From contig JAKATL010000009.1 of the NCBI GenBank assembly GCA_021827985.1, forward strand, positions 1 to 64,000: a stretch of 64,000 nt of DNA, read 5' to 3'. The first letter of the stretch is position 1; each line of letters begins with the position of its first letter. Both the position numbers and the translations under genes were made by a program. This DNA comes from a bacterium. GTDB taxonomy: Bacteria; Chloroflexota; Dormibacteria; Aeolococcales; Bog-877. The notes beneath the pieces were generated by a model that saw nothing but the letters and a program-made list of their open reading frames with translations, was not told where the DNA came from and made no database searches. Of this stretch, positions 1-64,000 are shown one piece after another.

Positions 1-1
1 C

Positions 2-184
2 ATCGGGATTCCCGTCGCCGCTGGGATTCTTTACCCGTTTTTCGGGATCCTGCTGTCGCCCATGATCGCCGCTGCGGCCATGGCACTCTCCTCCCTCTCG
101 GTGGTGAGCAACGCCAGCCGGTTGCGCACGTGGCGGGCCCCGCAGGTCGCCACCATTCCGCCCGTCTCTGTGCCAATGCTCTAG
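2..184 (+). CDS. copA: Copper-translocating P-type ATPase, C-terminal fragment
   Basis: The reading frame is open from the window edge and ends at TAG 182-184, giving the last 60 residues of a heavy-metal P-type ATPase. The segment [19 protein letters not shown] followed by [18 protein letters not shown] and RLR is the characteristic last pair of transmembrane helices and C-terminus of CopA-type Cu(I) exporters in the inner membrane. A short non-conserved tail of about 16 residues follows. The catalytic domains lie upstream, outside the window, so metal specificity rests on this C-terminal signature alone. The gene ends about 45 bases before a possible small ORF. Confidence in family is high; in copper as substrate, moderate. 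Confidence 0.85.
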
Positions 185-230
185 GCTGCCAGCGCGTCGC
201 AGCAGGCAGCAGCACAAAGGAGCCCTCGAG

Positions 231-326
231 ATGGCCCGCTTCCTGGCTGCGCACTGGAGCTGGACCTTCCTCGTCAGCGGGGTGCTCCCATCCTCCACCA
301 CGATCGCCGCGGTGGCCGTAATGTAG
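231..326 (+). CDS. Possible 31-residue hydrophobic peptide
   Basis: A short ORF starts with ATG at 231 and ends at TAG 324-326. A purine-rich AAAGGAG lies 8 bases upstream of the start, a good ribosome-binding site, which is the main reason to list it. The peptide begins MARFLAAHWSWTFLVSGVLP and ends in TTIAAVAVM; it could form one membrane segment. It follows the copper ATPase by 46 bases on the same strand and could be co-transcribed. No homology is recognised. It could equally be a chance ORF. Confidence 0.3.
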   Translation: MARFLAAHWSWTFLVSGVLPSSTTIAAVAVM

Positions 327-429
327 CTGCGGCGGGCCCATGGGTCCCGCCGTCCATCGCGGTATAAGGACTGCTCGGACCAGGGGGCCCAGTCCCGAGC
401 CTTTCAGACCTGCGTTGGAAGGTGGCGTT

Positions 430-1770
430 GGGGGCGTGGACCACCGAGCGACCGTCTGCCAGGAGCACCCTGCAAATGGTCCGGGCCTACCTTCTGGTGC
501 AGAGGCAGATGCGGCCGGCGTTCAAACGCAGCCTGGAGCTGGCCCGGCGCAGGAGCTCGGGCGAGGGAAGCGGGCAGTGCGGGTGGCTCTGGACACCCCA
601 ACCCTCGGGACCCGGGAGGTGCTGGACACCTACAACCTGATCTTGGCGACGATCCGCCAACTGGCGCTGGGTCTGGCCCGGGCCGAACGGCAGCCCCAAC
701 TCCGATACGCCCAGGAGCCGCGTTAGGAGTGGCACCTGTGGAACCCGATCGAGGGTGGCCGCGAGGTGGACTGGGAACGGCAGGAGTCACGGGAGCGGTC
801 CCTTGTGGAGCTGGTTGCCGACGCCCGGCGGGAGCTGGAGCTGGCCAGGGCGGTGCGGGGGAGATCGCAGCGTGGGAGTCGGCGGGTTCAAGAGCTGCCC
901 GCAGCCAGCGACCTACTGGAAGTGATCCTCCTCTAGTAAGTGGAGGTCAAGCAGGAGGAGGAGAGGGGCCATCCCCGTGCCCAGATCGAGCAGGAGACCG
1001 TCTGGCACCGCATCTGCAGCGTGGACGATCCGGAGATCCGCCACGGGCGCAATAGCTCGAGCAAGCGCTTCGATGGCTGCGAGCCGAGCCTGGCGACCGA
1101 CGTGCAGACCCAGCCGATCACCGCGGTACCGGTGCTGCCGGGGTCGGCACCTGATGACCAGGGGGCGTTGGAGATGGCGCGAGCCTGAGAGGTGCCGGTC
1201 GAGACCCCGGCGGAGGCGGCGCCGGGCGACCGGGCATGTGGGGATGGGGCGGTCCGGGCGCGCTCACAGGAGGCGGGTTTCGAGTTGGTGGCGAAGGTGC
1301 CAGTGCAGCCGGAGCCGGAGGGACGCTTTCCCAAGCGCCAGTTCAACGTCGACCTCGCCGCCAACAGCTGGACCGGCCCGGCCGGGCACTCCACTTTCGA
1401 GGTCCGCCCGGTTGGCTGGCGGTAGGGTGCCGGGAGGCCCAAGGCACAGCAGGCGGCTTACGTCTTCCCCAGGGCGGTGTGTGCGGTCGCCCGCTGCATC
1501 TGCGCTGCTACGAGCGCACCCCCGGTTCCGGCCGGGGATGGATGATCCTGCGCCAACCTGAGGATGCCCTCCGGCGGGCGGCTCGGGATTGTCGACAGGG
1601 GCCCGCATTCGAGCGGGTCCGCAAGCCCTGGCAGGTGGTCGGGCACCGGGTTGCCCGGCTGGTGCAGCGGGGGCTGCGCTGGGCGCGCCGCCGCGGCCGG
1701 CACAGGACAAACTTCCAAGTGCTGATTGCGGCGGCAGTGGCCGACCTCCTGGCCGGGCAGCCTGACCCGG
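430..1770 (+). pseudogene. Decayed IS1182-family transposase
   Basis: Recognisable pieces of one IS1182-type DDE transposase appear in order but in different frames. At about 600-660 there is VLDTYNLILATIRQLA. After an in-frame stop at 724-726, at about 770-830, comes VDWERQESRERSLVELVADA. At about 1020-1190 are DDPEIRHGRNSSSKRFDG and ITAVPVLPGSAPDDQGALE, then another stop. At about 1200-1420 the fragments are GDRACGDGAVRARSQEAGF, LVAKVP and GRFPKRQFNVDLAAN. At about 1470-1770, after a frameshift, come a Cys-rich fragment and the C-terminal VGHRVARLVQRGLRWARRRG and FQVLIAAAVADLL. At least two stops and two frameshifts make it non-functional. No terminal inverted repeats were identified. It sits immediately upstream of selC, showing that this site had taken up mobile DNA before or besides the island. 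Confidence 0.8.
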
Positions 1771-1774
1771 CCGC

Positions 1775-2005
1775 CCCTCACCCCGGCCGCGTGGAAGCGG
1801 CCGAGAACACCCCGCCACTGCCCTGTTGGGGGTCCACGGGCCGACCTCGACCTCCCTGGCGTTGCTTGTCGCCATCGGGAACCAGTTCCGCCGCTCGCCT
1901 ACCGCGACGCTGGCCCATCACCCGGCTAGCCTTCGCTACAGTCACATCTCGGCCACGCTGCTGGGCCGCTCAAGTGGGTACCCTGATGGCCTGTAACATC
2001 GTCCA
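1775..2005. other. Short spacer between transposase remnant and selC
   Basis: No recognised gene. One frame (about 1811-1996, plus strand) stays open and reads plausibly as protein (VHGPTSTSLALLVAIGNQF then a basic stretch and a TAA stop at 1994-1996), but it has no start or homology that I can name. It may be a remnant of another mobile gene. The promoter of selC should lie at the right-hand end; I see no convincing -35/-10 pair. Confidence 0.35.
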
Positions 2006-2101
2006 GGGAGTGCATGGGTCCAGGTGGGCCCCTCGATCTTCAAAATCGATGGGGGGCGCCTAAGGCGTCCCCGGAGGGATCGTTCCCCTCGCCTCCCGCC
2101 A
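2006..2101 (+). tRNA. selC: tRNA-Sec (UCA anticodon), selC; also attL of the island
   Basis: The sequence folds as a selenocysteine tRNA. The D stem has 6 bp (2016-2021 with 2026-2031) closed by a 4-base loop, as is typical of tRNA-Sec. The anticodon stem 2033-2037/2045-2049 encloses the 7-base loop CTTCAAA with anticodon TCA at 2040-2042. There is a long variable arm of 8-9 bp (2052-2060/2064-2072, loop TAA) and a T stem 2074-2078/2086-2090. The 3' end is GCCTCCC, discriminator G, then encoded CCA. The 5' strand GGGAGTGC pairs with it as 7 bp only if U at 2011 is bulged, and the T loop is ATCGTTC rather than TTCGANT. The 5' half is chromosomal and the 3' half (from 2038) arrived with or duplicates the island end. 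The tRNA delivers selenocysteine to UGA codons such as the one in fdhA. Confidence 0.85.
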
Positions 2102-2107
2102 CTTCAA
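2038..2107 (+). repeat. Direct repeat, left copy (attL), 3' half of selC
   Basis: It runs from the anticodon-loop base C2038 through the variable arm, T arm, acceptor 3' strand, CCA and six further bases. It matches 9255-9324 at 67 of 70 positions. The differences are at 2062 (A versus C), 2071 (C versus T) and 2086 (C versus T). This copy belongs to the complete tRNA gene, and here the T stem is fully Watson-Crick paired. Confidence 0.88.
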
Positions 2108-2162
2108 ATTTGCCTGATTCGGCGCCTCGAGCGCTGTCTTCGCCTGCTCGCGGAAGGGGAGG

Positions 2163-2186
2163 TGACGGCAACGCTGACGGCAACGG
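2163..2186 (+). repeat. Tandem 11-bp motif, left end; probable integrase arm sites
   Basis: The motif TGACGGCAACG occurs twice in direct orientation with one base between (2163-2173 and 2175-2185). It starts 56 bp inside the left att repeat. The identical 24-bp double motif occurs at 9129-9152 near the other end. Paired short repeats at both ends of an element coding a tyrosine integrase are typical arm-type binding sites; the assignment is inferred. Confidence 0.65.
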
Positions 2187-2493
2187 GAGTCGGCGCCGCC
2201 AGAGCATGCCCCGGCTTCTCCCGGAAGTGAGGTGCGGTCGCTGAGGAAGGCCATCCAACGGCCCTGGGCCCGAGCCGACCAGCCCCCACTGTCCGGAGGT
2301 TCACACCCCAGTTGACATGGGCGATCCCATCGCTTGAGGCCCGTCGGGACGCCCACCTACACAGCGTGAGGTGTTGTTCGCCCCCAGCCCGGGGACGAGT
2401 CCGTAGGTCCCATCGGACTCCGTCGGGGGGAGCCCCGTGGGACGAACCGACGGACTTGCCGTGCGTCTCAGCGAGCCCGCGTGGCTGTTTGCC
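2187..2493. other. Non-coding left-end spacer of the island, with a hairpin
   Basis: No credible gene. An imperfect inverted repeat spans 2398-2456: AGTCCGT pairs with ACGGACT (2450-2456) and, inside it, GTCCCA (2407-2412) pairs with TGGGAC (2438-2443). It lies just beyond the 3' end of the leftward SIMPL gene and could act as its transcription terminator, although there is no T-run. Confidence 0.4.
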
Positions 2494-3177
2494 TCAATCC
2501 GGCCTTCCCAGGGGCCCCGGAACCAGCGCGAAGGTCACGATCACGCGCGCTTCCAGCAGGACGCTGCCAGACTCGACCTCGACCTCGCTGGGGCCAGCCG
2601 CCGCCCGAGCCGGCGGCAGTGCGCCCATCATGGCCATATTGACCTGATGCCGGGGCCGACTTCCGCCCTCTTCGTGGACCCGGATTGGTCGTCCCAACGC
2701 CAGCCCCAGAGCGTCCGCACAGACCTCGGCCCGTTGCCGAGCGTCTGTAGCGGCGCGCCGCACGACCTCCATGTGCTGAGGGTTGCGGCCGCCGACCGAC
2801 CAGTAGGGACCGCCGACATTGGCTTCGGCTTCGTCGACCGCTCGACTGATCAGGCTGCTCAGAGGCCCGTCCGCGTCCATGCGGACCCGGACTGTAGCCT
2901 GGGCGCGGTAGCCGGCCTGCGGGCCGCGCTCGTCGTACCGTCGCGCCACCTGGACCCCAGTCGTGACTCGGCGCCGCCCCGGGATCTCAAGGTCGTCGAG
3001 GAGCTCGACCAAGCGCTTGGAGTGCCGGGCGGCCTTCTCATAGGCTCTGCCCTTGTCGCGGTCCTCACCAACCACCTGCAACCAGATCTCCACCCGGTCG
3101 GGAGGGACGCGGGCCGTGCCTTGTCCGCTCATGGTGATCGTGTCGAGGCCTTCCCGGGACGATTGGGCGTCTTCCAC
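2494..3177 (-). CDS. SIMPL domain (DUF541) protein
   Basis: A 227-residue protein of the SIMPL/DUF541 family (OMP26-like folds of unclear function, often in envelopes or linked to signalling). Typical features are the opening ITMSGQGTARVPPDRVEIWL, the central VTTGVQVARRYDERG, the GYRAQATVRVRM strand, and the late strand VEVESGSVLLEARVIVTFALV. No signal peptide precedes the domain, so it is probably cytoplasmic, unlike many relatives. I chose GTG 3177 because AGAGGGAG lies 4 bases upstream; a TTG at 3195 would add six residues. It is island cargo next to the integrase and reads leftward. Function unknown. Confidence 0.8.
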   Translation of the reverse strand: MEDAQSSREGLDTITMSGQGTARVPPDRVEIWLQVVGEDRDKGRAYEKAARHSKRLVELLDDLEIPGRRRVTTGVQVARRYDERGPQAGYRAQATVRVRMDADGPLSSLISRAVDEAEANVGGPYWSVGGRNPQHMEVVRRAATDARQRAEVCADALGLALGRPIRVHEEGGSRPRHQVNMAMMGALPPARAAAGPSEVEVESGSVLLEARVIVTFALVPGPLGRPD

Positions 3178-3405
3178 TGCACTCCCTCTGGTCAATCGTC
3201 GGCTGACCGGATGTGATCCGCGACGGCTCGACGAATCTTCTCTCCAGGGACCTCAGCGCGCAACCGGGGCGCGAGGGCGACTCCACATCCTCGACCTCTG
3301 GCCGCGAACCAACCGCACGATCTCGAACCATGGGCGCCGGCGGGTGGCGACGACAGCAGCGAGAGCTGGTTACACCGGCCGTCTCAAGCAGGGCCGGCGT
3401 CATCG

Positions 3406-4539
3406 TCAAGACCTTCCGATCACCGCGTCCATCCGCTGCACCGCGGCTTGCTGCATGTCTGGGGTGACGTGGGAGTAGCGGTCCAGGGTCATCGCGATCG
3501 TGGAGTGTCCGAGCATCTCGGAGACCACCTTCGGATGGACTCCTTCCCTCAGCAGAAGGGTAGCCGCGGTATGTCTCAAGTCATGAAAGCGGATCTGTTG
3601 CAGCCCAGCCTGGGTCAGCAGCGGCCAGAACTCGCGACGAAGAACGTGCTCCCCCGAGAGGGGCTGGCCCGTAGGGCCGGTGAACACGAAGTCGTCATCC
3701 TTCCACTCAGCACCCACCGCTTCGCGCTCCCCCTCCTGCGAGATCCGCCGCTGCTGCAGGGCCTCTATCGCCCTCATCGTGAGAGCGATCTGGCGCCTTC
3801 CCCTTGCCGTCTTGGGCTCGCTCAGAGTCCATTCGCCTCCAGGCTTGGGGACCAGGGTCGCCACCACGCGCAGATTCCTGCGGTCGAAGTCGACAGCACT
3901 CCACTGCAGCCCGAGCACCTCCCCGAGTCTCATTCCTGTGCTCACTGCCACCACGAAGAGGGCTTCGAGCCGATGCCCCCGCGCCGCGTCGAGAAATGTG
4001 AGAACCTCCTCCGGGCCCAGGGTTGTCATGTGAGATGGACTCATCCGAGGAGGCCGAACCAGTTCAGCCACGTCCCGGGAGAGGCGACCCCAGCGCATGG
4101 CATCAGCCAGCGCCTGGTGGAGCACCGAGTGGGCCTGGTGAACTGAAGTCGGACTCAGCCCCTTGGCAAGGAGACGGTCTTGCAACCGCTGGACGTGATC
4201 GGGCCCGAGCTTGGACAGCTGCACTGCACCCAACTCCGGAGCCAGGTGCAGGCGCACGTATTCCTCGTAGCGGCGCCAACTGCCGGCCCTGATCTGCGAC
4301 CGGACGGTCGGTATCCAAGCGGTCAAGAACTGCCCCACGGTCTCACTCTGATGGGCAGCCGGTAACCCGGAGTCACGAGCCTGGAGAGCCACGCGGAGGC
4401 GGGCGGCCACGGCGCCGCGCGTCTTGCCGCAAAACCGCTGACGGACGCCATCGACAACAAGAGCGGCTTCCCAGCGACCGTCCGCTCGGTGGTAAATAGT
4501 GCCCTCTCCGTTGCTCCGCCATCCCACCGAGCTACCCAC
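3406..4539 (-). CDS. int: Tyrosine-type site-specific integrase of the island
   Basis: A 377-residue phage-type integrase that recombines attachment sites, here inferred to be the selC 3' half. The N-terminus (residues about 10-50) resembles an AP2-like arm-binding domain. A SAM-like core-binding domain (about 65-165) and the catalytic domain (about 170-370) follow. The catalytic residues are all present: Arg204 in TGMRLGEVLGL, Lys243 in EPKTARGRR, His319-x-x-Arg322 in HDLRHTA, His345 in LGHSTI and the nucleophile Tyr355 in DRYSHV. Nothing looks truncated, so the enzyme is probably active. It points toward attL, the common layout for tRNA-borne islands. No excisionase gene was found beside it. 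Confidence 0.93.
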   Translation of the reverse strand: MGSSVGWRSNGEGTIYHRADGRWEAALVVDGVRQRFCGKTRGAVAARLRVALQARDSGLPAAHQSETVGQFLTAWIPTVRSQIRAGSWRRYEEYVRLHLAPELGAVQLSKLGPDHVQRLQDRLLAKGLSPTSVHQAHSVLHQALADAMRWGRLSRDVAELVRPPRMSPSHMTTLGPEEVLTFLDAARGHRLEALFVVAVSTGMRLGEVLGLQWSAVDFDRRNLRVVATLVPKPGGEWTLSEPKTARGRRQIALTMRAIEALQQRRISQEGEREAVGAEWKDDDFVFTGPTGQPLSGEHVLRREFWPLLTQAGLQQIRFHDLRHTAATLLLREGVHPKVVSEMLGHSTIAMTLDRYSHVTPDMQQAAVQRMDAVIGRS

Positions 4540-5215
4540 CTACGACGCTGGTGGGGACTGCCACCAGCCACGCAGAGAAGTCGGAGGCGGGTACCGCGAT
4601 GGACCAGAGGACGACCACTGCCCTCAGCACCGCGTGATTTGGCAGCGCTCCCGGTAGAACCTCAAACTGCACCATCCCCAGAGACGTCCGCCGAGACCAG
4701 GCTAGTTGGCCGATGACGGACGCCTGGATGTGGCCTGGGGACCGGGAGACCAGGACAAGCGTTGGCTGAGACGAGCCCAGATCGCGGACATGTATTTTGA
4801 CCCCACGGTGTTACAGGCACTCGTGGGGTCACGGGGGCTCGCCGGTGGCCCGCATCCGAAATGCTCACGGCGAACAGCTGCGCGATTCCACCCGCTCCCC
4901 GGCGTGTGCACGCGAAGCTGGGCCGCCGTGTCGGCACGGCCCGCCTTATCGGTCGCGCCGGTCCACTCCGTCCCTGGCAGTCGCGACGGGCCGGTCTTGG
5001 TACGCCTTGGTGGCGTCCCGCGACCGGCCTATCACTACCCCCGCTCGGTAGGCAACGGCGGAACGTCTGGCGACCTTGGCGCTGGCCCTGAGTCGCCGAC
5101 CCTGGGCACGTAGCTCTGGGCGGCCAGCGGCGAGCACTTTTACCGGCGGCCCCGAAAGACCCTCAGTGAGCCAGCGGCACCGCAACGATGAGCTGGGTAG
5201 ACTGTGGGCATCCAG
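4540..5215. other. Gap between integrase and abiEi-like gene
   Basis: About 680 bases with no ORF that I can recognise on either strand. Short frames here have no start signals or familiar motifs. This is where a small excisionase gene would be expected, but none is visible. The sequence may be remnant DNA. Confidence 0.4.
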
Positions 5216-5252
5216 TATGCGTATCGTGTCGTTTATTGATAGAATGCGCATA
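5216..5252 (+). promoter_or_regulatory. Putative promoter/operator of the AbiEi-like gene
   Basis: TAGAAT at 5240-5245 resembles a -10 box and ends six bases before the ATG at 5252, so the transcript would be leaderless or nearly so. Inverted 6-bp arms TATGCG (5216-5221) and CGCATA (5247-5252) bracket this box. AbiEi proteins are known to repress their own promoter by binding inverted repeats, so this could be the operator. No good -35 is seen. Confidence 0.4.
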
Positions 5253-6061
5253 TGGCGCTGCGCATCGCCGATCTCCCCGACGCCCTGCTGGCAGACGGCC
5301 AACCGTGGTTCACCACCCAAGAAGCAGCAGCTCGTACGCGGCGCGGACTAGGTGCGGTGCATCTTGGGCTTTCGCGTCTGAGGCGCGCCGGACGCGTCTT
5401 CTCCCCAGCCGAAGGCTTTTACGTGGTCGTACCGCCGGACTTTCGGTCTTGGGGAGTGGTTCCTGGCGAGTGGTTCATTGATGGCATGATGCAGCACCTC
5501 CATCGCGACTATTACGTCGGGCTGCTCAGTGCGGCCGAGATGCATGGCGCAGCTCACCAGGCACCCCAGGCGTTCCAGGTGATGGTCGACCGACAGCTTC
5601 GGGATCGCGACTGCGGGCGGGTCCACATGCGCTTTGTCACCAGCCGCCTCGTCGGACATGTGCCGACCGTGGGGAGGGCGGTTCACACCGGCTACGTCAC
5701 AGTCGCAGCCCCTGAGACCCTGGCCGTGGACCTCTCGACCTTCCCGGAGCGGGCTGGGTACTGGAGCAACGTCGCCACGGTCTTGCGAGAGCTTGGGCCA
5801 TTGGATGGCGCGGCTGTGGCTCGGATCGCGGCGCAGCAGCCCGTCCCTGTGGCTCAGCGTCTCGGGTGGCTGGCGGAGACCTTTCATGGCCAGGTGGATC
5901 TTGGTCCACTCGCCGAGTTGGTTCGCGGCGCCCGCACCGTCCTGCTCGAGCCTGGGAGTCGGACGCCGATCCTGACGACAGACAGGACTTGGCATCTGAG
6001 GGTGAACGCAGTTGTGGAACCGGACGCGCAGATGATCCCCGACGTTTATCTGCCTCAGTGA
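5252..6061 (+). CDS. AbiEi-family antitoxin / transcriptional regulator (orphan)
   Basis: A 269-residue protein resembling type IV antitoxins of the AbiEi group. It has an N-terminal winged-helix domain (FTTQEAAARTRRGLGAVHLG, LRRAGRVFSPAEGFYVVVPP) and then the C-terminal domain with YYVGLLSAAEMHG, the conserved AAPETLAVDL block and a helical tail. In AbiE systems the antitoxin is followed by the nucleotidyltransferase toxin AbiEii. Here the stop at 6059-6061 runs straight into a fragment of an unrelated glycosyltransferase and no toxin is present. It may be a solitary regulator or the surviving half of a broken system. The start is the ATG just after a -10-like box. Confidence 0.7.
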   Translation: MALRIADLPDALLADGQPWFTTQEAAARTRRGLGAVHLGLSRLRRAGRVFSPAEGFYVVVPPDFRSWGVVPGEWFIDGMMQHLHRDYYVGLLSAAEMHGAAHQAPQAFQVMVDRQLRDRDCGRVHMRFVTSRLVGHVPTVGRAVHTGYVTVAAPETLAVDLSTFPERAGYWSNVATVLRELGPLDGAAVARIAAQQPVPVAQRLGWLAETFHGQVDLGPLAELVRGARTVLLEPGSRTPILTTDRTWHLRVNAVVEPDAQMIPDVYLPQ

Positions 6062-6351
6062 TCTGCGCGGGAGGGTGGAGCCTCACGACCAAGGAATTGG
6101 CCGCTGGCATGCCGGTCAGGGTGCTGTCCCACGGCCTCGACACCGCAAACGTGGCCAGCGCGGTAGTCGCCCACTCGTGCGGAGTCTGGATACGGCCGCC
6201 CGCGGACACCCCAGCCCACTTGGCTGCGGCGATCAGGACGCTACTTCGAGAGCCGGCGATAAGAGGGGGTGCTGTCGGGATGGCCGAGCCGGACGCTCCA
6301 GTAGCGGCTGCGCGCAGGGCCGTGGCAGCAATTGAGGCTGCGCTCGAATGA
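6049..6351 (+). pseudogene. Glycosyltransferase (MGT/GT1) C-terminal remnant
   Basis: In a frame different from the gene before it, about 100 residues match the C-terminal nucleotide-sugar-binding half of macrolide/UDP-type glycosyltransferases. The pieces are SVICAGGWSLTTKELAAG, MPVRVLSHGLDTANVA, HSCGVWIRPPADTPAHLAAA and a final helical RRAVAAIEAALE. Intact enzymes of this family have about 400 residues and usually GGxGT where CAGGWS occurs here. No start codon fits and the N-terminal half is absent, so it is a leftover from recombination that replaced the region downstream of the abiEi-like gene. Confidence 0.6.
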
Positions 6352-6418
6352 CGGGCCTGCCGCTATCGACCGCGGAGCCCGAAACTCACCCGGACGGATC
6401 GGGTCCAGACGCTCCGTC

Positions 6419-7489
6419 TCAGGGACGGAGCGCCCAGATCACCGAGTGAACTCCAAGTCCCTCCCGGATGCTGCCTTCAGAGGTGATCTCCAGTCCCGCC
6501 GCACCGAGCCAGCCGCGATAGGTCGCTCGGTCGGCGTGGCTCCACCACATCTGCGCGTCCCCACCCAGCCAACCGTCCTCCGCCCCTGTCCAGGCCGTGT
6601 CTCCCGCAGTCAGCAGCAGTCGCCCTCCGGGCCTGAGCCAGCCCGCGATGTTGCCGATCAACGGGGCCTGCGCCTCAAGTGGGAGGTGGATGATCGCGTA
6701 CAGGCACACCACCGCGTCGAAGGCCGCTGCGCCGAATTCAAGGGCCGTGATGTCGGCCTTGACGAAGTCCGCTGTCGGGACCAGTTGCTTGGCGCGAGCG
6801 ATCTGCACGTCGCTGAAGTCCACCCCTGTCACGTGGTGCCCAGCCCCAGTCAGGTCTCGGGCCACAGGGATTCCACAGCCGCAGCCCAAGTCCAGAACCT
6901 CAGCCTTTTCACCGAGGTGGTCCAGGAGCTCACGAATCCACAGCCGGTGCTCGGGGGGAGTCTCGCTGTCGCCGCGATACGTGGTGGAAACCCGGTTATA
7001 CCCCTCCCGGACGACGGCTCGACGATCGCGCGAGTCAACGGTCGAAATTCCAAGCTCCTTCAGGAGCGTGGCCAAGCCATCTGGATACACCGTCTCCTTG
7101 GTGCTCCTCAGTGCTTCACAGGACCACCAGCCACACGCCTCGACAACTCGACGTTCTCCGTCTGTCCAGCCAGAGTCGCTGATGTCGAAGTGCTCGCAGC
7201 GAACCAGGAAGTAGTCTTCTGCCTGAGAGAACTGCGTGCCCTCGAACTCGTACTCGACCTGGCGGCATAGGACGACGGGACCAAGGTCGGTCACCTCGAG
7301 TCCCGTCTCCTCTCGCACCTCGCGTTTCGCCGCCGTTTCCGCCAGCTCCCCAGACTCGACTGCTCCCCCAGGGGTGAACCACCACGTGCCGGCGGCAGGC
7401 CGGGCGGGATCTCCACCGCGAAAGAGCAGAACCGCTCCGGACTCGTCCACCAGGATGACCCGGGCCGCTCGGCGTCTTTGCATGCTCAC
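6419..7489 (-). CDS. Nudix hydrolase - SAM methyltransferase fusion
   Basis: A 356-residue two-domain protein. Residues about 8-140 are a Nudix hydrolase: FTPGGAVESGELAETAAKR then EVREETGLEV fits the Nudix box Gx5Ex7REUxEExGU, preceded by ARVILVDESGAVLLF. Residues about 150-356 are a class I methyltransferase with motif I VLDLGCGCGIPVARDL, HHVTGVDFSDVQIARA and a motif-IV-like FDAVVCLYAIIHLP, followed by LRPGGRLLLTAG. The Nudix part would cleave a nucleoside diphosphate derivative and the second part would methylate a small molecule; substrates are unknown. It is a single open frame without breaks, so it is a true fusion. It lies alone in the island and reads leftward. A role in defence or nucleotide detoxification is speculation. 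Confidence 0.85.
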   Translation of the reverse strand: MSMQRRRAARVILVDESGAVLLFRGGDPARPAAGTWWFTPGGAVESGELAETAAKREVREETGLEVTDLGPVVLCRQVEYEFEGTQFSQAEDYFLVRCEHFDISDSGWTDGERRVVEACGWWSCEALRSTKETVYPDGLATLLKELGISTVDSRDRRAVVREGYNRVSTTYRGDSETPPEHRLWIRELLDHLGEKAEVLDLGCGCGIPVARDLTGAGHHVTGVDFSDVQIARAKQLVPTADFVKADITALEFGAAAFDAVVCLYAIIHLPLEAQAPLIGNIAGWLRPGGRLLLTAGDTAWTGAEDGWLGGDAQMWWSHADRATYRGWLGAAGLEITSEGSIREGLGVHSVIWALRP

Positions 7490-7738
7490 TCCCGCATCCT
7501 AGAGGGTGCCGAACCTGGCGCCCGGTGCTTCGTGGAAAGCACACCTCGTTGGCGGCATGTGGTCTCTCTCGTGTCACCATCCATCCACGGCGCCGGTGAA
7601 ACAGTAGCGACCTTGCCCAGAGGGCTCCCCATGTGCTGGCCGCTCTGCGTCGTGCTTGGCGTTCCCGCGTCGGGCCTGCTGCTGCCACTCTCGTCGTCCA
7701 CAGGCCCGCCTGTTGGCCCCCGCGAAGCTCCGCGCGGC
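7490..7738. other. Short spacer in the island
   Basis: About 250 bases upstream of the Nudix-methyltransferase gene and downstream of the HEPN gene. It should hold the promoter of the first and the terminator of the second. I see no clear signals or genes. Confidence 0.3.
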
Positions 7739-8197
7739 CTAGCGATTTTGGGACCAGTCAGCCTTCTTGGGCCCGACAATCTTCTCCGCAGCGGCCACGA
7801 TGTCCCCGGCAGCGGCGAGGTCCTCCTCCAGCTCAGCGGGATCGACCGGATAGCCGTGGTACTCAGCGAGATTGCGCGTACGGCGCATCCGGTCCAACTG
7901 CTCAAGGGCCCGGGCGCCCGGGGCGGGACCATAAAGCTCTTGCATGATGAGGATCAGGTTAGCATGCGCTCCTTGACCCCGAACCCTCAGACCGCGCGCC
8001 GCCAGAGTAGCAGTGCAAGCCTTGCGGGCAGCATCGTAGGCCAGTTGATATGCGCCGGCCAAGTCCGACTCGCGGACGGCCAGCCGGGCGGTCCTAAGGT
8101 GCCCGCGTGCATCATCGAGGAGCCGGGCGGTGGCGGCGGGATCCGGTGCTATGTCCTGGAGCAGGCCTTGGCGACGCAGGTCCTCCAGGCGGGTCAC
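7739..8197 (-). CDS. HEPN-domain toxin of a HEPN/MNT module
   Basis: A 152-residue helical HEPN protein. The hallmark R-x4-6-H motif is RNLAEYH, near residue 115, as in RNA-cleaving HEPN toxins. The upstream helices (LLDDARGHLRTARLAV, AYQLAYDAARKACTA) match the family. Its GTG start at 8197 overlaps the TGA stop of the nucleotidyltransferase gene, so the two are translationally coupled. In type VII toxin-antitoxin systems the MNT partner AMPylates or otherwise neutralises the HEPN ribonuclease. The pair probably serves island maintenance or phage defence (inferred). Confidence 0.85.
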   Translation of the reverse strand: MTRLEDLRRQGLLQDIAPDPAATARLLDDARGHLRTARLAVRESDLAGAYQLAYDAARKACTATLAARGLRVRGQGAHANLILIMQELYGPAPGARALEQLDRMRRTRNLAEYHGYPVDPAELEEDLAAAGDIVAAAEKIVGPKKADWSQNR

Positions 8198-8781
8198 GGC
8201 TTCTCGGCCAAGGGGACGGGAACCAGCGCCCCACTCCGAACCGCGATCAAGAAGCCCTCCTCAGGCCTGGCCCACGCCTCAGGGGAGCGGACCAGGGCGT
8301 TGACATCAAGACCGAGCCGCTCCTCGGCTGCGCGGGCGGCCCGGTGAACCGCGTTCCGATCAGGCAAGCCAATGACCAGGACATCGAGGTCCTGAGGGGG
8401 TGGCCCCTGCTGCCCGGCCGCGCGCTCCGCCCAAGAGCCATAGATCCATGCCGCCTGGATGCCTGGGACTCGGTTCAATTCTTGGGCGACAATGTGGGCG
8501 GGGCCAACCGCCTTCAAGACCAACGCCTTGACCTCTGGCAGGATGGGAGATTCGGGGTTGGCTTGAACGAGACGGAGGTTGCCGACCCGCCGACTGCGGA
8601 GCAGGCCGGCTGACTCCAGCCGGTCGACCTCCCGGTTCACCGTGGCGTGATGTACGCCCAAGCGGCGGGCGAGATCCGAGAGGGAATGCTCGGTGTCCGG
8701 GTTGATCAGCACCAAAGCCAGTAGCTCTGCTTGGTGGGCTGAGCGGAAGAGCGGAAGGAGAGGAGGCGCCGGTGTGTGCAC
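8194..8781 (-). CDS. MNT antitoxin with N-terminal winged helix
   Basis: A 195-residue protein with an N-terminal winged-helix DNA-binding domain (about residues 20-75: HSLSDLARRLGVHHATVNRE then VDRLESAGLLRSRRVGNLRL) and a C-terminal minimal nucleotidyltransferase domain. The latter has GSWAERAAG followed by DLDVLVIG, the GSx10-12DxD catalytic signature. It is the partner of the downstream HEPN toxin. The wHTH suggests that it also represses the operon. I place the start at GTG 8781 because a TAGAAT -10-like box at 8797-8792 (minus strand) would put transcription initiation at or near this codon; GTG 8790 lies too close to the box. The much longer upstream frame runs through non-coding DNA. 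Confidence 0.83.
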   Translation of the reverse strand: MHTPAPPLLPLFRSAHQAELLALVLINPDTEHSLSDLARRLGVHHATVNREVDRLESAGLLRSRRVGNLRLVQANPESPILPEVKALVLKAVGPAHIVAQELNRVPGIQAAWIYGSWAERAAGQQGPPPQDLDVLVIGLPDRNAVHRAARAAEERLGLDVNALVRSPEAWARPEEGFLIAVRSGALVPVPLAEKP

Positions 8782-8815
8782 GACGCGCACTATTCTAGGC
8801 GCTATGCGCACACAC
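8772..8815 (-). promoter_or_regulatory. Putative promoter and operator of the MNT-HEPN operon
   Basis: Perfect 8-bp inverted arms GTGTGTGC (8772-8779) and GCACACAC (8808-8815) bracket the -10-like TAGAAT (minus strand, 8797-8792) and the start codon. A repressor bound here, such as the winged-helix MNT protein itself, would block initiation of a leaderless transcript. The layout parallels the abiEi promoter in the same island. Confidence 0.5.
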
Positions 8816-9128
8816 GCGCACCGGTCACGGCCCTGACCGGCACTGGCTGGAGTTGGCGGGCCGGGGCCAGGCTTGGCCGCTGTACGCTGCCACAAGGGCG
8901 CGGGATTGGCCAGGGCGCCAAAGGGGTGGTCGCTCACAACTGGGCAGCCCCCCGTGTCACTGGGAGCGGACCGCGACCCATGTGGCAATCGAATGGAGAC
9001 GGCGCCGAAGTGCCCGACGGGCAAGACGACGCAGCGATCAAGGGCCGTGGGATTCTGATAGCGACGTGCCCAGGGGCCCGGGACTTGTTGGATCTGCCTG
9101 GGAATGGCGGTGGGGCCCGGGACCATGC
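8816..9128. other. Right-end spacer of the island
   Basis: About 310 bases between the MNT operon promoter and the right-end arm motif. Frames are open on both strands because of base composition, but none has a start signal or recognisable motif. Confidence 0.35.
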
Positions 9129-9152
9129 TGACGGCAACGCTGACGGCAACGG
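9129..9152 (+). repeat. Tandem 11-bp motif, right end; probable integrase arm sites
   Basis: TGACGGCAACG occurs at 9129-9139 and again at 9141-9151. The 24 bases are identical to those at 2163-2186 and in the same orientation, 103 bp before the right att repeat. Confidence 0.65.
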
Positions 9153-9254
9153 CGCCGGACGTAGGCGAACCACGGCGGACCTTGACGTACTCAGGTCCCG
9201 GAAACCGACTTCGTGGCGCATGCCTGCGCACGTCGGCGGACAGCCTTGGGGGAG

Positions 9255-9324
9255 CTTCAAAATCGATGGGGGGCGCCTCAGGCGTCCTCGGAGGGATCGT
9301 TCTCCTCGCCTCCCGCCACTTCAA
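9255..9324 (+). repeat. Direct repeat, right copy (attR), selC 3' half without 5' half
   Basis: This is the second copy of the 70-bp repeat. It starts at the anticodon loop and includes the variable arm, T arm, acceptor 3' strand and CCA. The DNA to its left is not a tRNA 5' half, so it cannot make a tRNA. The T stem carries a G-U pair where the left copy has G-C. It marks the original position of selC upstream of selA. Confidence 0.85.
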
Positions 9325-9377
9325 CTAAGGCAGCTGTCGTCCGCGGACTGCGTTCACCTTGCTGATCGGTAGCCGGT

Positions 9378-9466
9378 GGCGCCGGCGCCGGGCCGGCGCC
9401 GAACAGCGAGCCTCGCGTCGGACGGGGAGTAGGATCGCTGCAGGGCTCGGCACCCGGTCGGTGCCG
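9378..9466 (+). promoter_or_regulatory. Two strong hairpins in the selA leader
   Basis: GGCGCCGGC at 9378-9386 and GCCGGCGCC at 9392-9400 form a perfect 9-bp stem with a 5-base loop. CGGCACC at 9448-9454 and GGTGCCG at 9460-9466 form a 7-bp stem, also with a 5-base loop. Neither has a U-run, so they are not classical terminators. They lie between the selC remnant and selA, where processing of a joint selC-selA transcript or attenuation would act. Confidence 0.45.
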
Positions 9467-9513
9467 CCGGTGAAGTTGAGTCCCAATTCGGGCTGCTGCC
9501 AGGTGAGATCAAG

Positions 9514-10893
9514 GTGCGCTCGCAATCGGACGTAGTGGGGACCGGGGGTCCCCGTCCTCCCGCCGTCGGACGGCTGCTCCAGCAACCGGACGTCGCGGCC
9601 CTCGCCGCGCGCCATGGGAGGATGGCCACGACCGCCGCGGTCCAGACCGCGGTAGCGGAGGCCCGGGCGGGGCGGCTCGTCCCCGGTGACGAGCCGGGGC
9701 TGGCGGCGCGCGTCGCCCAGCTTCTGGACGGCTCCCCGCACCAGCTCCGGAGGGTCATCAACGGGACCGGGGTTGTCATCCACACCAACTTGGGGCGTGC
9801 CCCGCTGGCCGCCCGGGCGGCCGCTCGCGCGGCCGAGCTGGCCGCGGGGTACACCAACCTGGAGCTGGACCTGCGAACCGGTCGGCGCGGTGACCGCCAC
9901 TCTCTCCTTGCCGACCTCCTACGCCGGCTGGTGGGGGTGGAGGAGGCCATGGTGGTCAACAACGGGGCCGCGGCGGTGCTCCTGGGACTGACCGCGCTCT
10001 GTCGCGGGCGGGAGGTCCTGGTCTCTCGAGGCGAGGCCATCGAGATCGGTGGGGGCTTCCGGATTCCCGACATCCTCCGCCTCTCCGGCGCCAAGTTGGT
10101 GGAGGTGGGGACCACCAACCGCACTCGGGTGTCGGACTATGAGCAGGCCTGCACCCCCCGGACCGCGGCCTTCCTCCGGGTCCATCAGTCCAACTTCCGG
10201 ATCACCGGGTTCACCGCCCGCCCGCGCCTCCCCGAGCTGGCGGCCGCGGCCCACCGGAGGAATCTGCACTTCCTGGAGGACGTCGGCAGTGGACTCCTGC
10301 CCCCTGCCCCTTCCGGGGCCGCGAACGAGGCTCGGCTGGGCCGGAGCTGGGCAAACGGGGCGGACCTCATCTTCTGCAGCGGCGACAAGCTCCTAGGAGC
10401 AAGCCAGGCGGGGCTGGTGCTGGGACGGGCGCAGCTGGTGGAGACGCTGCGCCGACACCCCTTGGCGCGCGCTCTCCGCCCCGACAAACTCCAGCTGGCG
10501 GCGCTCGAGGAGACCCTGCGCTGCATCGAGGCGCCCGGCGGGCTGGAGCAGGTGCCGGTGTGGGCGATGCTCCGTGCGGATCCGCGGCGGCTCCGGCAGA
10601 GGTCCGAGCGGTGGGCCGAGCAGCTCCGCGGGATTGGCGTTCCGGCCGAGGTGACGGCCACCGAGGGCGCCGTAGGGGGAGGCATCACCCCGGGGGACCC
10701 GCTTCCGTCCTTCGGCATCCACATCGCCTGCCCCCGGCCCGGGGCGGTCCGGCGGCGGCTTCTGGCGGCCGAGACCGCAGTGCTCTGCCTGGAGCGCCCC
10801 GGCGGGATCGTCGTCGATGCGCGCTGCGTCCTCCCCGGGGAGGATCAGCCGCTCATCGCTGCCTTGGCGGCGGTCCTGGGGGCCGCCGCGTGA
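9514..10893 (+). CDS. selA: L-seryl-tRNA(Sec) selenium transferase
   Basis: A 459-residue PLP enzyme that converts Ser-tRNA(Sec) to Sec-tRNA(Sec) using selenophosphate, close to the usual length of about 460. It shows the N-terminal tRNA-binding helices (ALAARHGRMATTAAVQ), RVINGTGVVIHTNLGRAPL, TNLELDLRTGRRGDRHS, and the PLP-lysine site SGDKLLGASQAG with Lys292. The start is GTG 9514 with AGGTGAG 6 bases upstream. Its stop overlaps the selB start (GTGA), and selB overlaps selD, so the three form one coupled operon. It lies directly right of the selC remnant, which means that selC originally stood at the head of this operon. Confidence 0.96.
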   Translation: MRSQSDVVGTGGPRPPAVGRLLQQPDVAALAARHGRMATTAAVQTAVAEARAGRLVPGDEPGLAARVAQLLDGSPHQLRRVINGTGVVIHTNLGRAPLAARAAARAAELAAGYTNLELDLRTGRRGDRHSLLADLLRRLVGVEEAMVVNNGAAAVLLGLTALCRGREVLVSRGEAIEIGGGFRIPDILRLSGAKLVEVGTTNRTRVSDYEQACTPRTAAFLRVHQSNFRITGFTARPRLPELAAAAHRRNLHFLEDVGSGLLPPAPSGAANEARLGRSWANGADLIFCSGDKLLGASQAGLVLGRAQLVETLRRHPLARALRPDKLQLAALEETLRCIEAPGGLEQVPVWAMLRADPRRLRQRSERWAEQLRGIGVPAEVTATEGAVGGGITPGDPLPSFGIHIACPRPGAVRRRLLAAETAVLCLERPGGIVVDARCVLPGEDQPLIAALAAVLGAAA

Positions 10894-12800
10894 CCGAGCT
10901 GACCGTGGGGACCGCCGGTCACATCGACCACGGCAAGACCGCGCTGGTCCGGGCGCTCACCGGTGTGGACTGCGATCGGCTTCCTGAGGAGAGGGCTCGG
11001 GGGATGACCATCGAGCTGGGGTTCGCCCCCCTTCGCCTCCCCTCTGGCCGGGAGGTCTCCGTTGTGGATGTGCCTGGCCATGAGCGGTTCCTACGCACCA
11101 TGGCCGTGGGCGCCCGGTCCATCGATCTTGCGCTGCTGTGCGTGGCGGCGGACGACGGGGTGATGCCCCAGACCCGGGAGCACGCGGCGGTGCTCCGCCT
11201 GTTGCGGGTCCGCTCCGCCCTGGTCGCGGTAACCAAGCAGGACACCGCCCCCGAGGGCGCCGAGGCTGTGGGCCGAAGCGCCTTCGAGCTGCTGCGTCAG
11301 GCCGGGGTTGCCGCGACCCGGGTGGTGGTGACCAGCTCGGTGACCGGCATGGGGCTCCCCGACCTCGCCGCTGCCATCGACGCCGAGCTGGCGGCGATCG
11401 CCGCCCCCCAAGACCGGGGCATCCCTCGGCTCCACGTCGATCGGGGCTTCTCCCGCACGGGGGTGGGCACCGTCGTGACAGGGGTCCTCATGGACGGTCG
11501 GCTCACAGTCGGCCAGCAGGTGGAGGTCTTCCCCTCCGGGGCTCGGGGCCGGATCCTGGAGCTGCAGCGCCGGGGCCGGGCGGTGGAGGCGGTGGAGCCG
11601 GGAGGACGGCTGGCTGCCTCCCTGCGGGGGGTGCCGGCGGAGTCGGCCCCTCGCGGGAGCGTGCTCGGCCGTCCCGGGGACGCCAGCGGCACAGCCCTTG
11701 TGGACTGCCTCCTCGAGGCCCCCGAGGTGGGGGCTTCCGGGCTGCGCCAGGGGGTCCAGGTAGAGGTCCTCTGCGGCACTGCCACCAGCCGCGGGAGGGT
11801 CTGGCTGGCCGGGGAGGAACGACTGACGACGGGCAGCCGGGGCTTCGCACAGCTCTCGCTCGAGGCCCCCATCTGGGCGATCCCCGGTGACCGGATCATC
11901 CTGAGGGGGCAGGGACCGCTGTCGGTGCTCGCGGGCGGCGTGGTCCTGGACGCTCACCCGCGTCGGCACCGGCGCTGGGTAGATGCCCCGTTGGACCAGT
12001 GGACTGCCCGGGAGAGGGCGCTCCGGCGGCAGCCGGATCTCGGCACGCTCGCCGTCCTGGAGGCCGGCTGGGCCCCGGCGGGGCTGTCCGCCGCCGAGGT
12101 CGGCAGACGGGTGGGCTGCTCCCCGGACCTCATCTCAGCTGCGCTGCAGGCAGCCGAGGAGGGCGGGCGGTTGGCCCGGTTGGGGTCGGTCCACATCGAC
12201 TCGGGTAGGTTGGCCGAGCTCCGCTCGCAGGCGGTGGCCCGGGTGGTCTCCTACCAGCGGCTCCACCCACTGGAGCCGGGGATGCCCCGGCGCCAGCTCC
12301 TGGCCGAGCTCGGCTTGCAGCGCCCGGCGGTGGGGGACTCCCTGCTGTCCGAGCTCGCCGCAGAGGGTCTTCTGGAGCAGCGCGGAGGAACGGTGGCCGA
12401 GGCGGGGAGCCTCCCTCCGGGCCGGACCCCCCAGGTGGAGAGGGTGTCCCAGCTGCTGCGGTCCGCGGGCAGGCTGCCCCCGGGGCCGGGGGAGCTTCGT
12501 GCCGCCGGGCTCACCCGCCCGGTCGAGGGTTATCTGGTGCAGAGCGGCGAGGCGGCTCGGCTACCGGGAGGCGGGCTGATCTCCGCATCTGCTCTGGAGC
12601 AGATGGAGTCGGAGATCGAGGCCGAGCTGCGCCGCTCTCCCGCTGGTCTCACCGTCGCCCAGCTCCGGGACCGGGTCGGCACCAGCCGCAGGATCCTGCT
12701 CCCGGTCTTGGAGCGCATGGAGGCCGGAGGGGAGTTCTCCCGCAGCGGGGACCTGCACCTCTGGCGCCCGGAGCGCTCCCGGGAGCTGCAGTGCGGCTGA
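10890..12800 (+). CDS. selB: Selenocysteine-specific elongation factor
   Basis: A 636-residue GTPase that carries Sec-tRNA(Sec) to UGA codons marked by a SECIS hairpin. The G1 loop is GHIDHGKT (residues 10-17), the switch II region is VVDVPGHERF, and TKQD stands for the nucleotide-base motif. Translation-factor beta-barrels follow to about residue 350. The remaining 280 or so residues contain tandem winged-helix domains that bind SECIS RNA, for example LRDRVGTSRRILLPVLERME near the end. The GTG start at 10890 overlaps the selA stop; a longer upstream frame lies within selA and is a shadow. The full-length C-terminal part agrees with the bacterial SECIS found in fdhA. Confidence 0.96.
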   Translation: MTELTVGTAGHIDHGKTALVRALTGVDCDRLPEERARGMTIELGFAPLRLPSGREVSVVDVPGHERFLRTMAVGARSIDLALLCVAADDGVMPQTREHAAVLRLLRVRSALVAVTKQDTAPEGAEAVGRSAFELLRQAGVAATRVVVTSSVTGMGLPDLAAAIDAELAAIAAPQDRGIPRLHVDRGFSRTGVGTVVTGVLMDGRLTVGQQVEVFPSGARGRILELQRRGRAVEAVEPGGRLAASLRGVPAESAPRGSVLGRPGDASGTALVDCLLEAPEVGASGLRQGVQVEVLCGTATSRGRVWLAGEERLTTGSRGFAQLSLEAPIWAIPGDRIILRGQGPLSVLAGGVVLDAHPRRHRRWVDAPLDQWTARERALRRQPDLGTLAVLEAGWAPAGLSAAEVGRRVGCSPDLISAALQAAEEGGRLARLGSVHIDSGRLAELRSQAVARVVSYQRLHPLEPGMPRRQLLAELGLQRPAVGDSLLSELAAEGLLEQRGGTVAEAGSLPPGRTPQVERVSQLLRSAGRLPPGPGELRAAGLTRPVEGYLVQSGEAARLPGGGLISASALEQMESEIEAELRRSPAGLTVAQLRDRVGTSRRILLPVLERMEAGGEFSRSGDLHLWRPERSRELQCG

Positions 12801-13813
12801 CCGAGCTCAGTGGCCAGGGGGGGTGCTCCGCCAAGATCGGGCAGGCGGATCTGGCGGCGGTGTTCTCCCGACTTTTGACCCCGCCGGCAGGACCCCTCTT
12901 GGTGTCCGCGGAGGGCCTGGACGACGCCGCTGTCTACCAGGTGAGCCAGGAGCTGGCCCTCGTGGCGACCACCGACTTCTTCCCGCCCCCGGTAGACGAC
13001 CCCCGGGACTACGGGGCCATCGCCACCGCCAACGCGCTCTCCGACGTGTACGCCATGGGGGGGAGCCCTCTGTTGCTTCTCAACCTGGTGGGCTTCGACC
13101 TGGCCGCCCTGGGCGGAGAAACGCTCCGGGAGATTCTGGAAGGTGGAGCGGAGGTCGCCCGCGAAGCGGGCTGCGCCGTGGCCGGCGGCCATTCGATCCG
13201 CACCTCCGAGCCGATCTTCGGGTGTGCCGTGGTGGGCGCGGTGCATCCCGGCAGGGTGGTCACCAATTCATCGGCTCGCCCCGGGGACCGGCTGCTTTTG
13301 ACCAAGCCCCTCGGTACGGGGGTGGTGCTGAGCGCCCACAAGCAGCAGCGCGTCACGGCTGAGACGCTGGCGGAGGCGGTCTCGGTGATGCGCCGGCTGA
13401 ATCGGAGCGCGGCCGCGGCGATGCTGGTGGGCGGGGCCAGCGCGGCCACCGACGTCACCGGGTTCGGCCTCCTGGGGCACGCCCACAACCTGGCCACGGC
13501 CTCCGGGGTGGTGGTGCGCCTGGTGGCGGAGAGGTTGCCGATCCTCCCCGGCGTCCCAGAGCTCATCCTCCAGGGGCTGGTGCCGGGTGGCAGTCGCCGC
13601 AATTTGGAGCTGGCCCGCTCCCGCTGCCGGATCGGGAGCGGGGTTGACCCTCTGCTCCTTCAGCTGGCCTGCGACGCTCAGACCAGCGGCGGCCTCTTGA
13701 TCGCCGCCCCACCTCCCGGCGCCGACCTCATCCTCTCCGCCGGGGTGGGCGCGGTCGAGGTGGGGGAGGTGCTGCTGGTCCGGGGCGGGCAGCCGCCTGT
13801 CGAGCTGGTCTAG
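12791..13813 (+). CDS. selD: Selenide, water dikinase (selenophosphate synthetase)
   Basis: A 340-residue enzyme that makes selenophosphate from selenide and ATP, of normal length. The active-site loop is GQGGCSAKIG, with Cys12 and Lys15 in the positions of E. coli Cys17 and Lys20. This is therefore the cysteine form and needs no UGA decoding itself. Other family blocks are EGLDDAAVYQV, TTDFFPPPVDDPRDYGAI and ATDVTGFGLLGHAHNLA. The start GTG at 12791 lies inside the end of selB (10-base overlap). Its stop overlaps the 3' end of a small convergent gene. It completes the selenium operon selA-selB-selD. Confidence 0.96.
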   Translation: MRLTELSGQGGCSAKIGQADLAAVFSRLLTPPAGPLLVSAEGLDDAAVYQVSQELALVATTDFFPPPVDDPRDYGAIATANALSDVYAMGGSPLLLLNLVGFDLAALGGETLREILEGGAEVAREAGCAVAGGHSIRTSEPIFGCAVVGAVHPGRVVTNSSARPGDRLLLTKPLGTGVVLSAHKQQRVTAETLAEAVSVMRRLNRSAAAAMLVGGASAATDVTGFGLLGHAHNLATASGVVVRLVAERLPILPGVPELILQGLVPGGSRRNLELARSRCRIGSGVDPLLLQLACDAQTSGGLLIAAPPPGADLILSAGVGAVEVGEVLLVRGGQPPVELV

Positions 13814-13974
13814 GCCGCGCGCCGCGAGCTGGCGCGCAGCAGCCGCAGGGTGGCCGCCGCCCGGCGGCGGTTGGCAGCAGGGGCCCCGGACCGCCAGCGA
13901 GAGCTATCCGTGACGCCGCGCAGCTCGCGGGTGCGGTCCTCGACCATGAGGCGCAACAGCAGCGGGTTCATCAT
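13810..13974 (-). CDS. Small basic protein (54 residues) divergent from CGNR gene
   Basis: A short ORF with ATG at 13974 preceded by AGGAG at 5 bases (a second ATG at 13971 has 8-base spacing). The protein starts MMNPLLLRLMVEDRTRELRG and is rich in Arg and Ala, predicted helical. Short proteins opening with MNPxLL and containing ExxRELR are common in high-GC bacteria, without known function. It is divergent from the CGNR zinc-finger gene and shares an AT-rich promoter region with it, and its last bases overlap the selD stop. It is likely real. Confidence 0.65.
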   Translation of the reverse strand: MMNPLLLRLMVEDRTRELRGVTDSSRWRSGAPAANRRRAAATLRLLRASSRRAA

Positions 13975-14042
13975 CGTATCTCCTCAGAAGTATTATTGCG
14001 ATTTCGCTGATATGATTATAGCATCACTTCAACACCTACGAA
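13975..14042. promoter_or_regulatory. AT-rich divergent promoter region
   Basis: A conspicuously AT-rich stretch in a GC-rich neighbourhood separates two divergent genes. The minus strand has TATAAT, and the plus strand has an extended -10-like TGATATGAT, both around 14009-14021. The -35 boxes are unclear. The region probably drives both the small protein and the CGNR-like gene. Confidence 0.5.
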
Positions 14043-14669
14043 ATGAACTTTGACAGTTACGCGGATCTTGGAGTCGCGGCCGCGGCCGAGCTGATCAACC
14101 ACCTGACCGAGGGCTGGGCCCAGGGAGCGTTGCGACGGCTGCCGCAGTCCGGGCCTCAACGGACGCGCCTGGCGGCGGCCACCGAAGCCGCCATCTGGGG
14201 CCGGGGATCGGCGCTCGGCGGCCCGGAGGCCGAGGAGCTGATCCTTCTGGCCGAGCGGCTTCGGGAGGTGTTCGCCGGCCTCGCTGCGGGTGACGCCGAC
14301 GGCACCGCTCACCGGGTCAACTCACTGCTGCGGGAATATCACGCCGCCCCTCAGCTGGCGACGCACGATGGCGAGCCCTGGCACCTTCACTTCCACAGCC
14401 AGGACCGGGAGGTGGGCCGGGTGGAAGCCCGGGGCGCGACCTGCGCCGTGGCCCTGGCCACGGTGATCGGGTCTGGGTGGTCAAGCCGGCTCGGAACCTG
14501 TGCCGCGGAGCGCTGCGCCCTGGTTTTCGTGGACACCTCGCGCAACGGCAGCCGGCGGTTCTGCTCCTTGCGCTGCCTCAACCGGGACAAGGTGGCGCGC
14601 TTCCGCAGCCGCCACCCGGAGGGTGCCCTGGTCGAGGGCCCGCTACCCGGCTCCCCGCTGTCCCACTGA
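14043..14669 (+). CDS. CGNR-type zinc-finger (ABATE) regulator
   Basis: A 208-residue protein with an N-terminal ABATE-like helical domain and a C-terminal four-cysteine zinc finger. The finger is CAAERCALVFVDTSRNGSRR then FCSLRCLNRDKVARFR, which matches the CGNR finger with CLNR in place of CGNR. Proteins of this family are thought to be transcription regulators that sense small molecules, but direct data are few. The ATG at 14043 follows the AT-rich promoter with almost no leader. It stands alone between selD and a LysE exporter. Confidence 0.82.
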   Translation: MNFDSYADLGVAAAAELINHLTEGWAQGALRRLPQSGPQRTRLAAATEAAIWGRGSALGGPEAEELILLAERLREVFAGLAAGDADGTAHRVNSLLREYHAAPQLATHDGEPWHLHFHSQDREVGRVEARGATCAVALATVIGSGWSSRLGTCAAERCALVFVDTSRNGSRRFCSLRCLNRDKVARFRSRHPEGALVEGPLPGSPLSH

Positions 14670-14716
14670 TGGGCGCGCGGTTGACCCTGGCCCCCACAGC
14701 GGAATAGGTTGAGCCA

Positions 14717-15343
14717 GTGCAGTGGTCGGCGTATGGGGAGTATCTGGCGCTAGCCGTCGTCCTGGTCCTGGTCCCCGGCCCGGACTTCGCGGTGGTGACT
14801 CGGAACGCGCTGCTGGGGGGCGCCCGCCGCGGGCGCTCCGCGGCCCTGGGGATCAGCAGCGCCGATGCCATCCAGGGGACGCTGGCCGCTGCCGGGCTCA
14901 GCGTGGTGATCCTCAGGGTGCAGCCGCTCTTCCAGACTATCCGCTGGGCCGGCGTCGCCTATCTCGCCTACCTGGGGCTCCAGGCCCTGCGGGCGGCCCT
15001 GCAACCGTCGGATTCAGCCGAGGAGGGCGGGGGGACCCCCACCCGGGCGGTGCACGGCGGCTGGCGTCAGGGATTTCTCTCGAACATCACCAATCCCAAG
15101 GTGCTGGTCTTCTACCTGGCGGTGCTGCCGCAGTTCCTGCATCCGGGCTCCGGGATGGGCTGGGTGCTGGCCTTCGCCTGGAGCCACGCCCTGCTCTCGT
15201 TGGCGTACCTGCTGGCCGTCTCGACAGGGATCGCCCGCCTTCGGCCGCTGCTCCGGCGCCCGCGCATGCGCCGGGCGATGCACGCCAGCACCGGCGCCGC
15301 CCTGCTGTCCTTCAGTGCCCTCCTGGCCGCCGAGCGATTCTGA
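14717..15343 (+). CDS. LysE/RhtB-family amino-acid exporter
   Basis: A 208-residue inner-membrane protein with six predicted hydrophobic segments and the family's N-terminal signature: LVPGPDFAVVTRNALLGGAR then GRSAALGISSADAIQ. The middle portion GFLSNITNPKVLVFYLAVLP is the conserved LysE/RhtB block (NPKxxxFF). The family exports amino acids such as homoserine, threonine or lysine; the substrate here is unknown. The start is GTG 14717, 47 bases after the CGNR-type gene, which suggests co-transcription. It converges with the formate dehydrogenase operon. Confidence 0.9.
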   Translation: MQWSAYGEYLALAVVLVLVPGPDFAVVTRNALLGGARRGRSAALGISSADAIQGTLAAAGLSVVILRVQPLFQTIRWAGVAYLAYLGLQALRAALQPSDSAEEGGGTPTRAVHGGWRQGFLSNITNPKVLVFYLAVLPQFLHPGSGMGWVLAFAWSHALLSLAYLLAVSTGIARLRPLLRRPRMRRAMHASTGAALLSFSALLAAERF

Positions 15344-15373
15344 GAGGGGTGGGCCGGACGGCCACCGTCGTCC

Positions 15374-16288
15374 TCAGGGCCCCTGGCTCTCCACCAGATA
15401 GCTGGGATCGTCCACAGCCTGGAACCCGGCCCGGTAGACCGCCTGACGCAGGAGGGCTGAGGATCCCAGGGCGATAGCTCCGCCGAGCCGCAGCAGGAGT
15501 GGGCTCCGTCTCCCGGCGAGCACCAGCACCGCGCTCGTCCACGAGGCGAGCCTGTGGACCCGGGCGAGGCGTCCGCCCCTGCCAGTCCGGTAGGGCTCGG
15601 CGAGCGGTCCCAGGTGGGACTCCATGGCCAGGAAGGCCGCCTGCTCCAGCGCTGTCCCGACCACCACCATGCGGCGGGACACCGGCCTTCCCTCCTCCGG
15701 GCCGGCCAGACAGAGCGCCCCACCGGCGGCCGCCAGCGAGCTCCCGGAGAAGACGAAAGGCAGAAGGTGGCGTCCCGCGCGCCAGATGGGGTTGGCGGTG
15801 TCGCCTAGGAGCACCGCCGTGTAATTGGCGAGAATCGGCCCCAGGATGCCTGCCGCCCCTTCCATCGTTCCGGTCACCGCCACCGGGAGGCCGGCCAGGT
15901 CCGCCGCCTCGGCCATCCCCAGAGCGCTCCCGAAGCCGGCCAGGGTCCAGCTCCCCAGGCTCATCGGGGAGGTCGGCCGTACCACCCTCAGCATGTTCAG
16001 GAAACGCGCCGGACGCCCCAGGTCGGAGATCAGCAGCGCCGGGCTCACCAGCGCCCCCGCCAGCGCCATGCGGCGAGCGCTCCGGCCCATTCGGTGCTGG
16101 CCGGACCAGCGGGCCAGGATGGAGGTGGCGGCGAGGGCACCGGCGGTGCCTCCGGTGAAGAAGTAGAGGGGTACCTCCCAGGTCCAGGCGGGGCGCCGCA
16201 CGATCGGGAGTCCGTAGTAGGAGCGGGGCCGCTCCCGCGGCACCAGCGGCCTCTCGGCCGGCTCCTCCCGCCCTCCTACCGCCGCCAT
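15374..16288 (-). CDS. nrfD: NrfD-type membrane subunit of formate dehydrogenase
   Basis: A 304-residue polytopic protein of the NrfD/PsrC family, the quinone-reactive anchor that passes electrons from an iron-sulfur subunit to menaquinone. Diagnostic parts are WEVPLYFFTGGTAGALAATS, LISDLGRPARFLNMLRVVRP and SPMSLGSWTLAGFGSALG. About eight hydrophobic segments are visible. I moved the start to ATG 16288 because AGGAG stands 7 bases upstream and the overlap with fdhB then falls to 13 bases; a longer frame begins at 16348. It is the last gene of the fdhA-fdhB-nrfD operon and replaces the cytochrome b subunit used by E. coli FDH-N. Confidence 0.9.
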   Translation of the reverse strand: MAAVGGREEPAERPLVPRERPRSYYGLPIVRRPAWTWEVPLYFFTGGTAGALAATSILARWSGQHRMGRSARRMALAGALVSPALLISDLGRPARFLNMLRVVRPTSPMSLGSWTLAGFGSALGMAEAADLAGLPVAVTGTMEGAAGILGPILANYTAVLLGDTANPIWRAGRHLLPFVFSGSSLAAAGGALCLAGPEEGRPVSRRMVVVGTALEQAAFLAMESHLGPLAEPYRTGRGGRLARVHRLASWTSAVLVLAGRRSPLLLRLGGAIALGSSALLRQAVYRAGFQAVDDPSYLVESQGP

Positions 16289-17097
16289 CTGATCGCTCCT
16301 GCCAGGCCGCCCACCAGGAGCCAGGCCGCCACTGACGCTGCTCCCCACATGGTGACCACGTCCCGGCGCCGGTACTCCGGGCGGGGTGGGAGCCCATACA
16401 CCTCGGGGCGGTCCAGCAGGAGAAAGAAGGCGCCGAAGCCGCCCACACCGTCCGACTCGTCGGCCCCGTAGAGGTGCGCCTCCTCACCTCCAGGCTGGGC
16501 TCGCACCTGCTCGAGGCGGGCGTGGGCCGTCTCGAGCAGCTCCTCCAAAGGCCCGAACTGGATGGACGCCGTCGGACAGGCCTTGGCGCAGGCGGGCTGC
16601 TCCCCGATCTTGAGACGGTCGTAGCAGAGGGTGCACTTGAAGGCCCGGCCGTCGTCCTCCCGGCGCTCGATCACCCCGAAGGGGCAGGCGACCACGCAGT
16701 AGCCGCAGCCGTTGCAGACGTCGTCCTGGACCACCACTGTCCCGAACTCGGATCGGAAGATCGCCCCAGTGGGGCAGACCTCGAGGCAGGCGGCCCGGGT
16801 GCAGTGCTTGCACACGTCGGAGCTCATGAGCCATCTCACCCCGGCAGCGTCGTCCTGGCGCACCCGCTCCACGAAGGCCACGTGGCGCCAGCTGTTGGCC
16901 CCCAGCCGGAGGGTGTTGTCGTAGGAGTTGCCGCTCCAGGCCGGTTTGGAGTCGGGCACCCCGTTCCACTCCTTGCAGGCCACCTCGCAGGCCTTGCAGC
17001 CGATGCAGACCGAGCTGTCGGTGAAGAACCCCATCCGGGTTCCGCCGGCCTGCCACAGGGGCAGGGCCAGTGTCGGCAGCCGCGGCCCGGGGGTCAC
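16276..17097 (-). CDS. fdhB: Formate dehydrogenase iron-sulfur subunit
   Basis: A 273-residue ferredoxin-like electron-transfer subunit. Four cysteine clusters are visible: CIGCKACEVACKEWNG, CKHCTRAACLEVCPTGAI, CNGCGYCVVACPFGV, and CTLCYDRLKIGEQPACAKACP, giving four [4Fe-4S] centres in the FdnH pattern. Unlike FdnH there is no obvious C-terminal transmembrane helix of usual length, only a hydrophobic tail VAAWLLVGGLAGAI that may serve as one. The GTG start at 17097 overlaps the fdhA stop (GTGA), indicating coupling; an internal ATG at MGFFTDSS is an alternative. It links the selenoprotein catalytic subunit to the NrfD anchor. Confidence 0.93.
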   Translation of the reverse strand: MTPGPRLPTLALPLWQAGGTRMGFFTDSSVCIGCKACEVACKEWNGVPDSKPAWSGNSYDNTLRLGANSWRHVAFVERVRQDDAAGVRWLMSSDVCKHCTRAACLEVCPTGAIFRSEFGTVVVQDDVCNGCGYCVVACPFGVIERREDDGRAFKCTLCYDRLKIGEQPACAKACPTASIQFGPLEELLETAHARLEQVRAQPGGEEAHLYGADESDGVGGFGAFFLLLDRPEVYGLPPRPEYRRRDVVTMWGAASVAAWLLVGGLAGAIRWRR

Positions 17098-20000
17098 GAC
17101 GGCGCCTGGTCAGCCCGCCGTCCGGGCCGGACGTCGCAGGTGGCGGCCTTGACCTCCTGGATGTGGACGTTGGGGTCCAGGACCAGCGGGAAGAGGTCGT
17201 TGGCGGAGTCGCCCCGGACCAGCCCGCGGCTCCCCCAGTGGTAGGGGAGCCCGACCTGGTGCACCTGCTGACCCTGGACTCGAAGCGGTGTGAGGCGGGC
17301 AGTGACCAGGACCCTGGCCTCGATCGAGGCCCTCTCCGTGACGATGGTCGCCCATCCGCCATGCCGAAGCTGCCGGAGCTCGGCCAGCTCCGGGCTAACC
17401 TCGCAGAACATCTCCGGCTGGAGTTGGCTCAGCCGGGCCAGGAAGCGGCTCATGCCGCCGGCGGTATGGTGCTCGGTGAGCCGGTACGTGGTCATCACGA
17501 AGGGGAAGCGATCGGCGCCCTCCTCGCCCGCAGTCGGGTGGTAGGGGTTGTCGGGACGCCGGAAAAGCTGGCGAGCGGGGTTGGCCTCCTGCTCGTAGAG
17601 CGGGTTGTGCGTCGGCGACTCCTGCGGCTCGTAGTGGGTGGGCAACGGCCCATCGAGCAGCCCGCTGGGGGCGAACAGCCAGCCCCGGCCGTCCGCCTGC
17701 ATGACGAAGGGGCGGTCCCCGGGGAGGGAGTTCTCGGCCGAGGCGCCCGGCGGCGGCTGGTAGGTGGGGGCGCGATCGACCGGGAAGTCGGGAACGTCCG
17801 GCCCGGTCCAGCGCCCCAGCTCAGGGTCCCAGGCCAGGTAGCGCTTGCGCTCCGACCAGGGCTGTCCGGAGGGGTCGGCGGAAGCCCGGTTGTACAGGAC
17901 CCGACGGTTCATCGGCCAGGCCCAGCCCCACTCCGGCGCCACCCAGCTCTGCTCCCAATGAGGACGGCGACGAGCTGCCTGGTTCTGTCCGCCTGCGAAT
18001 GCCCCGCAGTAGATCCAGGTCCCTGAACTGGTGCTGCCGTCGTCGCGGAGCGCCCCCAATCCGGGGAGCGGGCTGCCGTCGGCCGCCACACCGCTGATCT
18101 CCCGCAGGACCGCCTCGGCCCGTGGTTCCTGCTGCTCACCCTCCAAGGGGTAATCCCAGGTGAGGTCCAGGATCGGCCGGTCACGGTCCAGCCGCCGCCG
18201 CTCCAACTTCTCCCGGATGCGCCGCCCCAGCCAGTAGGCGAACCAGAGCTCAGACCGGCGGTCCCCAGCCGGGTCCACCGCCCGCTCATGCCACTGGAGA
18301 AGCCTCTGGGTGTTGGTGAAGCTGCCGTCCTTCTCCGTGTGGGCGGCCGCCGGCAGGAGGAACACCTCGGTGCCGATCTCCTCGCTCCGGACCTCACCGG
18401 CGGCCACCTCCGGCGAGTCGCGCCAGAAGCTTGCGGTCTCGATCTCATACAGGTCGCGGACCACCAGCCAGTCCAGGTTGCGCAGCCCTCTCCGGTGCAG
18501 GGTGCCGTGGGCCGAGCCCACGGCCGGGTTCTCCCCGAGGACGAAGAACCCCTTCACCGTCCCGTCCACCATACCCAGGGTGCTCTGGTAGGTCGAGTGG
18601 TCGCCGGTGAGCCGGGGGAGGTAGTTGAAGGCGAACTGGTTGTCGGCGGTGGCGGCGTCGCCCCAGTAGGCCTTGAGCAGGGAGACCAGATAGGCCTTGA
18701 GGTTGCCCCAGTAACCGCCAGCGGCACCTCCGTGAGGCCGGCAGAAGCCGTCCAGGTCGGTGGCGTCCTGGGCCATCGGCATGGGCAGGTAGCCGGGAAG
18801 AACGTCGAAGAGGGTGGCGATGTCGGTGGCCCCCTGGATGTTGGCGTGGCCCCGGAGGGCCAGGATGCCGCCCCCCGGCCTGCCCATGTTCCCCAGCAGC
18901 AGTTGCAGGATCGCCGCGGTGCGGATGTACTGCACTCCCACCGTGTGCTGGGTCCAGCCCACCGCGTACACGAAGCAGGTGGTCCGCTCCGGCCCCGAGC
19001 TATCGCAGATCAGCTCGGCCAGTCGCCGAAACTGGGCGGCGGGGACCCCACAGGTGCGCTCCACCATCTCCTCCGTATACCGCGAGAAATGGCGGCGCAG
19101 GAGCTGGAAGACGCAGTGGGGATCCTCCAGGCTGGGATCTTCGAAGGGGACCTCACCAGCCACCACGACACCTTCCCCCTGGGGCGGCGGGGCGGTCCGC
19201 TGCCCGGCCGCGGCCCAGACTGATCCCCCTCGATACTGCCAGGTGCGGTTCTCGTACATCCCTTGGTCCTGGTTCCAGCCGGAGAAGAACCCGTCCAGGT
19301 CCTCGGTGTCCAGGAAGTGCTCGTCAATGATGGTGGCGGCGTTGGTGTAGTTGACCATGTAGTCGCGGAAGTAGCGGTGGTTCTCCAGGACGTAGTGGAT
19401 CAGCCCGCCCAGGAAGGCGATGTCACTCCCCGCCCGCAGGGGTATGTGCAGGTCGGCCAGGGCGCTGGTCCGGGTGAAACGCGGGTCGACGTGGACCAGC
19501 TTCCCCCCCCGCTTCTGGGACTCCACCACCCACTGGAAGGCCACCGGGTGGCACTCCGCCATGTTGGACCCCATCACCACGACGCAGTCGGAGTTCACGA
19601 GGTCGCCGGGGAAGGTGGTGGCGCCGCCCCTACCGAACGAAGCCCCCAGACCGGGGACGGTGGCCGAGTGTCATATTCGGGCCTGGTTCTCGACCTGGAC
19701 CACGCCCAGGCCCACCATCAACTTGCGCCAGAGGTAGTTCTCTTCGTTGTCGATGGTGGCGCCCCCGAGGCTGGCGATCCCCATGGTGCGCCGGAGCGGC
19801 CGACCCTGCTGGTCGACCTCCTCGAAGGTGGCGTCCCGGGTGGCGATCACCCGATCGGCGATCATCTCCATGGCCGAGTCCAGGGAGATCTCCTCCCAGG
19901 AGGTGCCGTGGGGCCGACGGTACTTCACCTTCAACTCCCGCAGGGGGCTGTTGACCAGTTCCCGGCTGGCAGCGCCCTTGGGGCAGAGGCGGCCGCGCGA

Positions 20001-20234
20001 GAGCGGGCTGGCTGGGTCCCCCTCGATCTGGGTGACCTCCCCCTGGCGCACGTACACCAGCTGGCCGCACCCCACAGCGCAGTAGGGGCAGATCGAGGGG
20101 GCCACCCGGTCGGCGCTGGCGGTGCGCGCAGTGCGCACCTCGGTCAGGTTCGAGGTGCTGGTCCCCCCCAGGCCCAGAAGGTCCCTGCCGGTGACCTGCC
20201 GCCAGACCGGCCAGCGCCGCGCCTCAAACGGCAT
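17094..20234 (-). CDS. fdhA: Formate dehydrogenase catalytic subunit, selenoprotein (UGA = Sec188)
   Basis: A molybdopterin formate dehydrogenase of 1046 residues if the in-frame TGA at 19673-19671 is read as selenocysteine. The context NQARI-Sec-HSATVPGLGASFGRGG matches the active site of E. coli FDH-N (NQARV-U-HGPTV). The frame continues without interruption on both sides. The N-terminus has the [4Fe-4S] motif CPYCAVGCGQLVYV with LCPKGAASRELVNS. Downstream are VVVMGSNMAECHPVAFQWV, the bis-MGD domains, and a C-terminal dinucleotide-binding domain ending in QVHQVGLPYHWGSRGL. The N-terminus has no clear twin-arginine signal with hydrophobic core, so the active site may face the cytoplasm. It oxidises formate and feeds FdhB and NrfD. 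No fdhD/fdhE maturation genes are nearby. Confidence 0.95.
19632..19670 (-). promoter_or_regulatory. SECIS element of fdhA
   Basis: It starts immediately after the UGA. The mRNA has CCCC, loop GGUCU (bases +19 to +23, window 19652-19648), then GGGG, extended by G-C and U-G pairs. An outer ACCG/CGGU stem lies across an internal loop. E. coli fdhF has the same GGUCU loop at the same distance from its UGA. The hairpin is the SelB recruitment site. Confidence 0.9.
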
Positions 20235-20313
20235 CTGAGATCGGTTGCCCGAGCTCGACTTGCACCCCGCCAGAATAGCTCAGCCGCCCGCCCGCCGATA
20301 GACTGACCTGCCA

Positions 20314-21258
20314 ATGGGTACATCGCCAGGGGGGACGCACCGCCTCCACTTCACCGAGGTCGGCCCGCGTGACGGGCTACAGAACCTCGACCTCGATCTC
20401 CCCACCGAGACCAAGCTGGCCCTGGTGGAGCAGCTTCTGGACGCCGACATTGACCTGGTCGAGGCCACCTCCATGGTCTCCCCCCGCTGGGTGCCCAAGA
20501 TGGCGGACGCGGAGACGCTGCTGAGCGCCCTGGTGGCCGCGCGGGGACACGGGGTCCTGCGCCGCCTGCGAGTTCTGGTCCCCAACCTGCGCGGGCTGGA
20601 GAGGGCCCTGGCGGCTGGAGCGGTTCACGTCGTCGCCAATATCGGTGCCACCGAGGGCTTCAACCAGGCCAACCTCCGCCAGGGAGTGGAGGAGACCCTG
20701 GTCGAGCTTGCGAGGATGGCCGAGCTCGCCAGGGCGCAGGGCTGCACCTTCGACGTCGGAATCAGCTGCTCCTTCGGCTGCCCGTTCGAAGGCCGGGTCG
20801 CCCCGGACCGGGTGGCCGAGCTGGCGGACCGGCTCGCCGACCTGGGGGTCTCGGAAATCGGCATCGCCGACACCATCGGGGTCGCCGATCCACGCCAGGT
20901 CAGCTCCCTGATCGAGCAGCTGGCGCGCTCGGGGGTCGGCGCCGAGCAGCTCTCCCTTCATCTCCACGACACCCGGGGGATGGGTCTCGCCAACGCCCTG
21001 GCGGCCCACGAGTCCGGGATCCGGCGCTTCGAGGGCTCGGTGGGGGGAATCGGCGGCTGCCCCTTCGCTCCCCGCTCCACCGGCAACGTCTGCAGCGAGG
21101 ACCTGCTGCACATGCTGGTCCGCGTGGGGGCGGAGACCGATGTGGACCTCGAGGGGCTCTGCCAGGCGGCGACCTATCTCGAGGAGGTGCTGGACCGGCC
21201 GCTGCCCGGGCGGCTCTACCGCGCGGGGATCTGGGAGGGTGCTGCCTCCCCCGCCTGA
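20314..21258 (+). CDS. mvaB: Hydroxymethylglutaryl-CoA lyase
   Basis: A 314-residue TIM-barrel enzyme that splits HMG-CoA into acetyl-CoA and acetoacetate, usually in leucine breakdown. Signatures are TEVGPRDGLQN near residue 15, VEATSMVSPRWVPKMAD, NIGATEGFNQAN, and the catalytic-cysteine loop GGIGGCPFAPRSTGN near residue 245. HLHDTRGMGLANALAAHESG supplies metal-binding histidines. Length is normal (about 300). It is divergent from fdhA, with 79 bases between them. No other leucine-degradation gene is adjacent. Its 3' end overlaps the end of the convergent membrane-protein gene by 43 bases. Confidence 0.92.
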   Translation: MGTSPGGTHRLHFTEVGPRDGLQNLDLDLPTETKLALVEQLLDADIDLVEATSMVSPRWVPKMADAETLLSALVAARGHGVLRRLRVLVPNLRGLERALAAGAVHVVANIGATEGFNQANLRQGVEETLVELARMAELARAQGCTFDVGISCSFGCPFEGRVAPDRVAELADRLADLGVSEIGIADTIGVADPRQVSSLIEQLARSGVGAEQLSLHLHDTRGMGLANALAAHESGIRRFEGSVGGIGGCPFAPRSTGNVCSEDLLHMLVRVGAETDVDLEGLCQAATYLEEVLDRPLPGRLYRAGIWEGAASPA

Positions 21259-22172
21259 TCGGCCGCTGACTCACTGGCCGCTAGTGCCGCTGGGGCCCCG
21301 GGGGATGGGTGTTCCAGCTCGAGGACGACGCAGAAGCCCACCACCATGACCTGGGCGGCCAGGAACACGAAGGCGAGGATCAGGAAGAAGAGGGCGAAGG
21401 TGGCGCCGTAGGCGGCGAACCCGTGGGCGAGGTGGAGATAGAGGGGGAAGGCGAGCGAGAGCAACTCGAAGAGGACCGCGCCGACCAGCGCCCCGCGCAG
21501 AGTGGCCCGCATACCCGGGGCCCTCGCCGGGGCCAGCCGGTACACGAGTGAGAACAGGATCCACCCCACCACGACCGCGGCCAGGGCCTGGAGTCCGGCC
21601 GCCGCCGCTGCGCTTCGAAGGGGGGCCGGAAGGCCGGCCCCGGCGGGAAGTGCCGCCAGCAGGGTGGAGCTGAGGACCACTGGCGCCGCCAGCAGAGCCA
21701 GCGCTGCGGTGAGGGCGAGGCCGGTCAGCTTCTGGGCCAGGAACCCTCGGGTGTGGCCACCAGAGAGGCCGGAGAAAGCTGTGTCCATGGCCGAGAAGAG
21801 CGAGGTCCCGGACCACACCAGGCCGACCCCGCCGACCACCGCGGTCCATCCGACATTCCGGTGAAAAGATTGCAGGGCGGACAGCACCGCCTGATCGCGG
21901 CCCCCCGGAAGAAGCTGGGCCACCGCCCTCGCCACCCGCTCCCCGGCCCCAGGATCCCGGTAGAGCTCCCCGGCTGCCGCAACCGCCAGCAGCACCAGGG
22001 GGAAGGTGGCGAAGAGCAGATTCCAGGCGATCAGGGTCGCCTGGTTGGGGCCGTTTCGGCCGAGGTACCTGGAGGCAACCCGCAGGGGCAGGGTGCGCCG
22101 CAGCCAGTTCCAGACGACTCGCACCCAGCCAGGGTAGGACCTGCGCCGCGACCTGGCCGGTCGCGAGATCAT
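21216..22172 (-). CDS. YihY/BrkB family membrane protein
   Basis: A 318-residue inner-membrane protein of the YihY/BrkB family (once annotated ribonuclease BN). The N-terminal part SRYLGRNGPNQATLIAWNLL followed by FATFPLVLLAVAAAGELYRD is typical. Six hydrophobic segments follow, with LVWSGTSLFSAMDTAFSGL and a late WILFSLVYRLAPAR. Function is unsettled; some members are implicated in transport or envelope integrity. I chose ATG 22172, which has AGGTGG 8 bases upstream; the longer frame from 22259 would overlap the divergent ABC gene. The C-terminal 30 residues are hydrophilic. Confidence 0.87.
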   Translation of the reverse strand: MISRPARSRRRSYPGWVRVVWNWLRRTLPLRVASRYLGRNGPNQATLIAWNLLFATFPLVLLAVAAAGELYRDPGAGERVARAVAQLLPGGRDQAVLSALQSFHRNVGWTAVVGGVGLVWSGTSLFSAMDTAFSGLSGGHTRGFLAQKLTGLALTAALALLAAPVVLSSTLLAALPAGAGLPAPLRSAAAAAGLQALAAVVVGWILFSLVYRLAPARAPGMRATLRGALVGAVLFELLSLAFPLYLHLAHGFAAYGATFALFFLILAFVFLAAQVMVVGFCVVLELEHPSPGAPAALAASESAADQAGEAAPSQIPAR

Positions 22173-22222
22173 CGATTCGGGCCACCTGCTACGCTCTGCA
22201 AACTCAGCCACCCGGGAGGACG

Positions 22223-23155
22223 ATGAGCCAAGCCGCCCCTCTGGAGGTCTCCCAAGCACCCCTGGCCGTGCGGGTGCGCGACCTGCGCAAGTCGTACGGC
22301 GAGGTGCAGGCGGTGCGGGGCATCAGCCTGGAGATTCCCCGGGGGTGCGTGGCCGCCCTTCTCGGGCCCAACGGCGCCGGCAAGACCACGACGCTGGAGA
22401 TCATCGAGGGGTTGCGGCGCGCCGACTCGGGGGAGGTGCAGGTGCTGGGGACCAGCCCGGAGCGCGCGCGCCGGCGGGTGGGTGTGCAGCTCCAGGAGTC
22501 CGCCCTCTATGAGGACCTGACCTGCAACGAGACCCTTCGCCTCTTTGGGCGCCTCTACGGGTATGAGGCGGACCCGGCGGCGCTTCTGGAGCTGGTGGAG
22601 ATGGGGGAGGTCGGGGACCGGCGGGCCACCAACCTCTCGGGTGGGCAGAAGCGTCGCCTTCAGATCGCCCTTACCCTGTGCAATGACCCCGAGCTGGTGA
22701 TCCTCGACGAACCGACCACCGGGCTGGATCCAATCGCCCGCCGCCAGACCTGGGCTATGATCCGGGCCCTTCACGACCAGGGGCGCACGGTGGTGCTCAC
22801 CACCCACTACATCGAGGAGGCGGACCAGCTGGCGGAGATGGTCTGGATCATCGACCAGGGGCAGGTGGTGGCCCAGGGCAGCCCCTCAGAGCTGGTCGCC
22901 GAGCTGGGCGCCGCCGCCAACGTGAGTGTGGCGGCGGAGCAGCAGGCGCGGCTGGACCAGGTGGCGGGGGTGGTGCGGGGGGAGTGGCGGGAGGGCCGCT
23001 GGGAGCTGCAGACCAGGGAGGTGGGAGGGGTGCTTCGGGAGATCGCCGATCGATTCGGCGAGGGAGCCCTCCGCGACGTCTCGGTCCGCCCCCCGACTCT
23101 CGAGGACGTCTTCCTGCGGCGCACCGGGAGGCGCCTCGGCGAGGAGGGATCGTGA
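22223..23155 (+). CDS. ABC transporter ATP-binding protein (exporter type)
   Basis: A 310-residue ATPase of the DrrA/CcmA-like exporter group. Walker A is GPNGAGKTTT (near residue 55), the Q-loop region is VGVQLQESALYEDLT, the signature is LSGGQKRRLQIAL, Walker B is LVILDEPTTGLDP, and the switch is TTHYIEEAD. A C-terminal extension of about 80 residues resembles DUF4162 and ends LEDVFLRRTGRR, as in ABC-2 exporters. The start ATG 22223 has GGGAGGA upstream. The next gene begins inside the stop codon, so the two form a transporter operon. Substrate unknown. Confidence 0.93.
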   Translation: MSQAAPLEVSQAPLAVRVRDLRKSYGEVQAVRGISLEIPRGCVAALLGPNGAGKTTTLEIIEGLRRADSGEVQVLGTSPERARRRVGVQLQESALYEDLTCNETLRLFGRLYGYEADPAALLELVEMGEVGDRRATNLSGGQKRRLQIALTLCNDPELVILDEPTTGLDPIARRQTWAMIRALHDQGRTVVLTTHYIEEADQLAEMVWIIDQGQVVAQGSPSELVAELGAAANVSVAAEQQARLDQVAGVVRGEWREGRWELQTREVGGVLREIADRFGEGALRDVSVRPPTLEDVFLRRTGRRLGEEGS

Positions 23156-24285
23156 GCCCCAGGTCTGGATTCGCCAGGGAGCTGGGGACCTCGCCCTGGA
23201 TCGGGTTCTGGGCCCTGAGTGCGGCCAACGTGCGCGTCCTCTATCGCAACCGGCAGGTCCTGGTCTTCAACGTACTGGTACCCCTGCTGCTCATCGTCAT
23301 CTTTGGCGGCCTCTTCCAGCGCTCCCAGCTCAATGTGGATCTGGTGGGAGGGCAGCCCGAGCTCGCGGTCCTGAGAGCCGCCCTCCCCTCCAGCTCCTAT
23401 GCCCTGCATGTGGTATCGCCGTCCACGGCGCGCAGCCAGGTGTTGAATGGGGGCGCCGAATTCGCGCTCGAGGTGGTGGGCGAGTCCCCTCCGCTCACCG
23501 TGCGGGTGCTGGAGAACTCGGCCAACGTCTCGGAGAACGGCTCCCTGACCGCCGCCGCCATGGGAGCGGTGGCCGCCCTGAACCAGGCCCTGCTGCGCCG
23601 GGAGCCGGCGGTCCGGGGGCAGGTGGTTGGCCTCCACCCCCCGGGAGGCGCCAGCTCCGGCTCCCTGGCGCGCACCAACTACATCGAATTCCTCGCTCCG
23701 GGCGTACTTGCCTACGCCGTCCTCAACGGCGGGCTCTCCGCCGGGCTCAGGCTGGTCGGGGACCGGGAGCGGGGGGTCCTCCGCCGGATCCGGGCCACCC
23801 CCCTGCCGATCTGGGCCTTCCTGCTGGCCAGCGTCGTGTCCCAGCTGGCCCTGGTGGCCATCCAGATCGCGGTCCTGCTCGGCGTGGGGCACGCCCTCTA
23901 CGGGATCGGGCTCGGGCCCTCCCCAGGCCCGCTCCTCCTCCTCCTCCTGGTGGGCTCGCTCTGCTTCCTGGCCGGCGGCTTCCTGATCGCCGCCCTCTCC
24001 CGCCGGGAGCAGTCGGCGATCGTCATGTCGAACCTGGTGTCCCTGCCCCAGCTGTTCGTGGCCGGGGTCTTCTACCCGCTGGCCGGGTCCCCCCTCTGGC
24101 TGCAGAAGCTCTCGGAGGTCATGCCCCTCACCTACTTCAGCAATGGCCTGAGGGGGCTCATGGCCCAGGGCCAGGGACTCTCCGAGACCGCGGTGGACTT
24201 CTACGTCCTGGTGGGGGTGGGGGTCGTGGTCCTCTTGATCGCCGCCCGCACCTTCCGCTTCCAGCCCACCGGGGCGGGGGGCTGA
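23152..24285 (+). CDS. ABC-2 type transporter permease
   Basis: A 377-residue permease that pairs with the preceding ATPase. The N-terminal segment NRQVLVFNVLVPLLLIVIFG is the first transmembrane helix. A large external domain (about residues 50-180) and a cluster of five helices follow, including LLVGSLCFLAGGFLIAALSR and the late GVGVVVLLIAARTF. The ABC-2 motif QLFVAGVFYPLAGSPLWLQ lies just before the last helices. GTG 23152 overlaps the ATPase stop. The exporter may handle a drug, lipid or antimicrobial, but the sequence does not say which. Confidence 0.92.
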   Translation: MSPRSGFARELGTSPWIGFWALSAANVRVLYRNRQVLVFNVLVPLLLIVIFGGLFQRSQLNVDLVGGQPELAVLRAALPSSSYALHVVSPSTARSQVLNGGAEFALEVVGESPPLTVRVLENSANVSENGSLTAAAMGAVAALNQALLRREPAVRGQVVGLHPPGGASSGSLARTNYIEFLAPGVLAYAVLNGGLSAGLRLVGDRERGVLRRIRATPLPIWAFLLASVVSQLALVAIQIAVLLGVGHALYGIGLGPSPGPLLLLLLVGSLCFLAGGFLIAALSRREQSAIVMSNLVSLPQLFVAGVFYPLAGSPLWLQKLSEVMPLTYFSNGLRGLMAQGQGLSETAVDFYVLVGVGVVVLLIAARTFRFQPTGAGG

Positions 24286-24287
24286 GC

Positions 24288-25373
24288 TCAGCCGCAGGGC
24301 CCCACCACCTCCGCGTTGGCGAAGTTGCCAGTCTGCTCCAGGTCCAGGGTGAGGCTTGGGGTGAGCAGGTAGAGCCCGCTGTCGGTGGTGAGCCAGGTGC
24401 CATGGGAGTCAGTGAACGTCGAGGAGACCTCGAAAGGTTGCAGGCTGTCCAGCCCCGCGCCGGCGAGCAGGCGGGTGGCTGTAGTGGGGGAGGTTGCCAC
24501 CTCCAGCGTGTTGGCCTGGGGCCCCTCCACCAACTCCACCGGCTGGCCGGCAGCGGTGACCCCGAGCAGGTTCACCGTGAGCCCGGGGGCGTACGACCAG
24601 CTGGTTACGGTTCCGGACGCCAGGTCGTAGCGCAGAACCTCGTCACCCGAGCCGCTGGAGGGTGGGTTCTGATCCTGTGGGTTGACCCCCGTGCCCCAGA
24701 TCGCGCCCTGGGAGCTGAGGTACCAGGTCTCGGCGGTCGAGGGGGGCAGCGCGGTGGTGACGCCGCCACCGGCGGCAGAGAGCCGGTATAGGCCCTGTGG
24801 CTGCGCCCCGGCCGTGCTCGCGGACGTGAGGTAGATCTCCTCGTTCACCCAGCCAACCACCTGATAGCTGACGCCGGTGGACAGCACCACATCGGAGTCA
24901 CTGGCCGGGGTTACCAGGTGGACGCTGCCGGTGGCCTGGTCGACGTAGGCATATTGGGTTCCGCTGGGGGATAGCTCGCCTGGGGTTGCCGGGAGCCAGC
25001 GGCCCAACGCCGGGTCCCAGCTCTCCTCGTCCTGGTCCCCCGACAGCACCGGGGGCGTGACGGTCTCCCATCCGCCACTGGGAGAGGTCGTGAGCGTGGT
25101 CGACGGTGCCAGCGCAACCTGCCCCTGGGGAAGCTGCATGAATCCCCCCTGCGGACTGCCCCCGCTGGGGTTGCTGGCCAGCCCCGAGCCGTACAGGGGG
25201 AGCCGGCAGCTCAGGCTGCCGACGGATGGGCTCGGGAGCGGCGATGGTGTGGCGGTGGCGGTGACCTGGGGGCTTGCCGTGGGCCGTGGAGACACCTTCG
25301 GGGCCGCGGCCCCACACCCTGCCAGCGCCAGGGACGCCAGACAAGCTCCTGGCAGCCATGGTCCGCGGCGCAT
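24288..25373 (-). CDS. Putative lipoprotein, beta-propeller-like
   Basis: A 361-residue secreted protein. The start ATG 25373 gives a signal peptide MRRGPWLPGACLASLALAGC with a lipobox cysteine at residue 20, followed by a Pro/Ser/Thr-rich linker. The body has repeated short strands such as SPSGTQYAYVDQATGSVHLV, SYQVVGWVNEEIYLT, WYLSSQGAIWGTGV and EVLRYDLASGTVTSW, suggestive of a propeller. No catalytic motif is recognised. A GTG at 25409 would add 12 residues. It converges with the ABC permease, two bases apart. Confidence 0.75.
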   Translation of the reverse strand: MRRGPWLPGACLASLALAGCGAAAPKVSPRPTASPQVTATATPSPLPSPSVGSLSCRLPLYGSGLASNPSGGSPQGGFMQLPQGQVALAPSTTLTTSPSGGWETVTPPVLSGDQDEESWDPALGRWLPATPGELSPSGTQYAYVDQATGSVHLVTPASDSDVVLSTGVSYQVVGWVNEEIYLTSASTAGAQPQGLYRLSAAGGGVTTALPPSTAETWYLSSQGAIWGTGVNPQDQNPPSSGSGDEVLRYDLASGTVTSWSYAPGLTVNLLGVTAAGQPVELVEGPQANTLEVATSPTTATRLLAGAGLDSLQPFEVSSTFTDSHGTWLTTDSGLYLLTPSLTLDLEQTGNFANAEVVGPCG

Positions 25374-25783
25374 CCGGCCTGAGACAGCCGTCTCCCTACC
25401 CGATCTCACGTCCCCAAGGATAGGCAGAGCCTGGAGGTACGCCTTCGGCGGAGACCGTGCGGCCCCCGTCCCCGGCTGTTCTTTCGTGGCTCGGGTCCAG
25501 GCGGGCGCGCCTTAGGTGTCGGGCATGGAGTCTGCGCGGGACGGCGTACCCAAGGCCCGCGATGCCCGCCCCGCGGCACACCCGTCGCTGACCGTATGGC
25601 TTCGGAGTTGCTCCGCGCGTCGCCGCCGACCCACACCGGCGCGCGGAGGCCAACCCCACGCGTTGGGCGCGGGCGCTGGCCGCATGGTTGGGCACCGCCC
25701 GACGGCCCCCCGAGGGGCGCTCACGGTCGGCACCGGGCAGAATCACCTCCCGGGCCACGCGCGGGAGGGGTCACAATCAGGAG
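25374..25783. other. Intergenic region
   Basis: About 410 bases between two divergent genes. Several frames stay open on both strands, none with a convincing start or motif. It should hold the promoters of the lipoprotein gene and the NifX-like gene. Confidence 0.4.
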
Positions 25784-26176
25784 ATGGCCGCTGACGCGGC
25801 TCAGCGCTCCGGTGGACCAGGTGGAGGAGGGGACGAGGTGGTGGTGTGCGTGCCGGTGACTGAGGGAGGAGACGTCGACCACAGCTGGGGAAGGGCCCGG
25901 CGGGTGGCGGTGGCAGGAGTGGCCGATGGGCGGGTCGTCTCCTGGGAGGAGTTCGACGTGGGCTGGGACGCGCTCCACGACTCTGGCAGGGAGGGGGGGC
26001 ACCACGCCCGGCTGGCCCGGTTCCTGCTGGAGCACCACGTCGAGGCGGTCGCCGCCGGCCACATGGGGGCGCCCATGGAGCACATGCTGGGCAAGATGGG
26101 GCTCTGGGTGGTCCTGGGCGCTTCCGGAGACGCCCGCCGTGCGGCCCTGGCCGCAGCCTCCAAGCCGACTCCCTAG
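25784..26176 (+). CDS. NifX/NifB-like (dinitrogenase Fe-Mo cofactor) domain protein
   Basis: A 130-residue protein with a single COG1433-type domain: VVVCVPVTEGGDVDHSWGRA, RVAVAGVADGRVVSWEEFDV, HHARLARFLLEHHVEAVAAG and HMLGKMGLWVVLGASGD. Such domains bind iron-sulfur or iron-molybdenum clusters in nitrogenase-related proteins, and also occur as stand-alone proteins of unknown role. No nitrogenase gene is near. The start at ATG 25784 has a weak ribosome-binding site very close by; an upstream or downstream GTG is possible. Confidence 0.75.
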   Translation: MAADAAQRSGGPGGGGDEVVVCVPVTEGGDVDHSWGRARRVAVAGVADGRVVSWEEFDVGWDALHDSGREGGHHARLARFLLEHHVEAVAAGHMGAPMEHMLGKMGLWVVLGASGDARRAALAAASKPTP

Positions 26177-26194
26177 TGACCGCCTCCGGGGTGG

Positions 26195-26887
26195 TCACTG
26201 TCCCAGCGTCAGTTTGGCGATGTATCCATTGGCCCGGTTCTCCAATCGTTGGTCGGCCCGCGAGTTGCAGCCGTCACTCTCATATCGAGCGGCGCTGTCA
26301 ACGCAGACCATGTTCACCATGCCCAGGTCGGACCGGTAGCGGGTTCCCCTGAAGGAGTACTGGACTACCAGCCCACCCATAAGCACAGTCTCCCCCACCC
26401 GCTGGCCACTGACCGCCACGGCCAGGGTCACATCCGAGTGAGCGGGGACCACGAATCCCGCGATGGCGGCCATCGGCCAGGTCCCATCGGCTCCCGGGCC
26501 GCCAGGCGTGGTCGGCGGCCAGCCCCTGCCGTCCTCGATCTGGTCCCCGCCCACCAGCACGGCGGTGTGCACCAGCCGGGGAAAGTGATCTCCCGGCACC
26601 GCCAGCAACTTCACGGAGGCCAGTCGGACGGAGGAGCCGGTGGCGTTCTGCGCCGACAGTGAGAAGATCACCACCCCGCCTGGGGGCGCAGCCGTCCCCG
26701 CGCCGGTCAGGACCGGGGCCCGCAGCGGGCCCGAGGTCGCGTTGGTCACCTGGATGCCGCCGCAGCCGCTGAGGGTGGCCACCAGGGTGGCTACAGTTAG
26801 CGGCAATACGGCTCCCAACGGCAGCGCGCCACAGATTCGTGGGGCGTATCTCTGGAGGCCGCGCCGTGTCCCCTGTGTCCGAGTCAC
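26195..26887 (-). CDS. Putative lipoprotein of unknown function
   Basis: A 230-residue secreted protein with a twin-Arg-containing n-region, hydrophobic core AVLPLTVATLVATLSGC and a lipobox cysteine, followed by GGIQVTNATSGP. The mature part has beta-rich stretches (GGVVIFSLSAQNATGSSVRL, HSDVTLAVAVSGQRVGETVL) of the kind seen in DUF4352/copper-chaperone-like folds, but no family is assigned. GTG 26887 is preferred because GGGGGA lies 9 bases upstream; TTG 26911 would add eight residues. It is 40 bases downstream of tRNA-Asn on the same strand. Confidence 0.7.
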   Translation of the reverse strand: MTRTQGTRRGLQRYAPRICGALPLGAVLPLTVATLVATLSGCGGIQVTNATSGPLRAPVLTGAGTAAPPGGVVIFSLSAQNATGSSVRLASVKLLAVPGDHFPRLVHTAVLVGGDQIEDGRGWPPTTPGGPGADGTWPMAAIAGFVVPAHSDVTLAVAVSGQRVGETVLMGGLVVQYSFRGTRYRSDLGMVNMVCVDSAARYESDGCNSRADQRLENRANGYIAKLTLGQ

Positions 26888-26926
26888 CAAAGGACGTCCC
26901 CCGTGGACCAACGGGCCGGTGGCGGG

Positions 26927-27001
26927 TGGCTCCGGAGCACGGATTCGAACCGTGAACCTTGCGGTTAACAGCCGCCTGCTCTACCGTTGAGCTACTCCGG
27001 A
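26927..27001 (-). tRNA. tRNA-Asn (GUU)
   Basis: The cloverleaf is complete. Acceptor TCCGGAG pairs with CTCCGGA, the D arm is GCTCAACGGTAGAGC, and the anticodon loop CTGTTAA gives GTT. The T arm is CACGG-TTCGAAT-CCGTG, with discriminator G and an encoded CCA (26929-26927). Confidence 0.95.
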
Positions 27002-27114
27002 ACGATCGCCGGTACAGTTTAGTCTGGCCGTCCCGGATGGCCGCTGCCGAGGACAGGTCCTCCGGCTCGTGGGACGTCTTTCGGCGACGACGAACTCGGT
27101 CTAGGAGGACCCCA

Positions 27115-29097
27115 ATGGCCCAGCGACGCCAACGTGCCTCGGGATATGAGCAGGCGTTCGAGTTCTTCCGACGGGTGCTGGAGCCGGGGCTCGACCTGCC
27201 GCTGGCGGCCACGGATTTCCAGCTGGCTCCCGGTGGACGCAGCGCCCTCTGGACTGCCGAGACCCGGACCGAGCTGGGGGGCAGGATGGGGTCCCGGGTC
27301 TACCTCACCGACCTGGACGCCGGCAGCTCCAGGCCGCTGCTGGCCGACGCGCTTCCCGCCCAGCACGGGGCGCGCTGGAGCCCTGCCGGGGACCGGGTCG
27401 GCCTGATCGCCACCATCGGCTCCGGGCAGCCAGCGGTGCACGTGGTGGATGCGGAGGCACCAAGTCGGTGGTTTGAGGTCGTGGTCCTCTCCGGCTTGGT
27501 GCCGGAGGCGCTGGAATGGTCGGAGGACGGAAGGATCCTGGTCCTGGCGGCGGAGGAGGGGGCGGAGATGGGCGTCACCTCGGGCTCGGGCCAGCTTCCC
27601 TCGGCTGGAGACACTGGCGCCGGGGAGCCGTGGTGGCCAGAGGTGCGCAGCGGGGGGCTCCGGGGCTGGCGCAGCGTTTACGCCGTAACGCCCCGGGGGG
27701 GGCGTTCGGAGCGGATCCTGCCCGAGGGGACCAACTGCTGGGAGTTCGCAGCGGTGGGGGATCTCGTTCTGGCGGTGGTGTCCGACCGCCCCACCGAGGG
27801 CGACTGGACCCACTCCCGGCTCGAGCTGTTGGACCTCCAGACCGGTGAACGACGGGTGGTGTACCGGCCGCGGCGCCAGCTTCGGTCGCCGGTTATCTCC
27901 CCGGACGGGTCCCGACTGGCGGTGGTGGAGGGGCTGGCCAGCGACCGGGGCATCGTCTATGGAGACATCCGGGAGTTCCCCACCGGCGGGGGGGACGGCC
28001 GGGTCCTGCCCTGCGCCGGCACCGACGTCTCCTACCTTCGATTCCGCGATCCTTCCCACCTCCTCGCCACCGGGGTGCGCCACCAGGACACCGTGGTTGC
28101 CGAACTGGACCTCGAGCACGGGTCTGTCGAAGTCCACCTGCAGGACCTGGTGACCACCTCCGGCCGGTTCACCCCCGACGCCGCTCCCCACCCCGAAGGA
28201 GGGGCGTTGCTGGCCCTGGAGTCGTGGGGCTCTCCGCCCATCCTGGCCCGCGTGGACCGGGGTCGCGTGTCGGAGATCGCCTCCCTCTCCCACCCGGGGT
28301 TCGAGTGGCTGGCGGGCCAGATTGGCACCGTCCGGGAGGTGTCCTGGGCCGCCCCCGACGGGTTGGAGATCTCTGGCCTTCTGGTCGAGCCACGGCAGGG
28401 ATCCAGGCCCTATCCCACCATCCTCACCGTCCACGGAGGACCCGTGGGCCGCTGGGAGTCGGAGTGGCCAGGGCGCGACCTGCTCCAATACGCCTACCTC
28501 TCAGCACAGGGCTTCGCCCTCTTCATGCCCAACCCCAGGGGCAGCTGCGGGCGGGGCCAGGAGTTCCTGGAGCTGGAGGTTGGCGACTATGGCGGGGCCG
28601 AGGTCCAGGATCACCTGGCCGGCCTGGATCGCCTCACAGCCGAGGGCGTCGCCGATCCTCGGCGCCTGGGCGTCCTGGGGGTGAGCCACGGTGGCTACAT
28701 GGCCTGCTGGATAACCACCAGGACCGACCGGTTCGCCGCGGCGGTGGCGGGATCCCCGGTCACCGACTGGTACAGCCAGCACTTCGCCAGCAACATCCCG
28801 GACTTCGACGCCCAGTTCCTGGGCGTGGGTGGGCCGGGACCCGGGGGGCCCTACTTCGAACGCAGCCCGGTGTTCTTCGCCGAACGGTCGCGCACCCCCA
28901 CCCTCCTCACCGCCGGCCAGCTGGACCGCTGCACCCCGCCCGGGCAGGCAGTGGAGTTCCATGAGGCGCTGCTCGCTGCGGGTGTCGAGACCGAGCTGGC
29001 GCTGTACCCGGAGGAGGGACATGGGGTGCGCGATACCCTGGCCAAGGCCGACTTCGCCGCCCGCACCTGCGCCTGGTTCGAGCGCTGGATGGGCTGA
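27115..29097 (+). CDS. S9 family serine peptidase (acylaminoacyl/prolyl oligopeptidase type)
   Basis: A 660-residue peptidase with an N-terminal seven-bladed-propeller region (residues about 20-400, repeated segments such as HGARWSPAGDRVGLIATIG and LRSPVISPDGSRLAVVEG) and a C-terminal alpha/beta hydrolase. The catalytic triad is Ser524 in GVSHGGYMA, Asp604 in AGQLDRCTPP and His636 in PEEGHGVRD. The oxyanion region is TVHGGPVGRWESEW. The start ATG 27115 has AGGAGG 7 bases upstream. It lacks a signal peptide, so it is probably cytoplasmic, degrading short peptides. It stands alone between tRNA-Asn and the ClC gene. Confidence 0.93.
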   Translation: MAQRRQRASGYEQAFEFFRRVLEPGLDLPLAATDFQLAPGGRSALWTAETRTELGGRMGSRVYLTDLDAGSSRPLLADALPAQHGARWSPAGDRVGLIATIGSGQPAVHVVDAEAPSRWFEVVVLSGLVPEALEWSEDGRILVLAAEEGAEMGVTSGSGQLPSAGDTGAGEPWWPEVRSGGLRGWRSVYAVTPRGGRSERILPEGTNCWEFAAVGDLVLAVVSDRPTEGDWTHSRLELLDLQTGERRVVYRPRRQLRSPVISPDGSRLAVVEGLASDRGIVYGDIREFPTGGGDGRVLPCAGTDVSYLRFRDPSHLLATGVRHQDTVVAELDLEHGSVEVHLQDLVTTSGRFTPDAAPHPEGGALLALESWGSPPILARVDRGRVSEIASLSHPGFEWLAGQIGTVREVSWAAPDGLEISGLLVEPRQGSRPYPTILTVHGGPVGRWESEWPGRDLLQYAYLSAQGFALFMPNPRGSCGRGQEFLELEVGDYGGAEVQDHLAGLDRLTAEGVADPRRLGVLGVSHGGYMACWITTRTDRFAAAVAGSPVTDWYSQHFASNIPDFDAQFLGVGGPGPGGPYFERSPVFFAERSRTPTLLTAGQLDRCTPPGQAVEFHEALLAAGVETELALYPEEGHGVRDTLAKADFAARTCAWFERWMG

Positions 29098-29160
29098 CGG
29101 GCCCTTTCGGAGTCGGGCCGCAGCCCCTGGTGGAGATGGTTCACTCCGGGATTGCGGACC

Positions 29161-31194
29161 TCAGCTCCCGCTCTCGTGGTCTGCTCCACCCTTGAGCAGG
29201 GTGCGCACGGTGCCCTCCAGGGCGGACGGCAGGAGCACCGTCACGCGGTCTCCGGGCTCCAGGCGGGTGTCCCCCCGGGGAGGCGCCGAGAGCCCACCGT
29301 GCCTCACCGCCACCACCAGGGAGGCGGGGGGCCACGGCACGTCCCTCACCGCCTGGTGGGCACCCCGGTCGCCTTCGCGGACGTCCAGCGAAACCAGCGA
29401 GTAGCCCCGTAGAGGGTTGTGGGGGGCGCGCGCTGCCGCCGCCGGGGAATCGGCACCCCAGGACGCCGCCCGAGCTCCGGCCGGGGTCTGCCGCACTGTC
29501 TGCCCCAGCCGCCTCGCGAACTCCCGCAAGAGGTCGCGGCTGTCCAACCAACCCACCACCGAGTCCCCGTCCTCGCCCATCACCGGGAGCCCCTGCCGAC
29601 CGTACACCAGCAGCTGGCGCAGGGCCTGCTCCAGAGTCTCGTTGGGGAACAGGGCGTGGGGACCCTGGGCATCCGAGGCGTCGACCGCTGGCGCCTCGCC
29701 CGCCGGCGGTGGCGGCAGCAGGTCGGAGAGCACGTCCTCAAGCTCCCGGCCACCCACCACCCCCTCTGGCACCGGGCGCATCACCTCGGCGACCCGCAGC
29801 TGCTGCCAGAGATTGGACGGCCGGGGCCGGTCGATATCGATCCCTCGGCGGAGGAGCTTGGTGGTGTATATGGTCCCGTAGCTGAGCTGGCGGCTTATGA
29901 CGGTGGAGATGGCCACGGTGATCATCAGCGCCACCACGATGTTGTGATCCCCGGTCATCTCGAAGACCGAGGCCACGGCGGTGATCGGGGCCCGGGCCGC
30001 GGCGCCGAAGACCGCGCCCATGGCGATCATCCCGTACACCGCCGGCGGTCCCGCCACCGGGCCCACCAGAGCATGCAGCGCCACCCCGTAGGCTGTCCCC
30101 AGCGCGGCACCGATGAACAGGGATGGAGCGAACACCCCTCCGGATCCGCCGATCCCGATGGTGACACTGGCGGCCACGATCTTCCCTACCACGAGCACCA
30201 CCAGGAACCAGAGCGCGTAGGGATTGGCGATCACGTGCTCGAGCACCGGATAGCCGACGCCGTACAGCTGCGGCACCGCGAGCAGGATCAGTCCCAGGGC
30301 CGCACCGAAGACCGCCGGCCGCGCCCACTCGGGACGGCCGCGCCAGAGCCGGTCGAACAGGTCCTCGGCGCGGTAGAGGACAGTCTTGAAGCCCACTCCC
30401 CCGACGGCCGCCACCACCCCGAGGACCGCACAGAATAGGTAGTCCCAGTCGTTTGCGAGGGAGAGCGCCGGCACGTTGAAGATGGGCGCCCCGCCGAAGG
30501 CCAGGCGGCTCACCACATCGGCGGCGGCGCTGGCGATCAGGACCAGGACCGTAGCCTCTAGGGAGAGTTCCTGGAGGATGAGTTCCAGGCCGAAGAAGGC
30601 CCCGGTGATAGGCGCGTTGAAGGTGCCGCTGATCCCTCCGGCGGCTCCGCAGGCGACCAGGAGGCGCATCCGGCCCTCGGACATCCGGATCAGCTGCCCG
30701 ACGGTCGACCCGAAGGCCGAGCCGATCTGCACGATCGGGCCCTCCCGCCCCACCGACCCTCCACCTCCGATGCAGAGCGAGGACGCCAGCGCCTTGACCA
30801 CGGTCACCTGAGGACGGATCCGGCCGCCGTTCTCGGCCACCGCGAGCATCACTTCGGGCACGCCGTGCCCGCGGGCCTCTCGAGCGAAGAAGTAGATCAA
30901 GGGGCCGAAGATGAGCCCGGCAACGATCGGGGCCAGGAGATAGAACCACATCCCCAGGAAGGGGAAGTGGGCGCTGACTATGCGCCCCTGCTGGCCGAAG
31001 TTGGGGTGGCCGGTGAAGGCCGCCGTGAAGCCGAAGATCATCAGACGGAAGACGATGGCCCCGGCCCCCGCTCCCAGGCCCACCAGCAGGGTGACCACCC
31101 CCAGACCGAGTGGCTGAGAACGCAGCCAGGCGGCCACCCGGCCGGCCCGCTCCCGCCACCGGCGCCCCCGGGACCGGTTCGCCAGCCTACTCAC
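29161..31194 (-). CDS. ClC chloride channel/antiporter with CBS and TrkA-C domains
   Basis: A 677-residue membrane protein. The transport core (residues about 25-430) shows the ClC motifs: GGGGSVGREGPIVQIGSAFG with the gating-glutamate sequence GREGP, and GIGGSGGVFAPSLFIGAALG with GxFxP. The cytoplasmic part has one or two CBS motifs (MRPVPEGVVG, LLVYGRQGLPVMGEDGD) and ends in a TrkA-C-like domain (SAPPRGDTRLEPGDRVTVLL). The channel region should move chloride, the tail probably senses nucleotides. Start GTG 31194 overlaps the tetR stop, so the pair is translationally coupled; the frame upstream of it is inside tetR. Confidence 0.92.
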   Translation of the reverse strand: MSRLANRSRGRRWRERAGRVAAWLRSQPLGLGVVTLLVGLGAGAGAIVFRLMIFGFTAAFTGHPNFGQQGRIVSAHFPFLGMWFYLLAPIVAGLIFGPLIYFFAREARGHGVPEVMLAVAENGGRIRPQVTVVKALASSLCIGGGGSVGREGPIVQIGSAFGSTVGQLIRMSEGRMRLLVACGAAGGISGTFNAPITGAFFGLELILQELSLEATVLVLIASAAADVVSRLAFGGAPIFNVPALSLANDWDYLFCAVLGVVAAVGGVGFKTVLYRAEDLFDRLWRGRPEWARPAVFGAALGLILLAVPQLYGVGYPVLEHVIANPYALWFLVVLVVGKIVAASVTIGIGGSGGVFAPSLFIGAALGTAYGVALHALVGPVAGPPAVYGMIAMGAVFGAAARAPITAVASVFEMTGDHNIVVALMITVAISTVISRQLSYGTIYTTKLLRRGIDIDRPRPSNLWQQLRVAEVMRPVPEGVVGGRELEDVLSDLLPPPPAGEAPAVDASDAQGPHALFPNETLEQALRQLLVYGRQGLPVMGEDGDSVVGWLDSRDLLREFARRLGQTVRQTPAGARAASWGADSPAAAARAPHNPLRGYSLVSLDVREGDRGAHQAVRDVPWPPASLVVAVRHGGLSAPPRGDTRLEPGDRVTVLLPSALEGTVRTLLKGGADHESGS

Positions 31195-31786
31195 GGGCCA
31201 GTCCCGCCAGCAGCAGGTCCACAGCGCGGGAGATGTTCTCCCAGCGGAAGGCATTGGGATCCAGCCCGGCGTGGAGGGACAGACCGTCGCCGACGGCCAG
31301 CAGCAGAGAGGCCAGGGCGTTGGCCGGGGTGTCCGACAACTCACCCACCCGCACCCCCTCCTCGATCCAGGCCCGCAGGCGGCCCCTTCTCTCCGCCACC
31401 TTGCTGGCCAGCAACGCCCTGACCGCGGCCTGGTTCGGCATCTCCGCCCAGAGGTCGGCGCGCACCTGGGCCCTTCCCCGGTCCCGGGAGAGCATCGCCC
31501 GGGCGAAGCCCCGCAGCCGCCTCAGCGCGTTGGCCTCCGAGCCCTCCATCCGCTCCATGACCCCATCGAGCTCGGTGGCGTCCTGCTCCAAAAGGGCCAG
31601 CAGGAAGTCCTGCTTGCTCCGGAAGTGCCCGTAGAAGGCCCCCTTGCTCACTCCCGCCTCGGCGCACAGCTGGTCGACCGTCAGCTGGGGGAACGTGGTC
31701 TGGCGCAGGCAGCGCCAGCCCGCCTCAAGCAGCTCGCCGCGCCGGCTCTGCCGGGTCTGCTCCGAAACCTTGGGCACGAGACCCAC
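31187..31786 (-). CDS. TetR-family transcriptional regulator
   Basis: A 199-residue repressor with an N-terminal TetR helix-turn-helix (residues about 15-60: LLEAGWRCLRQTTFPQLTVD, LCAEAGVSKGAFYGHFRSKQ) and a helical ligand domain. Its start is 12 bases from a palindromic operator, so it probably represses its own operon, which includes the overlapping ClC gene. The ligand is not predictable. The coupling to a chloride channel gene is unusual for TetR regulators, which more often control efflux pumps. Confidence 0.92.
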   Translation of the reverse strand: MGLVPKVSEQTRQSRRGELLEAGWRCLRQTTFPQLTVDQLCAEAGVSKGAFYGHFRSKQDFLLALLEQDATELDGVMERMEGSEANALRRLRGFARAMLSRDRGRAQVRADLWAEMPNQAAVRALLASKVAERRGRLRAWIEEGVRVGELSDTPANALASLLLAVGDGLSLHAGLDPNAFRWENISRAVDLLLAGLARE

Positions 31787-31794
31787 GATACTTC

Positions 31795-31818
31795 AAAAAC
31801 CGACCAGTCGGTCTTTTT
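31795..31818. promoter_or_regulatory. TetR operator palindrome
   Basis: ACCGAC-CA-GTCGGT (31799-31812) is a perfect inverted repeat, flanked by A-run and T-run that extend the symmetry. This is a standard TetR-type half-site arrangement with ACCGACNNGTCGGT, located just upstream of the tetR start. Confidence 0.82.
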
Positions 31819-31857
31819 AGGCCCGCCAGCCCAGGTAGTCTCTCGCGGCCCCGGGGG

Positions 31858-32964
31858 CTACTCCAGGTAGTCCTTGAGCTTGATGCTCCGGGACGGGTGG
31901 CGAAGCTTGCGCAGCGCCTTGGCCTCGATCTGACGGATTCGCTCCCTCGTGACCCCGAAGCGCTTGCCCACCTCCTCCAGGGTGCGCTGGTGGCCGTCGA
32001 TCAGGCCGAAGCGCAGCTGCAGCACCCGCCGCTCCCTCGGGGTGAGGGTGTCGAGGATGTCCTCCACCTCAGTGTGGAGCATGGTGAGGGAGGCCGCCTC
32101 CGAGGGTGCCACCGCCTCGCTGTCGGGCACGAAGTCACCGAGGTGGGAATCCTCCTCCTCACCGATGGGGGTTTCCAGTGAGACCGGGTCCTGGGCCACC
32201 TTGATGATCTCCCGGACGCGTTCGGGAGTGATCCCCATCTCCTCCCCGATCTCGGCGTCCGAAGGCTCGCGCCCGAGCTCCTGCAGCAGGCGGCGGGAGA
32301 TGCGCACCAGCTTGTTGATGGTCTCCACCATGTGCACCGGTATCCGGATCGTCCGGGCCTGGTCGGCGATGGCCCGGGTGATGGCCTGGCGGATCCACCA
32401 GGTGGCGTAGGTGGAGAACTTGAAGCCCTTCTGATAGTCGAACTTCTCCACCGCGCGGATGAGCCCCATGTTGCCCTCTTGGATCAGGTCCAGGAACGAC
32501 ATCCCCCGGCCGATGTACTTCTTGGCGATGGACACCACCAGTCGCAGGTTGGCCTCGGTCAGCCGGTGCTTGGCGTCCTCATCTCCCTGCTCGATCAGCT
32601 TGGCCAGGTAGACCTCGTCCTCGGCCTTGAGGAGCGACACCCTGCCGATCTCCTTGAGGTACATGCGGACCGGGTCGTCGAGGGAGACCGCGTCGGCGTC
32701 CGCCGCCAGCATCTCGTCGTCGATCTCCTCGGCCTCGAAGTCCTTGTCGCTGTCGGTGACGGCGATCCCCATCTCCCGGAAGAGGGCGAAGAGACGCTCC
32801 AGCTGATCGGGGTCGGCATCCAGCTCGGGGAATGGATCGAGGATCTCGTTGGGGGTCAGGAAACCCTGCTCCTTTCCCTTCAGGATCAGCTGCTCTGCCG
32901 CCCTGACCAGATCCTCGGTTCGGGGCGCCGCCGCCGGCGCCACCACCTTCATCGCCCTTGCCAA
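31858..32964 (-). CDS. rpoD: Primary RNA polymerase sigma factor
   Basis: A 368-residue sigma-70. Region 1.1-like N-terminus is followed by region 1.2 ([17 protein letters not shown]), region 2 ([40 protein letters not shown]), region 3 ([15 protein letters not shown]) and region 4 with the -35 recognition helix ([20 protein letters not shown]). The motif set is that of housekeeping RpoD/SigA, of the short type found in Gram-positive-like lineages. It follows dnaG with 1 base between stop and start, in the classic dnaG-rpoD macromolecular synthesis operon (rpsU absent). Confidence 0.96.
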
Positions 32965-32965
32965 C

Positions 32966-34750
32966 TCAAGCCTCCATGTCAGCGCCGGTCCTCAGCGCCA
33001 GGATTTTGCGGTCCAAAGCTTCCAACTCCTGAACCAGCGCTGGGGTATCGCCCTGGCGATGATGTCCCGCCCCGGCCAGCTTCGCTCTGAGCTCCACTCT
33101 CAATGACTCCAAGCCCTCGAGGCGGAGGGCGCGGACGCAGTCCAGGACCGCCTGCTCCAGGGCGTCGTCACCCTCCAGCAGCTCCGGTAGCTCGATCCGG
33201 GCCAGCTGGGCTCTTCGCCGCTCCAGCTCGGCGCCCAGCTGGCCCGCAGGACCTGCTGAGGCCGCCTCGGTGAGGGAACGGAAGAGCTCACGATCCACGG
33301 GATCGGGGAAGTCGCCGGGCACGATGTTGAAACGATCTCGAACCTCCGGGGCGAGGGCTGTCCTGGCACATAGGAGCGCCAGCAGATGGGCAGACGTCCC
33401 CATTCCACTCTTCCCCGCGGGCGGGGGCTCCAAACGCGCCTCCGCCGGGGGCTGTGGTCGCCGCTCCACGTCAGCCAGAATCCGCGACGGGTCGGCCCCC
33501 AGGCGCCTCCCCACCCGATCCGCATAGAGCTCCCGGATGCTGGCCTCGGGGATTCCGGCGAGCACCGGAAGCACTCGGCGCAGAGCCCGTTCCTGGCGCT
33601 CGACCTCTGAGCCTCCGGATACGTCCCCCAGGGCCTGGTCGACCAGAACTTCGTAGGCAGGCGGCGCCCCTTCGACCAGCCGCCGCAGTCCCTCGGGGTC
33701 GGAGCGGCTGAGATCGTCTGGGTCCTTCCCCTCGGGAAGCACGGCCAGCCTGCAGGTGACGCCTGCCGCAGCCAGCAACGAGACCCCGGCACGGGCCGCT
33801 CGCTGCCCCGCCGCATCTCCGTCGAAGCAGAGCACCACCTCGTCCGCCAATCGACGCAGGAGCAGAACCTGGAGCTCGGTCAGCGCGGTTCCCGAGGTGG
33901 ACACCGCGGTGGCGATGCCGGCCCGGTGCGCACCCACCACGTCGAAGTAGCCCTCCATGAGCACCGCTCGCCGCCCGCGAGAGATGGCCTCCCGGGCGAG
34001 GTACAGCCCGAACAGGAGCTTCGACTTGTCGAAGAGCAGCGTTCCCCGAGTGTTCAGATACTTGGGCCGTTCATCCCCCAGGGCCCGGCCGCCGAACCCC
34101 ACCCAGCGGCCCCTCTCATCGCGGAAGGGCACCACCACCCGTCGGTGGAGGAAGTCGCTCAGCCGCTGGCGGTCCCGCCGGACGAGGCCGGCGGCCACGA
34201 GCTCCTCGTCCGTGGCCCCGCGGCGGCGCAGATAGCGCACCAGGTTGTCTCCCTGGGTGCCCTCGGGAGCGTATCCGAGGTGGAAGCGCTCGATGTCCTC
34301 GGCGACCACTCCCCGCCCCGCCAGGAACCGGCGACCCACCTCGCCCACCTGGTGGTGGAGCAAGACCTCGTGGTAAAAGTCGGCGGCCAGTTGGTTGAGT
34401 CGCTGGGCGCCCTCCCGCATCTGACGGTACCGGCGCTCTTTCGGGTCCAGCCCGCGGTCCCCGTCCAGCTCCACCCCGGCCCGGCGGGCCGCCTCCTCCA
34501 GAGCCCCCCGGAAGTCGGTGTGCTCGATCAGCTCCAGGAACTTGAAGAGGTCGCCCCCCAGATGACAGCCGTGGCAGTACCAGGCCTGCTTCTCTGGATT
34601 GACGTAGAAGGAGGGCGTGCGTTCGGTGTGGAACGGGCACAGTCCTTGGTACTCAAGACCGGCGCGCTTGAGCCGGACGTAGCTCCCGACGACGTCCAGC
34701 AGGTTGAGCCGGGATCTGACCTCCTCGACGGCATCCCGGCCGGCGCTCAT
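32966..34750 (-). CDS. dnaG: DNA primase
   Basis: A 594-residue primase that makes RNA primers for replication. The N-terminal zinc finger is [11 protein letters not shown] with [15 protein letters not shown]. The RNA-polymerase core includes FHLGYAPEG, the TOPRIM glutamate [16 protein letters not shown] and the acidic [16 protein letters not shown]. The C-terminal helicase-interaction part (about 430-594) is poorly conserved, as usual. It is immediately followed by rpoD and preceded by an HTH/coiled-coil gene 43 bases upstream, all on the same strand. Confidence 0.95.
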
Positions 34751-34793
34751 GAGGTCGAAGCCCGGGGCCAGGCCGGCACCGTGAAGGGTTCTG

Positions 34794-35918
34794 TCAGCGG
34801 CCGAAGAGTCCGCGCCGCTTCGGCACCTGCTCCAGCTCCCGCACCCGCTCGCGCAGCTGCAGCACCTCCCTTTCCCGCTCGGCCAGTTCGGCAGCCTGGC
34901 TCTTGCGGGTCTGATCCAGCTCCTGGCGCAGGTCCCGGACCTGCCGCAGCCGCTGTTCCAGCTCCGCCTCGAAACGCAGCCGCTGCTCGGCCTGGATCCG
35001 CTGCTCCAGGGCCCGCTCCCAGCGCTCGAACAACCCAGCTACCAGCTCGCGGGCGTCGATGGTGCCCATGGCGGCCGAGGCGGCCGCAGGAGAGGCGAGA
35101 AGGGTTGAGGGAGGCGCCATCTCCTGCTCGACCGGCGGGGGAGGGGCGGGCTCCGCTACTGAGAAGGGGTCCGCAGTGGCAAAGGGAACCTCCTCCGCGG
35201 CCACCGGCGTCTCCATCGCCCCGAACTGCTCGTCGGTGGCCGGCGCGAACTCCTCCTGGGCCACCTCCTGGAACTCCATTCCCGCGGGGGCAAGCTCCTG
35301 ATCCTGGGCCAGGAACCCCGGCGCTGGGGGCGCGGCGTACGGCTCCTCAAGGGCGGGAGGTCGGAAGCCTGCCACCGGCTCGTCGGAGACGTTGGCCGCA
35401 GCGAAGGGGGAGACGAAGTCCGCCTCGGGGGCCGGGGCGTACGGGCTGACGTCGGGCTCCCCTCCGGCCTCCTGAGGCTCCACCATGGACTCGACCTCAG
35501 CGGCCAACTCCCCCGAGCTGGCGAGCTGCTCATCCTCCCAGGTGGCCGGGTCGGGCCGCCACACCGGCTGATCGTCCGGCTCCGGGGGGGCCGGTGTGGG
35601 TTCCGGGGCCACCTCCCAGGGGCTGGCCGCGGCGTCCTGGCTATCCGCGGGCGCCCAGAGTCCCTGAGTCCCGGACTGGGCGGGCTCCCAGCTCGGCTCG
35701 GGCGTCGGCTCGGGGGCGTAGGCGGGCGGCGCCGGCGGGGCCGAGGGCACTCCTCCCACATCCTCGGCGGCCACCCTCATCTCCAGCTTGCCGTAGCTCT
35801 CCACCCAGTGGACGGGGATGTCGCCGGACTCGATGCGGCGGCGGATCATGTCCGGGGGCAGGGCCATACGCTGGGCTACTTCGTCGATGGTCAAGAACTC
35901 GTCTGGCACCGCTGACAC
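34794..35918 (-). CDS. HTH (MerR/excisionase-like) protein with Pro-rich linker and coiled coil
   Basis: A 374-residue protein of three parts. Residues 7-55 form a helix-turn-helix of the excisionase/MerR kind (LTIDEVAQRMALPPDMIRRR then IESGDIPVHWV). Residues about 60-270 are an acidic, proline- and alanine-rich low-complexity linker. Residues about 285-365 are a strong coiled coil (RIQAEQRLRFEAELEQRLRQ, RELEQ near the end) with a short basic tail KRRGLFGR. It precedes dnaG in the same direction and follows a membrane-protein gene by 7 bases. It may be a DNA-anchoring or division-related protein, but no such role is demonstrated. Confidence 0.7.
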   Translation of the reverse strand: MSAVPDEFLTIDEVAQRMALPPDMIRRRIESGDIPVHWVESYGKLEMRVAAEDVGGVPSAPPAPPAYAPEPTPEPSWEPAQSGTQGLWAPADSQDAAASPWEVAPEPTPAPPEPDDQPVWRPDPATWEDEQLASSGELAAEVESMVEPQEAGGEPDVSPYAPAPEADFVSPFAAANVSDEPVAGFRPPALEEPYAAPPAPGFLAQDQELAPAGMEFQEVAQEEFAPATDEQFGAMETPVAAEEVPFATADPFSVAEPAPPPPVEQEMAPPSTLLASPAAASAAMGTIDARELVAGLFERWERALEQRIQAEQRLRFEAELEQRLRQVRDLRQELDQTRKSQAAELAEREREVLQLRERVRELEQVPKRRGLFGR

Positions 35919-35925
35919 CTCTGAA

Positions 35926-36531
35926 TTAAAGGCCCTTGGACGCTTCCAGGCCCGTGGGGCCGGTACTCGCAGAATTAGACACTCGAACTGCCTGAGGGCC
36001 GGTCTTGACCACCTCGTCCAAAGCCCGCTGCCAGAAGAGCGGCGAGGCCACGGCGAGGCCGAAGAGGGCGCTCAGGACGATCACGGCGTCCACGCTGGCC
36101 CGGCCCTCGGAGCTCCAGTAGTCGTCCTTCAGCCGCAGCCACAGGGCGAACTCATCGAAGGTGAGCGCCACCCCTGCGCCGTACACCGGGGCGAGGCGTC
36201 GGCGCCAGGTGAGGCCGGTGCGCAAAATGCCCAGATAGCCGCACCCGGTGAGGGCCAGGATGCCCCAGACCAGATGGTGGATGTGGAGCTGGCTACCCCC
36301 CTTGCCCCCCAGCTCAACGTTCTTCAGCGGCAGCCAGTTCCCGCGGATTCCGTGGGTGATCACCCGCACGGTCACGAAGGTGGCCAGGAAGGAGGAGAGG
36401 ACCCGGAAGTTGATCTCCTCGTCCGGGCGCTCGGCAGCCGTCTCCCGGTAGCGGGCACGGAGCCGCCCAGGGAGCGATGCCAGAGAGCGCAGGCCCTCAG
36501 TCGTGCTGGCTCGCATGATGGTGGCGATCAT
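35926..36531 (-). CDS. Membrane protein of unknown function
   Basis: A 201-residue protein with four or so hydrophobic segments (FRVLSSFLATFVTVRVITHG, HIHHLVWGILALTGCGYLGI, RRLAPVYGAGVALTFDEFAL, VDAVIVLSALFGLAVASPLF). A conserved-looking HIHHLVWG and FDEFALWLRL lie in the membrane and could bind metal. Start ATG 36531 is assumed; the frame extends upstream without a better signal. It leads the operon that continues with the HTH/coiled-coil gene, dnaG and rpoD. Confidence 0.7.
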   Translation of the reverse strand: MIATIMRASTTEGLRSLASLPGRLRARYRETAAERPDEEINFRVLSSFLATFVTVRVITHGIRGNWLPLKNVELGGKGGSQLHIHHLVWGILALTGCGYLGILRTGLTWRRRLAPVYGAGVALTFDEFALWLRLKDDYWSSEGRASVDAVIVLSALFGLAVASPLFWQRALDEVVKTGPQAVRVSNSASTGPTGLEASKGL

Positions 36532-36684
36532 CGCCGCATGGTACGGCCTTCGCACCCACTTGTAACAGTATCGTGCTTTCGGCGCCGGGGTTGGGGTGTT
36601 CCGGTCCCGATTGGGACAGCCCCCCGCTGGACCCGGTAGATTGGGTGGCGCGGGAGGCTGAGGTCGGCCAGGTGGAGGAAGGTA

Positions 36685-37074
36685 ATGACCAAGGTTCTCT
36701 TCGTGTGCCTGCACAATGCAGGGCGCTCCCAGATGAGCCGAGCGCTCTTCCAGCGCTCCGTCGGCGCTCGGCACCAGGGGGAGTGCGCCGGGACTCAGCC
36801 GGCGGCCGCCATCCACCCCGAGGTGCTCCTCGCCATGGATGAGCTGGGGATCGACCTTCGTAACCGCCGGCCCCAGCTTCTCACCCCAGAACTGGCGGAG
36901 TGGGCCGACATGGTGGTCACCATGGGCTGCGGAGACCAGTGCCCCTACATCCCCGGCCGGGAGTACCGAGACTGGGAACTTCCCGACCCGGCGGGCCGGC
37001 CGCTCGCCGAGGTTCGGAAGGTGCGAGATGAGATCCGGCAGCGGGTGGACCAGCTGGTGGCCGAACTAGGCTAG
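36685..37074 (+). CDS. arsC: Low-molecular-weight phosphatase / arsenate reductase (ArsC) family
   Basis: A 129-residue enzyme. The P-loop is CLHNAGRSQMS (Cys8, CX5R), as in LMW tyrosine phosphatases and thioredoxin-coupled arsenate reductases. Further cysteines in TMGCGDQCPYIPG near residue 80, and the late acid motif WELPDPAGR, favour arsenate reductase over phosphatase. ATG 36685 has GGAGGAAGG 3 bases upstream. No ars operon genes (regulator, pump) are nearby, so the role in arsenate resistance is likely but unproven. Confidence 0.88.
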   Translation: MTKVLFVCLHNAGRSQMSRALFQRSVGARHQGECAGTQPAAAIHPEVLLAMDELGIDLRNRRPQLLTPELAEWADMVVTMGCGDQCPYIPGREYRDWELPDPAGRPLAEVRKVRDEIRQRVDQLVAELG

Positions 37075-37105
37075 GAGTCGGCCGGCACCTCGTCCGGGGC
37101 CGGCC

Positions 37106-37198
37106 TGGCGGGAAGGGAGGGATTCGAACCCTCGGACGAGGTTAACCCCCGTCACCCGCTTAGCAGGCGGGCGCTTTCGGCCACTCAGCCACCTCCCC
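37106..37198 (-). tRNA. tRNA-Ser (GCU)
   Basis: A long-variable-arm cloverleaf. Acceptor GGGGAGG pairs with CCTTCCC, the anticodon loop CTGCTAA gives GCT, and the T arm is GAGGG-TTCGAAT-CCCTC. Discriminator G and CCA are encoded. Confidence 0.95.
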
Positions 37199-37250
37199 AT
37201 GCGGGGTCAGCTTGCGAGTATAGGCCGCCGCCCGCATCTCCTCGGGATGG

Positions 37251-37802
37251 TCAGCCCAGCCCCAGCTCCCCGGCGATCGGGGTGAGGGCGCCCACGACCA
37301 GCTCGACCAGCTCCTCCAGTGGAACTCCCAGCTCCGAGCTTCCCTGACTGATGTCGTCCCGGCTCACCGTGCGGGCGAAGGACTTGTCCTTCAGCTTCTT
37401 GGCCACCGAGGCCGCGCGGACCCGCGCCACCTCGCGCCCGGGCTGGACCATGGCCACGGCCATCACGAATCCGGTCAGCTCGTCCAGAGCGAATAGCCAG
37501 CGCGCCATCTCCGTCTCCCGGGGTACCCCGCTGAAGTTGGCGTGCCCCTGGATCGCCAGCACCACCTCCTGCGGATAGCCATGCCCCTCCAGAACCGTCC
37601 TTCCCCAGAACGGGTGCTCATCGGGGTGGGCCTCGTAGTCGAAGTCATGGAGGAGGCCGGTGATGCCCCAGAGCTCGGGGTCCCCTCCGGCCCGGGCGGC
37701 GGCCGAGCGCATGACCGCCTCCACCGCCAGGCCGTGGCGTCTCAGGCTGTCCGTCTTCGTGTGCTCGTGGAGGGTGGCGAGGGCGTCGCTGCGGTTGGGC
37801 AT
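37251..37802 (-). CDS. HD-domain metal-dependent hydrolase
   Basis: A 183-residue protein of the HDIG group. It begins MPNRSDALATLHEHTKTDSL, with RRHGLAVEAVM (first His), WGITGLLHDFDYEAHPDEHP (HD pair) and a later VVLAIQGHANFSGVP (His). Such proteins are phosphohydrolases of unknown nucleotide or small-molecule specificity. ATG 37802 is chosen because relatives start at this point; an upstream GTG at 37838 would add 12 residues. Not operonic. Confidence 0.85.
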   Translation of the reverse strand: MPNRSDALATLHEHTKTDSLRRHGLAVEAVMRSAAARAGGDPELWGITGLLHDFDYEAHPDEHPFWGRTVLEGHGYPQEVVLAIQGHANFSGVPRETEMARWLFALDELTGFVMAVAMVQPGREVARVRAASVAKKLKDKSFARTVSRDDISQGSSELGVPLEELVELVVGALTPIAGELGLG

Positions 37803-38080
37803 CTTCGGATGGTTGCAGAGCCGGTCCGGCGATCGCAACCCAAGGACCGCCCGATGGTCGATGTCCCCCCGGCCCCGCGACCTCCCGGGCCATGGTGCCC
37901 CCCGCCGCTCGCCGGCGTCAGGGAAGATTCAGCCACAGCTGGAGCGACATCCCCCGCGCGTCACCCGTAGACGCGGCGCCCGACCCGGCGTCTCTCGAGG
38001 CGCGGCGGTCAGTAATCGAGGATCCACGGGATGGCGGGCGCTCCACCGGGGTGGTGATCCGCAGCTGCTAACCTCATCCG

Positions 38081-39313
38081 GTGGCGAGTCCGGAGACGGG
38101 GGGCCGAGTCTTCGCCGACCTGATGCGGCTGGCGGAGGTGGTGGAGCCGGGCCAGCCAGGGTGGACCAGGCGGGTCTTCTCACCCGAGTACCTAAGGTCC
38201 CGAGAGCTGGTCTGGGAGCTGATGGATTGGGCCGGCCTGGAGGTGCGCCGCGACCCGGCGGGAAACCTCATCGGCACCCTCGAGGGAAGGGATGCACAGC
38301 TGCCGGCGCTCATCTTGGGATCGCACACCGACACCGTGGCCGGCGGGGGGCGGTTCGACGGCCCCTGCGGGGTGTTGGCTGCGATCGAGGTGGTCCGAAG
38401 GATCAAGGAAGGGGGCGGAAGACCCCGGCGGACCATTTGGGTCGTGGACTTCCTCGGCGAGGAGCCCAACGATTTCGGGATCAGCTGTGTCGGCAGCCGA
38501 GCCGTGGCCGGTCACCTCTCCCGGGAGCACCTTCAACTCGTGGATAGAAGTGGTCGGACGCTGGCTGAGGCTCTGGCCAAGATGGGCGGCGACCCCGAGC
38601 GGATCACCGGGGCCCGCTGGCCTCAGGGCACCGCATCGGCCTATCTGGAGCTGCATGTGGAGCAGGGTTCGCGGCTCGAGGAGGCCGCCAGGGGGCTGGC
38701 GGTGGTGAGCGCCATCGCCGGGATCCACCGGGCCGAGATCCGGCTGGAGGGCCGCGCCGACCATGCCGGAACCACCCCGATGGACCGGCGCAGTGACGCC
38801 CTGCTGGCCGCGGCGGAGGTGAGCCTTCAGGTGGAGCGGCTCGGCCGAAGGGAGGGGCGCGGTGTCGCCACGGTGGGCCGGCTGGAGCTGGAGCCCAACT
38901 CTCCCAACGTCGTCGCCGAGCGGGCGACCCTGATCGCCGAATACCGCAGTGGCGATGCCGCCTGGCTCGCCAGCACCGATGACCTCCTCCAAGAGGTGGT
39001 GGAGAGGACCGCGGCCGGGAGGGGAGTCGGGGGAAGGCTCATCTGGCTCTCCCGGGAGGAGCCCACCACATGCGCCGAGGAGCTTCGCTCGGTGTTGCTG
39101 GAATCCGCCCGGGAGATCGGCGAGGAGCCGCTTGAGCTGCCGTCATGGGCCGGGCACGATGCGGTCCAGGTGGCCGCGGTGTGTCCGGTGGCCATGCTCT
39201 TCGTACCTTCGCGGGGGGGGCGCAGCCATTGCCCTGAGGAGTGGACAGACCCCGAGCAGGTGGAGGTGGGCACCCGGGCGCTCGCGGCGGCGGTGACCCG
39301 GCTCGCGGTCTAG
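38081..39313 (+). CDS. M20-family amidohydrolase (N-carbamoyl amino acid / allantoate type)
   Basis: A 410-residue Zn-dependent amidohydrolase of the hydantoinase/carbamoylase family. Metal ligands are in LILGSHTDTVAGGGRFDG (His, Asp), FLGEEPNDFGISCVGSRA (Glu), and LELHVEQG (His). The dimerisation domain has GRADHAGTTPMDRRSDAL, and the C-terminus SWAGHDAVQVA and SRGGRSHCPEE carry further conserved histidines. It probably hydrolyses N-carbamoyl amino acids, allantoate or ureidoglycolate. Start GTG 38081 fits the family length. It overlaps the next gene (convergent, minus strand) at its stop. Confidence 0.9.
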   Translation: MASPETGGRVFADLMRLAEVVEPGQPGWTRRVFSPEYLRSRELVWELMDWAGLEVRRDPAGNLIGTLEGRDAQLPALILGSHTDTVAGGGRFDGPCGVLAAIEVVRRIKEGGGRPRRTIWVVDFLGEEPNDFGISCVGSRAVAGHLSREHLQLVDRSGRTLAEALAKMGGDPERITGARWPQGTASAYLELHVEQGSRLEEAARGLAVVSAIAGIHRAEIRLEGRADHAGTTPMDRRSDALLAAAEVSLQVERLGRREGRGVATVGRLELEPNSPNVVAERATLIAEYRSGDAAWLASTDDLLQEVVERTAAGRGVGGRLIWLSREEPTTCAEELRSVLLESAREIGEEPLELPSWAGHDAVQVAAVCPVAMLFVPSRGGRSHCPEEWTDPEQVEVGTRALAAAVTRLAV

Positions 39314-39699
39314 GAGCCTCCCCCGGGCCTCACCCGGTAGAGCCGGTGGCTCCCTGAGTCCAGCATCCAGGCCAGCGCCTCCGCGGTGGCCGCACCCGCC
39401 AGGCCGAACCGGTCCAGAAGCAGCGGTTCGTCGTCCCTCGCATCGTCCAGGGTCAGCTGCTCGACCGTCCCCTCCACCATCTCCCGGCCGGCCTGCACCC
39501 GGACCCAGGGGTCGGACTCCCACCTCCGCGCCTTGAGACTGAAGCTGGGGGTGAGCAGGTAGAGCGTCCCGTGTGGTGTCAGGGCGAACCACATCCGCGC
39601 CCTGCCCTCCCCCGAGCTGTCCCGGGAGCTCACCACCACCGTGTCCCTCTCCCTGAGGGCAGCCTGGAGGGCGGGCGGTAGCTGCGCGGGCTCAGGCAA
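39310..39699 (-). CDS. Pyridoxamine-5'-phosphate-oxidase-like small protein
   Basis: A 129-residue protein that starts at TTG 39699, overlapping the stop of the upstream methyltransferase. The segment LRERDTVVVSSRDSSGEGRA then MWFALTPHGTLYLLTPSF resembles the FMN-binding strands of small pyridoxamine-phosphate-oxidase-like proteins, followed by WVRVQAGREMVEGTVEQLTL. The match is structural in style rather than by fixed motifs, so the call is tentative. Coupling to a methyltransferase gene suggests co-expression. Confidence 0.55.
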   Translation of the reverse strand: MPEPAQLPPALQAALRERDTVVVSSRDSSGEGRARMWFALTPHGTLYLLTPSFSLKARRWESDPWVRVQAGREMVEGTVEQLTLDDARDDEPLLLDRFGLAGAATAEALAWMLDSGSHRLYRVRPGGGS

Positions 39700-40453
39700 C
39701 GGCCCGCGCCAGGAACAGGTCGGTGTGGTATGGGAGGCGGACTTCCTCAAGCCCCGGCAAGCGGCTGCTCCAGATGCTCTGAAGCTCGGCCCGGATCCGG
39801 CGGTGCACCTCCGGCGGCTGGCAAGCCACGTAGCTGATGGAAAGCACCCGGTCCTCCAAGCCTTCACGGCTGGCGGCCACCCAGTGGGGGAAGCGGCGGT
39901 GGGTCAGCTCCCCGAATCCGCTGCCCGCCGAGAGTGCGGAGCGCCACCGGTCACCCTCGTGGGTCGGCTCGTCGACCCTTAGCGGTTCGATGAGCTCGGC
40001 GACCGCCTGCCAGACGGGATGCCCCTGGTCCCTCCGGTTCCAGACCAGGACCAGCCAGCCGCGAGGGCGCAATACGCGGCGGATCTCCTGGACAGCCTCG
40101 CGAGTGGCGAACCAATGGAACGACTGGGCCGCCAGGACCGCCTCAGCCCGGCCTTGCGGCAGGCCGGTGGCGTCGGCGCAAGCCTCTACGACCTGGACCT
40201 CCGGGAGCCGGGCCGAGAGCTCCGCCGCCATCTGCGCCACCGGCTCCACGGCGATCACCTGGAGGCCGCGCACCACCAGGTCTGAGGTTAGCTTGCCGGT
40301 GCCAGCTCCCAGCTCCACCACCGCGGCCCCGTGGCCAACCCCCACCTCGCCCAGTGCCCACTCGATCGCCTCCGCCGGGTATCCCGGGCGCGCCCGCTGG
40401 TACCGTCTGGTGTCGACCGCAAAGCCTTGGGCGGCGCTCGGATGGAGGGGCAC
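39692..40453 (-). CDS. Class I SAM-dependent methyltransferase
   Basis: A 253-residue methyltransferase of the UbiE/Coq5-like type. It opens AAQGFAVDTRRYQRARPGYP, motif I is VVELGAGTGKLTSDLVVRG, VIAVEPVAQMAAELSARL is the post-I acidic strand, then AVLAAQSFHWFATREAVQEI and LRPRGWLVLVWNRRD. This pattern is common in small-molecule methyltransferases of unknown substrate. Start ATG 40453. It overlaps the following PNPOx-like gene by 8 bases. Confidence 0.9.
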   Translation of the reverse strand: MPLHPSAAQGFAVDTRRYQRARPGYPAEAIEWALGEVGVGHGAAVVELGAGTGKLTSDLVVRGLQVIAVEPVAQMAAELSARLPEVQVVEACADATGLPQGRAEAVLAAQSFHWFATREAVQEIRRVLRPRGWLVLVWNRRDQGHPVWQAVAELIEPLRVDEPTHEGDRWRSALSAGSGFGELTHRRFPHWVAASREGLEDRVLSISYVACQPPEVHRRIRAELQSIWSSRLPGLEEVRLPYHTDLFLARAVA

Positions 40454-40531
40454 CGCTCCATGGTAGGCGGCACTGACGCGCCGAACTCGGCAGCCCGGTA
40501 GGAAGAACGGCGGCCCCCGGGCCGTCCTGAA

Positions 40532-40609
40532 TGGCGACCCCGAGCGGATTCGAACCGCCGATCTCCACCTTGACAGGGTGGCGTGTTGGGCCAGCTACAC
40601 CACGGGGCC
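40532..40609 (-). tRNA. tRNA-Asp (GUC)
   Basis: The cloverleaf is good: acceptor GGCCCCG with CGGGGTC, anticodon loop CTGTCAA (GTC), and T arm GCGG-TTCGAAT-CCGC. Discriminator G and CCA are encoded. Confidence 0.93.
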
Positions 40610-40738
40610 ATCGGATTCCCCCTGCGGCGGACACGTCTCGCCCCAGGAAGCCTGGCGATTATACGTCTCCGCTTCGATGGGCCCGACCGCCCGGTAAGAT
40701 GGGGCCAGTTCACACAGTTCCGGGAGGGGACCCCTGGC

Positions 40739-41518
40739 GTGAAGGTGGCGGTGTTCGTCAAGCAGATCCCGGACCCTACGGGCGTGGGCCGGCTCGACCC
40801 TTTGACCCACCTACTGGTGCGCGACGGGACGGAGCTGGTGCTGGACCCCGGCGATGCCAACGGGGTGGAGGCTGCCCTCCGGGTCGTGGAGGCCAGCGGC
40901 GGTGAGGTGGTTGCCATAACCATGGGCGGCGAGCGGGCCGCCGAGGTGCTCCGCAAGGCGATGGCCATGGGAGCTGGCTCGGCAATTCACGTCGCCGACG
41001 ACCGGCTTCGAGGCTCGGACGCCCTGGCTACCGCCCGGGTCCTGGCGGCGGCGGTGGCGCGGTCCGGATGCGAGCTGGTGGTGGCGGGCACCGAGTCCAC
41101 CGACGGCTACACCGGTACGGTCCCGGCGGCGGTGGCTGAGCTGCTGGGGTGGCCCGCCCTGACGTTCGCCAAGGTGCTCGAGGTGGACTCGGGCACGGTG
41201 CGGATCCAGCGACAGACACCAGCTGGGCACGACGTTGTGGAGGCCCCCCTGCCCGCCGTGGTCACCGTCACCGGGGCCATCAACGAGCCCAGATACCCCA
41301 GCCTACGTGGGATCATGGCCGCCAAGAGCAAGCCCCTGGAGCAGCTCTCCTTGGATGACTTGGGCGTTCCCCCGGACGAGGTCGGGCTGGCGGCGGCAGG
41401 GCAGGAGGTCATCTCCGCCGCGCCCGCTCCTGAGCGAGCCGCCGGCGAGCTGATCGAGGACGACGGCTCGGCCGCTCGACGGATCGCCGACTACCTCGCC
41501 GAACTCAAGGTGATCTGA
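40739..41518 (+). CDS. etfB: Electron transfer flavoprotein, beta subunit
   Basis: A 259-residue EtfB that starts VKVAVFVKQIPDP at GTG 40739 with GGGAGGGGA about 9 bases upstream. The family region LDPGDANGVEAALRV, VVAITMGGERAAEVLRKAMA, and the AMP-site/signature VVAGTESTDGYTGTVPAAVA with VTVTGAINEPRYPSLRGIM are present. With EtfA it carries electrons from acyl-CoA and other flavin dehydrogenases to the quinone pool. etfA begins one base past its stop. There is no bifurcating-ETF marker that I can identify. Confidence 0.94.
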   Translation: MKVAVFVKQIPDPTGVGRLDPLTHLLVRDGTELVLDPGDANGVEAALRVVEASGGEVVAITMGGERAAEVLRKAMAMGAGSAIHVADDRLRGSDALATARVLAAAVARSGCELVVAGTESTDGYTGTVPAAVAELLGWPALTFAKVLEVDSGTVRIQRQTPAGHDVVEAPLPAVVTVTGAINEPRYPSLRGIMAAKSKPLEQLSLDDLGVPPDEVGLAAAGQEVISAAPAPERAAGELIEDDGSAARRIADYLAELKVI

Positions 41519-41519
41519 G

Positions 41520-42485
41520 ATGGGGCTGATCCTGGTCGTGGCGGAGGTGGCCGGCGGCTCGCCGACCCCGCTCACCCTGGAGCTGGTGAGCCACGGTCGG
41601 ACGCTCGGAGACGAAGTGGCGGTTGTCGTCCTGGACCCGGAGGCGGACGCGGTCCTGCCGGCGCTGGGGGCGCACGGCGCCTCACAGGCTTATGTGGGCC
41701 GCGAGACGGCATACCGGGAGCACCTCGGCCAGCCAGCCGCCCAGGTGGTGTCCGCCCTGGTGGACCGCCTACACCCTGACCTGGTGCTCTTTCCCGGCAC
41801 GCAGGAGGGACGCGATCTCGCCGCCAGGGTGAGTGCCCGACTTGGGCTGCCGGTCCTGGCCAACGCGATCGAAGTGACCAAGGAAGGAGACGCCTTCCTG
41901 GTCCGCACGGCGATCTTCGGCGCCACGGTGGACGTAGTCACGCGGACCAGGTCGCGCTCGCCCCTCGTGCTGGTCCGCCCCAAGTCCTTCACTGCCACAG
42001 CTAGCGGAGGACCCCAGCCGGTGACGGAGGTCCTCCCGCTGCCCGCTGAGGCGCCTCTCGGGGCGCGGCGGCTGGAGTCCGTGGTCGCCCCCAGCGCCGG
42101 CCCCGGGCTGGAGGAGGCGAAAGTCGTGGTGAGCGGCGGGCGGGGAATGCAGGAGGCGGCCAACTTCGAGGTTCTGGAGCACCTGGCCCGGCAGCTCGGG
42201 GGGGCGGTGGGCGCCAGCCGGGCAGTCGTGGATGCAGGATGGGTCCCGTACGCGCTGCAGGTCGGGCAGACCGGAAAGACAGTCAAGCCGGACGTCTACA
42301 TCGCCTGCGGGATCAGCGGGGCCATGCAGCACCTGGTGGGGATGAAGGGCAGCAGTCACATCGTGGCCATCAACAAGGATCCGGACGCACCCATCTTTAA
42401 GCTCAGCGACCTCGGCGTGGTCGGCGACGCGCTAAAGGTGGTGCCTGCCCTCATCGAGGAGCTGAGGGCGCGAGGTCTCAGGTGA
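41520..42485 (+). CDS. etfA: Electron transfer flavoprotein, alpha subunit
   Basis: A 321-residue EtfA. The C-terminal FAD domain has the diagnostic VVVSGGRGMQEAANFEVLEH, SRAVVDAGWVPYALQVGQTG and then KTVKPDVYIACGISGAMQHL with INKDPDAPIFKLSD. The N-terminal half resembles an ETF beta-like fold (LFPGTQEGRDLAARVSARLG). It forms a heterodimer with EtfB, coded one base upstream. ATG 41520 lies within TGAGATG. Confidence 0.95.
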   Translation: MGLILVVAEVAGGSPTPLTLELVSHGRTLGDEVAVVVLDPEADAVLPALGAHGASQAYVGRETAYREHLGQPAAQVVSALVDRLHPDLVLFPGTQEGRDLAARVSARLGLPVLANAIEVTKEGDAFLVRTAIFGATVDVVTRTRSRSPLVLVRPKSFTATASGGPQPVTEVLPLPAEAPLGARRLESVVAPSAGPGLEEAKVVVSGGRGMQEAANFEVLEHLARQLGGAVGASRAVVDAGWVPYALQVGQTGKTVKPDVYIACGISGAMQHLVGMKGSSHIVAINKDPDAPIFKLSDLGVVGDALKVVPALIEELRARGLR

Positions 42486-42515
42486 GGCCCCGGCCGACTT
42501 CGCGGGCCGACTGAG

Positions 42516-43808
42516 ATGGGTCCCGGGCTCCTCGCCCTGCGCGCTCCAGACGGAGCCAGCGTCACCCTGGAGCGCTACCCGATCCTGGTGGGACGGGTCA
42601 ACCCCGGGGGGCCGGTGCCCGACGTGGACCTGAGCCACTTGGACCCCGGCGAGGCCGTGGACAGCCATCATTGCGAGCTCACCCAGGACGAAGAGGGTGT
42701 CGAGGTCCGTGACCTCGGCGGGGTGAGCGGCACCTGGGTCGACGGACATCGGCTGCCTCCTGGGGGCCGCGCCCGGCTCCGCCCGGGTGGCACCCTTAGA
42801 GTAGCCGGGGTGTCCCTCACCCTGGTGGCCGCGCCCGGGCGCCGCCCCCTGGCTCCAGCTTCCGTTCCGCCTCCGGCACCCTCCTGGGGGGCGTCCGGAT
42901 CGCCTCACCCTGCCCCACCCCCGCCGTCCGCGATCGGGTTGCCGGAGGTGGCCGGGACGCCACCGCTGCGGGAGCTGGACCTCTCCGGGGCACCCCCCTC
43001 GGCCCGCTTCCTTCTGGAGGCGGGAGCGGAGGCGGTCCGCCTGGAACCAGGCTTTCCCCTCAGGGCCTTGAGGGGCAACCGTTGGGATCCGGTGGGCGAT
43101 CCCCTGCCCGATGGAGTCGTCGATGAGGCCGTGCGCGCCGTGCGACGGTCCCTCGGGCTGGAGGAGGGGGTGGCCACGGGTGCCGGCCCGGTCGGTGACC
43201 TGTCGCTGGACTTCGCTGCTCCGCCGCTCAGCGTCCGGCCCTTCGTCCAGGCCCGCGTGGAGATGTGGGAACCCCCTCCCGAAGAGCTGGTGGAGCGCGC
43301 TGCGGCGGTGGTGAAGACCGGGGGGGCCGTGGTGGTTTCCTCCCGTGCGCCGGGGCGGGCGGCTCTGGCGGTGGCCCGGGAGCTCGACCCGGGAGCCCGC
43401 CGCCCGAGGGCTCTGGACTGGACCCGAGAGCGGAACTCCACCCCTCCCGGGTGGCCGCAACTACCGGCCGGCCACGGCGCTTCACTGGCCTCTGGACTGG
43501 ACGGAGACCCCCTCCTGGCGGTGGAGCCCCCGCGCTCCGATCTCAAGACCATCCTGGACTCGCTCCCCCGGGCTGAGGGAGGCACCCTGATCGCCATCTC
43601 GTCAGCCTCTCCACGGGCAGCCGTGACCCGCCTGGGGATCGCCGCCGGTGTGGCTCCGCATGCCGGCGCGGAGCTGGGTGCCCAGCTGGCCGGACTGGCG
43701 GTGGACGCGCTTCTGGGTGAGGCCGGTGGGGGGTGGGCCTGGGTCGCCTCCGGCTCGGGCGGCGAGCTCCACGCCGGCCGCGATACCGGCGCCGACCCCG
43801 GCCTTTGA
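42516..43808 (+). CDS. FHA-domain protein with degenerate CpaF/secretion-ATPase-like half
   Basis: A 430-residue protein. Residues about 10-110 form an FHA domain (SHHCELTQDEEGVEVRDLGG then VSGTWVDGHRLPPGG), a phosphothreonine-binding module. A proline-rich linker follows (about 110-160). The C-terminal part (about 160-425) follows the layout of type II/IV secretion ATPases, including TGGAVVVSSRAPGRAA in the Walker A position and TLIAISSASPRAAVTRLG resembling the CpaF TIHANSP box, but the nucleotide-binding residues are not intact. It may therefore act as a signalling scaffold rather than an ATPase. The TTGA overlap with the next small gene suggests coupling. Confidence 0.65.
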   Translation: MGPGLLALRAPDGASVTLERYPILVGRVNPGGPVPDVDLSHLDPGEAVDSHHCELTQDEEGVEVRDLGGVSGTWVDGHRLPPGGRARLRPGGTLRVAGVSLTLVAAPGRRPLAPASVPPPAPSWGASGSPHPAPPPPSAIGLPEVAGTPPLRELDLSGAPPSARFLLEAGAEAVRLEPGFPLRALRGNRWDPVGDPLPDGVVDEAVRAVRRSLGLEEGVATGAGPVGDLSLDFAAPPLSVRPFVQARVEMWEPPPEELVERAAAVVKTGGAVVVSSRAPGRAALAVARELDPGARRPRALDWTRERNSTPPGWPQLPAGHGASLASGLDGDPLLAVEPPRSDLKTILDSLPRAEGGTLIAISSASPRAAVTRLGIAAGVAPHAGAELGAQLAGLAVDALLGEAGGGWAWVASGSGGELHAGRDTGADPGL

Positions 43809-43972
43809 GCGACCAGCTCCCCCCTCCCACTTCAGGCCCGTCAGTGGCCGCCTACGTGGTGGTGGCGCTGGCTGTGGTGGTGGTGCTGGGGATCATCGTG
43901 TTCAGCCTGGGTCCACAGCTGGGATTGCATCTCGAGGTGCTGCGCCGGATCGTGGGGCTGAGACCCGCCTGA
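43805..43972 (+). CDS. Small single-pass membrane protein
   Basis: A 55-residue protein that starts at TTG 43805 inside the stop of the FHA gene. A short proline-rich N-terminus is followed by one long hydrophobic helix (AAYVVVALAVVVVLGIIVF) and a short tail. Such coupled micro-proteins are often membrane partners, here perhaps of the FHA protein. No family recognised. Confidence 0.6.
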   Translation: MSDQLPPPTSGPSVAAYVVVALAVVVVLGIIVFSLGPQLGLHLEVLRRIVGLRPA

Positions 43973-43993
43973 CGGGTGCGCGGACCGCGCACA

Positions 43994-44572
43994 ATGGCCT
44001 TCATGCCGGTCCTGCTGCTGAACGCCTCGCTCCAGCCTCTCAACGTGATCAGTCGGCGGCGGCTGGTCGTCCTGCTGACCAAGGAGAGGGTGGCCTTCCT
44101 GGATGACCAGGTGCGCCTGCAGGTGGAGTCGGAGCTGAACCAGCGTCGCCTCGGCGAGGGGGTGATCGTGGTCCGACTGCTGCGGAACATCTCCATACCC
44201 CGGCGCATGCTCCATCCCAACCGCCGCAACATCCTGCTCCGGGACGACTACACCTGCCAGTACTGCGGTCAGCGTGACCAGGCTCAGGAGCTGACCATCG
44301 ACCACGTGGTCCCCGTGTCCCGGGGGGGAGCCTCGACCTCCTGGGAGAACCAGGTGGTGGCCTGCCGGCGCTGCAACGGCCGCAAGGCCGACCGCCTCCC
44401 CGAAGAGGTGAACCTGCGGCTGGCACGCCAGCCCCGGCCGGTCACCCACGAGTACGCCCACCTGCTGTTGCTACGCCACCCTGAGGTTCGCTCCGCCTAT
44501 GAGGAGCTCCTCCGCTCGGCGCTACCGTCTTCCGCCCGGCACTCCCAACCCTGGGCTGCCGCAGCGCTCTGA
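43994..44572 (+). CDS. HNH endonuclease
   Basis: A 192-residue protein of the widespread stand-alone HNH family. The N-terminus MPVLLLNASLQPLNVISRRR and the nuclease motif CQYCG, then LTIDHVVPVSRGG, then NQVVACRRCNGRKADR are typical; four cysteines bind structural zinc and the His/Asn/His set is intact. These proteins may act in DNA repair or mobile-element processes. Candidate starts are ATG 43994 and ATG 44003; GTG 43976 is also in frame. It follows the small membrane protein by about 20 bases. Confidence 0.88.
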   Translation: MAFMPVLLLNASLQPLNVISRRRLVVLLTKERVAFLDDQVRLQVESELNQRRLGEGVIVVRLLRNISIPRRMLHPNRRNILLRDDYTCQYCGQRDQAQELTIDHVVPVSRGGASTSWENQVVACRRCNGRKADRLPEEVNLRLARQPRPVTHEYAHLLLLRHPEVRSAYEELLRSALPSSARHSQPWAAAAL

Positions 44573-44586
44573 GCGCCGCCGGCGGA

Positions 44587-45321
44587 TCAGTCCGGGTATT
44601 GCGGGAGGTGGTGAGGCGGCCGGCGCAGGAGCCGGGCGGTGGCGATCTGGGAGTTGGTGATCCGCTCCACGATCTCGTGGGCGACCGACAGTGAGCGGTG
44701 CTGCCCGCCGGTGCAACCCACCGCCACCCGGACCACCGTCCGACGCTGCTCCCGATAGAGAGGGAGCAGGACCCCCAGGGCGTCCACGAACCCCGACACC
44801 AACGCTTCGGCACCCTTTTGGGCCATCACGTAGCGCCGCACTTCGGGGTCGTCCCCCCGACGCGTGCGCATCCTAGGCACCCAGTACGGGCTGTCCAGGA
44901 AGCGTGTGTCCAGCACCCAGTCGGCCTCCTGGGGTAGCCCGTCCCGGAAGGCGAAGTTGAAGCAGTCGACCCGGACCAGATCACGGTCCAGCCAGTCATC
45001 CAGCAGCTGACGCAGGTAGGCGGAGGACGAGCGATCCAGCCCCAGGAGATGGCGGTGGGGCCGCCGGGAGGGCGGCTCGAGTAGGGGCCCCTCCGGCGAC
45101 CCCACCTCCACCAACCAATACCGAACCGCTTCGCTGTCCAGTTGACCGAGCCAGTGGGGGTGATGCTCTTCGGTGACCACTGCGACCGCATCCGGGGTTG
45201 TGGCCTCCAGTAGCGCGCTGCGGGGGCGATCTCCCTCGAGCAGACTGAAACCCACCTCGCGGGCCAGCTCTTCCAACCTCGGCCGAAAGCGCTCCTCCGC
45301 CAGGATCGCCACCAGCGACAT
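44587..45321 (-). CDS. RapZ C-terminal-domain protein without the P-loop half
   Basis: A 244-residue protein whose C-terminal half is the RapZ-C domain: VDCFNFAFRDGLPQEADWVL, DTRFLDSPYWVPRMR, and RVAVGCTGGQHRSLSVAHEI. In full RapZ (YvcJ) this follows a P-loop kinase domain of about 150 residues. Here the N-terminal 110 residues have no GxxxxGKS and look like a different alpha/beta domain. RapZ-C binds glucosamine-6-phosphate or small RNA in E. coli; the role here is unknown. Start ATG 45321 has GGAG 5 bases upstream. Confidence 0.82.
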   Translation of the reverse strand: MSLVAILAEERFRPRLEELAREVGFSLLEGDRPRSALLEATTPDAVAVVTEEHHPHWLGQLDSEAVRYWLVEVGSPEGPLLEPPSRRPHRHLLGLDRSSSAYLRQLLDDWLDRDLVRVDCFNFAFRDGLPQEADWVLDTRFLDSPYWVPRMRTRRGDDPEVRRYVMAQKGAEALVSGFVDALGVLLPLYREQRRTVVRVAVGCTGGQHRSLSVAHEIVERITNSQIATARLLRRPPHHLPQYPD

Positions 45322-45447
45322 CACTGCTCCTACTTGTCCAGCGACCGAGCGGCAGCCGCCTCCCCGCCGCTGCCGTCCGCTGGGCGCCATTGTGCCAGAG
45401 GGCGTGTCGGTGGGGATGGCGAGGGGCGAAGGAGCTGCCCCTCTAGA

Positions 45448-46860
45448 TCAGGCGGGCAGGACTCCGCTGAGCGCCGCGGCCTCCAGCATCGCCCGCACGT
45501 CGTCCCGGCCGGGAGACAACTGCAGCAGCTGCTGGTAGGTGGCAATGGCCTCAGCGTCGGCACCCCGCACCCTGAGCACCCGGGCCAGGAACTCCAGCCA
45601 TACCAGAGCCAGGCGGGGGTCCCGCGTCTCTTCCTCGATGTCGATCCGAGCTGGAGCGTACAGCAGGCTCCTGCTCGGCGCCTGGCGGGGCCTGGTCCAT
45701 TCCAGGCAGAGGTCGGCCATCTGCCGGCAGGCAGGCTCGCACGGCGGGGCGGAGAGGATGGCGTTGGTGAAGCACAGGAGCGCCAGGTCGACCTCGCCGG
45801 CTTGACGGCAGGCCTCGCCGGTGCGGCAGGCGACCTCGGAAGCCGCCTCCCCGGGAAGCAACTCAGCCAGGTGGACGGCCAGCGCGGAGGCGTCCACCCA
45901 CTTCCTGGCCCCCAGCAGCTCGGAGATGCGGCTGCCCGCAGAACCGACATCCGCTTGGGCGGGCAGCTTGGCGGCGGACCGCACCGCCTTGCGGGCCAGT
46001 CCTCTCTCCGCCACTGTCCGCGCCTGTCTCAATGCCTGGGGGACGATCTCCGACACCAGCTGAGGCATCTCCGCGAGCCTTCGCTCGGTGTGCCGCTGCT
46101 CCTCCTGCAGCCGGCGCTCCCGCTCCCGGAGCATTTCCTCGCGCTCCTGCCTCTGGCGCTCACGCTCCAGCGCCGCCCGGGGGGAGATACGCTCGGTCCA
46201 TCCGCGGCTGGCGGTGGTGCCATCGGCCGTGGCCGTGCCAGTCTCCGACGAGGAGCTGCCGGGTGGTGCCACGGTCGCGAGCGTCTCTCCACTGACGGAT
46301 CCTCCGTTGGCAGCCGGGCTGGGGGCAGCTGGGCTCCCGCCACGAAAGACAGTCTCCGGCGCCGAGGAGATCCGGGTGTCCGGATTCGGGGTGGCGCGCA
46401 CGGCCACACCGGCGACGAGGGCACCCTCTCGGTTTCGTTCCGCGGTCCCGTTGGTCACCTGGGGCGGCGGTGGCTCATTCGCCCCCACTTGGGGTCGACC
46501 CCGGTTCTGAGAGCCGGGTTTTGGTCCGGCGATCATCCCGGCAGCCCTGAGCTCTTCCTCGGTGGCCAGAAGCAGCAGGAGCTCATACATGGGCCGACCC
46601 ATGCGGTGGAGGAGGCGGCCCGCCTGATCCGGCAGACCCGCCTCTTGCACCCGCTGGGCGATGGCGAAAGCCTTCTGCTTGAGCAGGTCCTCGGTGATTT
46701 GGGCCGAGGACAGGGTACCCACCTCCTGCTGAATGACCGCCGGGAGCTCTGGTACCTCAGGGGCGAGTTGGGTGGCGAGGAACGACCAGGATTGGGCCAG
46801 GTCCGCGAGCCCCTGGGTTTGAGAGCTCGCCGTAGCGGGTGAGCGGTTTCCAGTACCCAT
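45448..46860 (-). CDS. TPR-like protein with charged coiled coil
   Basis: A 470-residue protein. The N-terminal 130 residues are helical (LADLAQSWSFLATQLAPEVP, YELLLLLATEEELRAAG). A Pro/Thr/Ser-rich linker follows (to about 240). Then comes a dense charged coiled coil (RERQRQEREEMLRERERRLQ) and a C-terminal helical-repeat region with TPR-like units (ACRQAGEVDLALLCFTNAIL, ADAEAIATYQQLLQLSPGRD). No enzyme motif is seen; it is probably a scaffold. ATG 46860 is chosen because the sequence upstream looks non-coding, but the frame continues to 47070. Confidence 0.62.
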   Translation of the reverse strand: MGTGNRSPATASSQTQGLADLAQSWSFLATQLAPEVPELPAVIQQEVGTLSSAQITEDLLKQKAFAIAQRVQEAGLPDQAGRLLHRMGRPMYELLLLLATEEELRAAGMIAGPKPGSQNRGRPQVGANEPPPPQVTNGTAERNREGALVAGVAVRATPNPDTRISSAPETVFRGGSPAAPSPAANGGSVSGETLATVAPPGSSSSETGTATADGTTASRGWTERISPRAALERERQRQEREEMLRERERRLQEEQRHTERRLAEMPQLVSEIVPQALRQARTVAERGLARKAVRSAAKLPAQADVGSAGSRISELLGARKWVDASALAVHLAELLPGEAASEVACRTGEACRQAGEVDLALLCFTNAILSAPPCEPACRQMADLCLEWTRPRQAPSRSLLYAPARIDIEEETRDPRLALVWLEFLARVLRVRGADAEAIATYQQLLQLSPGRDDVRAMLEAAALSGVLPA

Positions 46861-47605
46861 CAGACCCGGAGCTTGGCATGGCACGACGGACTCTCGATCA
46901 CACCTTCGCATCAGTTCCGTAACACCTGGTCGCCAAACACCCAGGCCGTTCGGCAGTCGGTCCGGACGCACCCGCTCTGTCTCTGCCGGTCGCCGAGCTC
47001 GACCCTGCCACCCTCCTGGCTCAGGACCGCGTACCGCAGCAGATGGGCAGCTTGCCGTGAAATTGGTCAAGATTTGAATTCAGATCAGGCCCAGGATGGC
47101 ATCTGGGAGGAGATAGCGTAGGCAGAAAGGGGATAGCAGTAAGTCAGTAGCCTCCCAGCTACCCGAAGCTCACCGGAACGAATTTGGAGGAGGAGCTCGA
47201 CAACCGGTACCCCTTTCAGAGATGACAACGGGGGGAGGGCCTATCAGTCCTTGCGCTCGGCTCCATCGGGCTTCCTAAGGTTCCGAAATGGATCCGTTCC
47301 CCCGGATCTGAGAGGGCCGTGACGGGGTCGGTTCCGGCGGTTCCTGTAGGAGTGAGTGGTGAGCGGCCGCCGCGAGCGGAACGATCAGCTCTTGCGGCAC
47401 GCTGGCCGTCACCTCCGGCCAGAGGGTCACTGTTCCGCCTCCGCGGACTTGGATGGTGGGGGCCCCCCCGCGCCTGCGAGGGGGCGGTCGCCCACTTGGA
47501 CGTCATCTGCCGCTGAGAGCGTCGCGCTACTGGCTATCGTGCTGACTAACGCACGGTCGCAGGTGGACTCCGGCGGTATCTGGCGGGGCTCTGTGAGATC
47601 AAAAA
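46861..47605. other. Intergenic region
   Basis: About 745 bases with no recognised gene. AT content is slightly raised near 47050-47130. Frames are short and lack motifs. A promoter for the leftward TPR gene probably lies in its left part, close to 46900. Confidence 0.4.
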
Positions 47606-47682
47606 TGGTCGGCCCGGTGGGACTCGAACCCACGACCTGAGCTTTATAAGAGCCCCGCTCTCACCAACTGAGCTACGGGCCG
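47606..47682 (-). tRNA. tRNA-Ile (UAU)
   Basis: The cloverleaf has acceptor CGGCCCG with CGGGCCG, a D arm with GCTC..GAGC, and anticodon stem GGGCT/AGCTC with one G-U pair. The loop CTTATAA gives anticodon TAT, and the T arm is GTGGG-TTCGAGT-CCCAC. Discriminator A and CCA are encoded. UAU reads AUA directly; most bacteria use a CAU tRNA with lysidine instead. Confidence 0.9.
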
Positions 47683-47740
47683 CCGGGGCTCAGGATATAG
47701 CCAGCCGCAGCGATGCGGTCGGGGTGGGGCGCGGACCGCC

Positions 47741-50143
47741 TCAGCGGGCCAGCACCAGGTTGACCTGCTTGTCGGGTACCACCACGATCCGGCCCACCCG
47801 ACGACCCTCCAGGAAGTTGGCCACCCGGGCCGAGGAGAGCGCCAGCCGCTCCAGCTCCTCCGAGGATGTCCCCCGGAGGACGGTCATCTGATCGCGCTTC
47901 TTCCCATCGACCGACACCACGACCACCACCTCGTCCTCACGGAGCAACTCCGGGTCGGCGGACGGCCACGGCTGCTGGTGCACCGAGTAGCTGCCGCCCA
48001 GGCGCTCCCACAACTCCTCGGCCGCGTGCGGAGAGTAGGGGGACAGCAGCAGGGCCAGGGTCTCCAGGGATACCTTGGGGATGCTCCCCTCGTGCTCCCG
48101 GAGCCGCTTGGCGTACTTCATGAGTTCAGCGATCGCCGTGTTGTACTTCAGCTGCGGGGTGTCCTCGGTCACCTTTTGGATGCAGCGGTGCCGCACCACC
48201 GCCAGCTCGGCCGTCTCCGGCACCTCTCCCATACGCTCAGCCAGCCGGAAGACCTGCACCAGAAACCGATATGGGCCGTTAATCCCGGTGTCACGGAAGT
48301 CGCCACCCTCGGAGAAGGGCCCCATGGCCATGAGGTACAGGCGGAAGGCGTCGGCGCCGAAGTGGTCCAGGTAATCGTCGGGCACCACGACGTTCCCCCG
48401 GGACTTCGACATCTTGGCGCCGTCCTTAACGATCATGCCGTGGGCCCTAAAGCGGGTGAACGGCTCCTCGAAGTCGAGATAGCCGAGGTCGTGCAGCGCC
48501 ATGGCCACAAAGCGCGAGTAAAGGAGGTGCAGCACGGCGTGCTCATTGCCGCCGATGTAGGTGTCCACGGGGAGCCACTTCCGGGTCAGCACCGGGTCGA
48601 AGGCCACGTCCTGGCGGTGGGTGGAGGGGTACCGGAGGTGGTACCAGGAGCTGTCGAGAAAGGTGTCGGAGACGTCCGTCTCCCGGAGGGCGGGCCCTCC
48701 GCATACCGGGCAGGTGGTGTGGAGGAAGCTCGGGTCCCGGCTGAGCGGTGACTCGCCCGTCCCCAGTGGGCGGAAGTCCTCGATGTAGGGGAGCAGCACC
48801 GGCAGCTGGTCCTCGGGGACCGGCACGGCCCCGTCCACCGGGCAGTGGATGGCCGGGATCGGCGGCCCCCAGTACCGCTGCCGGGAGATCCCCCAGTCTC
48901 GGAGCCGGTAGGTGACCTTGGGGTGCCCCAGCCCACGCTCGGAGATCGCTGCCACGATGAGCTCCCTGGCCGGGTCCGGAGCCGCCAGGCCGTCAAAGTC
49001 CCGGGAGTTGATGAGGCTGCCCCTGCCCGTGTGGGGCCCGGCGGTCGAGTCCCCGCTGACCACGGGCACCACCTTCAGCCCGTGGGCCAAGGCAAACGCG
49101 TGGTCGCGGGCGTCATGGGCGGGCACGGCCATGATCGCCCCTTCGCCATACCCGGAGAGCACATATTCCGCGGTATAGACCGGGAGCTCCTCCCCGGTGA
49201 GCGGATGGCGCGCCATCCTCCCGAGAGATATGCCGCGAGTACTCCCCTCGGACTCCCGAACCCCGGCGATCCGCCGGCGGGCTGCCTCCGCCACGAACTT
49301 GGCCACTGCTGCCCGCCGCTCGGGGCTGGCCAGCTCCATGGTCCGGGGATGGTCTGGGGCGACCACCATGAAGGTGGCGCCGAAGATGGTGTCGGCGCGC
49401 GTGGTGAAGACCCGCAGCGGTTCGGCGCCGTCGATGGGGAAGTCCAGGAGCGCCCCCTCGCTGCGCCCGATCCAGTGGCGCTGCAGAAGCTTCGTGCTCT
49501 CCGACCAGTCCAGGCGGTCCAGGTTGCCCAGCAGCCGCTCAGCGTAGTGGGAGGTGCGCAGGAACCACTGCTCCAGCTCGCGCTCGACAACTGCCGCGCC
49601 GCATCGCTCACAGGTGCCATCGGCCATCACCTGCTCGTCGGCCAGCACCGTGAGGTCACGGGGGCACCACTTGACGTTCCGCCGGGCGCGGTAGGCGAGA
49701 CCGCCCTTCCAGAGCGTCACGAACAGCCACTGGGTCCACCGGTAGTAGGCGGGATCCGTGGTCTCGACCGTGCGGCTCCAGTCGAACTGGGCCCCGAGCC
49801 GGTGGAGCTGGCGTCGAAAGTTGCGGATGTTCGCTGCCACCAGCTCGGTGGGGTGCCGGTTGACTTGCAGGGCGAAGTTCTCGCTGTGAATGCCAAAGGC
49901 GTCAAAACCTATGGGTTCGAAGACGTCCCGGCCCTGCATCCGCTGGAAGCGGCCGTGAGTGTCGGCTCCCGTGAAGGCATACATGTTCCCAACGTGCAAT
50001 CCCTCGGCGGAGGGGTAGGGGAACATCATGAGGTTGAAGTAAGGCCGGGGGGCAGCGCCGAGCTCGGGCCGATTGAGCCCGGTCTCCTCCCAGCGCCGCT
50101 GCCACTTGGCCTCGATCGCCTGGTGGTCGTACTCGGGCGGCAT
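47741..50143 (-). CDS. leuS: Leucyl-tRNA synthetase
   Basis: An 800-residue class I synthetase, close to the usual 800-880. It opens PPEYDHQAIEAKWQRRWEET and has the HIGH-type motif FPYPSAEGLHVGN near residue 40. The CP1 editing domain contains FTTRADTIFGATFMVVAP and DARDHAFA. The KMSKS motif is DGAKMSKSRGNVV, with WYHLRYPSTHRQDVAFDP and the anticodon-binding region. The C-terminal domain ends with VVVVSVDGKKRDQMTV and VVPDKQVNLVLA. I set the start at ATG 50143; the upstream frame runs into the divergent gene and lacks synthetase sequence. Confidence 0.96.
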   Translation of the reverse strand: MPPEYDHQAIEAKWQRRWEETGLNRPELGAAPRPYFNLMMFPYPSAEGLHVGNMYAFTGADTHGRFQRMQGRDVFEPIGFDAFGIHSENFALQVNRHPTELVAANIRNFRRQLHRLGAQFDWSRTVETTDPAYYRWTQWLFVTLWKGGLAYRARRNVKWCPRDLTVLADEQVMADGTCERCGAAVVERELEQWFLRTSHYAERLLGNLDRLDWSESTKLLQRHWIGRSEGALLDFPIDGAEPLRVFTTRADTIFGATFMVVAPDHPRTMELASPERRAAVAKFVAEAARRRIAGVRESEGSTRGISLGRMARHPLTGEELPVYTAEYVLSGYGEGAIMAVPAHDARDHAFALAHGLKVVPVVSGDSTAGPHTGRGSLINSRDFDGLAAPDPARELIVAAISERGLGHPKVTYRLRDWGISRQRYWGPPIPAIHCPVDGAVPVPEDQLPVLLPYIEDFRPLGTGESPLSRDPSFLHTTCPVCGGPALRETDVSDTFLDSSWYHLRYPSTHRQDVAFDPVLTRKWLPVDTYIGGNEHAVLHLLYSRFVAMALHDLGYLDFEEPFTRFRAHGMIVKDGAKMSKSRGNVVVPDDYLDHFGADAFRLYLMAMGPFSEGGDFRDTGINGPYRFLVQVFRLAERMGEVPETAELAVVRHRCIQKVTEDTPQLKYNTAIAELMKYAKRLREHEGSIPKVSLETLALLLSPYSPHAAEELWERLGGSYSVHQQPWPSADPELLREDEVVVVVSVDGKKRDQMTVLRGTSSEELERLALSSARVANFLEGRRVGRIVVVPDKQVNLVLAR

Positions 50144-50203
50144 CGGCGGGAGTTCATGATACCGGCGCCGGCGCCTGGTGAGCGCTCCCATATACTCCGC
50201 CGG

Positions 50204-50869
50204 ATGGCCACCGGTAGCGATCTGGGCGGGTCGAACCAGGGGGCGGCGGTGAAAAGTCCCGCCTCCAGCGCACCCCCCGGCACCAGGAAGCGGCCCCGGG
50301 TACGGGCCCGAGTGGGACGCGCCCAGCGCCGACCCTTCGTGCTCCGCCGCCCCGGCACCACCGGTCTGATCCTCTTCGCGATCGCGGCCCTCGCCGTGCT
50401 GGCGGTGGGGATCCTGGCCGCGTCCCTCACCATCTTCGCCCCGCCAGCTCCCTCCAACCAGGGGGTGGGCGCGGGGTCCACACCCACGCCGGCCAGCTCG
50501 GGGCTGGTGGGCCACCCGATAGACGGAACTCTGCTGGCGGTGTCGGTCGCCGCGGGCACGGTGGCCATCCAGCCGTCGTCAGGCACCGCTGTCGAAGCCA
50601 CCGTCACCGCCCAGTCAAAGATCACCCGGGGGGGAGCGGCGGCACCGCTCTCGAGCCTCATCCCCGGGGAGGCAGTGGTGGTCACCTTCGCCTCCGGTCC
50701 GGCGGGCACCCTGGTGGTGGTTCAGCTGCAGGACATAATTTCGCTCCCCACCAACACACCCAGCCCCACCTTCACCCCGACCCCCACCCCGTCCCTTGAG
50801 CCGACTCCCCGGCCCTCACCGACCGCCTCGCCGGGCTCCCCACCCTCGCCGCCTGGTCCCCCGGGCTGA
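50204..50869 (+). CDS. Single-pass membrane protein with extracellular OB-like and Pro/Thr tail
   Basis: A 221-residue protein. A basic N-terminus (about 45 residues, KRPRVRARVGRAQRRPF) is followed by one membrane helix (TGLILFAIAALAVLAVGILA). An external domain of about 90 residues with beta pattern (GTLLAVSVAAGTVAIQPSSG, AVVVTFASGPAGTLVVVQL) resembles DUF5666-type repeats. The last 40 residues are a proline/threonine/serine-rich tail (NTPSPTFTPTPTPSLEPTPR). ATG 50204 is 60 bases from the divergent leuS start. Function unknown. Confidence 0.68.
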   Translation: MATGSDLGGSNQGAAVKSPASSAPPGTRKRPRVRARVGRAQRRPFVLRRPGTTGLILFAIAALAVLAVGILAASLTIFAPPAPSNQGVGAGSTPTPASSGLVGHPIDGTLLAVSVAAGTVAIQPSSGTAVEATVTAQSKITRGGAAAPLSSLIPGEAVVVTFASGPAGTLVVVQLQDIISLPTNTPSPTFTPTPTPSLEPTPRPSPTASPGSPPSPPGPPG

Positions 50870-50875
50870 GTCCGC

Positions 50876-51562
50876 TCAGCTGGCGGCGCGCTGGGGGATG
50901 ACGATCCCCCTCCGAGCGAGGATCCGGAGCGGCGCCGATTCCGCCACCCGCAGGGCGGCCTCCACCTCGAGCCCACTCCCTTCCAGGAGGTACTGGGCGC
51001 GCTGAGCCGTGAGCAGGGCCTCGGGGCGGTGGGCATCCGAGTCCAGCACCAGGTGGGCGCCCAGGCTGACCGCCACTCTGGCGACATGGCCGTTGGTGAG
51101 CCCGTGCAGTCCGGCGGCGCTGATCTCCAGATGGATGCCGTTCTCCCGAGCCGCCTCGGCCGCCTGGTTGGATATCAGTCCGGGATGTCCCAGGATGTCT
51201 ACGTCCGCGCAGCGGGCGGCCGCCAGGTTCAGCCCAGGCTGGGGGAAGTCACCGATGGTCTCGCCGTGGACCACGACCAGGCGGGCACCCAGGGATCGCG
51301 CCCGGGCGGCCACTGCCGCGACTCGCTCCGGAGGCACCCGGGTCACCTCCACGGCGGGGATGGCCGGGAGTTCGAGCTCCCTCTCGACCTCTTGGCAGGC
51401 GGCCACGATCTCCGGCACCCGCCTCTCCACGCTGGCCTCGTCGACATGGTCGCTGCAGACGTAGGCGCCGTACCCGTTCTCCAGGCAGCGGCGGGCCATT
51501 ACCAGTGGCGCGGCGTGGCCATCGGAAATGGTGGTGTGGGTGTGGAAGTCGAAGAGGGGCAC
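50876..51562 (-). CDS. PHP-domain phosphoesterase (histidinol-phosphatase-like)
   Basis: A 228-residue PHP protein. Motif I is DFHTHTTISDGHAA (HxHx8D), then SDHVDEASV, the GEEV-like AIPAVEVTRVP, VVVHGETIGDF, ADVDILGHPGLIS, and SDAH in LDSDAHRPEALL. These acidic and histidine residues bind a trinuclear metal centre. Relatives are histidinol phosphatases or uncharacterised nucleases/phosphatases; no his gene is near. It converges with the plus-strand membrane protein. Confidence 0.88.
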   Translation of the reverse strand: MPLFDFHTHTTISDGHAAPLVMARRCLENGYGAYVCSDHVDEASVERRVPEIVAACQEVERELELPAIPAVEVTRVPPERVAAVAARARSLGARLVVVHGETIGDFPQPGLNLAAARCADVDILGHPGLISNQAAEAARENGIHLEISAAGLHGLTNGHVARVAVSLGAHLVLDSDAHRPEALLTAQRAQYLLEGSGLEVEAALRVAESAPLRILARRGIVIPQRAAS

Positions 51563-51600
51563 GGCTCCAGCTTAGGGGAAGCAGCTGGCCCCGATCCGTC

Positions 51601-52539
51601 TCAGCTCTCGGCGGCCGTACTCCGCCGGGAGGCCGCCAGGGCCAGGATCACTCCATCCCGGAGCCCGCGTTCCGTGACGGTCGCGACTTCCGCTCCGTAC
51701 CGGTCCAGCAGGGCGCGCACGATCACCACGCCTCCGGACATGAGGCGGGCCCGTCGCTCGCTGAGCCCTGACCGCGCCGCCAGCTCCGCGCTGGAAAGCT
51801 CGCGAGTGAGCAGCGAGGCGCGGGTAAGCTCCAGCCGGCTGACCTCCGTCCACCCCTCCCCCTTCTCATCGAAGAGCCGCAAGGGACCCGACTCCGCCGC
51901 CGCCAGCCGTCGGCCCAGGAGCACCGGCAGATTGGCGGCCGTGCCCCCGGTCGCCAGCAGGGTCCTCGGCCCGTCGGGCTGAGGCGCCGCCTCGAGCGCC
52001 ATCGAAGCCAGCGCCTGGGCGTCCGCCAGTTGGCGCGGTGACGGCGGGTCGTCGGCGGTGACGGCGCGCAGGAGTTGCGACGAGCCCAGGCGGACGCTGG
52101 TGGCGAACCGCGGTCTGGTCCCCTCGCCGACCACGACCTCGGTACTCCCTCCCCCGATGTCCGCCACCAGGGCGGGCATCTTGGGGGGGACTCGGTAGGC
52201 GGTGGCGCCAAGGTAGCTGAGGCGGGCCTCGGCCTCGCCGGTCAAGACCCGCACGGTTGCCCCGGACCTCTCCCGGATGGCCCGCACGAGCTCCCCGGCG
52301 TCGGGGGCCAACCGGGCGAACTCCGTGGCCACCATCCGCACCTCCTCGGCCCCGTCCGCCCGGGCCAGCTGGAGCATGGTCGACACGGTGTCCGCGACCT
52401 GCTCGACGAGCACGGACCCCAACCGCCCCTGGCGCTCAACCTCCGCGCCCAACCCCGCCATCACCACGGCGTGGCGGCGGTCGGTGAGCCCAGCGTCCGA
52501 GGTACTGGCGACCAGGAGGTGGATCGTGTTGGAGCCCAC
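51601..52539 (-). CDS. Ppx/GppA-type exopolyphosphatase family protein
   Basis: A 312-residue ASKHA-fold protein. N-terminal phosphate loop is GSNTIHLLVA (the DxGSNT motif if upstream Asp is included), then MVATEFARLAPDAGELV, RVLTGEAEARLSYLGA and the second loop ADIGGGSTEVVVG. It lacks the C-terminal HD domain of larger Ppx enzymes. The GTG at 52539 leaves out the usual N-terminal LAALDV, which is coded just upstream in frame without any standard start, so a CTG start may be used. It follows the Rieske-like gene by 23 bases. Confidence 0.85.
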   Translation of the reverse strand: MGSNTIHLLVASTSDAGLTDRRHAVVMAGLGAEVERQGRLGSVLVEQVADTVSTMLQLARADGAEEVRMVATEFARLAPDAGELVRAIRERSGATVRVLTGEAEARLSYLGATAYRVPPKMPALVADIGGGSTEVVVGEGTRPRFATSVRLGSSQLLRAVTADDPPSPRQLADAQALASMALEAAPQPDGPRTLLATGGTAANLPVLLGRRLAAAESGPLRLFDEKGEGWTEVSRLELTRASLLTRELSSAELAARSGLSERRARLMSGGVVIVRALLDRYGAEVATVTERGLRDGVILALAASRRSTAAES

Positions 52540-52562
52540 ATCGAGCGCCGCCAGCCGCGGAC

Positions 52563-52898
52563 TCAGGGGGTCTCGTCCTCGTCTTCAGTGGGCTCCAGGC
52601 GGACCAGCACCTGGCCTTTGGCGTTGACCCGGACGTCGTAGTGTCGGACGTAGACCGCGTCCGACACCGGGGAGATACCGGTGCGCACGTCGTAGGGCTC
52701 GCCATCCAGGGGGCAGGTGACCACATGGCCGCGAAGCTGGCCCTCTCCGATCGAGCCCCCGCTGGCGCAGGCGTTCTCCAGGGCGTGAAAGACCCCGTCG
52801 ACGTTGAAGAGCGCGATCTCCACGCCGTCGAGGTCCATCACCCGGCCCGTGCCTGGGGGCACGTCGCTCACGCTGCAAACCGGCGCAAAGTCAGCCAA
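52563..52898 (-). CDS. Rieske-fold protein lacking the histidine ligands
   Basis: A 111-residue protein with clear overall similarity to the non-haem-iron oxygenase ferredoxin (Rieske) family: DFAPVCSVSDVPPGTGRVMD, VEIALFNVDGVFHALENACA, GSIGEGQLRGHVVTCPLDGE and then PYDVRTG. A normal Rieske has CxH and CxxH. Here the first is CAS and the second is CPLD, so both cysteines remain but both histidines are replaced by Ser and Asp. The [2Fe-2S] centre cannot be of Rieske type. It might bind another cofactor or none. Confidence 0.8.
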   Translation of the reverse strand: MADFAPVCSVSDVPPGTGRVMDLDGVEIALFNVDGVFHALENACASGGSIGEGQLRGHVVTCPLDGEPYDVRTGISPVSDAVYVRHYDVRVNAKGQVLVRLEPTEDEDETP

Positions 52899-52986
52899 CG
52901 CCCGGATTATGCCGAATCCGGGCCCTGGGGCACCGGCCCACCGCCCATTCCGGCGCGGGGGGGGCCCAGACTGCCATCATCTGGGC

Positions 52987-53214
52987 ATGACCGATGCCGA
53001 ACTTACCGTCCTGGTGCGCGGGTCAGTCGAGGCGGGACCGGGGAGCGACAGCTTGCTCGCCATCCAGCCCCGCCCCGGGGAGGTAGTGGTCCAGGCCCAT
53101 CCCAGCTCCAACTACGTGGCCGTCCTGACCCCAGCCCTGCGCCGCCGCATCGAGGCCGCCCTCCGTGAGTGGCTCCCTGAACTTCGTGAGGTCAGGTTTG
53201 ACCCCCACCACTGA
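52987..53214 (+). CDS. Hypothetical 75-residue protein
   Basis: A short, regular protein beginning MTDAELTVLVRGSVEAGPG with an apparent alpha/beta pattern (LLAIQPRPGEVVVQAHPSSN, ALRRRIEAALREWLPELREV). No known family. It starts at ATG 52987 and its stop is 17 bases before the next small gene; probably the two and pepA are co-transcribed. Confidence 0.6.
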   Translation: MTDAELTVLVRGSVEAGPGSDSLLAIQPRPGEVVVQAHPSSNYVAVLTPALRRRIEAALREWLPELREVRFDPHH

Positions 53215-53230
53215 TGGCCAGGAGGAGCTG

Positions 53231-53467
53231 ATGGGGCCGGTGGAGGTCGGCCGGATCTTGGGGGTGAAGCCTCAGGTCGTGGTGAATTGGATCCGGGAGG
53301 GGAGGGCCCACCCCAGCGCGGTGGATGGGATCGGCCGCAACCGGTTCACAACCGAGGACGTCGCTCGTCTGCGCGCGGGGCTGGGCCAGCGAAGGAGCCG
53401 CACCGCGAGAACCGGCTCAGCTCAAGATGGAACAGAGGAGGGAGGCAATGCAGGCCAAGGCGGCTGA
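53231..53467 (+). CDS. Small HTH (excisionase/MerR-like) protein
   Basis: A 78-residue protein. VEVGRILGVKPQVVVNWIRE and the wing-like RFTTEDVARLRAG form an HTH_17-type DNA-binding domain. AGGAGGAG ends 4 bases before ATG 53231, supporting the start. Its 3' end overlaps the pepA start by 20 bases, so it may control or simply share the transcript. Confidence 0.7.
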   Translation: MGPVEVGRILGVKPQVVVNWIREGRAHPSAVDGIGRNRFTTEDVARLRAGLGQRRSRTARTGSAQDGTEEGGNAGQGG

Positions 53468-54965
53468 GACCGAAGTCGGAAAGCTGAGGGCGGACGCGCT
53501 CCTGGTCACACTCTTCCAGGACGAGCCCCTGGGACCCTCAGCCCAGCTTCTGGACCGGGCGCTGGACGGGCTGCTGTCCTCGATGGTCGCCACTGGGGGG
53601 CTGAACGGGAAATTTCCCGAGCGCCGTCTGGTCCCAACCATGGGTCGGGCGGCGGCACCTCGCCTCATGCTGCTGGGCCTTGGTCATCGTGACCTCCTGG
53701 ACGGGTACCGTTTCCGCAACGCCCTGCAATTCGCGGTCCGGGACCTGAGGAACTTCTGCCGGACCCTGGCCGTGATCGTCGAACCTTCCCTGGCCGAGGT
53801 GCTGGCGGTACCGGCCACAGGCCAGGCGCCCCAGGCGCCCGCCCGGGCCATCGCCGAGGGAGTCGTCCTGGGGAACTACCGGCTGGGGGAGCTCAGGGCT
53901 GCCGAGGGAAAGGGGGCCATCGAGGAGTTGCAGCTGGTTGGCCTGGGGCAGGGCTCGGACCTGGCGGCCGCCCTCACCGCCGGGATCCGCCTTGCGGAGG
54001 CTACCAACGCCGCCCGGGTGCTGCAGTGGCGTCCCGCCAATCGCCTCACTCCGGCGGACTTCATCGCCGAGGCCGAGCTGGTGGCCAAGCAGCGGAACCT
54101 CAGCCTGCGGGTGGTGGAGCGGCCGGAGATGGAGAAGCTGGGGATGGGGGCTCTCCTGGCGGTCGCCCAGGGGTCGCACCAGCCGCCCAAGCTGATGGTC
54201 ATGCGCTACCGGCCCCGCTCTTCAGATGGCTCGGGGAGGGTGCTGGCCCTTGTGGGCAAGGGCATCACCTTCGACTCCGGCGGCATCTCCCTAAAGCCCA
54301 ACCCCGGCATGGCGGCGATGAAGTCGGACATGAGCGGGGCGGCCGCGGTCCTCCAAGCCATGGGTGTGATCGCCCGCACCGAACCGCACATCGAGGTCCT
54401 CGGTCTGGCGCCGCTTACGGAGAACATGCCAGGTGGGGGTGCGGTCAAGCCTGGGGACGTGGTCAGGGCGATGAATGGGACCACCATCGAGATCAACAAC
54501 ACGGACGCCGAGGGGCGCCTGGTGCTGGCGGACGCGCTCTCGTACGCGGTGAGCCAGGGGGCGACGCACCTGGTGGACGTGGCCACTCTGACGGGGGCGG
54601 TGTCGGTGGCCCTGGGTCACCCGGTCACGGCCGCCATGGCCAGCAGCCCGGAACTGCTGGCGGCGGTGCAGGCAGCGGCCCGGGAGGCGGGAGAGAGGGT
54701 GTGGGAGCTGCCCCTCTACCCCGAGCACGACGTCGCCCTGACCTGCGAGATCGCCGACATGCGCAACACCTCTGGCACGTCCGCGGCCGGGACCATCAAC
54801 GGCGCGGTGTTCCTGCGTCCCTTCGCAGCCGGTCGACCGTTCGTCCACCTGGACATAGCCGCCGCGTCCTACCACTTCGAGCCCCTGCTCCAGAAGGTGG
54901 TCCCGGATGGGCCCACGGGGGTCATGACCCGGACCCTGGCCCATCTGCCCTTCCACCTCGGCTAG
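53448..54965 (+). CDS. pepA: Leucyl aminopeptidase (M17)
   Basis: A 505-residue cytosolic metallo-aminopeptidase. The C-terminal catalytic domain has the two metal-binding stretches LVGKGITFDSGGISLKP and NNTDAEGRLVLADAL, the M17 signature (NTDAEGRL), and VKPGDVVRAMNGTTIEI. The N-terminal domain is alpha/beta and less conserved. Length is normal. ATG 53448 has GGAGGG 5 bases upstream; the frame upstream belongs to the HTH gene region. It removes N-terminal residues from peptides. It ends convergent with the MBL gene (4-base overlap). Confidence 0.94.
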   Translation: MQAKAAETEVGKLRADALLVTLFQDEPLGPSAQLLDRALDGLLSSMVATGGLNGKFPERRLVPTMGRAAAPRLMLLGLGHRDLLDGYRFRNALQFAVRDLRNFCRTLAVIVEPSLAEVLAVPATGQAPQAPARAIAEGVVLGNYRLGELRAAEGKGAIEELQLVGLGQGSDLAAALTAGIRLAEATNAARVLQWRPANRLTPADFIAEAELVAKQRNLSLRVVERPEMEKLGMGALLAVAQGSHQPPKLMVMRYRPRSSDGSGRVLALVGKGITFDSGGISLKPNPGMAAMKSDMSGAAAVLQAMGVIARTEPHIEVLGLAPLTENMPGGGAVKPGDVVRAMNGTTIEINNTDAEGRLVLADALSYAVSQGATHLVDVATLTGAVSVALGHPVTAAMASSPELLAAVQAAAREAGERVWELPLYPEHDVALTCEIADMRNTSGTSAAGTINGAVFLRPFAAGRPFVHLDIAAASYHFEPLLQKVVPDGPTGVMTRTLAHLPFHLG

Positions 54966-55765
54966 GGCTTTCGGAACCGAGCCTCCCCCTCCCCGGGCAC
55001 ACGTTCGATTCGGCCCTCGTTCTCCAACTTGATGCAGTGGGCGAGGAGGGTCTGCGCGGCGTATCCCAGCACCTCGGGGGGGTAGCCGCGGTAGAGGCCG
55101 CCCACTAGCTGGGAGGGCGCCACGGGGTCCGGGCCGAGGGCCTCCAGGACCTGGGCCTCTCGCTCCAGACGGTGCGCGATCAACATCTCCACCGCCTTTC
55201 TTGGCTCGGAGATCGGATGGCCGTGACCCGGCAGCAGCCACTCGGCGTCCAGGTCGCGCACCCGGGCCAGCGAGTCGAGGTAGGCAGCCATGTCGCCCTC
55301 AGGGGGCCAGATGACACTGGTGGTGCCTGAGAGGATATGGTCGCCGCTGAAGAGGATGTGCTCTCGCGGAGCGAAGAGGCAGAGGTGGTCTTGCGAGTGG
55401 CCGGGAGTGTGGACAACCTCCAGCCAGCTCTCACCGGCGAGCAGACGGTCACCATCCTCCAGTGCCAGCTCTCCGGACCTCTCGGCCCGGCGGTGGTAGA
55501 CGGCCAGAGGTGCCCCCAGCATCTCCGCCAGCCGGTCGGCCCCCTCCCGGTGGTCCGGGTGGTGGTGGGTGCACACCACCATCCCAGCTCCGCCTCGGAG
55601 CCTGGCCGCCCGGGCCACGGCGTCCAGGTGCTGCTGGTCGAGGGGGCCCGGATCGATCACCAGAACCTCTTCCCTCCCGAAGAGCCAGGTGTTGGTCCCC
55701 GGACCGGTGAGGGGGCCGGGGTTGGGCGCCAGGATCCGCTCCACCTCGGGGGGTAGCCCGCTCAA
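54962..55765 (-). CDS. Metallo-beta-lactamase-fold hydrolase
   Basis: A 267-residue MBL protein of the glyoxalase II/LACTB2 kind. Metal motif THHHPDHREGADRL (HxHxDH), HTPGHSQDHLCLF and FSGDHILSGTT are present, with LLPGHGHPIS for the last His. A C-terminal winged-helix-like part (residues about 200-260) is typical of LACTB2-type proteins, which are endoribonucleases in animals. Start TTG 55765 overlaps the Nudix stop. The operon order on this strand is DUF6812-like, Nudix, MBL, each coupled by TTGA overlaps. Confidence 0.9.
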   Translation of the reverse strand: MSGLPPEVERILAPNPGPLTGPGTNTWLFGREEVLVIDPGPLDQQHLDAVARAARLRGGAGMVVCTHHHPDHREGADRLAEMLGAPLAVYHRRAERSGELALEDGDRLLAGESWLEVVHTPGHSQDHLCLFAPREHILFSGDHILSGTTSVIWPPEGDMAAYLDSLARVRDLDAEWLLPGHGHPISEPRKAVEMLIAHRLEREAQVLEALGPDPVAPSQLVGGLYRGYPPEVLGYAAQTLLAHCIKLENEGRIERVPGEGEARFRKP

Positions 55766-56526
55766 GGCGCCTCCAGGCGGGAGCGATCCAGTCCGGGGTA
55801 CCGTCTTGAGGTGACCTGGTCGAGGCGGGGCCTCCGGGTGACCACCCTTCGCGCCCGGGCCGCTGCCAGGGTCCCCGCAACGCCGCGGCCCGCTGCCAGC
55901 CATGCGAGCACCGCCCTGGTCGGGGGAAGGAGCTGCCACTCTCCTTGGCGGCCGCGGCCCAGCGCCTCGGCTGGGTCGGTCCACCGCCAGCTCCCGCTCT
56001 CCCCCAGAGGGTCGGCCCGAGGCTCCTGCTCCGGTGGCAAGGGAGCCAGGAAGAAGCGGGCATCGAAGCGCCGGGAGAACCCCTCCGGGGTCACCCAGCG
56101 GGCGACGAACACCAGTGACTCCAGGGCCGGGCGCAAGCCGAGACGCAGGCAAAGGTCGAGGAAGCCCTCGCCTCTACCCTGGCGCCAGCGGGTGCGCTCC
56201 TCCTCCAACTCCGGGGCTCGGCCCCCGAATGAGCCCAGCAGGACTCCGCACTCCTCAAAGGTCTCGCGCATCGCCGCCACCCGGAACTCCAGCCCCGCCT
56301 GGGGGTCCGGCCGGCCCCCCACCCGCGGGTCCCAGAACTCCTCCCAACGGGGGTCCCGGTCGCCCGGATCTAGGCTGCCCCCGGGGAAGACCTGGGCGCG
56401 GGGAGCGAAGTGGGCTCGATCGGCCCGCTCCAGCAGCAGCACCTCTGGCGGCCCTTCCGGGAGATCCCCCTCGCGGATGAGCGCCACGGTGGCCGCGTCC
56501 CGCGGCCCTCCTGACTCGGCGGTCAA
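55762..56526 (-). CDS. Nudix hydrolase (NUDT19-like)
   Basis: A 254-residue Nudix protein. The fold is seen in AATVALIREG then PEVLLLERADRAHFAPRAQV and FPGGSLDPGD, with the catalytic helix AAMRETFEECGVLLG. Between G and REx there is an insertion of about 35 residues, as in NUDT7/19-type CoA-diphosphatases. It may cleave CoA or acyl-CoA derivatives, which fits the neighbouring MBL hydrolase, but this is only inferred. TTG 56526 overlaps the stop of the upstream gene. Confidence 0.85.
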   Translation of the reverse strand: MTAESGGPRDAATVALIREGDLPEGPPEVLLLERADRAHFAPRAQVFPGGSLDPGDRDPRWEEFWDPRVGGRPDPQAGLEFRVAAMRETFEECGVLLGSFGGRAPELEEERTRWRQGRGEGFLDLCLRLGLRPALESLVFVARWVTPEGFSRRFDARFFLAPLPPEQEPRADPLGESGSWRWTDPAEALGRGRQGEWQLLPPTRAVLAWLAAGRGVAGTLAAARARRVVTRRPRLDQVTSRRYPGLDRSRLEAP

Positions 56527-57047
56527 AGACCGGCCGGCCCCCGCTCGGAGAAGCTGAGAATCTGGCGCGGATGCACCAGGGCGAACGGCCGCTGGATCGA
56601 CACCCGCTCATGGGTGAGCGCCGGGAGCCAGACGGCATTCAGGTTGCGCACCGGAAGGAAGTCGTCGACACTCCTCTCCAGCGTCTCGCGAAGGCTGAGC
56701 CGGGGCTCGAGGAAGACCTCGCAGACCAAGGAGAAGGTGTCGATGGTGAGGGCCACCTGGTGGGCCATCTTCTGCTCCAGCAGCGCCCGTCGGCCCCCGG
56801 TATCCGCCAGGGATTCGCCCACCGGCGCCAGCATCAGGATGGAGCGCTTGGCAACCATCGCCGACTCCTCCACCGTGCTGATCACCGGGTAGGTGCTGGC
56901 CAGCGGCTCCAGGGTCAGCTGCCGGATCTCCAGGTACTCCGTCATCCGGTTGACGACGTCGGACAGCCGCAGTGGAGCCACGACCTCGATGTCCCCGGTC
57001 AGCTTGAGGAAGGAGCTGAAGAGCTCGATCCGCTCCCAGTTCTCCAC
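56523..57047 (-). CDS. Protein with duplicated DUF6812-like domain
   Basis: A 174-residue protein built from two similar halves. The first is LTGDIEVVAPLRLSDVVNRM then TEYLEIRQLTLEPL, the second LVCEVFLEPRLSLRETLERS then VDDFLPVRNLNAVWLPAL. The pattern of a beta strand, an L-S-x2-x3 helix and a D/EYL-[EP]-[IV]-R strand resembles DUF6812 proteins of unknown function. Start GTG 57047 is assumed; no better start is seen. It leads the coupled Nudix-MBL operon and is divergent from birA, with which it shares about 20 bases of spacer. Confidence 0.6.
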   Translation of the reverse strand: MENWERIELFSSFLKLTGDIEVVAPLRLSDVVNRMTEYLEIRQLTLEPLASTYPVISTVEESAMVAKRSILMLAPVGESLADTGGRRALLEQKMAHQVALTIDTFSLVCEVFLEPRLSLRETLERSVDDFLPVRNLNAVWLPALTHERVSIQRPFALVHPRQILSFSERGPAGL

Positions 57048-57066
57048 GAGGCCGCAGTATACGGGA

Positions 57067-57927
57067 GTGAACCTGACTTCAGGCCCCGCTCGCGGGCGAA
57101 TCCCGGCGAGGGCACCGGCGTGGGGTTCCAGGGAGGCGCTCCGCCAGGAGCTGGCGGCCAGGCGGGTCCCCTGGCGGGTGCGCCTGCTGGCCCAGGTGGG
57201 CAGCACCCAGGACCTCATCCTGGCTGCGGCCCGGCAGGGCGAGCCCGAGGGTCTCTGCGTGATGGCGGACCGACAGGTCCACGGCCGGGGCCGGGCGGGG
57301 CGGGCCTGGCAGGCGCCGCCCGGGACGTCCCTCATGCTCTCGCTGCTCCTGCGCCCGTCGGGCTCCGCTCCCATCGCCTCCCTGCCACTCGTGGTGGGAC
57401 TGGCGGTGGCCCGGGGGATCGAGGCGGCCGGCGGCCCTCCGGTGAGCCTCAAGTGGCCCAACGACTGCTTGATCGGGGGCCGCAAGGTGGCCGGGGTACT
57501 GATCGAATCCCTGTGGACCGAGGAGGGAGAGGCGGTGGCCGTTGGCGTGGGGTGCAACCTGTTCTGGGAAGGCGCCCATGTCGACCATGCCATCGCACTG
57601 GAAGCCACCGCCCTGGACGGCGAAGGGTGGCGGGGGAGCGGGGACAAGCTGGCCGCTGAGGTGCTGGCCTCCCTCAACGAGCACTACCGAAGCTGGAGCG
57701 ACCTGGGCTTCGCTGCGCTTCGGCAGGAGTGGTTGGAACGGGCAGAGTGGATCGGCGAGGAGGTTCTGGTGGCCAGCGGGTCACTTCCGCTCGTGGGCCG
57801 GCTGGAGGGGGTGGACGACGAGGGGCGCCTGATCCTATCTGGCCCTCATGGTCCGGTCGCGATCGCGGCCGGGGACCTGTCGCCCGGACCGGGGGCCTCG
57901 CTCCGCCCGACAGGCCAAGCTGGCTGA
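57067..57927 (+). CDS. birA: Biotin--[acetyl-CoA-carboxylase] ligase
   Basis: A 286-residue biotin protein ligase of group I type, lacking the N-terminal HTH of E. coli BirA. Key features are VGSTQDLILAAA, the biotinyl-AMP loop MADRQVHGRGRAGRAWQAPP then GTSLMLSLLL, and SLKWPNDCLIGGRKVAGVLI. The C-terminal domain (about 240-286, GRLEGVDDEGRLILSGPHGP) is the SH3-like part. It attaches biotin to carboxylases. Start is GTG 57067 with GGGAG immediately upstream; a later start in the first 25 residues is possible. Confidence 0.92.
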   Translation: MNLTSGPARGRIPARAPAWGSREALRQELAARRVPWRVRLLAQVGSTQDLILAAARQGEPEGLCVMADRQVHGRGRAGRAWQAPPGTSLMLSLLLRPSGSAPIASLPLVVGLAVARGIEAAGGPPVSLKWPNDCLIGGRKVAGVLIESLWTEEGEAVAVGVGCNLFWEGAHVDHAIALEATALDGEGWRGSGDKLAAEVLASLNEHYRSWSDLGFAALRQEWLERAEWIGEEVLVASGSLPLVGRLEGVDDEGRLILSGPHGPVAIAAGDLSPGPGASLRPTGQAG

Positions 57928-57979
57928 GACCTCGAACAGCCAGCCCGGCCTGCGGGTCGGGGTGGGGTCGTCAGGTGGG

Positions 57980-58537
57980 CTACTGCTGGGTCATCTTCCC
58001 GGAGATGGTGGCGAAGTAGGTGATGCAGTCCCCGAAGAGGTCGTAGCTGTAGTGGGTGAGGGTGACGGAGAACTCATAGGAGCCGTACTTACCACCGAAG
58101 TCGACGACGTCCGCCACCGAGAAGGTCTGGGTCGCAGGGCAGGAGCCGGTGCCGCTCAAGAAGACGATCCCTTTGGCAGCGTATGCAAATGTGCCGGTGA
58201 CCGAGGTGGCGTTGGGCAAGTAGACCGTAACGGTGCTGACTTGTGGTGTTTTGGAATCGCAAGGGTAGTACGAAGACTCCCCTGTGCCACAGATTGCAGT
58301 GACGGTTTCCGTCAGCGCTTGGTGGATCACGTTGGCATAGAAGTAGCCACCGGCGAGAGCAGTCCCCTGGCCAATCGAGCCCACGAACTGCCCGTCGGTC
58401 GAGGTGGCCGCGATCTCGAAGCCAGAAACCTTGGAAGTGGTTTGCGGCTTCGTTTGTGCCAACACACCGGCACTGCTGACCACTGCGGCTGCCACCGCCA
58501 CACTCGCCCAGATCGTCCAGCGCAACCTGATGCCCAT
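57980..58537 (-). CDS. Secreted protein of unknown function
   Basis: A 185-residue protein with a signal peptide (MGIRLRWTIWASVAVAAAVV, cleavage near VLAQT). The mature part is beta-rich with a few cysteines (TAICGTGESSYYPCD, GSCPATQTFSV, LFGDCITYFATISG). The late region KYGSYEFSVTLTHYSYDLFG suggests an Ig/jelly-roll-like domain. GGAGGTGGTG stands 3 bases upstream of ATG 58537, a strong ribosome-binding site. No family recognised. Confidence 0.75.
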   Translation of the reverse strand: MGIRLRWTIWASVAVAAAVVSSAGVLAQTKPQTTSKVSGFEIAATSTDGQFVGSIGQGTALAGGYFYANVIHQALTETVTAICGTGESSYYPCDSKTPQVSTVTVYLPNATSVTGTFAYAAKGIVFLSGTGSCPATQTFSVADVVDFGGKYGSYEFSVTLTHYSYDLFGDCITYFATISGKMTQQ

Positions 58538-59158
58538 CTCACCACCTCCAGTGCTTAAAACTCTTCGGCGGCCCGAGATGGAAGGGCGTTGGCTTGAGCC
58601 CTCGGCCCGAGGTCGGCAGGAGTCTAGCACCGCCGGGAACCGGCGTCAAGGCGAGCGCCGTCGACACCAAGACCTCGGCCAATGTACTGCCAAAATCCCT
58701 TGATCTGACACCGCATTCGTGGCTTGGAGGAAGGCTTACGTGGATCCGCGCCCCCCGTATTCGCGCGTGGCTGGGCGGTGGATGTGGCAGCCCAGGGCCG
58801 ACTGGCACCAGCCTCTGCTCTGCAGCAGATCCCCGGAGGCTGAACCGCGTCTGCGCCTGAGAATGCCGATCGCCGCCTGCACCGGGTCCGTCGCGGGGTC
58901 CACCTCTGGGACGCCCTCCGCCTATCGGCACATCATGAATAGAGTGGCACCATGAACCGCGTTCCCAGCGCACACCACGGCAGGGGTGCCTCTTAAGTGG
59001 ACGTCGGGGAGGGCACCCGAACCAGCGGGAGTCCGCGCGGGGGATCACTCGCTTTTCGCCGGGCCGGAGAGGACTCGTTCCAGCGGCCCCTCCGAGCGCC
59101 TGAGGCACCGCCTGGTCGATCCACCCGGCCAGGCTTCCGGAGCCGGGGGAGGCGCGCC
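58538..59158. other. Intergenic region
   Basis: About 620 bases without a recognised gene. It includes the promoter region of the secreted-protein gene and the DNA before the GH3 gene. A GTG at 58997 opens the GH3 frame but has a poor ribosome-binding site and the added residues look non-coding. Confidence 0.4.
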
Positions 59159-60565
59159 TTGCGGCTGGCCCAAGAGCCCTCTTCCTGGGAACGTCGTCAC
59201 CGGGCACGGCAGGCGGCTCCAGACGGTCCTCGCCCAGAGGCGGCGGGACGACGGGGGACCTCCGGCCGCGGCCTCGCATCGGACCGGAGTCCGTGGCGAA
59301 GGCGAAGCTCGGTCTGGATTCCAGCGGCGGTGCTTGCCACGGGTGCGCTGCTGGCGGGGTGTGCCAGCGGCTCAGGGGGGGCCGGCCCGTCGCCCCGGCC
59401 ACGAACGCCGTTGCCCCCAAGCGCAACTCCATCGGCATCACCGTCAAGTGGACCCGGGGGATGGAGCCTCGCACGCCTCGCCAGCCAAGTTCTGGTGGTG
59501 CCGGCACAGGCCGAGGACGTGTCCGCGGTCTCCGCGGAGGTTCAGATGGGGGTGGGGGGAATCATCCTCTACGGATCCTCTGGTCCAGAAAATCTGGCCC
59601 AGCAGCTGGCGTCCCTCGATGCGCTCGTCCCGTCAGGCGAGCCACCCTCGGTGATGACCGATGAGGAGGGCGGCGCCGTCCAGCGCCTCAGCAATCTCGT
59701 GGGGCCGCTGCCCTCAGCGCGACAGATGGCTGACACCATGTCGCCGCAGCAGATTCAGCAGCTGGGTCTCTCTGCGGGCGAGCGCCTCCGCGCTGTCGGC
59801 GTGACCGTGGATTTGGCTCCGGTTCTGGATCTGGACGGGGGCCCCGGGCCGAGTGCCACTGATCTGGACGGCACCAGGTCTTTCAGCACCAGCGCGGCGA
59901 CGGCCGCAGCCGACGGGATCGCCTTCGCCAGAGGGCTGATCGCTGCGGGCGTAGCCCCTGTGGTCAAGCACTTTCCCGGGCTTGGCTCCTCCACCGGCAA
60001 CACCGATGACGGGCCCGCCAGTACCCTCCCCTACTTTCAGCTGCAGACGGGCGGCCTGCTCCCATTCGCGTCAGCCGTCAGCCAGGGGCTTCCGGCGGTT
60101 ATGGTCGCCGACGCCTCGGTACCGGGCCTGACCAACCTCCCCGCCAGCATCTCCAGCACTGTGATCCAAGGAGTGCTCCGTCAGCAGCTCCACTTCCAGG
60201 GTCTGGTCATGACGGACTCCCTCTCCGCCGGGGCTCTTAGCGCCGCGGGGTACTCGGTTCCCCAGGCAGCAGTGGCAGCGCTCCGGGCGGGTGCTGACCT
60301 TCTGCTCTTCAACGCCACCTCCGCTCAGCTGGGAGCTGTCACCTCCGCCACCATCGCCGCCATCGTGGCCGCGGTTCAATCCGGAAGCCTGCCGCGCCCT
60401 GAGCTGGTGGCGGCAGTCTCGCAAGTGCTGTCTTTCAAAGGCCTGTCCCAGCCCCAGCCGGCTATCGCCGGCGGGCGGGCCGTCGGCTTCCGATCGAACG
60501 ACCCGAGGGCGCAGCTGCGCGCCGGCCCGTCGGAGTGGCCCGAGGATCGCCACCGCGGATCCTGA
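59159..60565 (+). CDS. GH3 family lipoprotein (beta-N-acetylhexosaminidase-like)
   Basis: A glycoside hydrolase family 3 protein of 468 residues from this start. After a hydrophobic segment and lipobox (VLATGALLAGC) there is a Pro/Ser linker. The TIM barrel has PPSVMTDEEGGAVQRLSNLV, LGLSAGERLRAVGVTVDLAP, PVVKHFPGLGSSTGNTDDG and the likely nucleophile Asp in LVMTDSLSAGAL. These match NagZ-type hexosaminidases that trim peptidoglycan. TTG 59159 has GGGGGAGG 6 bases upstream. The 60 residues before the lipobox are unusually many for a signal peptide, so a later start is possible. Confidence 0.83.
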   Translation: MRLAQEPSSWERRHRARQAAPDGPRPEAAGRRGTSGRGLASDRSPWRRRSSVWIPAAVLATGALLAGCASGSGGAGPSPRPRTPLPPSATPSASPSSGPGGWSLARLASQVLVVPAQAEDVSAVSAEVQMGVGGIILYGSSGPENLAQQLASLDALVPSGEPPSVMTDEEGGAVQRLSNLVGPLPSARQMADTMSPQQIQQLGLSAGERLRAVGVTVDLAPVLDLDGGPGPSATDLDGTRSFSTSAATAAADGIAFARGLIAAGVAPVVKHFPGLGSSTGNTDDGPASTLPYFQLQTGGLLPFASAVSQGLPAVMVADASVPGLTNLPASISSTVIQGVLRQQLHFQGLVMTDSLSAGALSAAGYSVPQAAVAALRAGADLLLFNATSAQLGAVTSATIAAIVAAVQSGSLPRPELVAAVSQVLSFKGLSQPQPAIAGGRAVGFRSNDPRAQLRAGPSEWPEDRHRGS

Positions 60566-60629
60566 GTGGGACGTTGGCCCAGGCATACCACGGGCGGGTG
60601 CAGCATGCCCTGTGTGCCCACTCGGACGT

Positions 60630-61045
60630 TGGCGCCAGGGAGCGGCTCATCTACGGCTGCACCCTCCGGCCGCCCGACCGGAGTTGGAAGCCTCGCCCCG
60701 GCAAGATCGCGCCCCGGCGAGAAAGCGGAGGATCAAGCGTGGGCCGGGGCCCTCCGATCGGAACTGGATGCAGCTTGGCAGGTCTCCATCCGAAAGGCCT
60801 GGTATGCGTCTGGCAGCGGCAAGATCGCGGTGGGGAGGTGTGCCACCGATCCGGGTGGAACGGTAGTCCACGCGTCCTGCAACCGGGTTGCCGACGCAGC
60901 TGGTGGGCGCGAAGGGCATTCGGCTCGGCACGGGCCCAGGCCGAGGTCAATCTGATCGCTCCGCCCTGGTGCAGATGGAGGTGGAAGAAAGCAGGGCCTA
61001 CTGTGGTTGGAGCTCAGGGCGAGCGCTCATCCCCCTATGGCGTTC
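60630..61045 (+). pseudogene. Decayed nucleoside deaminase (CDA/dCMP-deaminase fold)
   Basis: In one frame about 60710-60900 reads LRSELDAAWQVSIRKAWYAS then GSGKIAVGRCATDPGGTVVH and ASCNRVADAAG, the N-terminal strands of tRNA-A/nucleoside deaminases. After a frameshift near 60905 another frame reads FGSARAQAEVNLIA, where the catalytic HAE has become QAE. No clean downstream PCxxC follows. The frames and lost histidine mark a dead gene. Confidence 0.5.
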
Positions 61046-61130
61046 CATAGTCACAGCCCGCCCCTGGGTACTTGGGCACCGGCGCAGGTTTAAACAGTGA
61101 GGATTGCCATCCCCTAGCCTAGGAGTAGAG

Positions 61131-62072
61131 ATGATGCTTGTTAGCCCAGGCCACCCCGGGGTGCCCCGGGTTCTCGGCTGGGGAGCCGCGCTGGCCGCGA
61201 CCCTCGCCATCCTCACGGCGTCGCCCGCGCTGGCGGCCCGGCCGAGTCATGGCGGCGGCGGGGGAAGAGGTGGAGGCTCGAGCACCACCGGCAACGACGT
61301 CTCCTATCCTCAGTGCGGGGGCAGCCTCCCCTCGGGACAGGCGTTCGGGATAGTGGGGGTGAACGACGGCCTGGCCAACACGCTCAACCCCTGCCTCGGC
61401 CCTTCGACCAGCTACCCGAGCTACTCCGAGAGCGAGCTCTACTGGGCGGTGGCCGCCTCCAGCGGCACTGGCTCACAGCTCCGGGCCAGCCTGTACGTCA
61501 ACACCGCCGACCCCGGGAACGGTGTTTCCGACTGGCCGACCACCAGCACCGGTGCTGACCCGTATGGGCCCTGCACCGCGTCCGGCACGCCGTCCGTGGG
61601 TGTCGACTCCACCGCCTGTGCCTGGCAGTACGGGTACAACAAAGCCACCCAGGACATCAGCTGGCTCACGAGTGCGGCCAACGCCATAAATGCTCAGGAA
61701 ACCACGTCGTTGGTGCCGAGCTCCGCCTCGGCCTATCCCTGGTGGCTGGATGTCGAGACCGCCAACAGCTGGCAGTCGGGCCCCACCGGACTGGACATGA
61801 ACGTGGCCGACCTACAGGGGATGGTGGCCGCCCTGACAGCGGCAGGAGCCACCAAGGTGGGCGTCTACTCCACCTCGTATCAGTGGGGACAGATCACGGG
61901 CGGTGGGATCGGGACCTCGGGTGTTCCACTGACCAACCTCCCGGACTGGATCCCCGGTGCGCGGAACCTCTCGGGAGCGGTCTCCAACTGCCAGCTGAGC
62001 TCCTTCAGCGGCGGGGGGGTAGAGCTCACTCAGTGGTTCTCCCGGCCCTTCGACTCCGACTACGCCTGCTGA
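61131..62072 (+). CDS. Secreted GH25-like / DUF1906-type protein
   Basis: A 313-residue exported protein. The signal peptide (GWGAALAATLAILTASPALA) is followed by a Gly-rich linker (HGGGGGRGGGSSTTG). The body begins NDVSYPQCGGSLPSGQAFGI and includes ASLYVNTADPGNGVSDWPTT, PWWLDVETANSWQSGPTGLD, GVYSTSYQWGQITGG and a final VELTQWFSRPFDSDYAC. The TIM-barrel-like pattern with DVETANSW and GVYSTSYQW recalls glycoside-hydrolase-25-like domains. AGGAG precedes ATG 61131 by 5 bases. It may act on the cell wall; catalytic residues cannot be assigned with certainty. Confidence 0.75.
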   Translation: MMLVSPGHPGVPRVLGWGAALAATLAILTASPALAARPSHGGGGGRGGGSSTTGNDVSYPQCGGSLPSGQAFGIVGVNDGLANTLNPCLGPSTSYPSYSESELYWAVAASSGTGSQLRASLYVNTADPGNGVSDWPTTSTGADPYGPCTASGTPSVGVDSTACAWQYGYNKATQDISWLTSAANAINAQETTSLVPSSASAYPWWLDVETANSWQSGPTGLDMNVADLQGMVAALTAAGATKVGVYSTSYQWGQITGGGIGTSGVPLTNLPDWIPGARNLSGAVSNCQLSSFSGGGVELTQWFSRPFDSDYAC

Positions 62073-62199
62073 CGCCCCTGGGGGCGCGCCTGATTGCTCT
62101 TGACGGCGCCCCGCATCCCATCTACGATGCCCCTAAGTGAGGCGGAAGCCGGCCGTCGGCCGCAACCACTGACAGCTGTATTCATCGCGGGGAGAACGC

Positions 62200-62517
62200 T
62201 TGCCCACCATCGCTGAGACCTCCAAGGAGATATCCAAGCTCTACGAGGTCGACCAACTGAGCCGACGGGATAGAGACGCCCGCCGCAACAAGATCCTGTT
62301 CATCGACCGCCTGCTCAACGAGCTGGAGCAGCTCAACATCGCCGACGAGGTGGTGGTGCCGGCGCACCTCAGGGCTCAGTGCCGCCGGCTTCTCGGCCGG
62401 GAGAACCACCAGGTGGCCCGGCTGCGCCCGGAGGACGTCACCATCGCCGAATGGATGGACGCCCTCTACGACGTCCAGGACGGCCTGATGTTCACCATCG
62501 GTGACGAGGACGAGTAG
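62200..62517 (+). CDS. Hypothetical 105-residue protein
   Basis: A small, charged, probably soluble helical protein (ETSKEISKLYEVDQLSRRDR, KILFIDRLLNELEQLNIADE) with an acidic C-terminus (DVQDGLMFTIGDEDE). Start TTG 62200 has GGGGAGA 6 bases upstream. No family is recognised. It ends just before tRNA-Arg. Confidence 0.65.
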   Translation: MPTIAETSKEISKLYEVDQLSRRDRDARRNKILFIDRLLNELEQLNIADEVVVPAHLRAQCRRLLGRENHQVARLRPEDVTIAEWMDALYDVQDGLMFTIGDEDE

Positions 62518-62563
62518 GCTTATCCCCTAGCCTCCCTCCGCGCGAGGGAGAGGGCGACTTGCC

Positions 62564-62635
<72 letters not shown>

Positions 62636-62998
62636 CGGCGGGCGTCCCCGGTGTCGCCGCTCCACCTCCGGCGGTCCTGCGATATTTTGCCGACGGACAC
62701 ATCCGGACAGGACCCGCCGCCTGTCTGGATCGGTCTAGCTCTGGCCGGGCCCACCTGCGACCCTCGGCTCATGCATCTGCGAGCGCACCGGCGCGCTCAG
62801 CGTCCCGCCCGGAATGCGGCGGCCGCTGTGAAGGGGACGAGGGGCGGGCCCAGGGACACCCGCGGCCTCTGCCTGCGCCGGGGCCGCGGGCCGCACATCA
62901 GTTCGCGATTGCTATGATCGCGCTGGCGGGGGCCTCAGGCTGGGGTGCTCGCGGCCCTGGCATCCCTTGCCCCATGCCGGAGATTGCCAGTCCATGCG

Positions 62999-63919
62999 GT
63001 GCGCCACTTGACCAGGCGAGGATTGCTGCTATTCGCGGCCCTGGGCATCCTCTGGGGAATCCCCTATCTGCTGATCCGGGTCTCGGTGGAGGCCGTGAGT
63101 CCCGCTATCCTGGTCTTTGCCCGCACTGCCATCGGGGCCCTGATCTTGCTGCCCGTGGCGCTATCCCGCGGCCAGATACTGGCGGTGCTGCGGCGCTGGA
63201 GGTGGGTGCTTTCATACTCGGCGATCGAGATCGCCGTGCCCTGGCTGATGCTCTCCACCGCCGAGCAGCGCATCACCAGTTCCCTCTCTGGCCTGCTGGT
63301 GGCAGCGGTGCCCCTGGTCGGAGCGGTGATCTCCCTCCGCGGCTCGCGGCAGGACCACCTCGGTCGCGCCCAGGTGGTGGGGCTCCTGATGGGCGTTCTG
63401 GGAGTGGCCCTTGTTCTGGGGTCGGACCTGGGAGGGCTCACGGCCGCGGCGGGAGCGGAGATGGCTGTGGTGGTGGTCTGCTACGCCACTGGGCCCCAGA
63501 TCATCGCCCGGCGGCTGGCCGATCTCCCGAGCCTGCAGGTCGTGGCCACCTCCCTGGCGGTCTGCGCCCTCGCTTACCTTCCCGCCTTCCTTGCTCTTCA
63601 TCCGGCCCGGGTGCCAGCCCCGGGGCCGCTGGCGGCCATCCTCACCCTGGGAGTCGTGTGCACCGCCCTGGCGTTCCTGGTCATGTTTGCCCTGATCGCC
63701 GAGGTCGGGGCGGTGCGGGCCACGGTGGTCACCTACGTGAACCCGGCGGTGGCGGTGATCCTCGGGGTATGGGTCCTGGGTGAGCCCTTCCACCTGGGGA
63801 TGGGCGCCGGCTTTGTCCTGATCCTCGTGGGCTCAGCCTTCTCCACCCGGGCGTCCCGACCCCGGCCTCCAGGGGCGCCCGCCAGGGCGAGCGCGGCCCG
63901 AGCGGAGGGTCAGCTCTGA
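62999..63919 (+). CDS. EamA/DMT-family membrane transporter
   Basis: A 306-residue drug/metabolite transporter. Ten hydrophobic helices are arranged as two EamA repeats. Typical pieces are LLLFAALGILWGIPYLLIRV, the post-helix basic FARTAIGALILLPVALSRG, AEQRITSSLSGLLVAAVPLV, and the second-repeat VRATVVTYVNPAVAVILGVW then VLGEPFHLGMGAGFVLILVG. Start GTG 62999 fits the beginning of helix 1; an upstream frame to 62945 is less likely. The substrate is unknown. Its end overlaps the stop of a convergent gene by 10 bases. Confidence 0.9.
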   Translation: MRHLTRRGLLLFAALGILWGIPYLLIRVSVEAVSPAILVFARTAIGALILLPVALSRGQILAVLRRWRWVLSYSAIEIAVPWLMLSTAEQRITSSLSGLLVAAVPLVGAVISLRGSRQDHLGRAQVVGLLMGVLGVALVLGSDLGGLTAAAGAEMAVVVVCYATGPQIIARRLADLPSLQVVATSLAVCALAYLPAFLALHPARVPAPGPLAAILTLGVVCTALAFLVMFALIAEVGAVRATVVTYVNPAVAVILGVWVLGEPFHLGMGAGFVLILVGSAFSTRASRPRPPGAPARASAARAEGQL

Positions 63920-63999
63920 TTGGCCCGCTTCACGATGGGATGCCACTCCGGAGGAGCCATCTCCAGGAAGCGAACCACGGCCCCTTGGTCGAGCCCGGC
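63910..63999 (-). CDS. C-terminal fragment of an unidentified gene
   Basis: On the minus strand an open frame enters from the window edge and stops at TGA 63912-63910: AGLDQGAVVRFLEMAPPEWH then PIVKRANQS. It is too short to identify. It looks like a genuine gene end because the EamA transporter gene stops at the same place in the opposite direction. Confidence 0.4.
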   Translation of the reverse strand, partial: AGLDQGAVVRFLEMAPPEWHPIVKRANQS

Positions 64000-64000
64000 T

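Follow-up and report, generated by a model that had tools for sequence, protein, structure and literature searches.

Two neighbouring open reading frames (ORFs) on the minus strand of the window (the whole stretch of 64,000 nucleotides that was analysed) are separated by a TGA codon, and the question that this locus raises is whether that codon ends translation or is read as selenocysteine (Sec). The reading that we favour, with a probability of about 97%, is that the two ORFs are a single formate dehydrogenase (FDH) gene whose internal UGA is read as Sec. Comparisons at the sequence level lend strong support to read-through, through the matches to family models, the alignment to solved Sec-FDHs, the compensatory changes in the SECIS hairpin, the exchange of Sec and Cys among relatives, and the co-occurrence with selA.

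One reading frame and a formate dehydrogenase

The ORF at 19671-20234 (minus strand) encodes 187 amino acids followed by the TGA, and the ORF at 17094-19598 (minus strand) encodes 834 amino acids starting from a GTG. Translation of the minus strand from 20234 to 17094 gave one frame of 1046 codons in which the lone internal stop was the TGA at 19673-19671, and reading this TGA as U yielded 1046 residues with U at position 188, in the context NQARI-U-HSATV. An earlier note on this DNA had described the ORFs as the halves of one gene, and this description was borne out, as its coordinates were right, the frame is shared and only the TGA lies between the two parts.

The coding sequence restarts at 19670, right behind the TGA, and the GTG at 19598 is merely the first in-frame start codon. 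Comparison with relatives revealed that the 24 codons between the TGA and this GTG are conserved coding sequence. Within this stretch, codons 199-212 differed among relatives by 0.117, 0.137 and 0.415 at codon positions 1, 2 and 3, respectively, which is the pattern of translated DNA; since these codons would be untranslated if translation ended at the TGA, their coding-like divergence supports read-through. Additionally, the stop falls at the same residue in all of the stop-bearing close relatives, and both flanks of the TGA match a single family model (NF041513) end to end, which argues against a TGA that arose by chance.

The read-through protein, the catalytic (alpha) subunit FdhA (17094..20234, minus strand), scored 1784.6 bits over residues 6-1042 in a profile search against NCBIfam NF041513, above the cut-off of 1400, and the halves alone scored 291.7 and 1416.7 bits; the score of the read-through protein against TIGR01553 was 936.9 bits. 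The Pfam models PF04879, PF00384 and PF01568 matched its Fe4S4, molybdopterin and dinucleotide-binding domains. Solved Sec-FDHs of Desulfovibrio and E. coli FdnG aligned over ~1000 residues, nearly the whole length, and the X (Sec) of Desulfovibrio gigas FDH (PDB 1h0h) fell precisely on residue 188, in agreement with the earlier proposal that the TGA (19671..19673, minus strand) occupies the position of the catalytic selenocysteine. With U188-H189 aligned to 1h0h, the 4Fe-4S site, the molybdopterin domains and the active-site Sec/Cys-His were all present. Inspection by eye of FdhA residues 1-30 found RRWPVW without a hydrophobic stretch, and no obvious twin-arginine signal.

Genes for an iron-sulphur protein and an NrfD-family protein adjoin fdhA downstream on the same strand, in an order that is alike in relatives. 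The iron-sulphur (beta) subunit gene, fdhB (16276..17097, minus strand), matched Fer4_11, and also TIGR01582 with 184.7 bits, below the cut-off of 334.7; the product of the gene for the NrfD-type membrane (gamma) subunit (15374..16348, minus strand) matched PF14589 and PF03916 above their cut-offs. The predicted products make this locus an FDH1-type membrane FDH (alpha/FeS/NrfD).

SECIS hairpin and selenocysteine machinery

Behind the TGA lies a 17-nt hairpin (19658-19642, minus strand) of the form GUCCCC-GGUCU-GGGGGC, with 6 bp, a GGUCU loop located 18 nt after the UGA, and a folding energy of -9.7 kcal/mol. This hairpin conforms to the published bacterial SECIS model, which describes a loop of 3-9 nt, at least 4 bp, a G in the first two loop positions, a spacing of 16-37 nt and a minimum free energy of at most -7.5 (PMC13188914). 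A GGUCU loop is also found at the identical distance from the UGA in E. coli fdhF. Folding of 54 nt did not favour the SECIS (z = 0.99), whereas the local 36-nt fold did.

Conservation of the hairpin was scored at seven positions, consisting of the six stem pairs and the loop-closing pair 22:26, and the 76 distinct relatives whose Sec codon is TGA or TAG kept pairing in 530 of the 532 pair cells. Shuffling synonymous codons between sequences, a null model that holds protein and codon supply fixed but not relatedness, gave 506.5±2.0 pair cells, and 530 was reached in none of 5000 trials. Compensatory changes were observed at pair 18:30 (C-G, U-A, U-G, G-C) and at pair 21:27 (C-G, G-C). The codon at positions 22-24 was GGT or AGT in every Sec sequence of the set; the four closest Cys homologues carried GGC, GGC, GCT and AGC there, and formed just 4-6 of the seven pairs. 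These comparisons indicate that the SECIS is conserved beyond protein-level constraint.

The complete Sec machinery that the earlier note had reported was found in the window. It comprises selA for selenocysteine synthase (9514..10893, plus strand; PF03841, 364 bits; TIGR00474, 448.7 bits), selB for the Sec-specific elongation factor (10890..12800, plus strand, start approximate; TIGR00475, 264.4 bits with a cut-off of 242; SelB winged-helix domains), selD for selenophosphate synthetase in its Cys form (12791..13813, plus strand; TIGR00476, 354.1 bits with a cut-off of 125) and a tRNA-Sec with anticodon UCA (2006..2097, plus strand; RF01852, 57.6 bits with a cut-off of 47; also supported by ARAGORN and by its fold).

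The fold of this tRNA-Sec has a U bulge at acceptor-stem position 6 and the T-loop AUCGUUC, both of which recur unchanged across six genomes of this family; its sister family in the order carries the usual UUCGAUU. As acceptor-stem bulges with a 7+5 fold have already been described in bacterial tRNA-Sec (PMC5330540), we rate the U6 bulge as a variant of a known tRNA-Sec type.

From the sequence we infer Sec insertion at residue 188, the use of formate as the substrate and the transfer of its electrons to quinone. In the proposed mechanism, SelA and SelD would generate Sec-tRNA(Sec), and SelB would bring it to the ribosome and bind the SECIS behind the UGA, such that the UGA would be read as Sec and not as a stop. 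The resulting enzyme would be a membrane-bound, molybdenum- or tungsten-dependent FDH with Sec188 of the catalytic subunit as a metal ligand, and electrons from formate would pass through the iron-sulphur beta subunit and the NrfD-type membrane subunit to quinone.

Relatives and rival readings of the TGA

Both selA and a TGA-bearing FDH were present in 25 of 41 related genomes and neither in 14 (Fisher p = 6e-9, a value that is optimistic due to the phylogenetic non-independence of the 41 relatives). The two discordant genomes, both incomplete, were G009, with a TGA-bearing FDH and SelA not found, and G029, with SelA and without such an FDH. In close relatives the Sec codon is TGA, TGC or TAG. 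The TGC codon occurs in Cys versions from Actinacidiphila, Nonomuraea, Chelatococcus and a genome of the same family as the window (G010; L141 1237-4380), in which SelA was not found. TAG replaces TGA in five Geodermatophilaceae (the Blastococcus/Modestobacter loci L030, L042, L043, L066 and L067), and TAG at the Sec codon is the known Sec reassignment of this family (PMC5330540). Two loci labelled Candidatus Dormiibacterota (L006 and L071) share the FDH region with G013 and G023, which belong to the window's family and order, so the 2.83-Mb genome that contains the window probably groups with Candidatus Dormiibacterota.

Two alternatives to Sec need to be considered. The TGA could instead stand for a different residue (Cys or Trp), through near-cognate reading or a changed genetic code, and this would be in line with the homologues that have Cys as an alternative, but the same gene terminates with TGA, a dedicated set of tRNA-Sec, SelA, SelB and SelD exists together with a SECIS, and the Cys homologues carry TGC and lose the hairpin, all of which make this reading very improbable. 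Still less credible is a real stop, in which a nonsense mutation or sequencing error would have left a pseudogene or two polypeptides: the standard code does yield two ORFs and a GTG is present at 19598, yet the identical TGA, with the SECIS retained, recurs in ~70 distinct relatives from several phyla, the 24 codons that follow it diverge like coding DNA, an in-frame start codon stands at the position of the GTG in just 9 of 105 relatives, no ribosome-binding site is visible upstream of this GTG, and a C-terminal half without residues 189-212 would lack the conserved active-site His. Taken together, the SECIS, the co-occurrence with selA and the TGC and TAG relatives make a real stop hardly tenable, and one gene with UGA read as Sec is the reading that we retain.

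A few homologues were unusual in other ways. One FDH paralogue (L157; G067:C172) carries TAG in place of a conserved Lys86 plus TGA at Sec188, which may represent an error, a pseudogene or recoding. The FDH match in G034:C153 and in G036:C83 is in two pieces, likely due to frameshifts or assembly errors. A double-Sec enzyme, suggested by two TGAs in several homologues of family f3, was rejected, as only the residue-188 TGA lay inside the alignment in the four that were fetched; the second TGA was taken as the natural stop, given that it had been counted only where the earlier match extended a few residues further.

Locus context, annotation and known systems

In three relatives (G004, G002 and G003), tRNA-Sec stands immediately before selA, and in the window ~7.1 kb lie in between. 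This interval holds an integrative element with defence-like genes (2108-9251). The element contains a tyrosine integrase (3406-4539), an AbiEi-like gene (5252-6061), a HEPN gene (7739-8197) and a MarR-like gene, and is bounded by two 73-bp copies of the tRNA's 3' portion (2035-2107 and 9252-9324, 95%). Element-related DNA was also found in G012, G015 and G017, partly on sel-bearing contigs. On the 5' side of tRNA-Sec, window positions 1-2005, where the contig ends, had no match to the corresponding DNA of the relatives that were compared, which have a short motif in common upstream of tRNA-Sec; thus, the 5' flank of tRNA-Sec may have been replaced.

A different enzyme occupies the same slot in the sister species G003 (L139 5698-12316), where an NAD-type Sec-FDH with NuoE/NuoF-like subunits replaces the membrane FDH, between the same lysE-like and HMG-CoA-lyase-like genes that neighbour the membrane FDH. 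In this gene too, the Sec codon is TGA, with GGT CTG behind it at the same distance, and NAD-type Sec-FDHs also occur in G001 and G009. We give even odds to the idea that the Sec locus of this clade is an exchange site, with a fixed sel operon, either a membrane or an NAD-type Sec-FDH, and integrative elements with defence-like genes that repeatedly target tRNA-Sec. If so, Sec use would persist while the client enzyme is swapped.

The earlier note had also regarded the FDH as hidden from standard gene callers. This applies to callers for which every TGA terminates a frame, and which would split the gene, but does not apply in general, as PGAP gives full-length orthologues. NF041513 is an NCBI exception-type model for the selenoprotein FDH family, and the orthologues of Arthrobacter (L129, with a CDS spanning 9007-12339) and Tsukamurella (L134) each carry a single full-length CDS annotation despite the TGA at the Sec codon; the FDH is therefore not hidden in general. 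For annotation purposes, read-through at this gene gives back the whole enzyme. The enzyme type is known already, and this case is an ordinary one, the same as in well-known bacterial Sec-FDHs. In a search of 5.39 million open papers, none named both Dormibacterota and formate dehydrogenase; descriptions of this clade are thus sparse, even if the enzyme itself is familiar. Altogether, these results add a well-supported Sec-dependent FDH for a poorly studied uncultured group, and suggest that members of this group could take electrons from formate, given available selenium.

The locus most directly resembles the NF041513 (formate_DH_Act) type and FDH1 of Actinomycetospora chiangmaiensis, with alpha, FeS and NrfD-like subunits encoded next to the sel genes and a UGA-Sec with SECIS. 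In Actinomycetospora, proteomics has revealed FDH1 (FdhA1 of 1078 aa, FdhB and FdhC, with SelA and SelB), and the organism needs a supply of selenite to remove formate (PMC7176365). Unlike that system, the host order here includes genomes labelled Candidatus Dormiibacterota and not Actinomycetota, the gene orientation differs, and the tRNA-Sec of the window is parted from selA by the inserted element. The fdh-FeS-nrfD-selD-selA-selB set is common to the window and to plasmids of Arthrobacter and Tsukamurella. E. coli FdnGHI (1kqf) and Desulfovibrio FdhAB (1h0h, 6sdr) share the catalytic subunit family and the Sec position, whereas the gamma subunit in the window is of the NrfD type and not a cytochrome b. 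Lastly, the UAG-decoded Sec-FDH of Geodermatophilaceae (PMC5330540) is a homologous enzyme with the same SECIS, but its Sec codon is TAG, in contrast to the TGA and UCA anticodon of the window.
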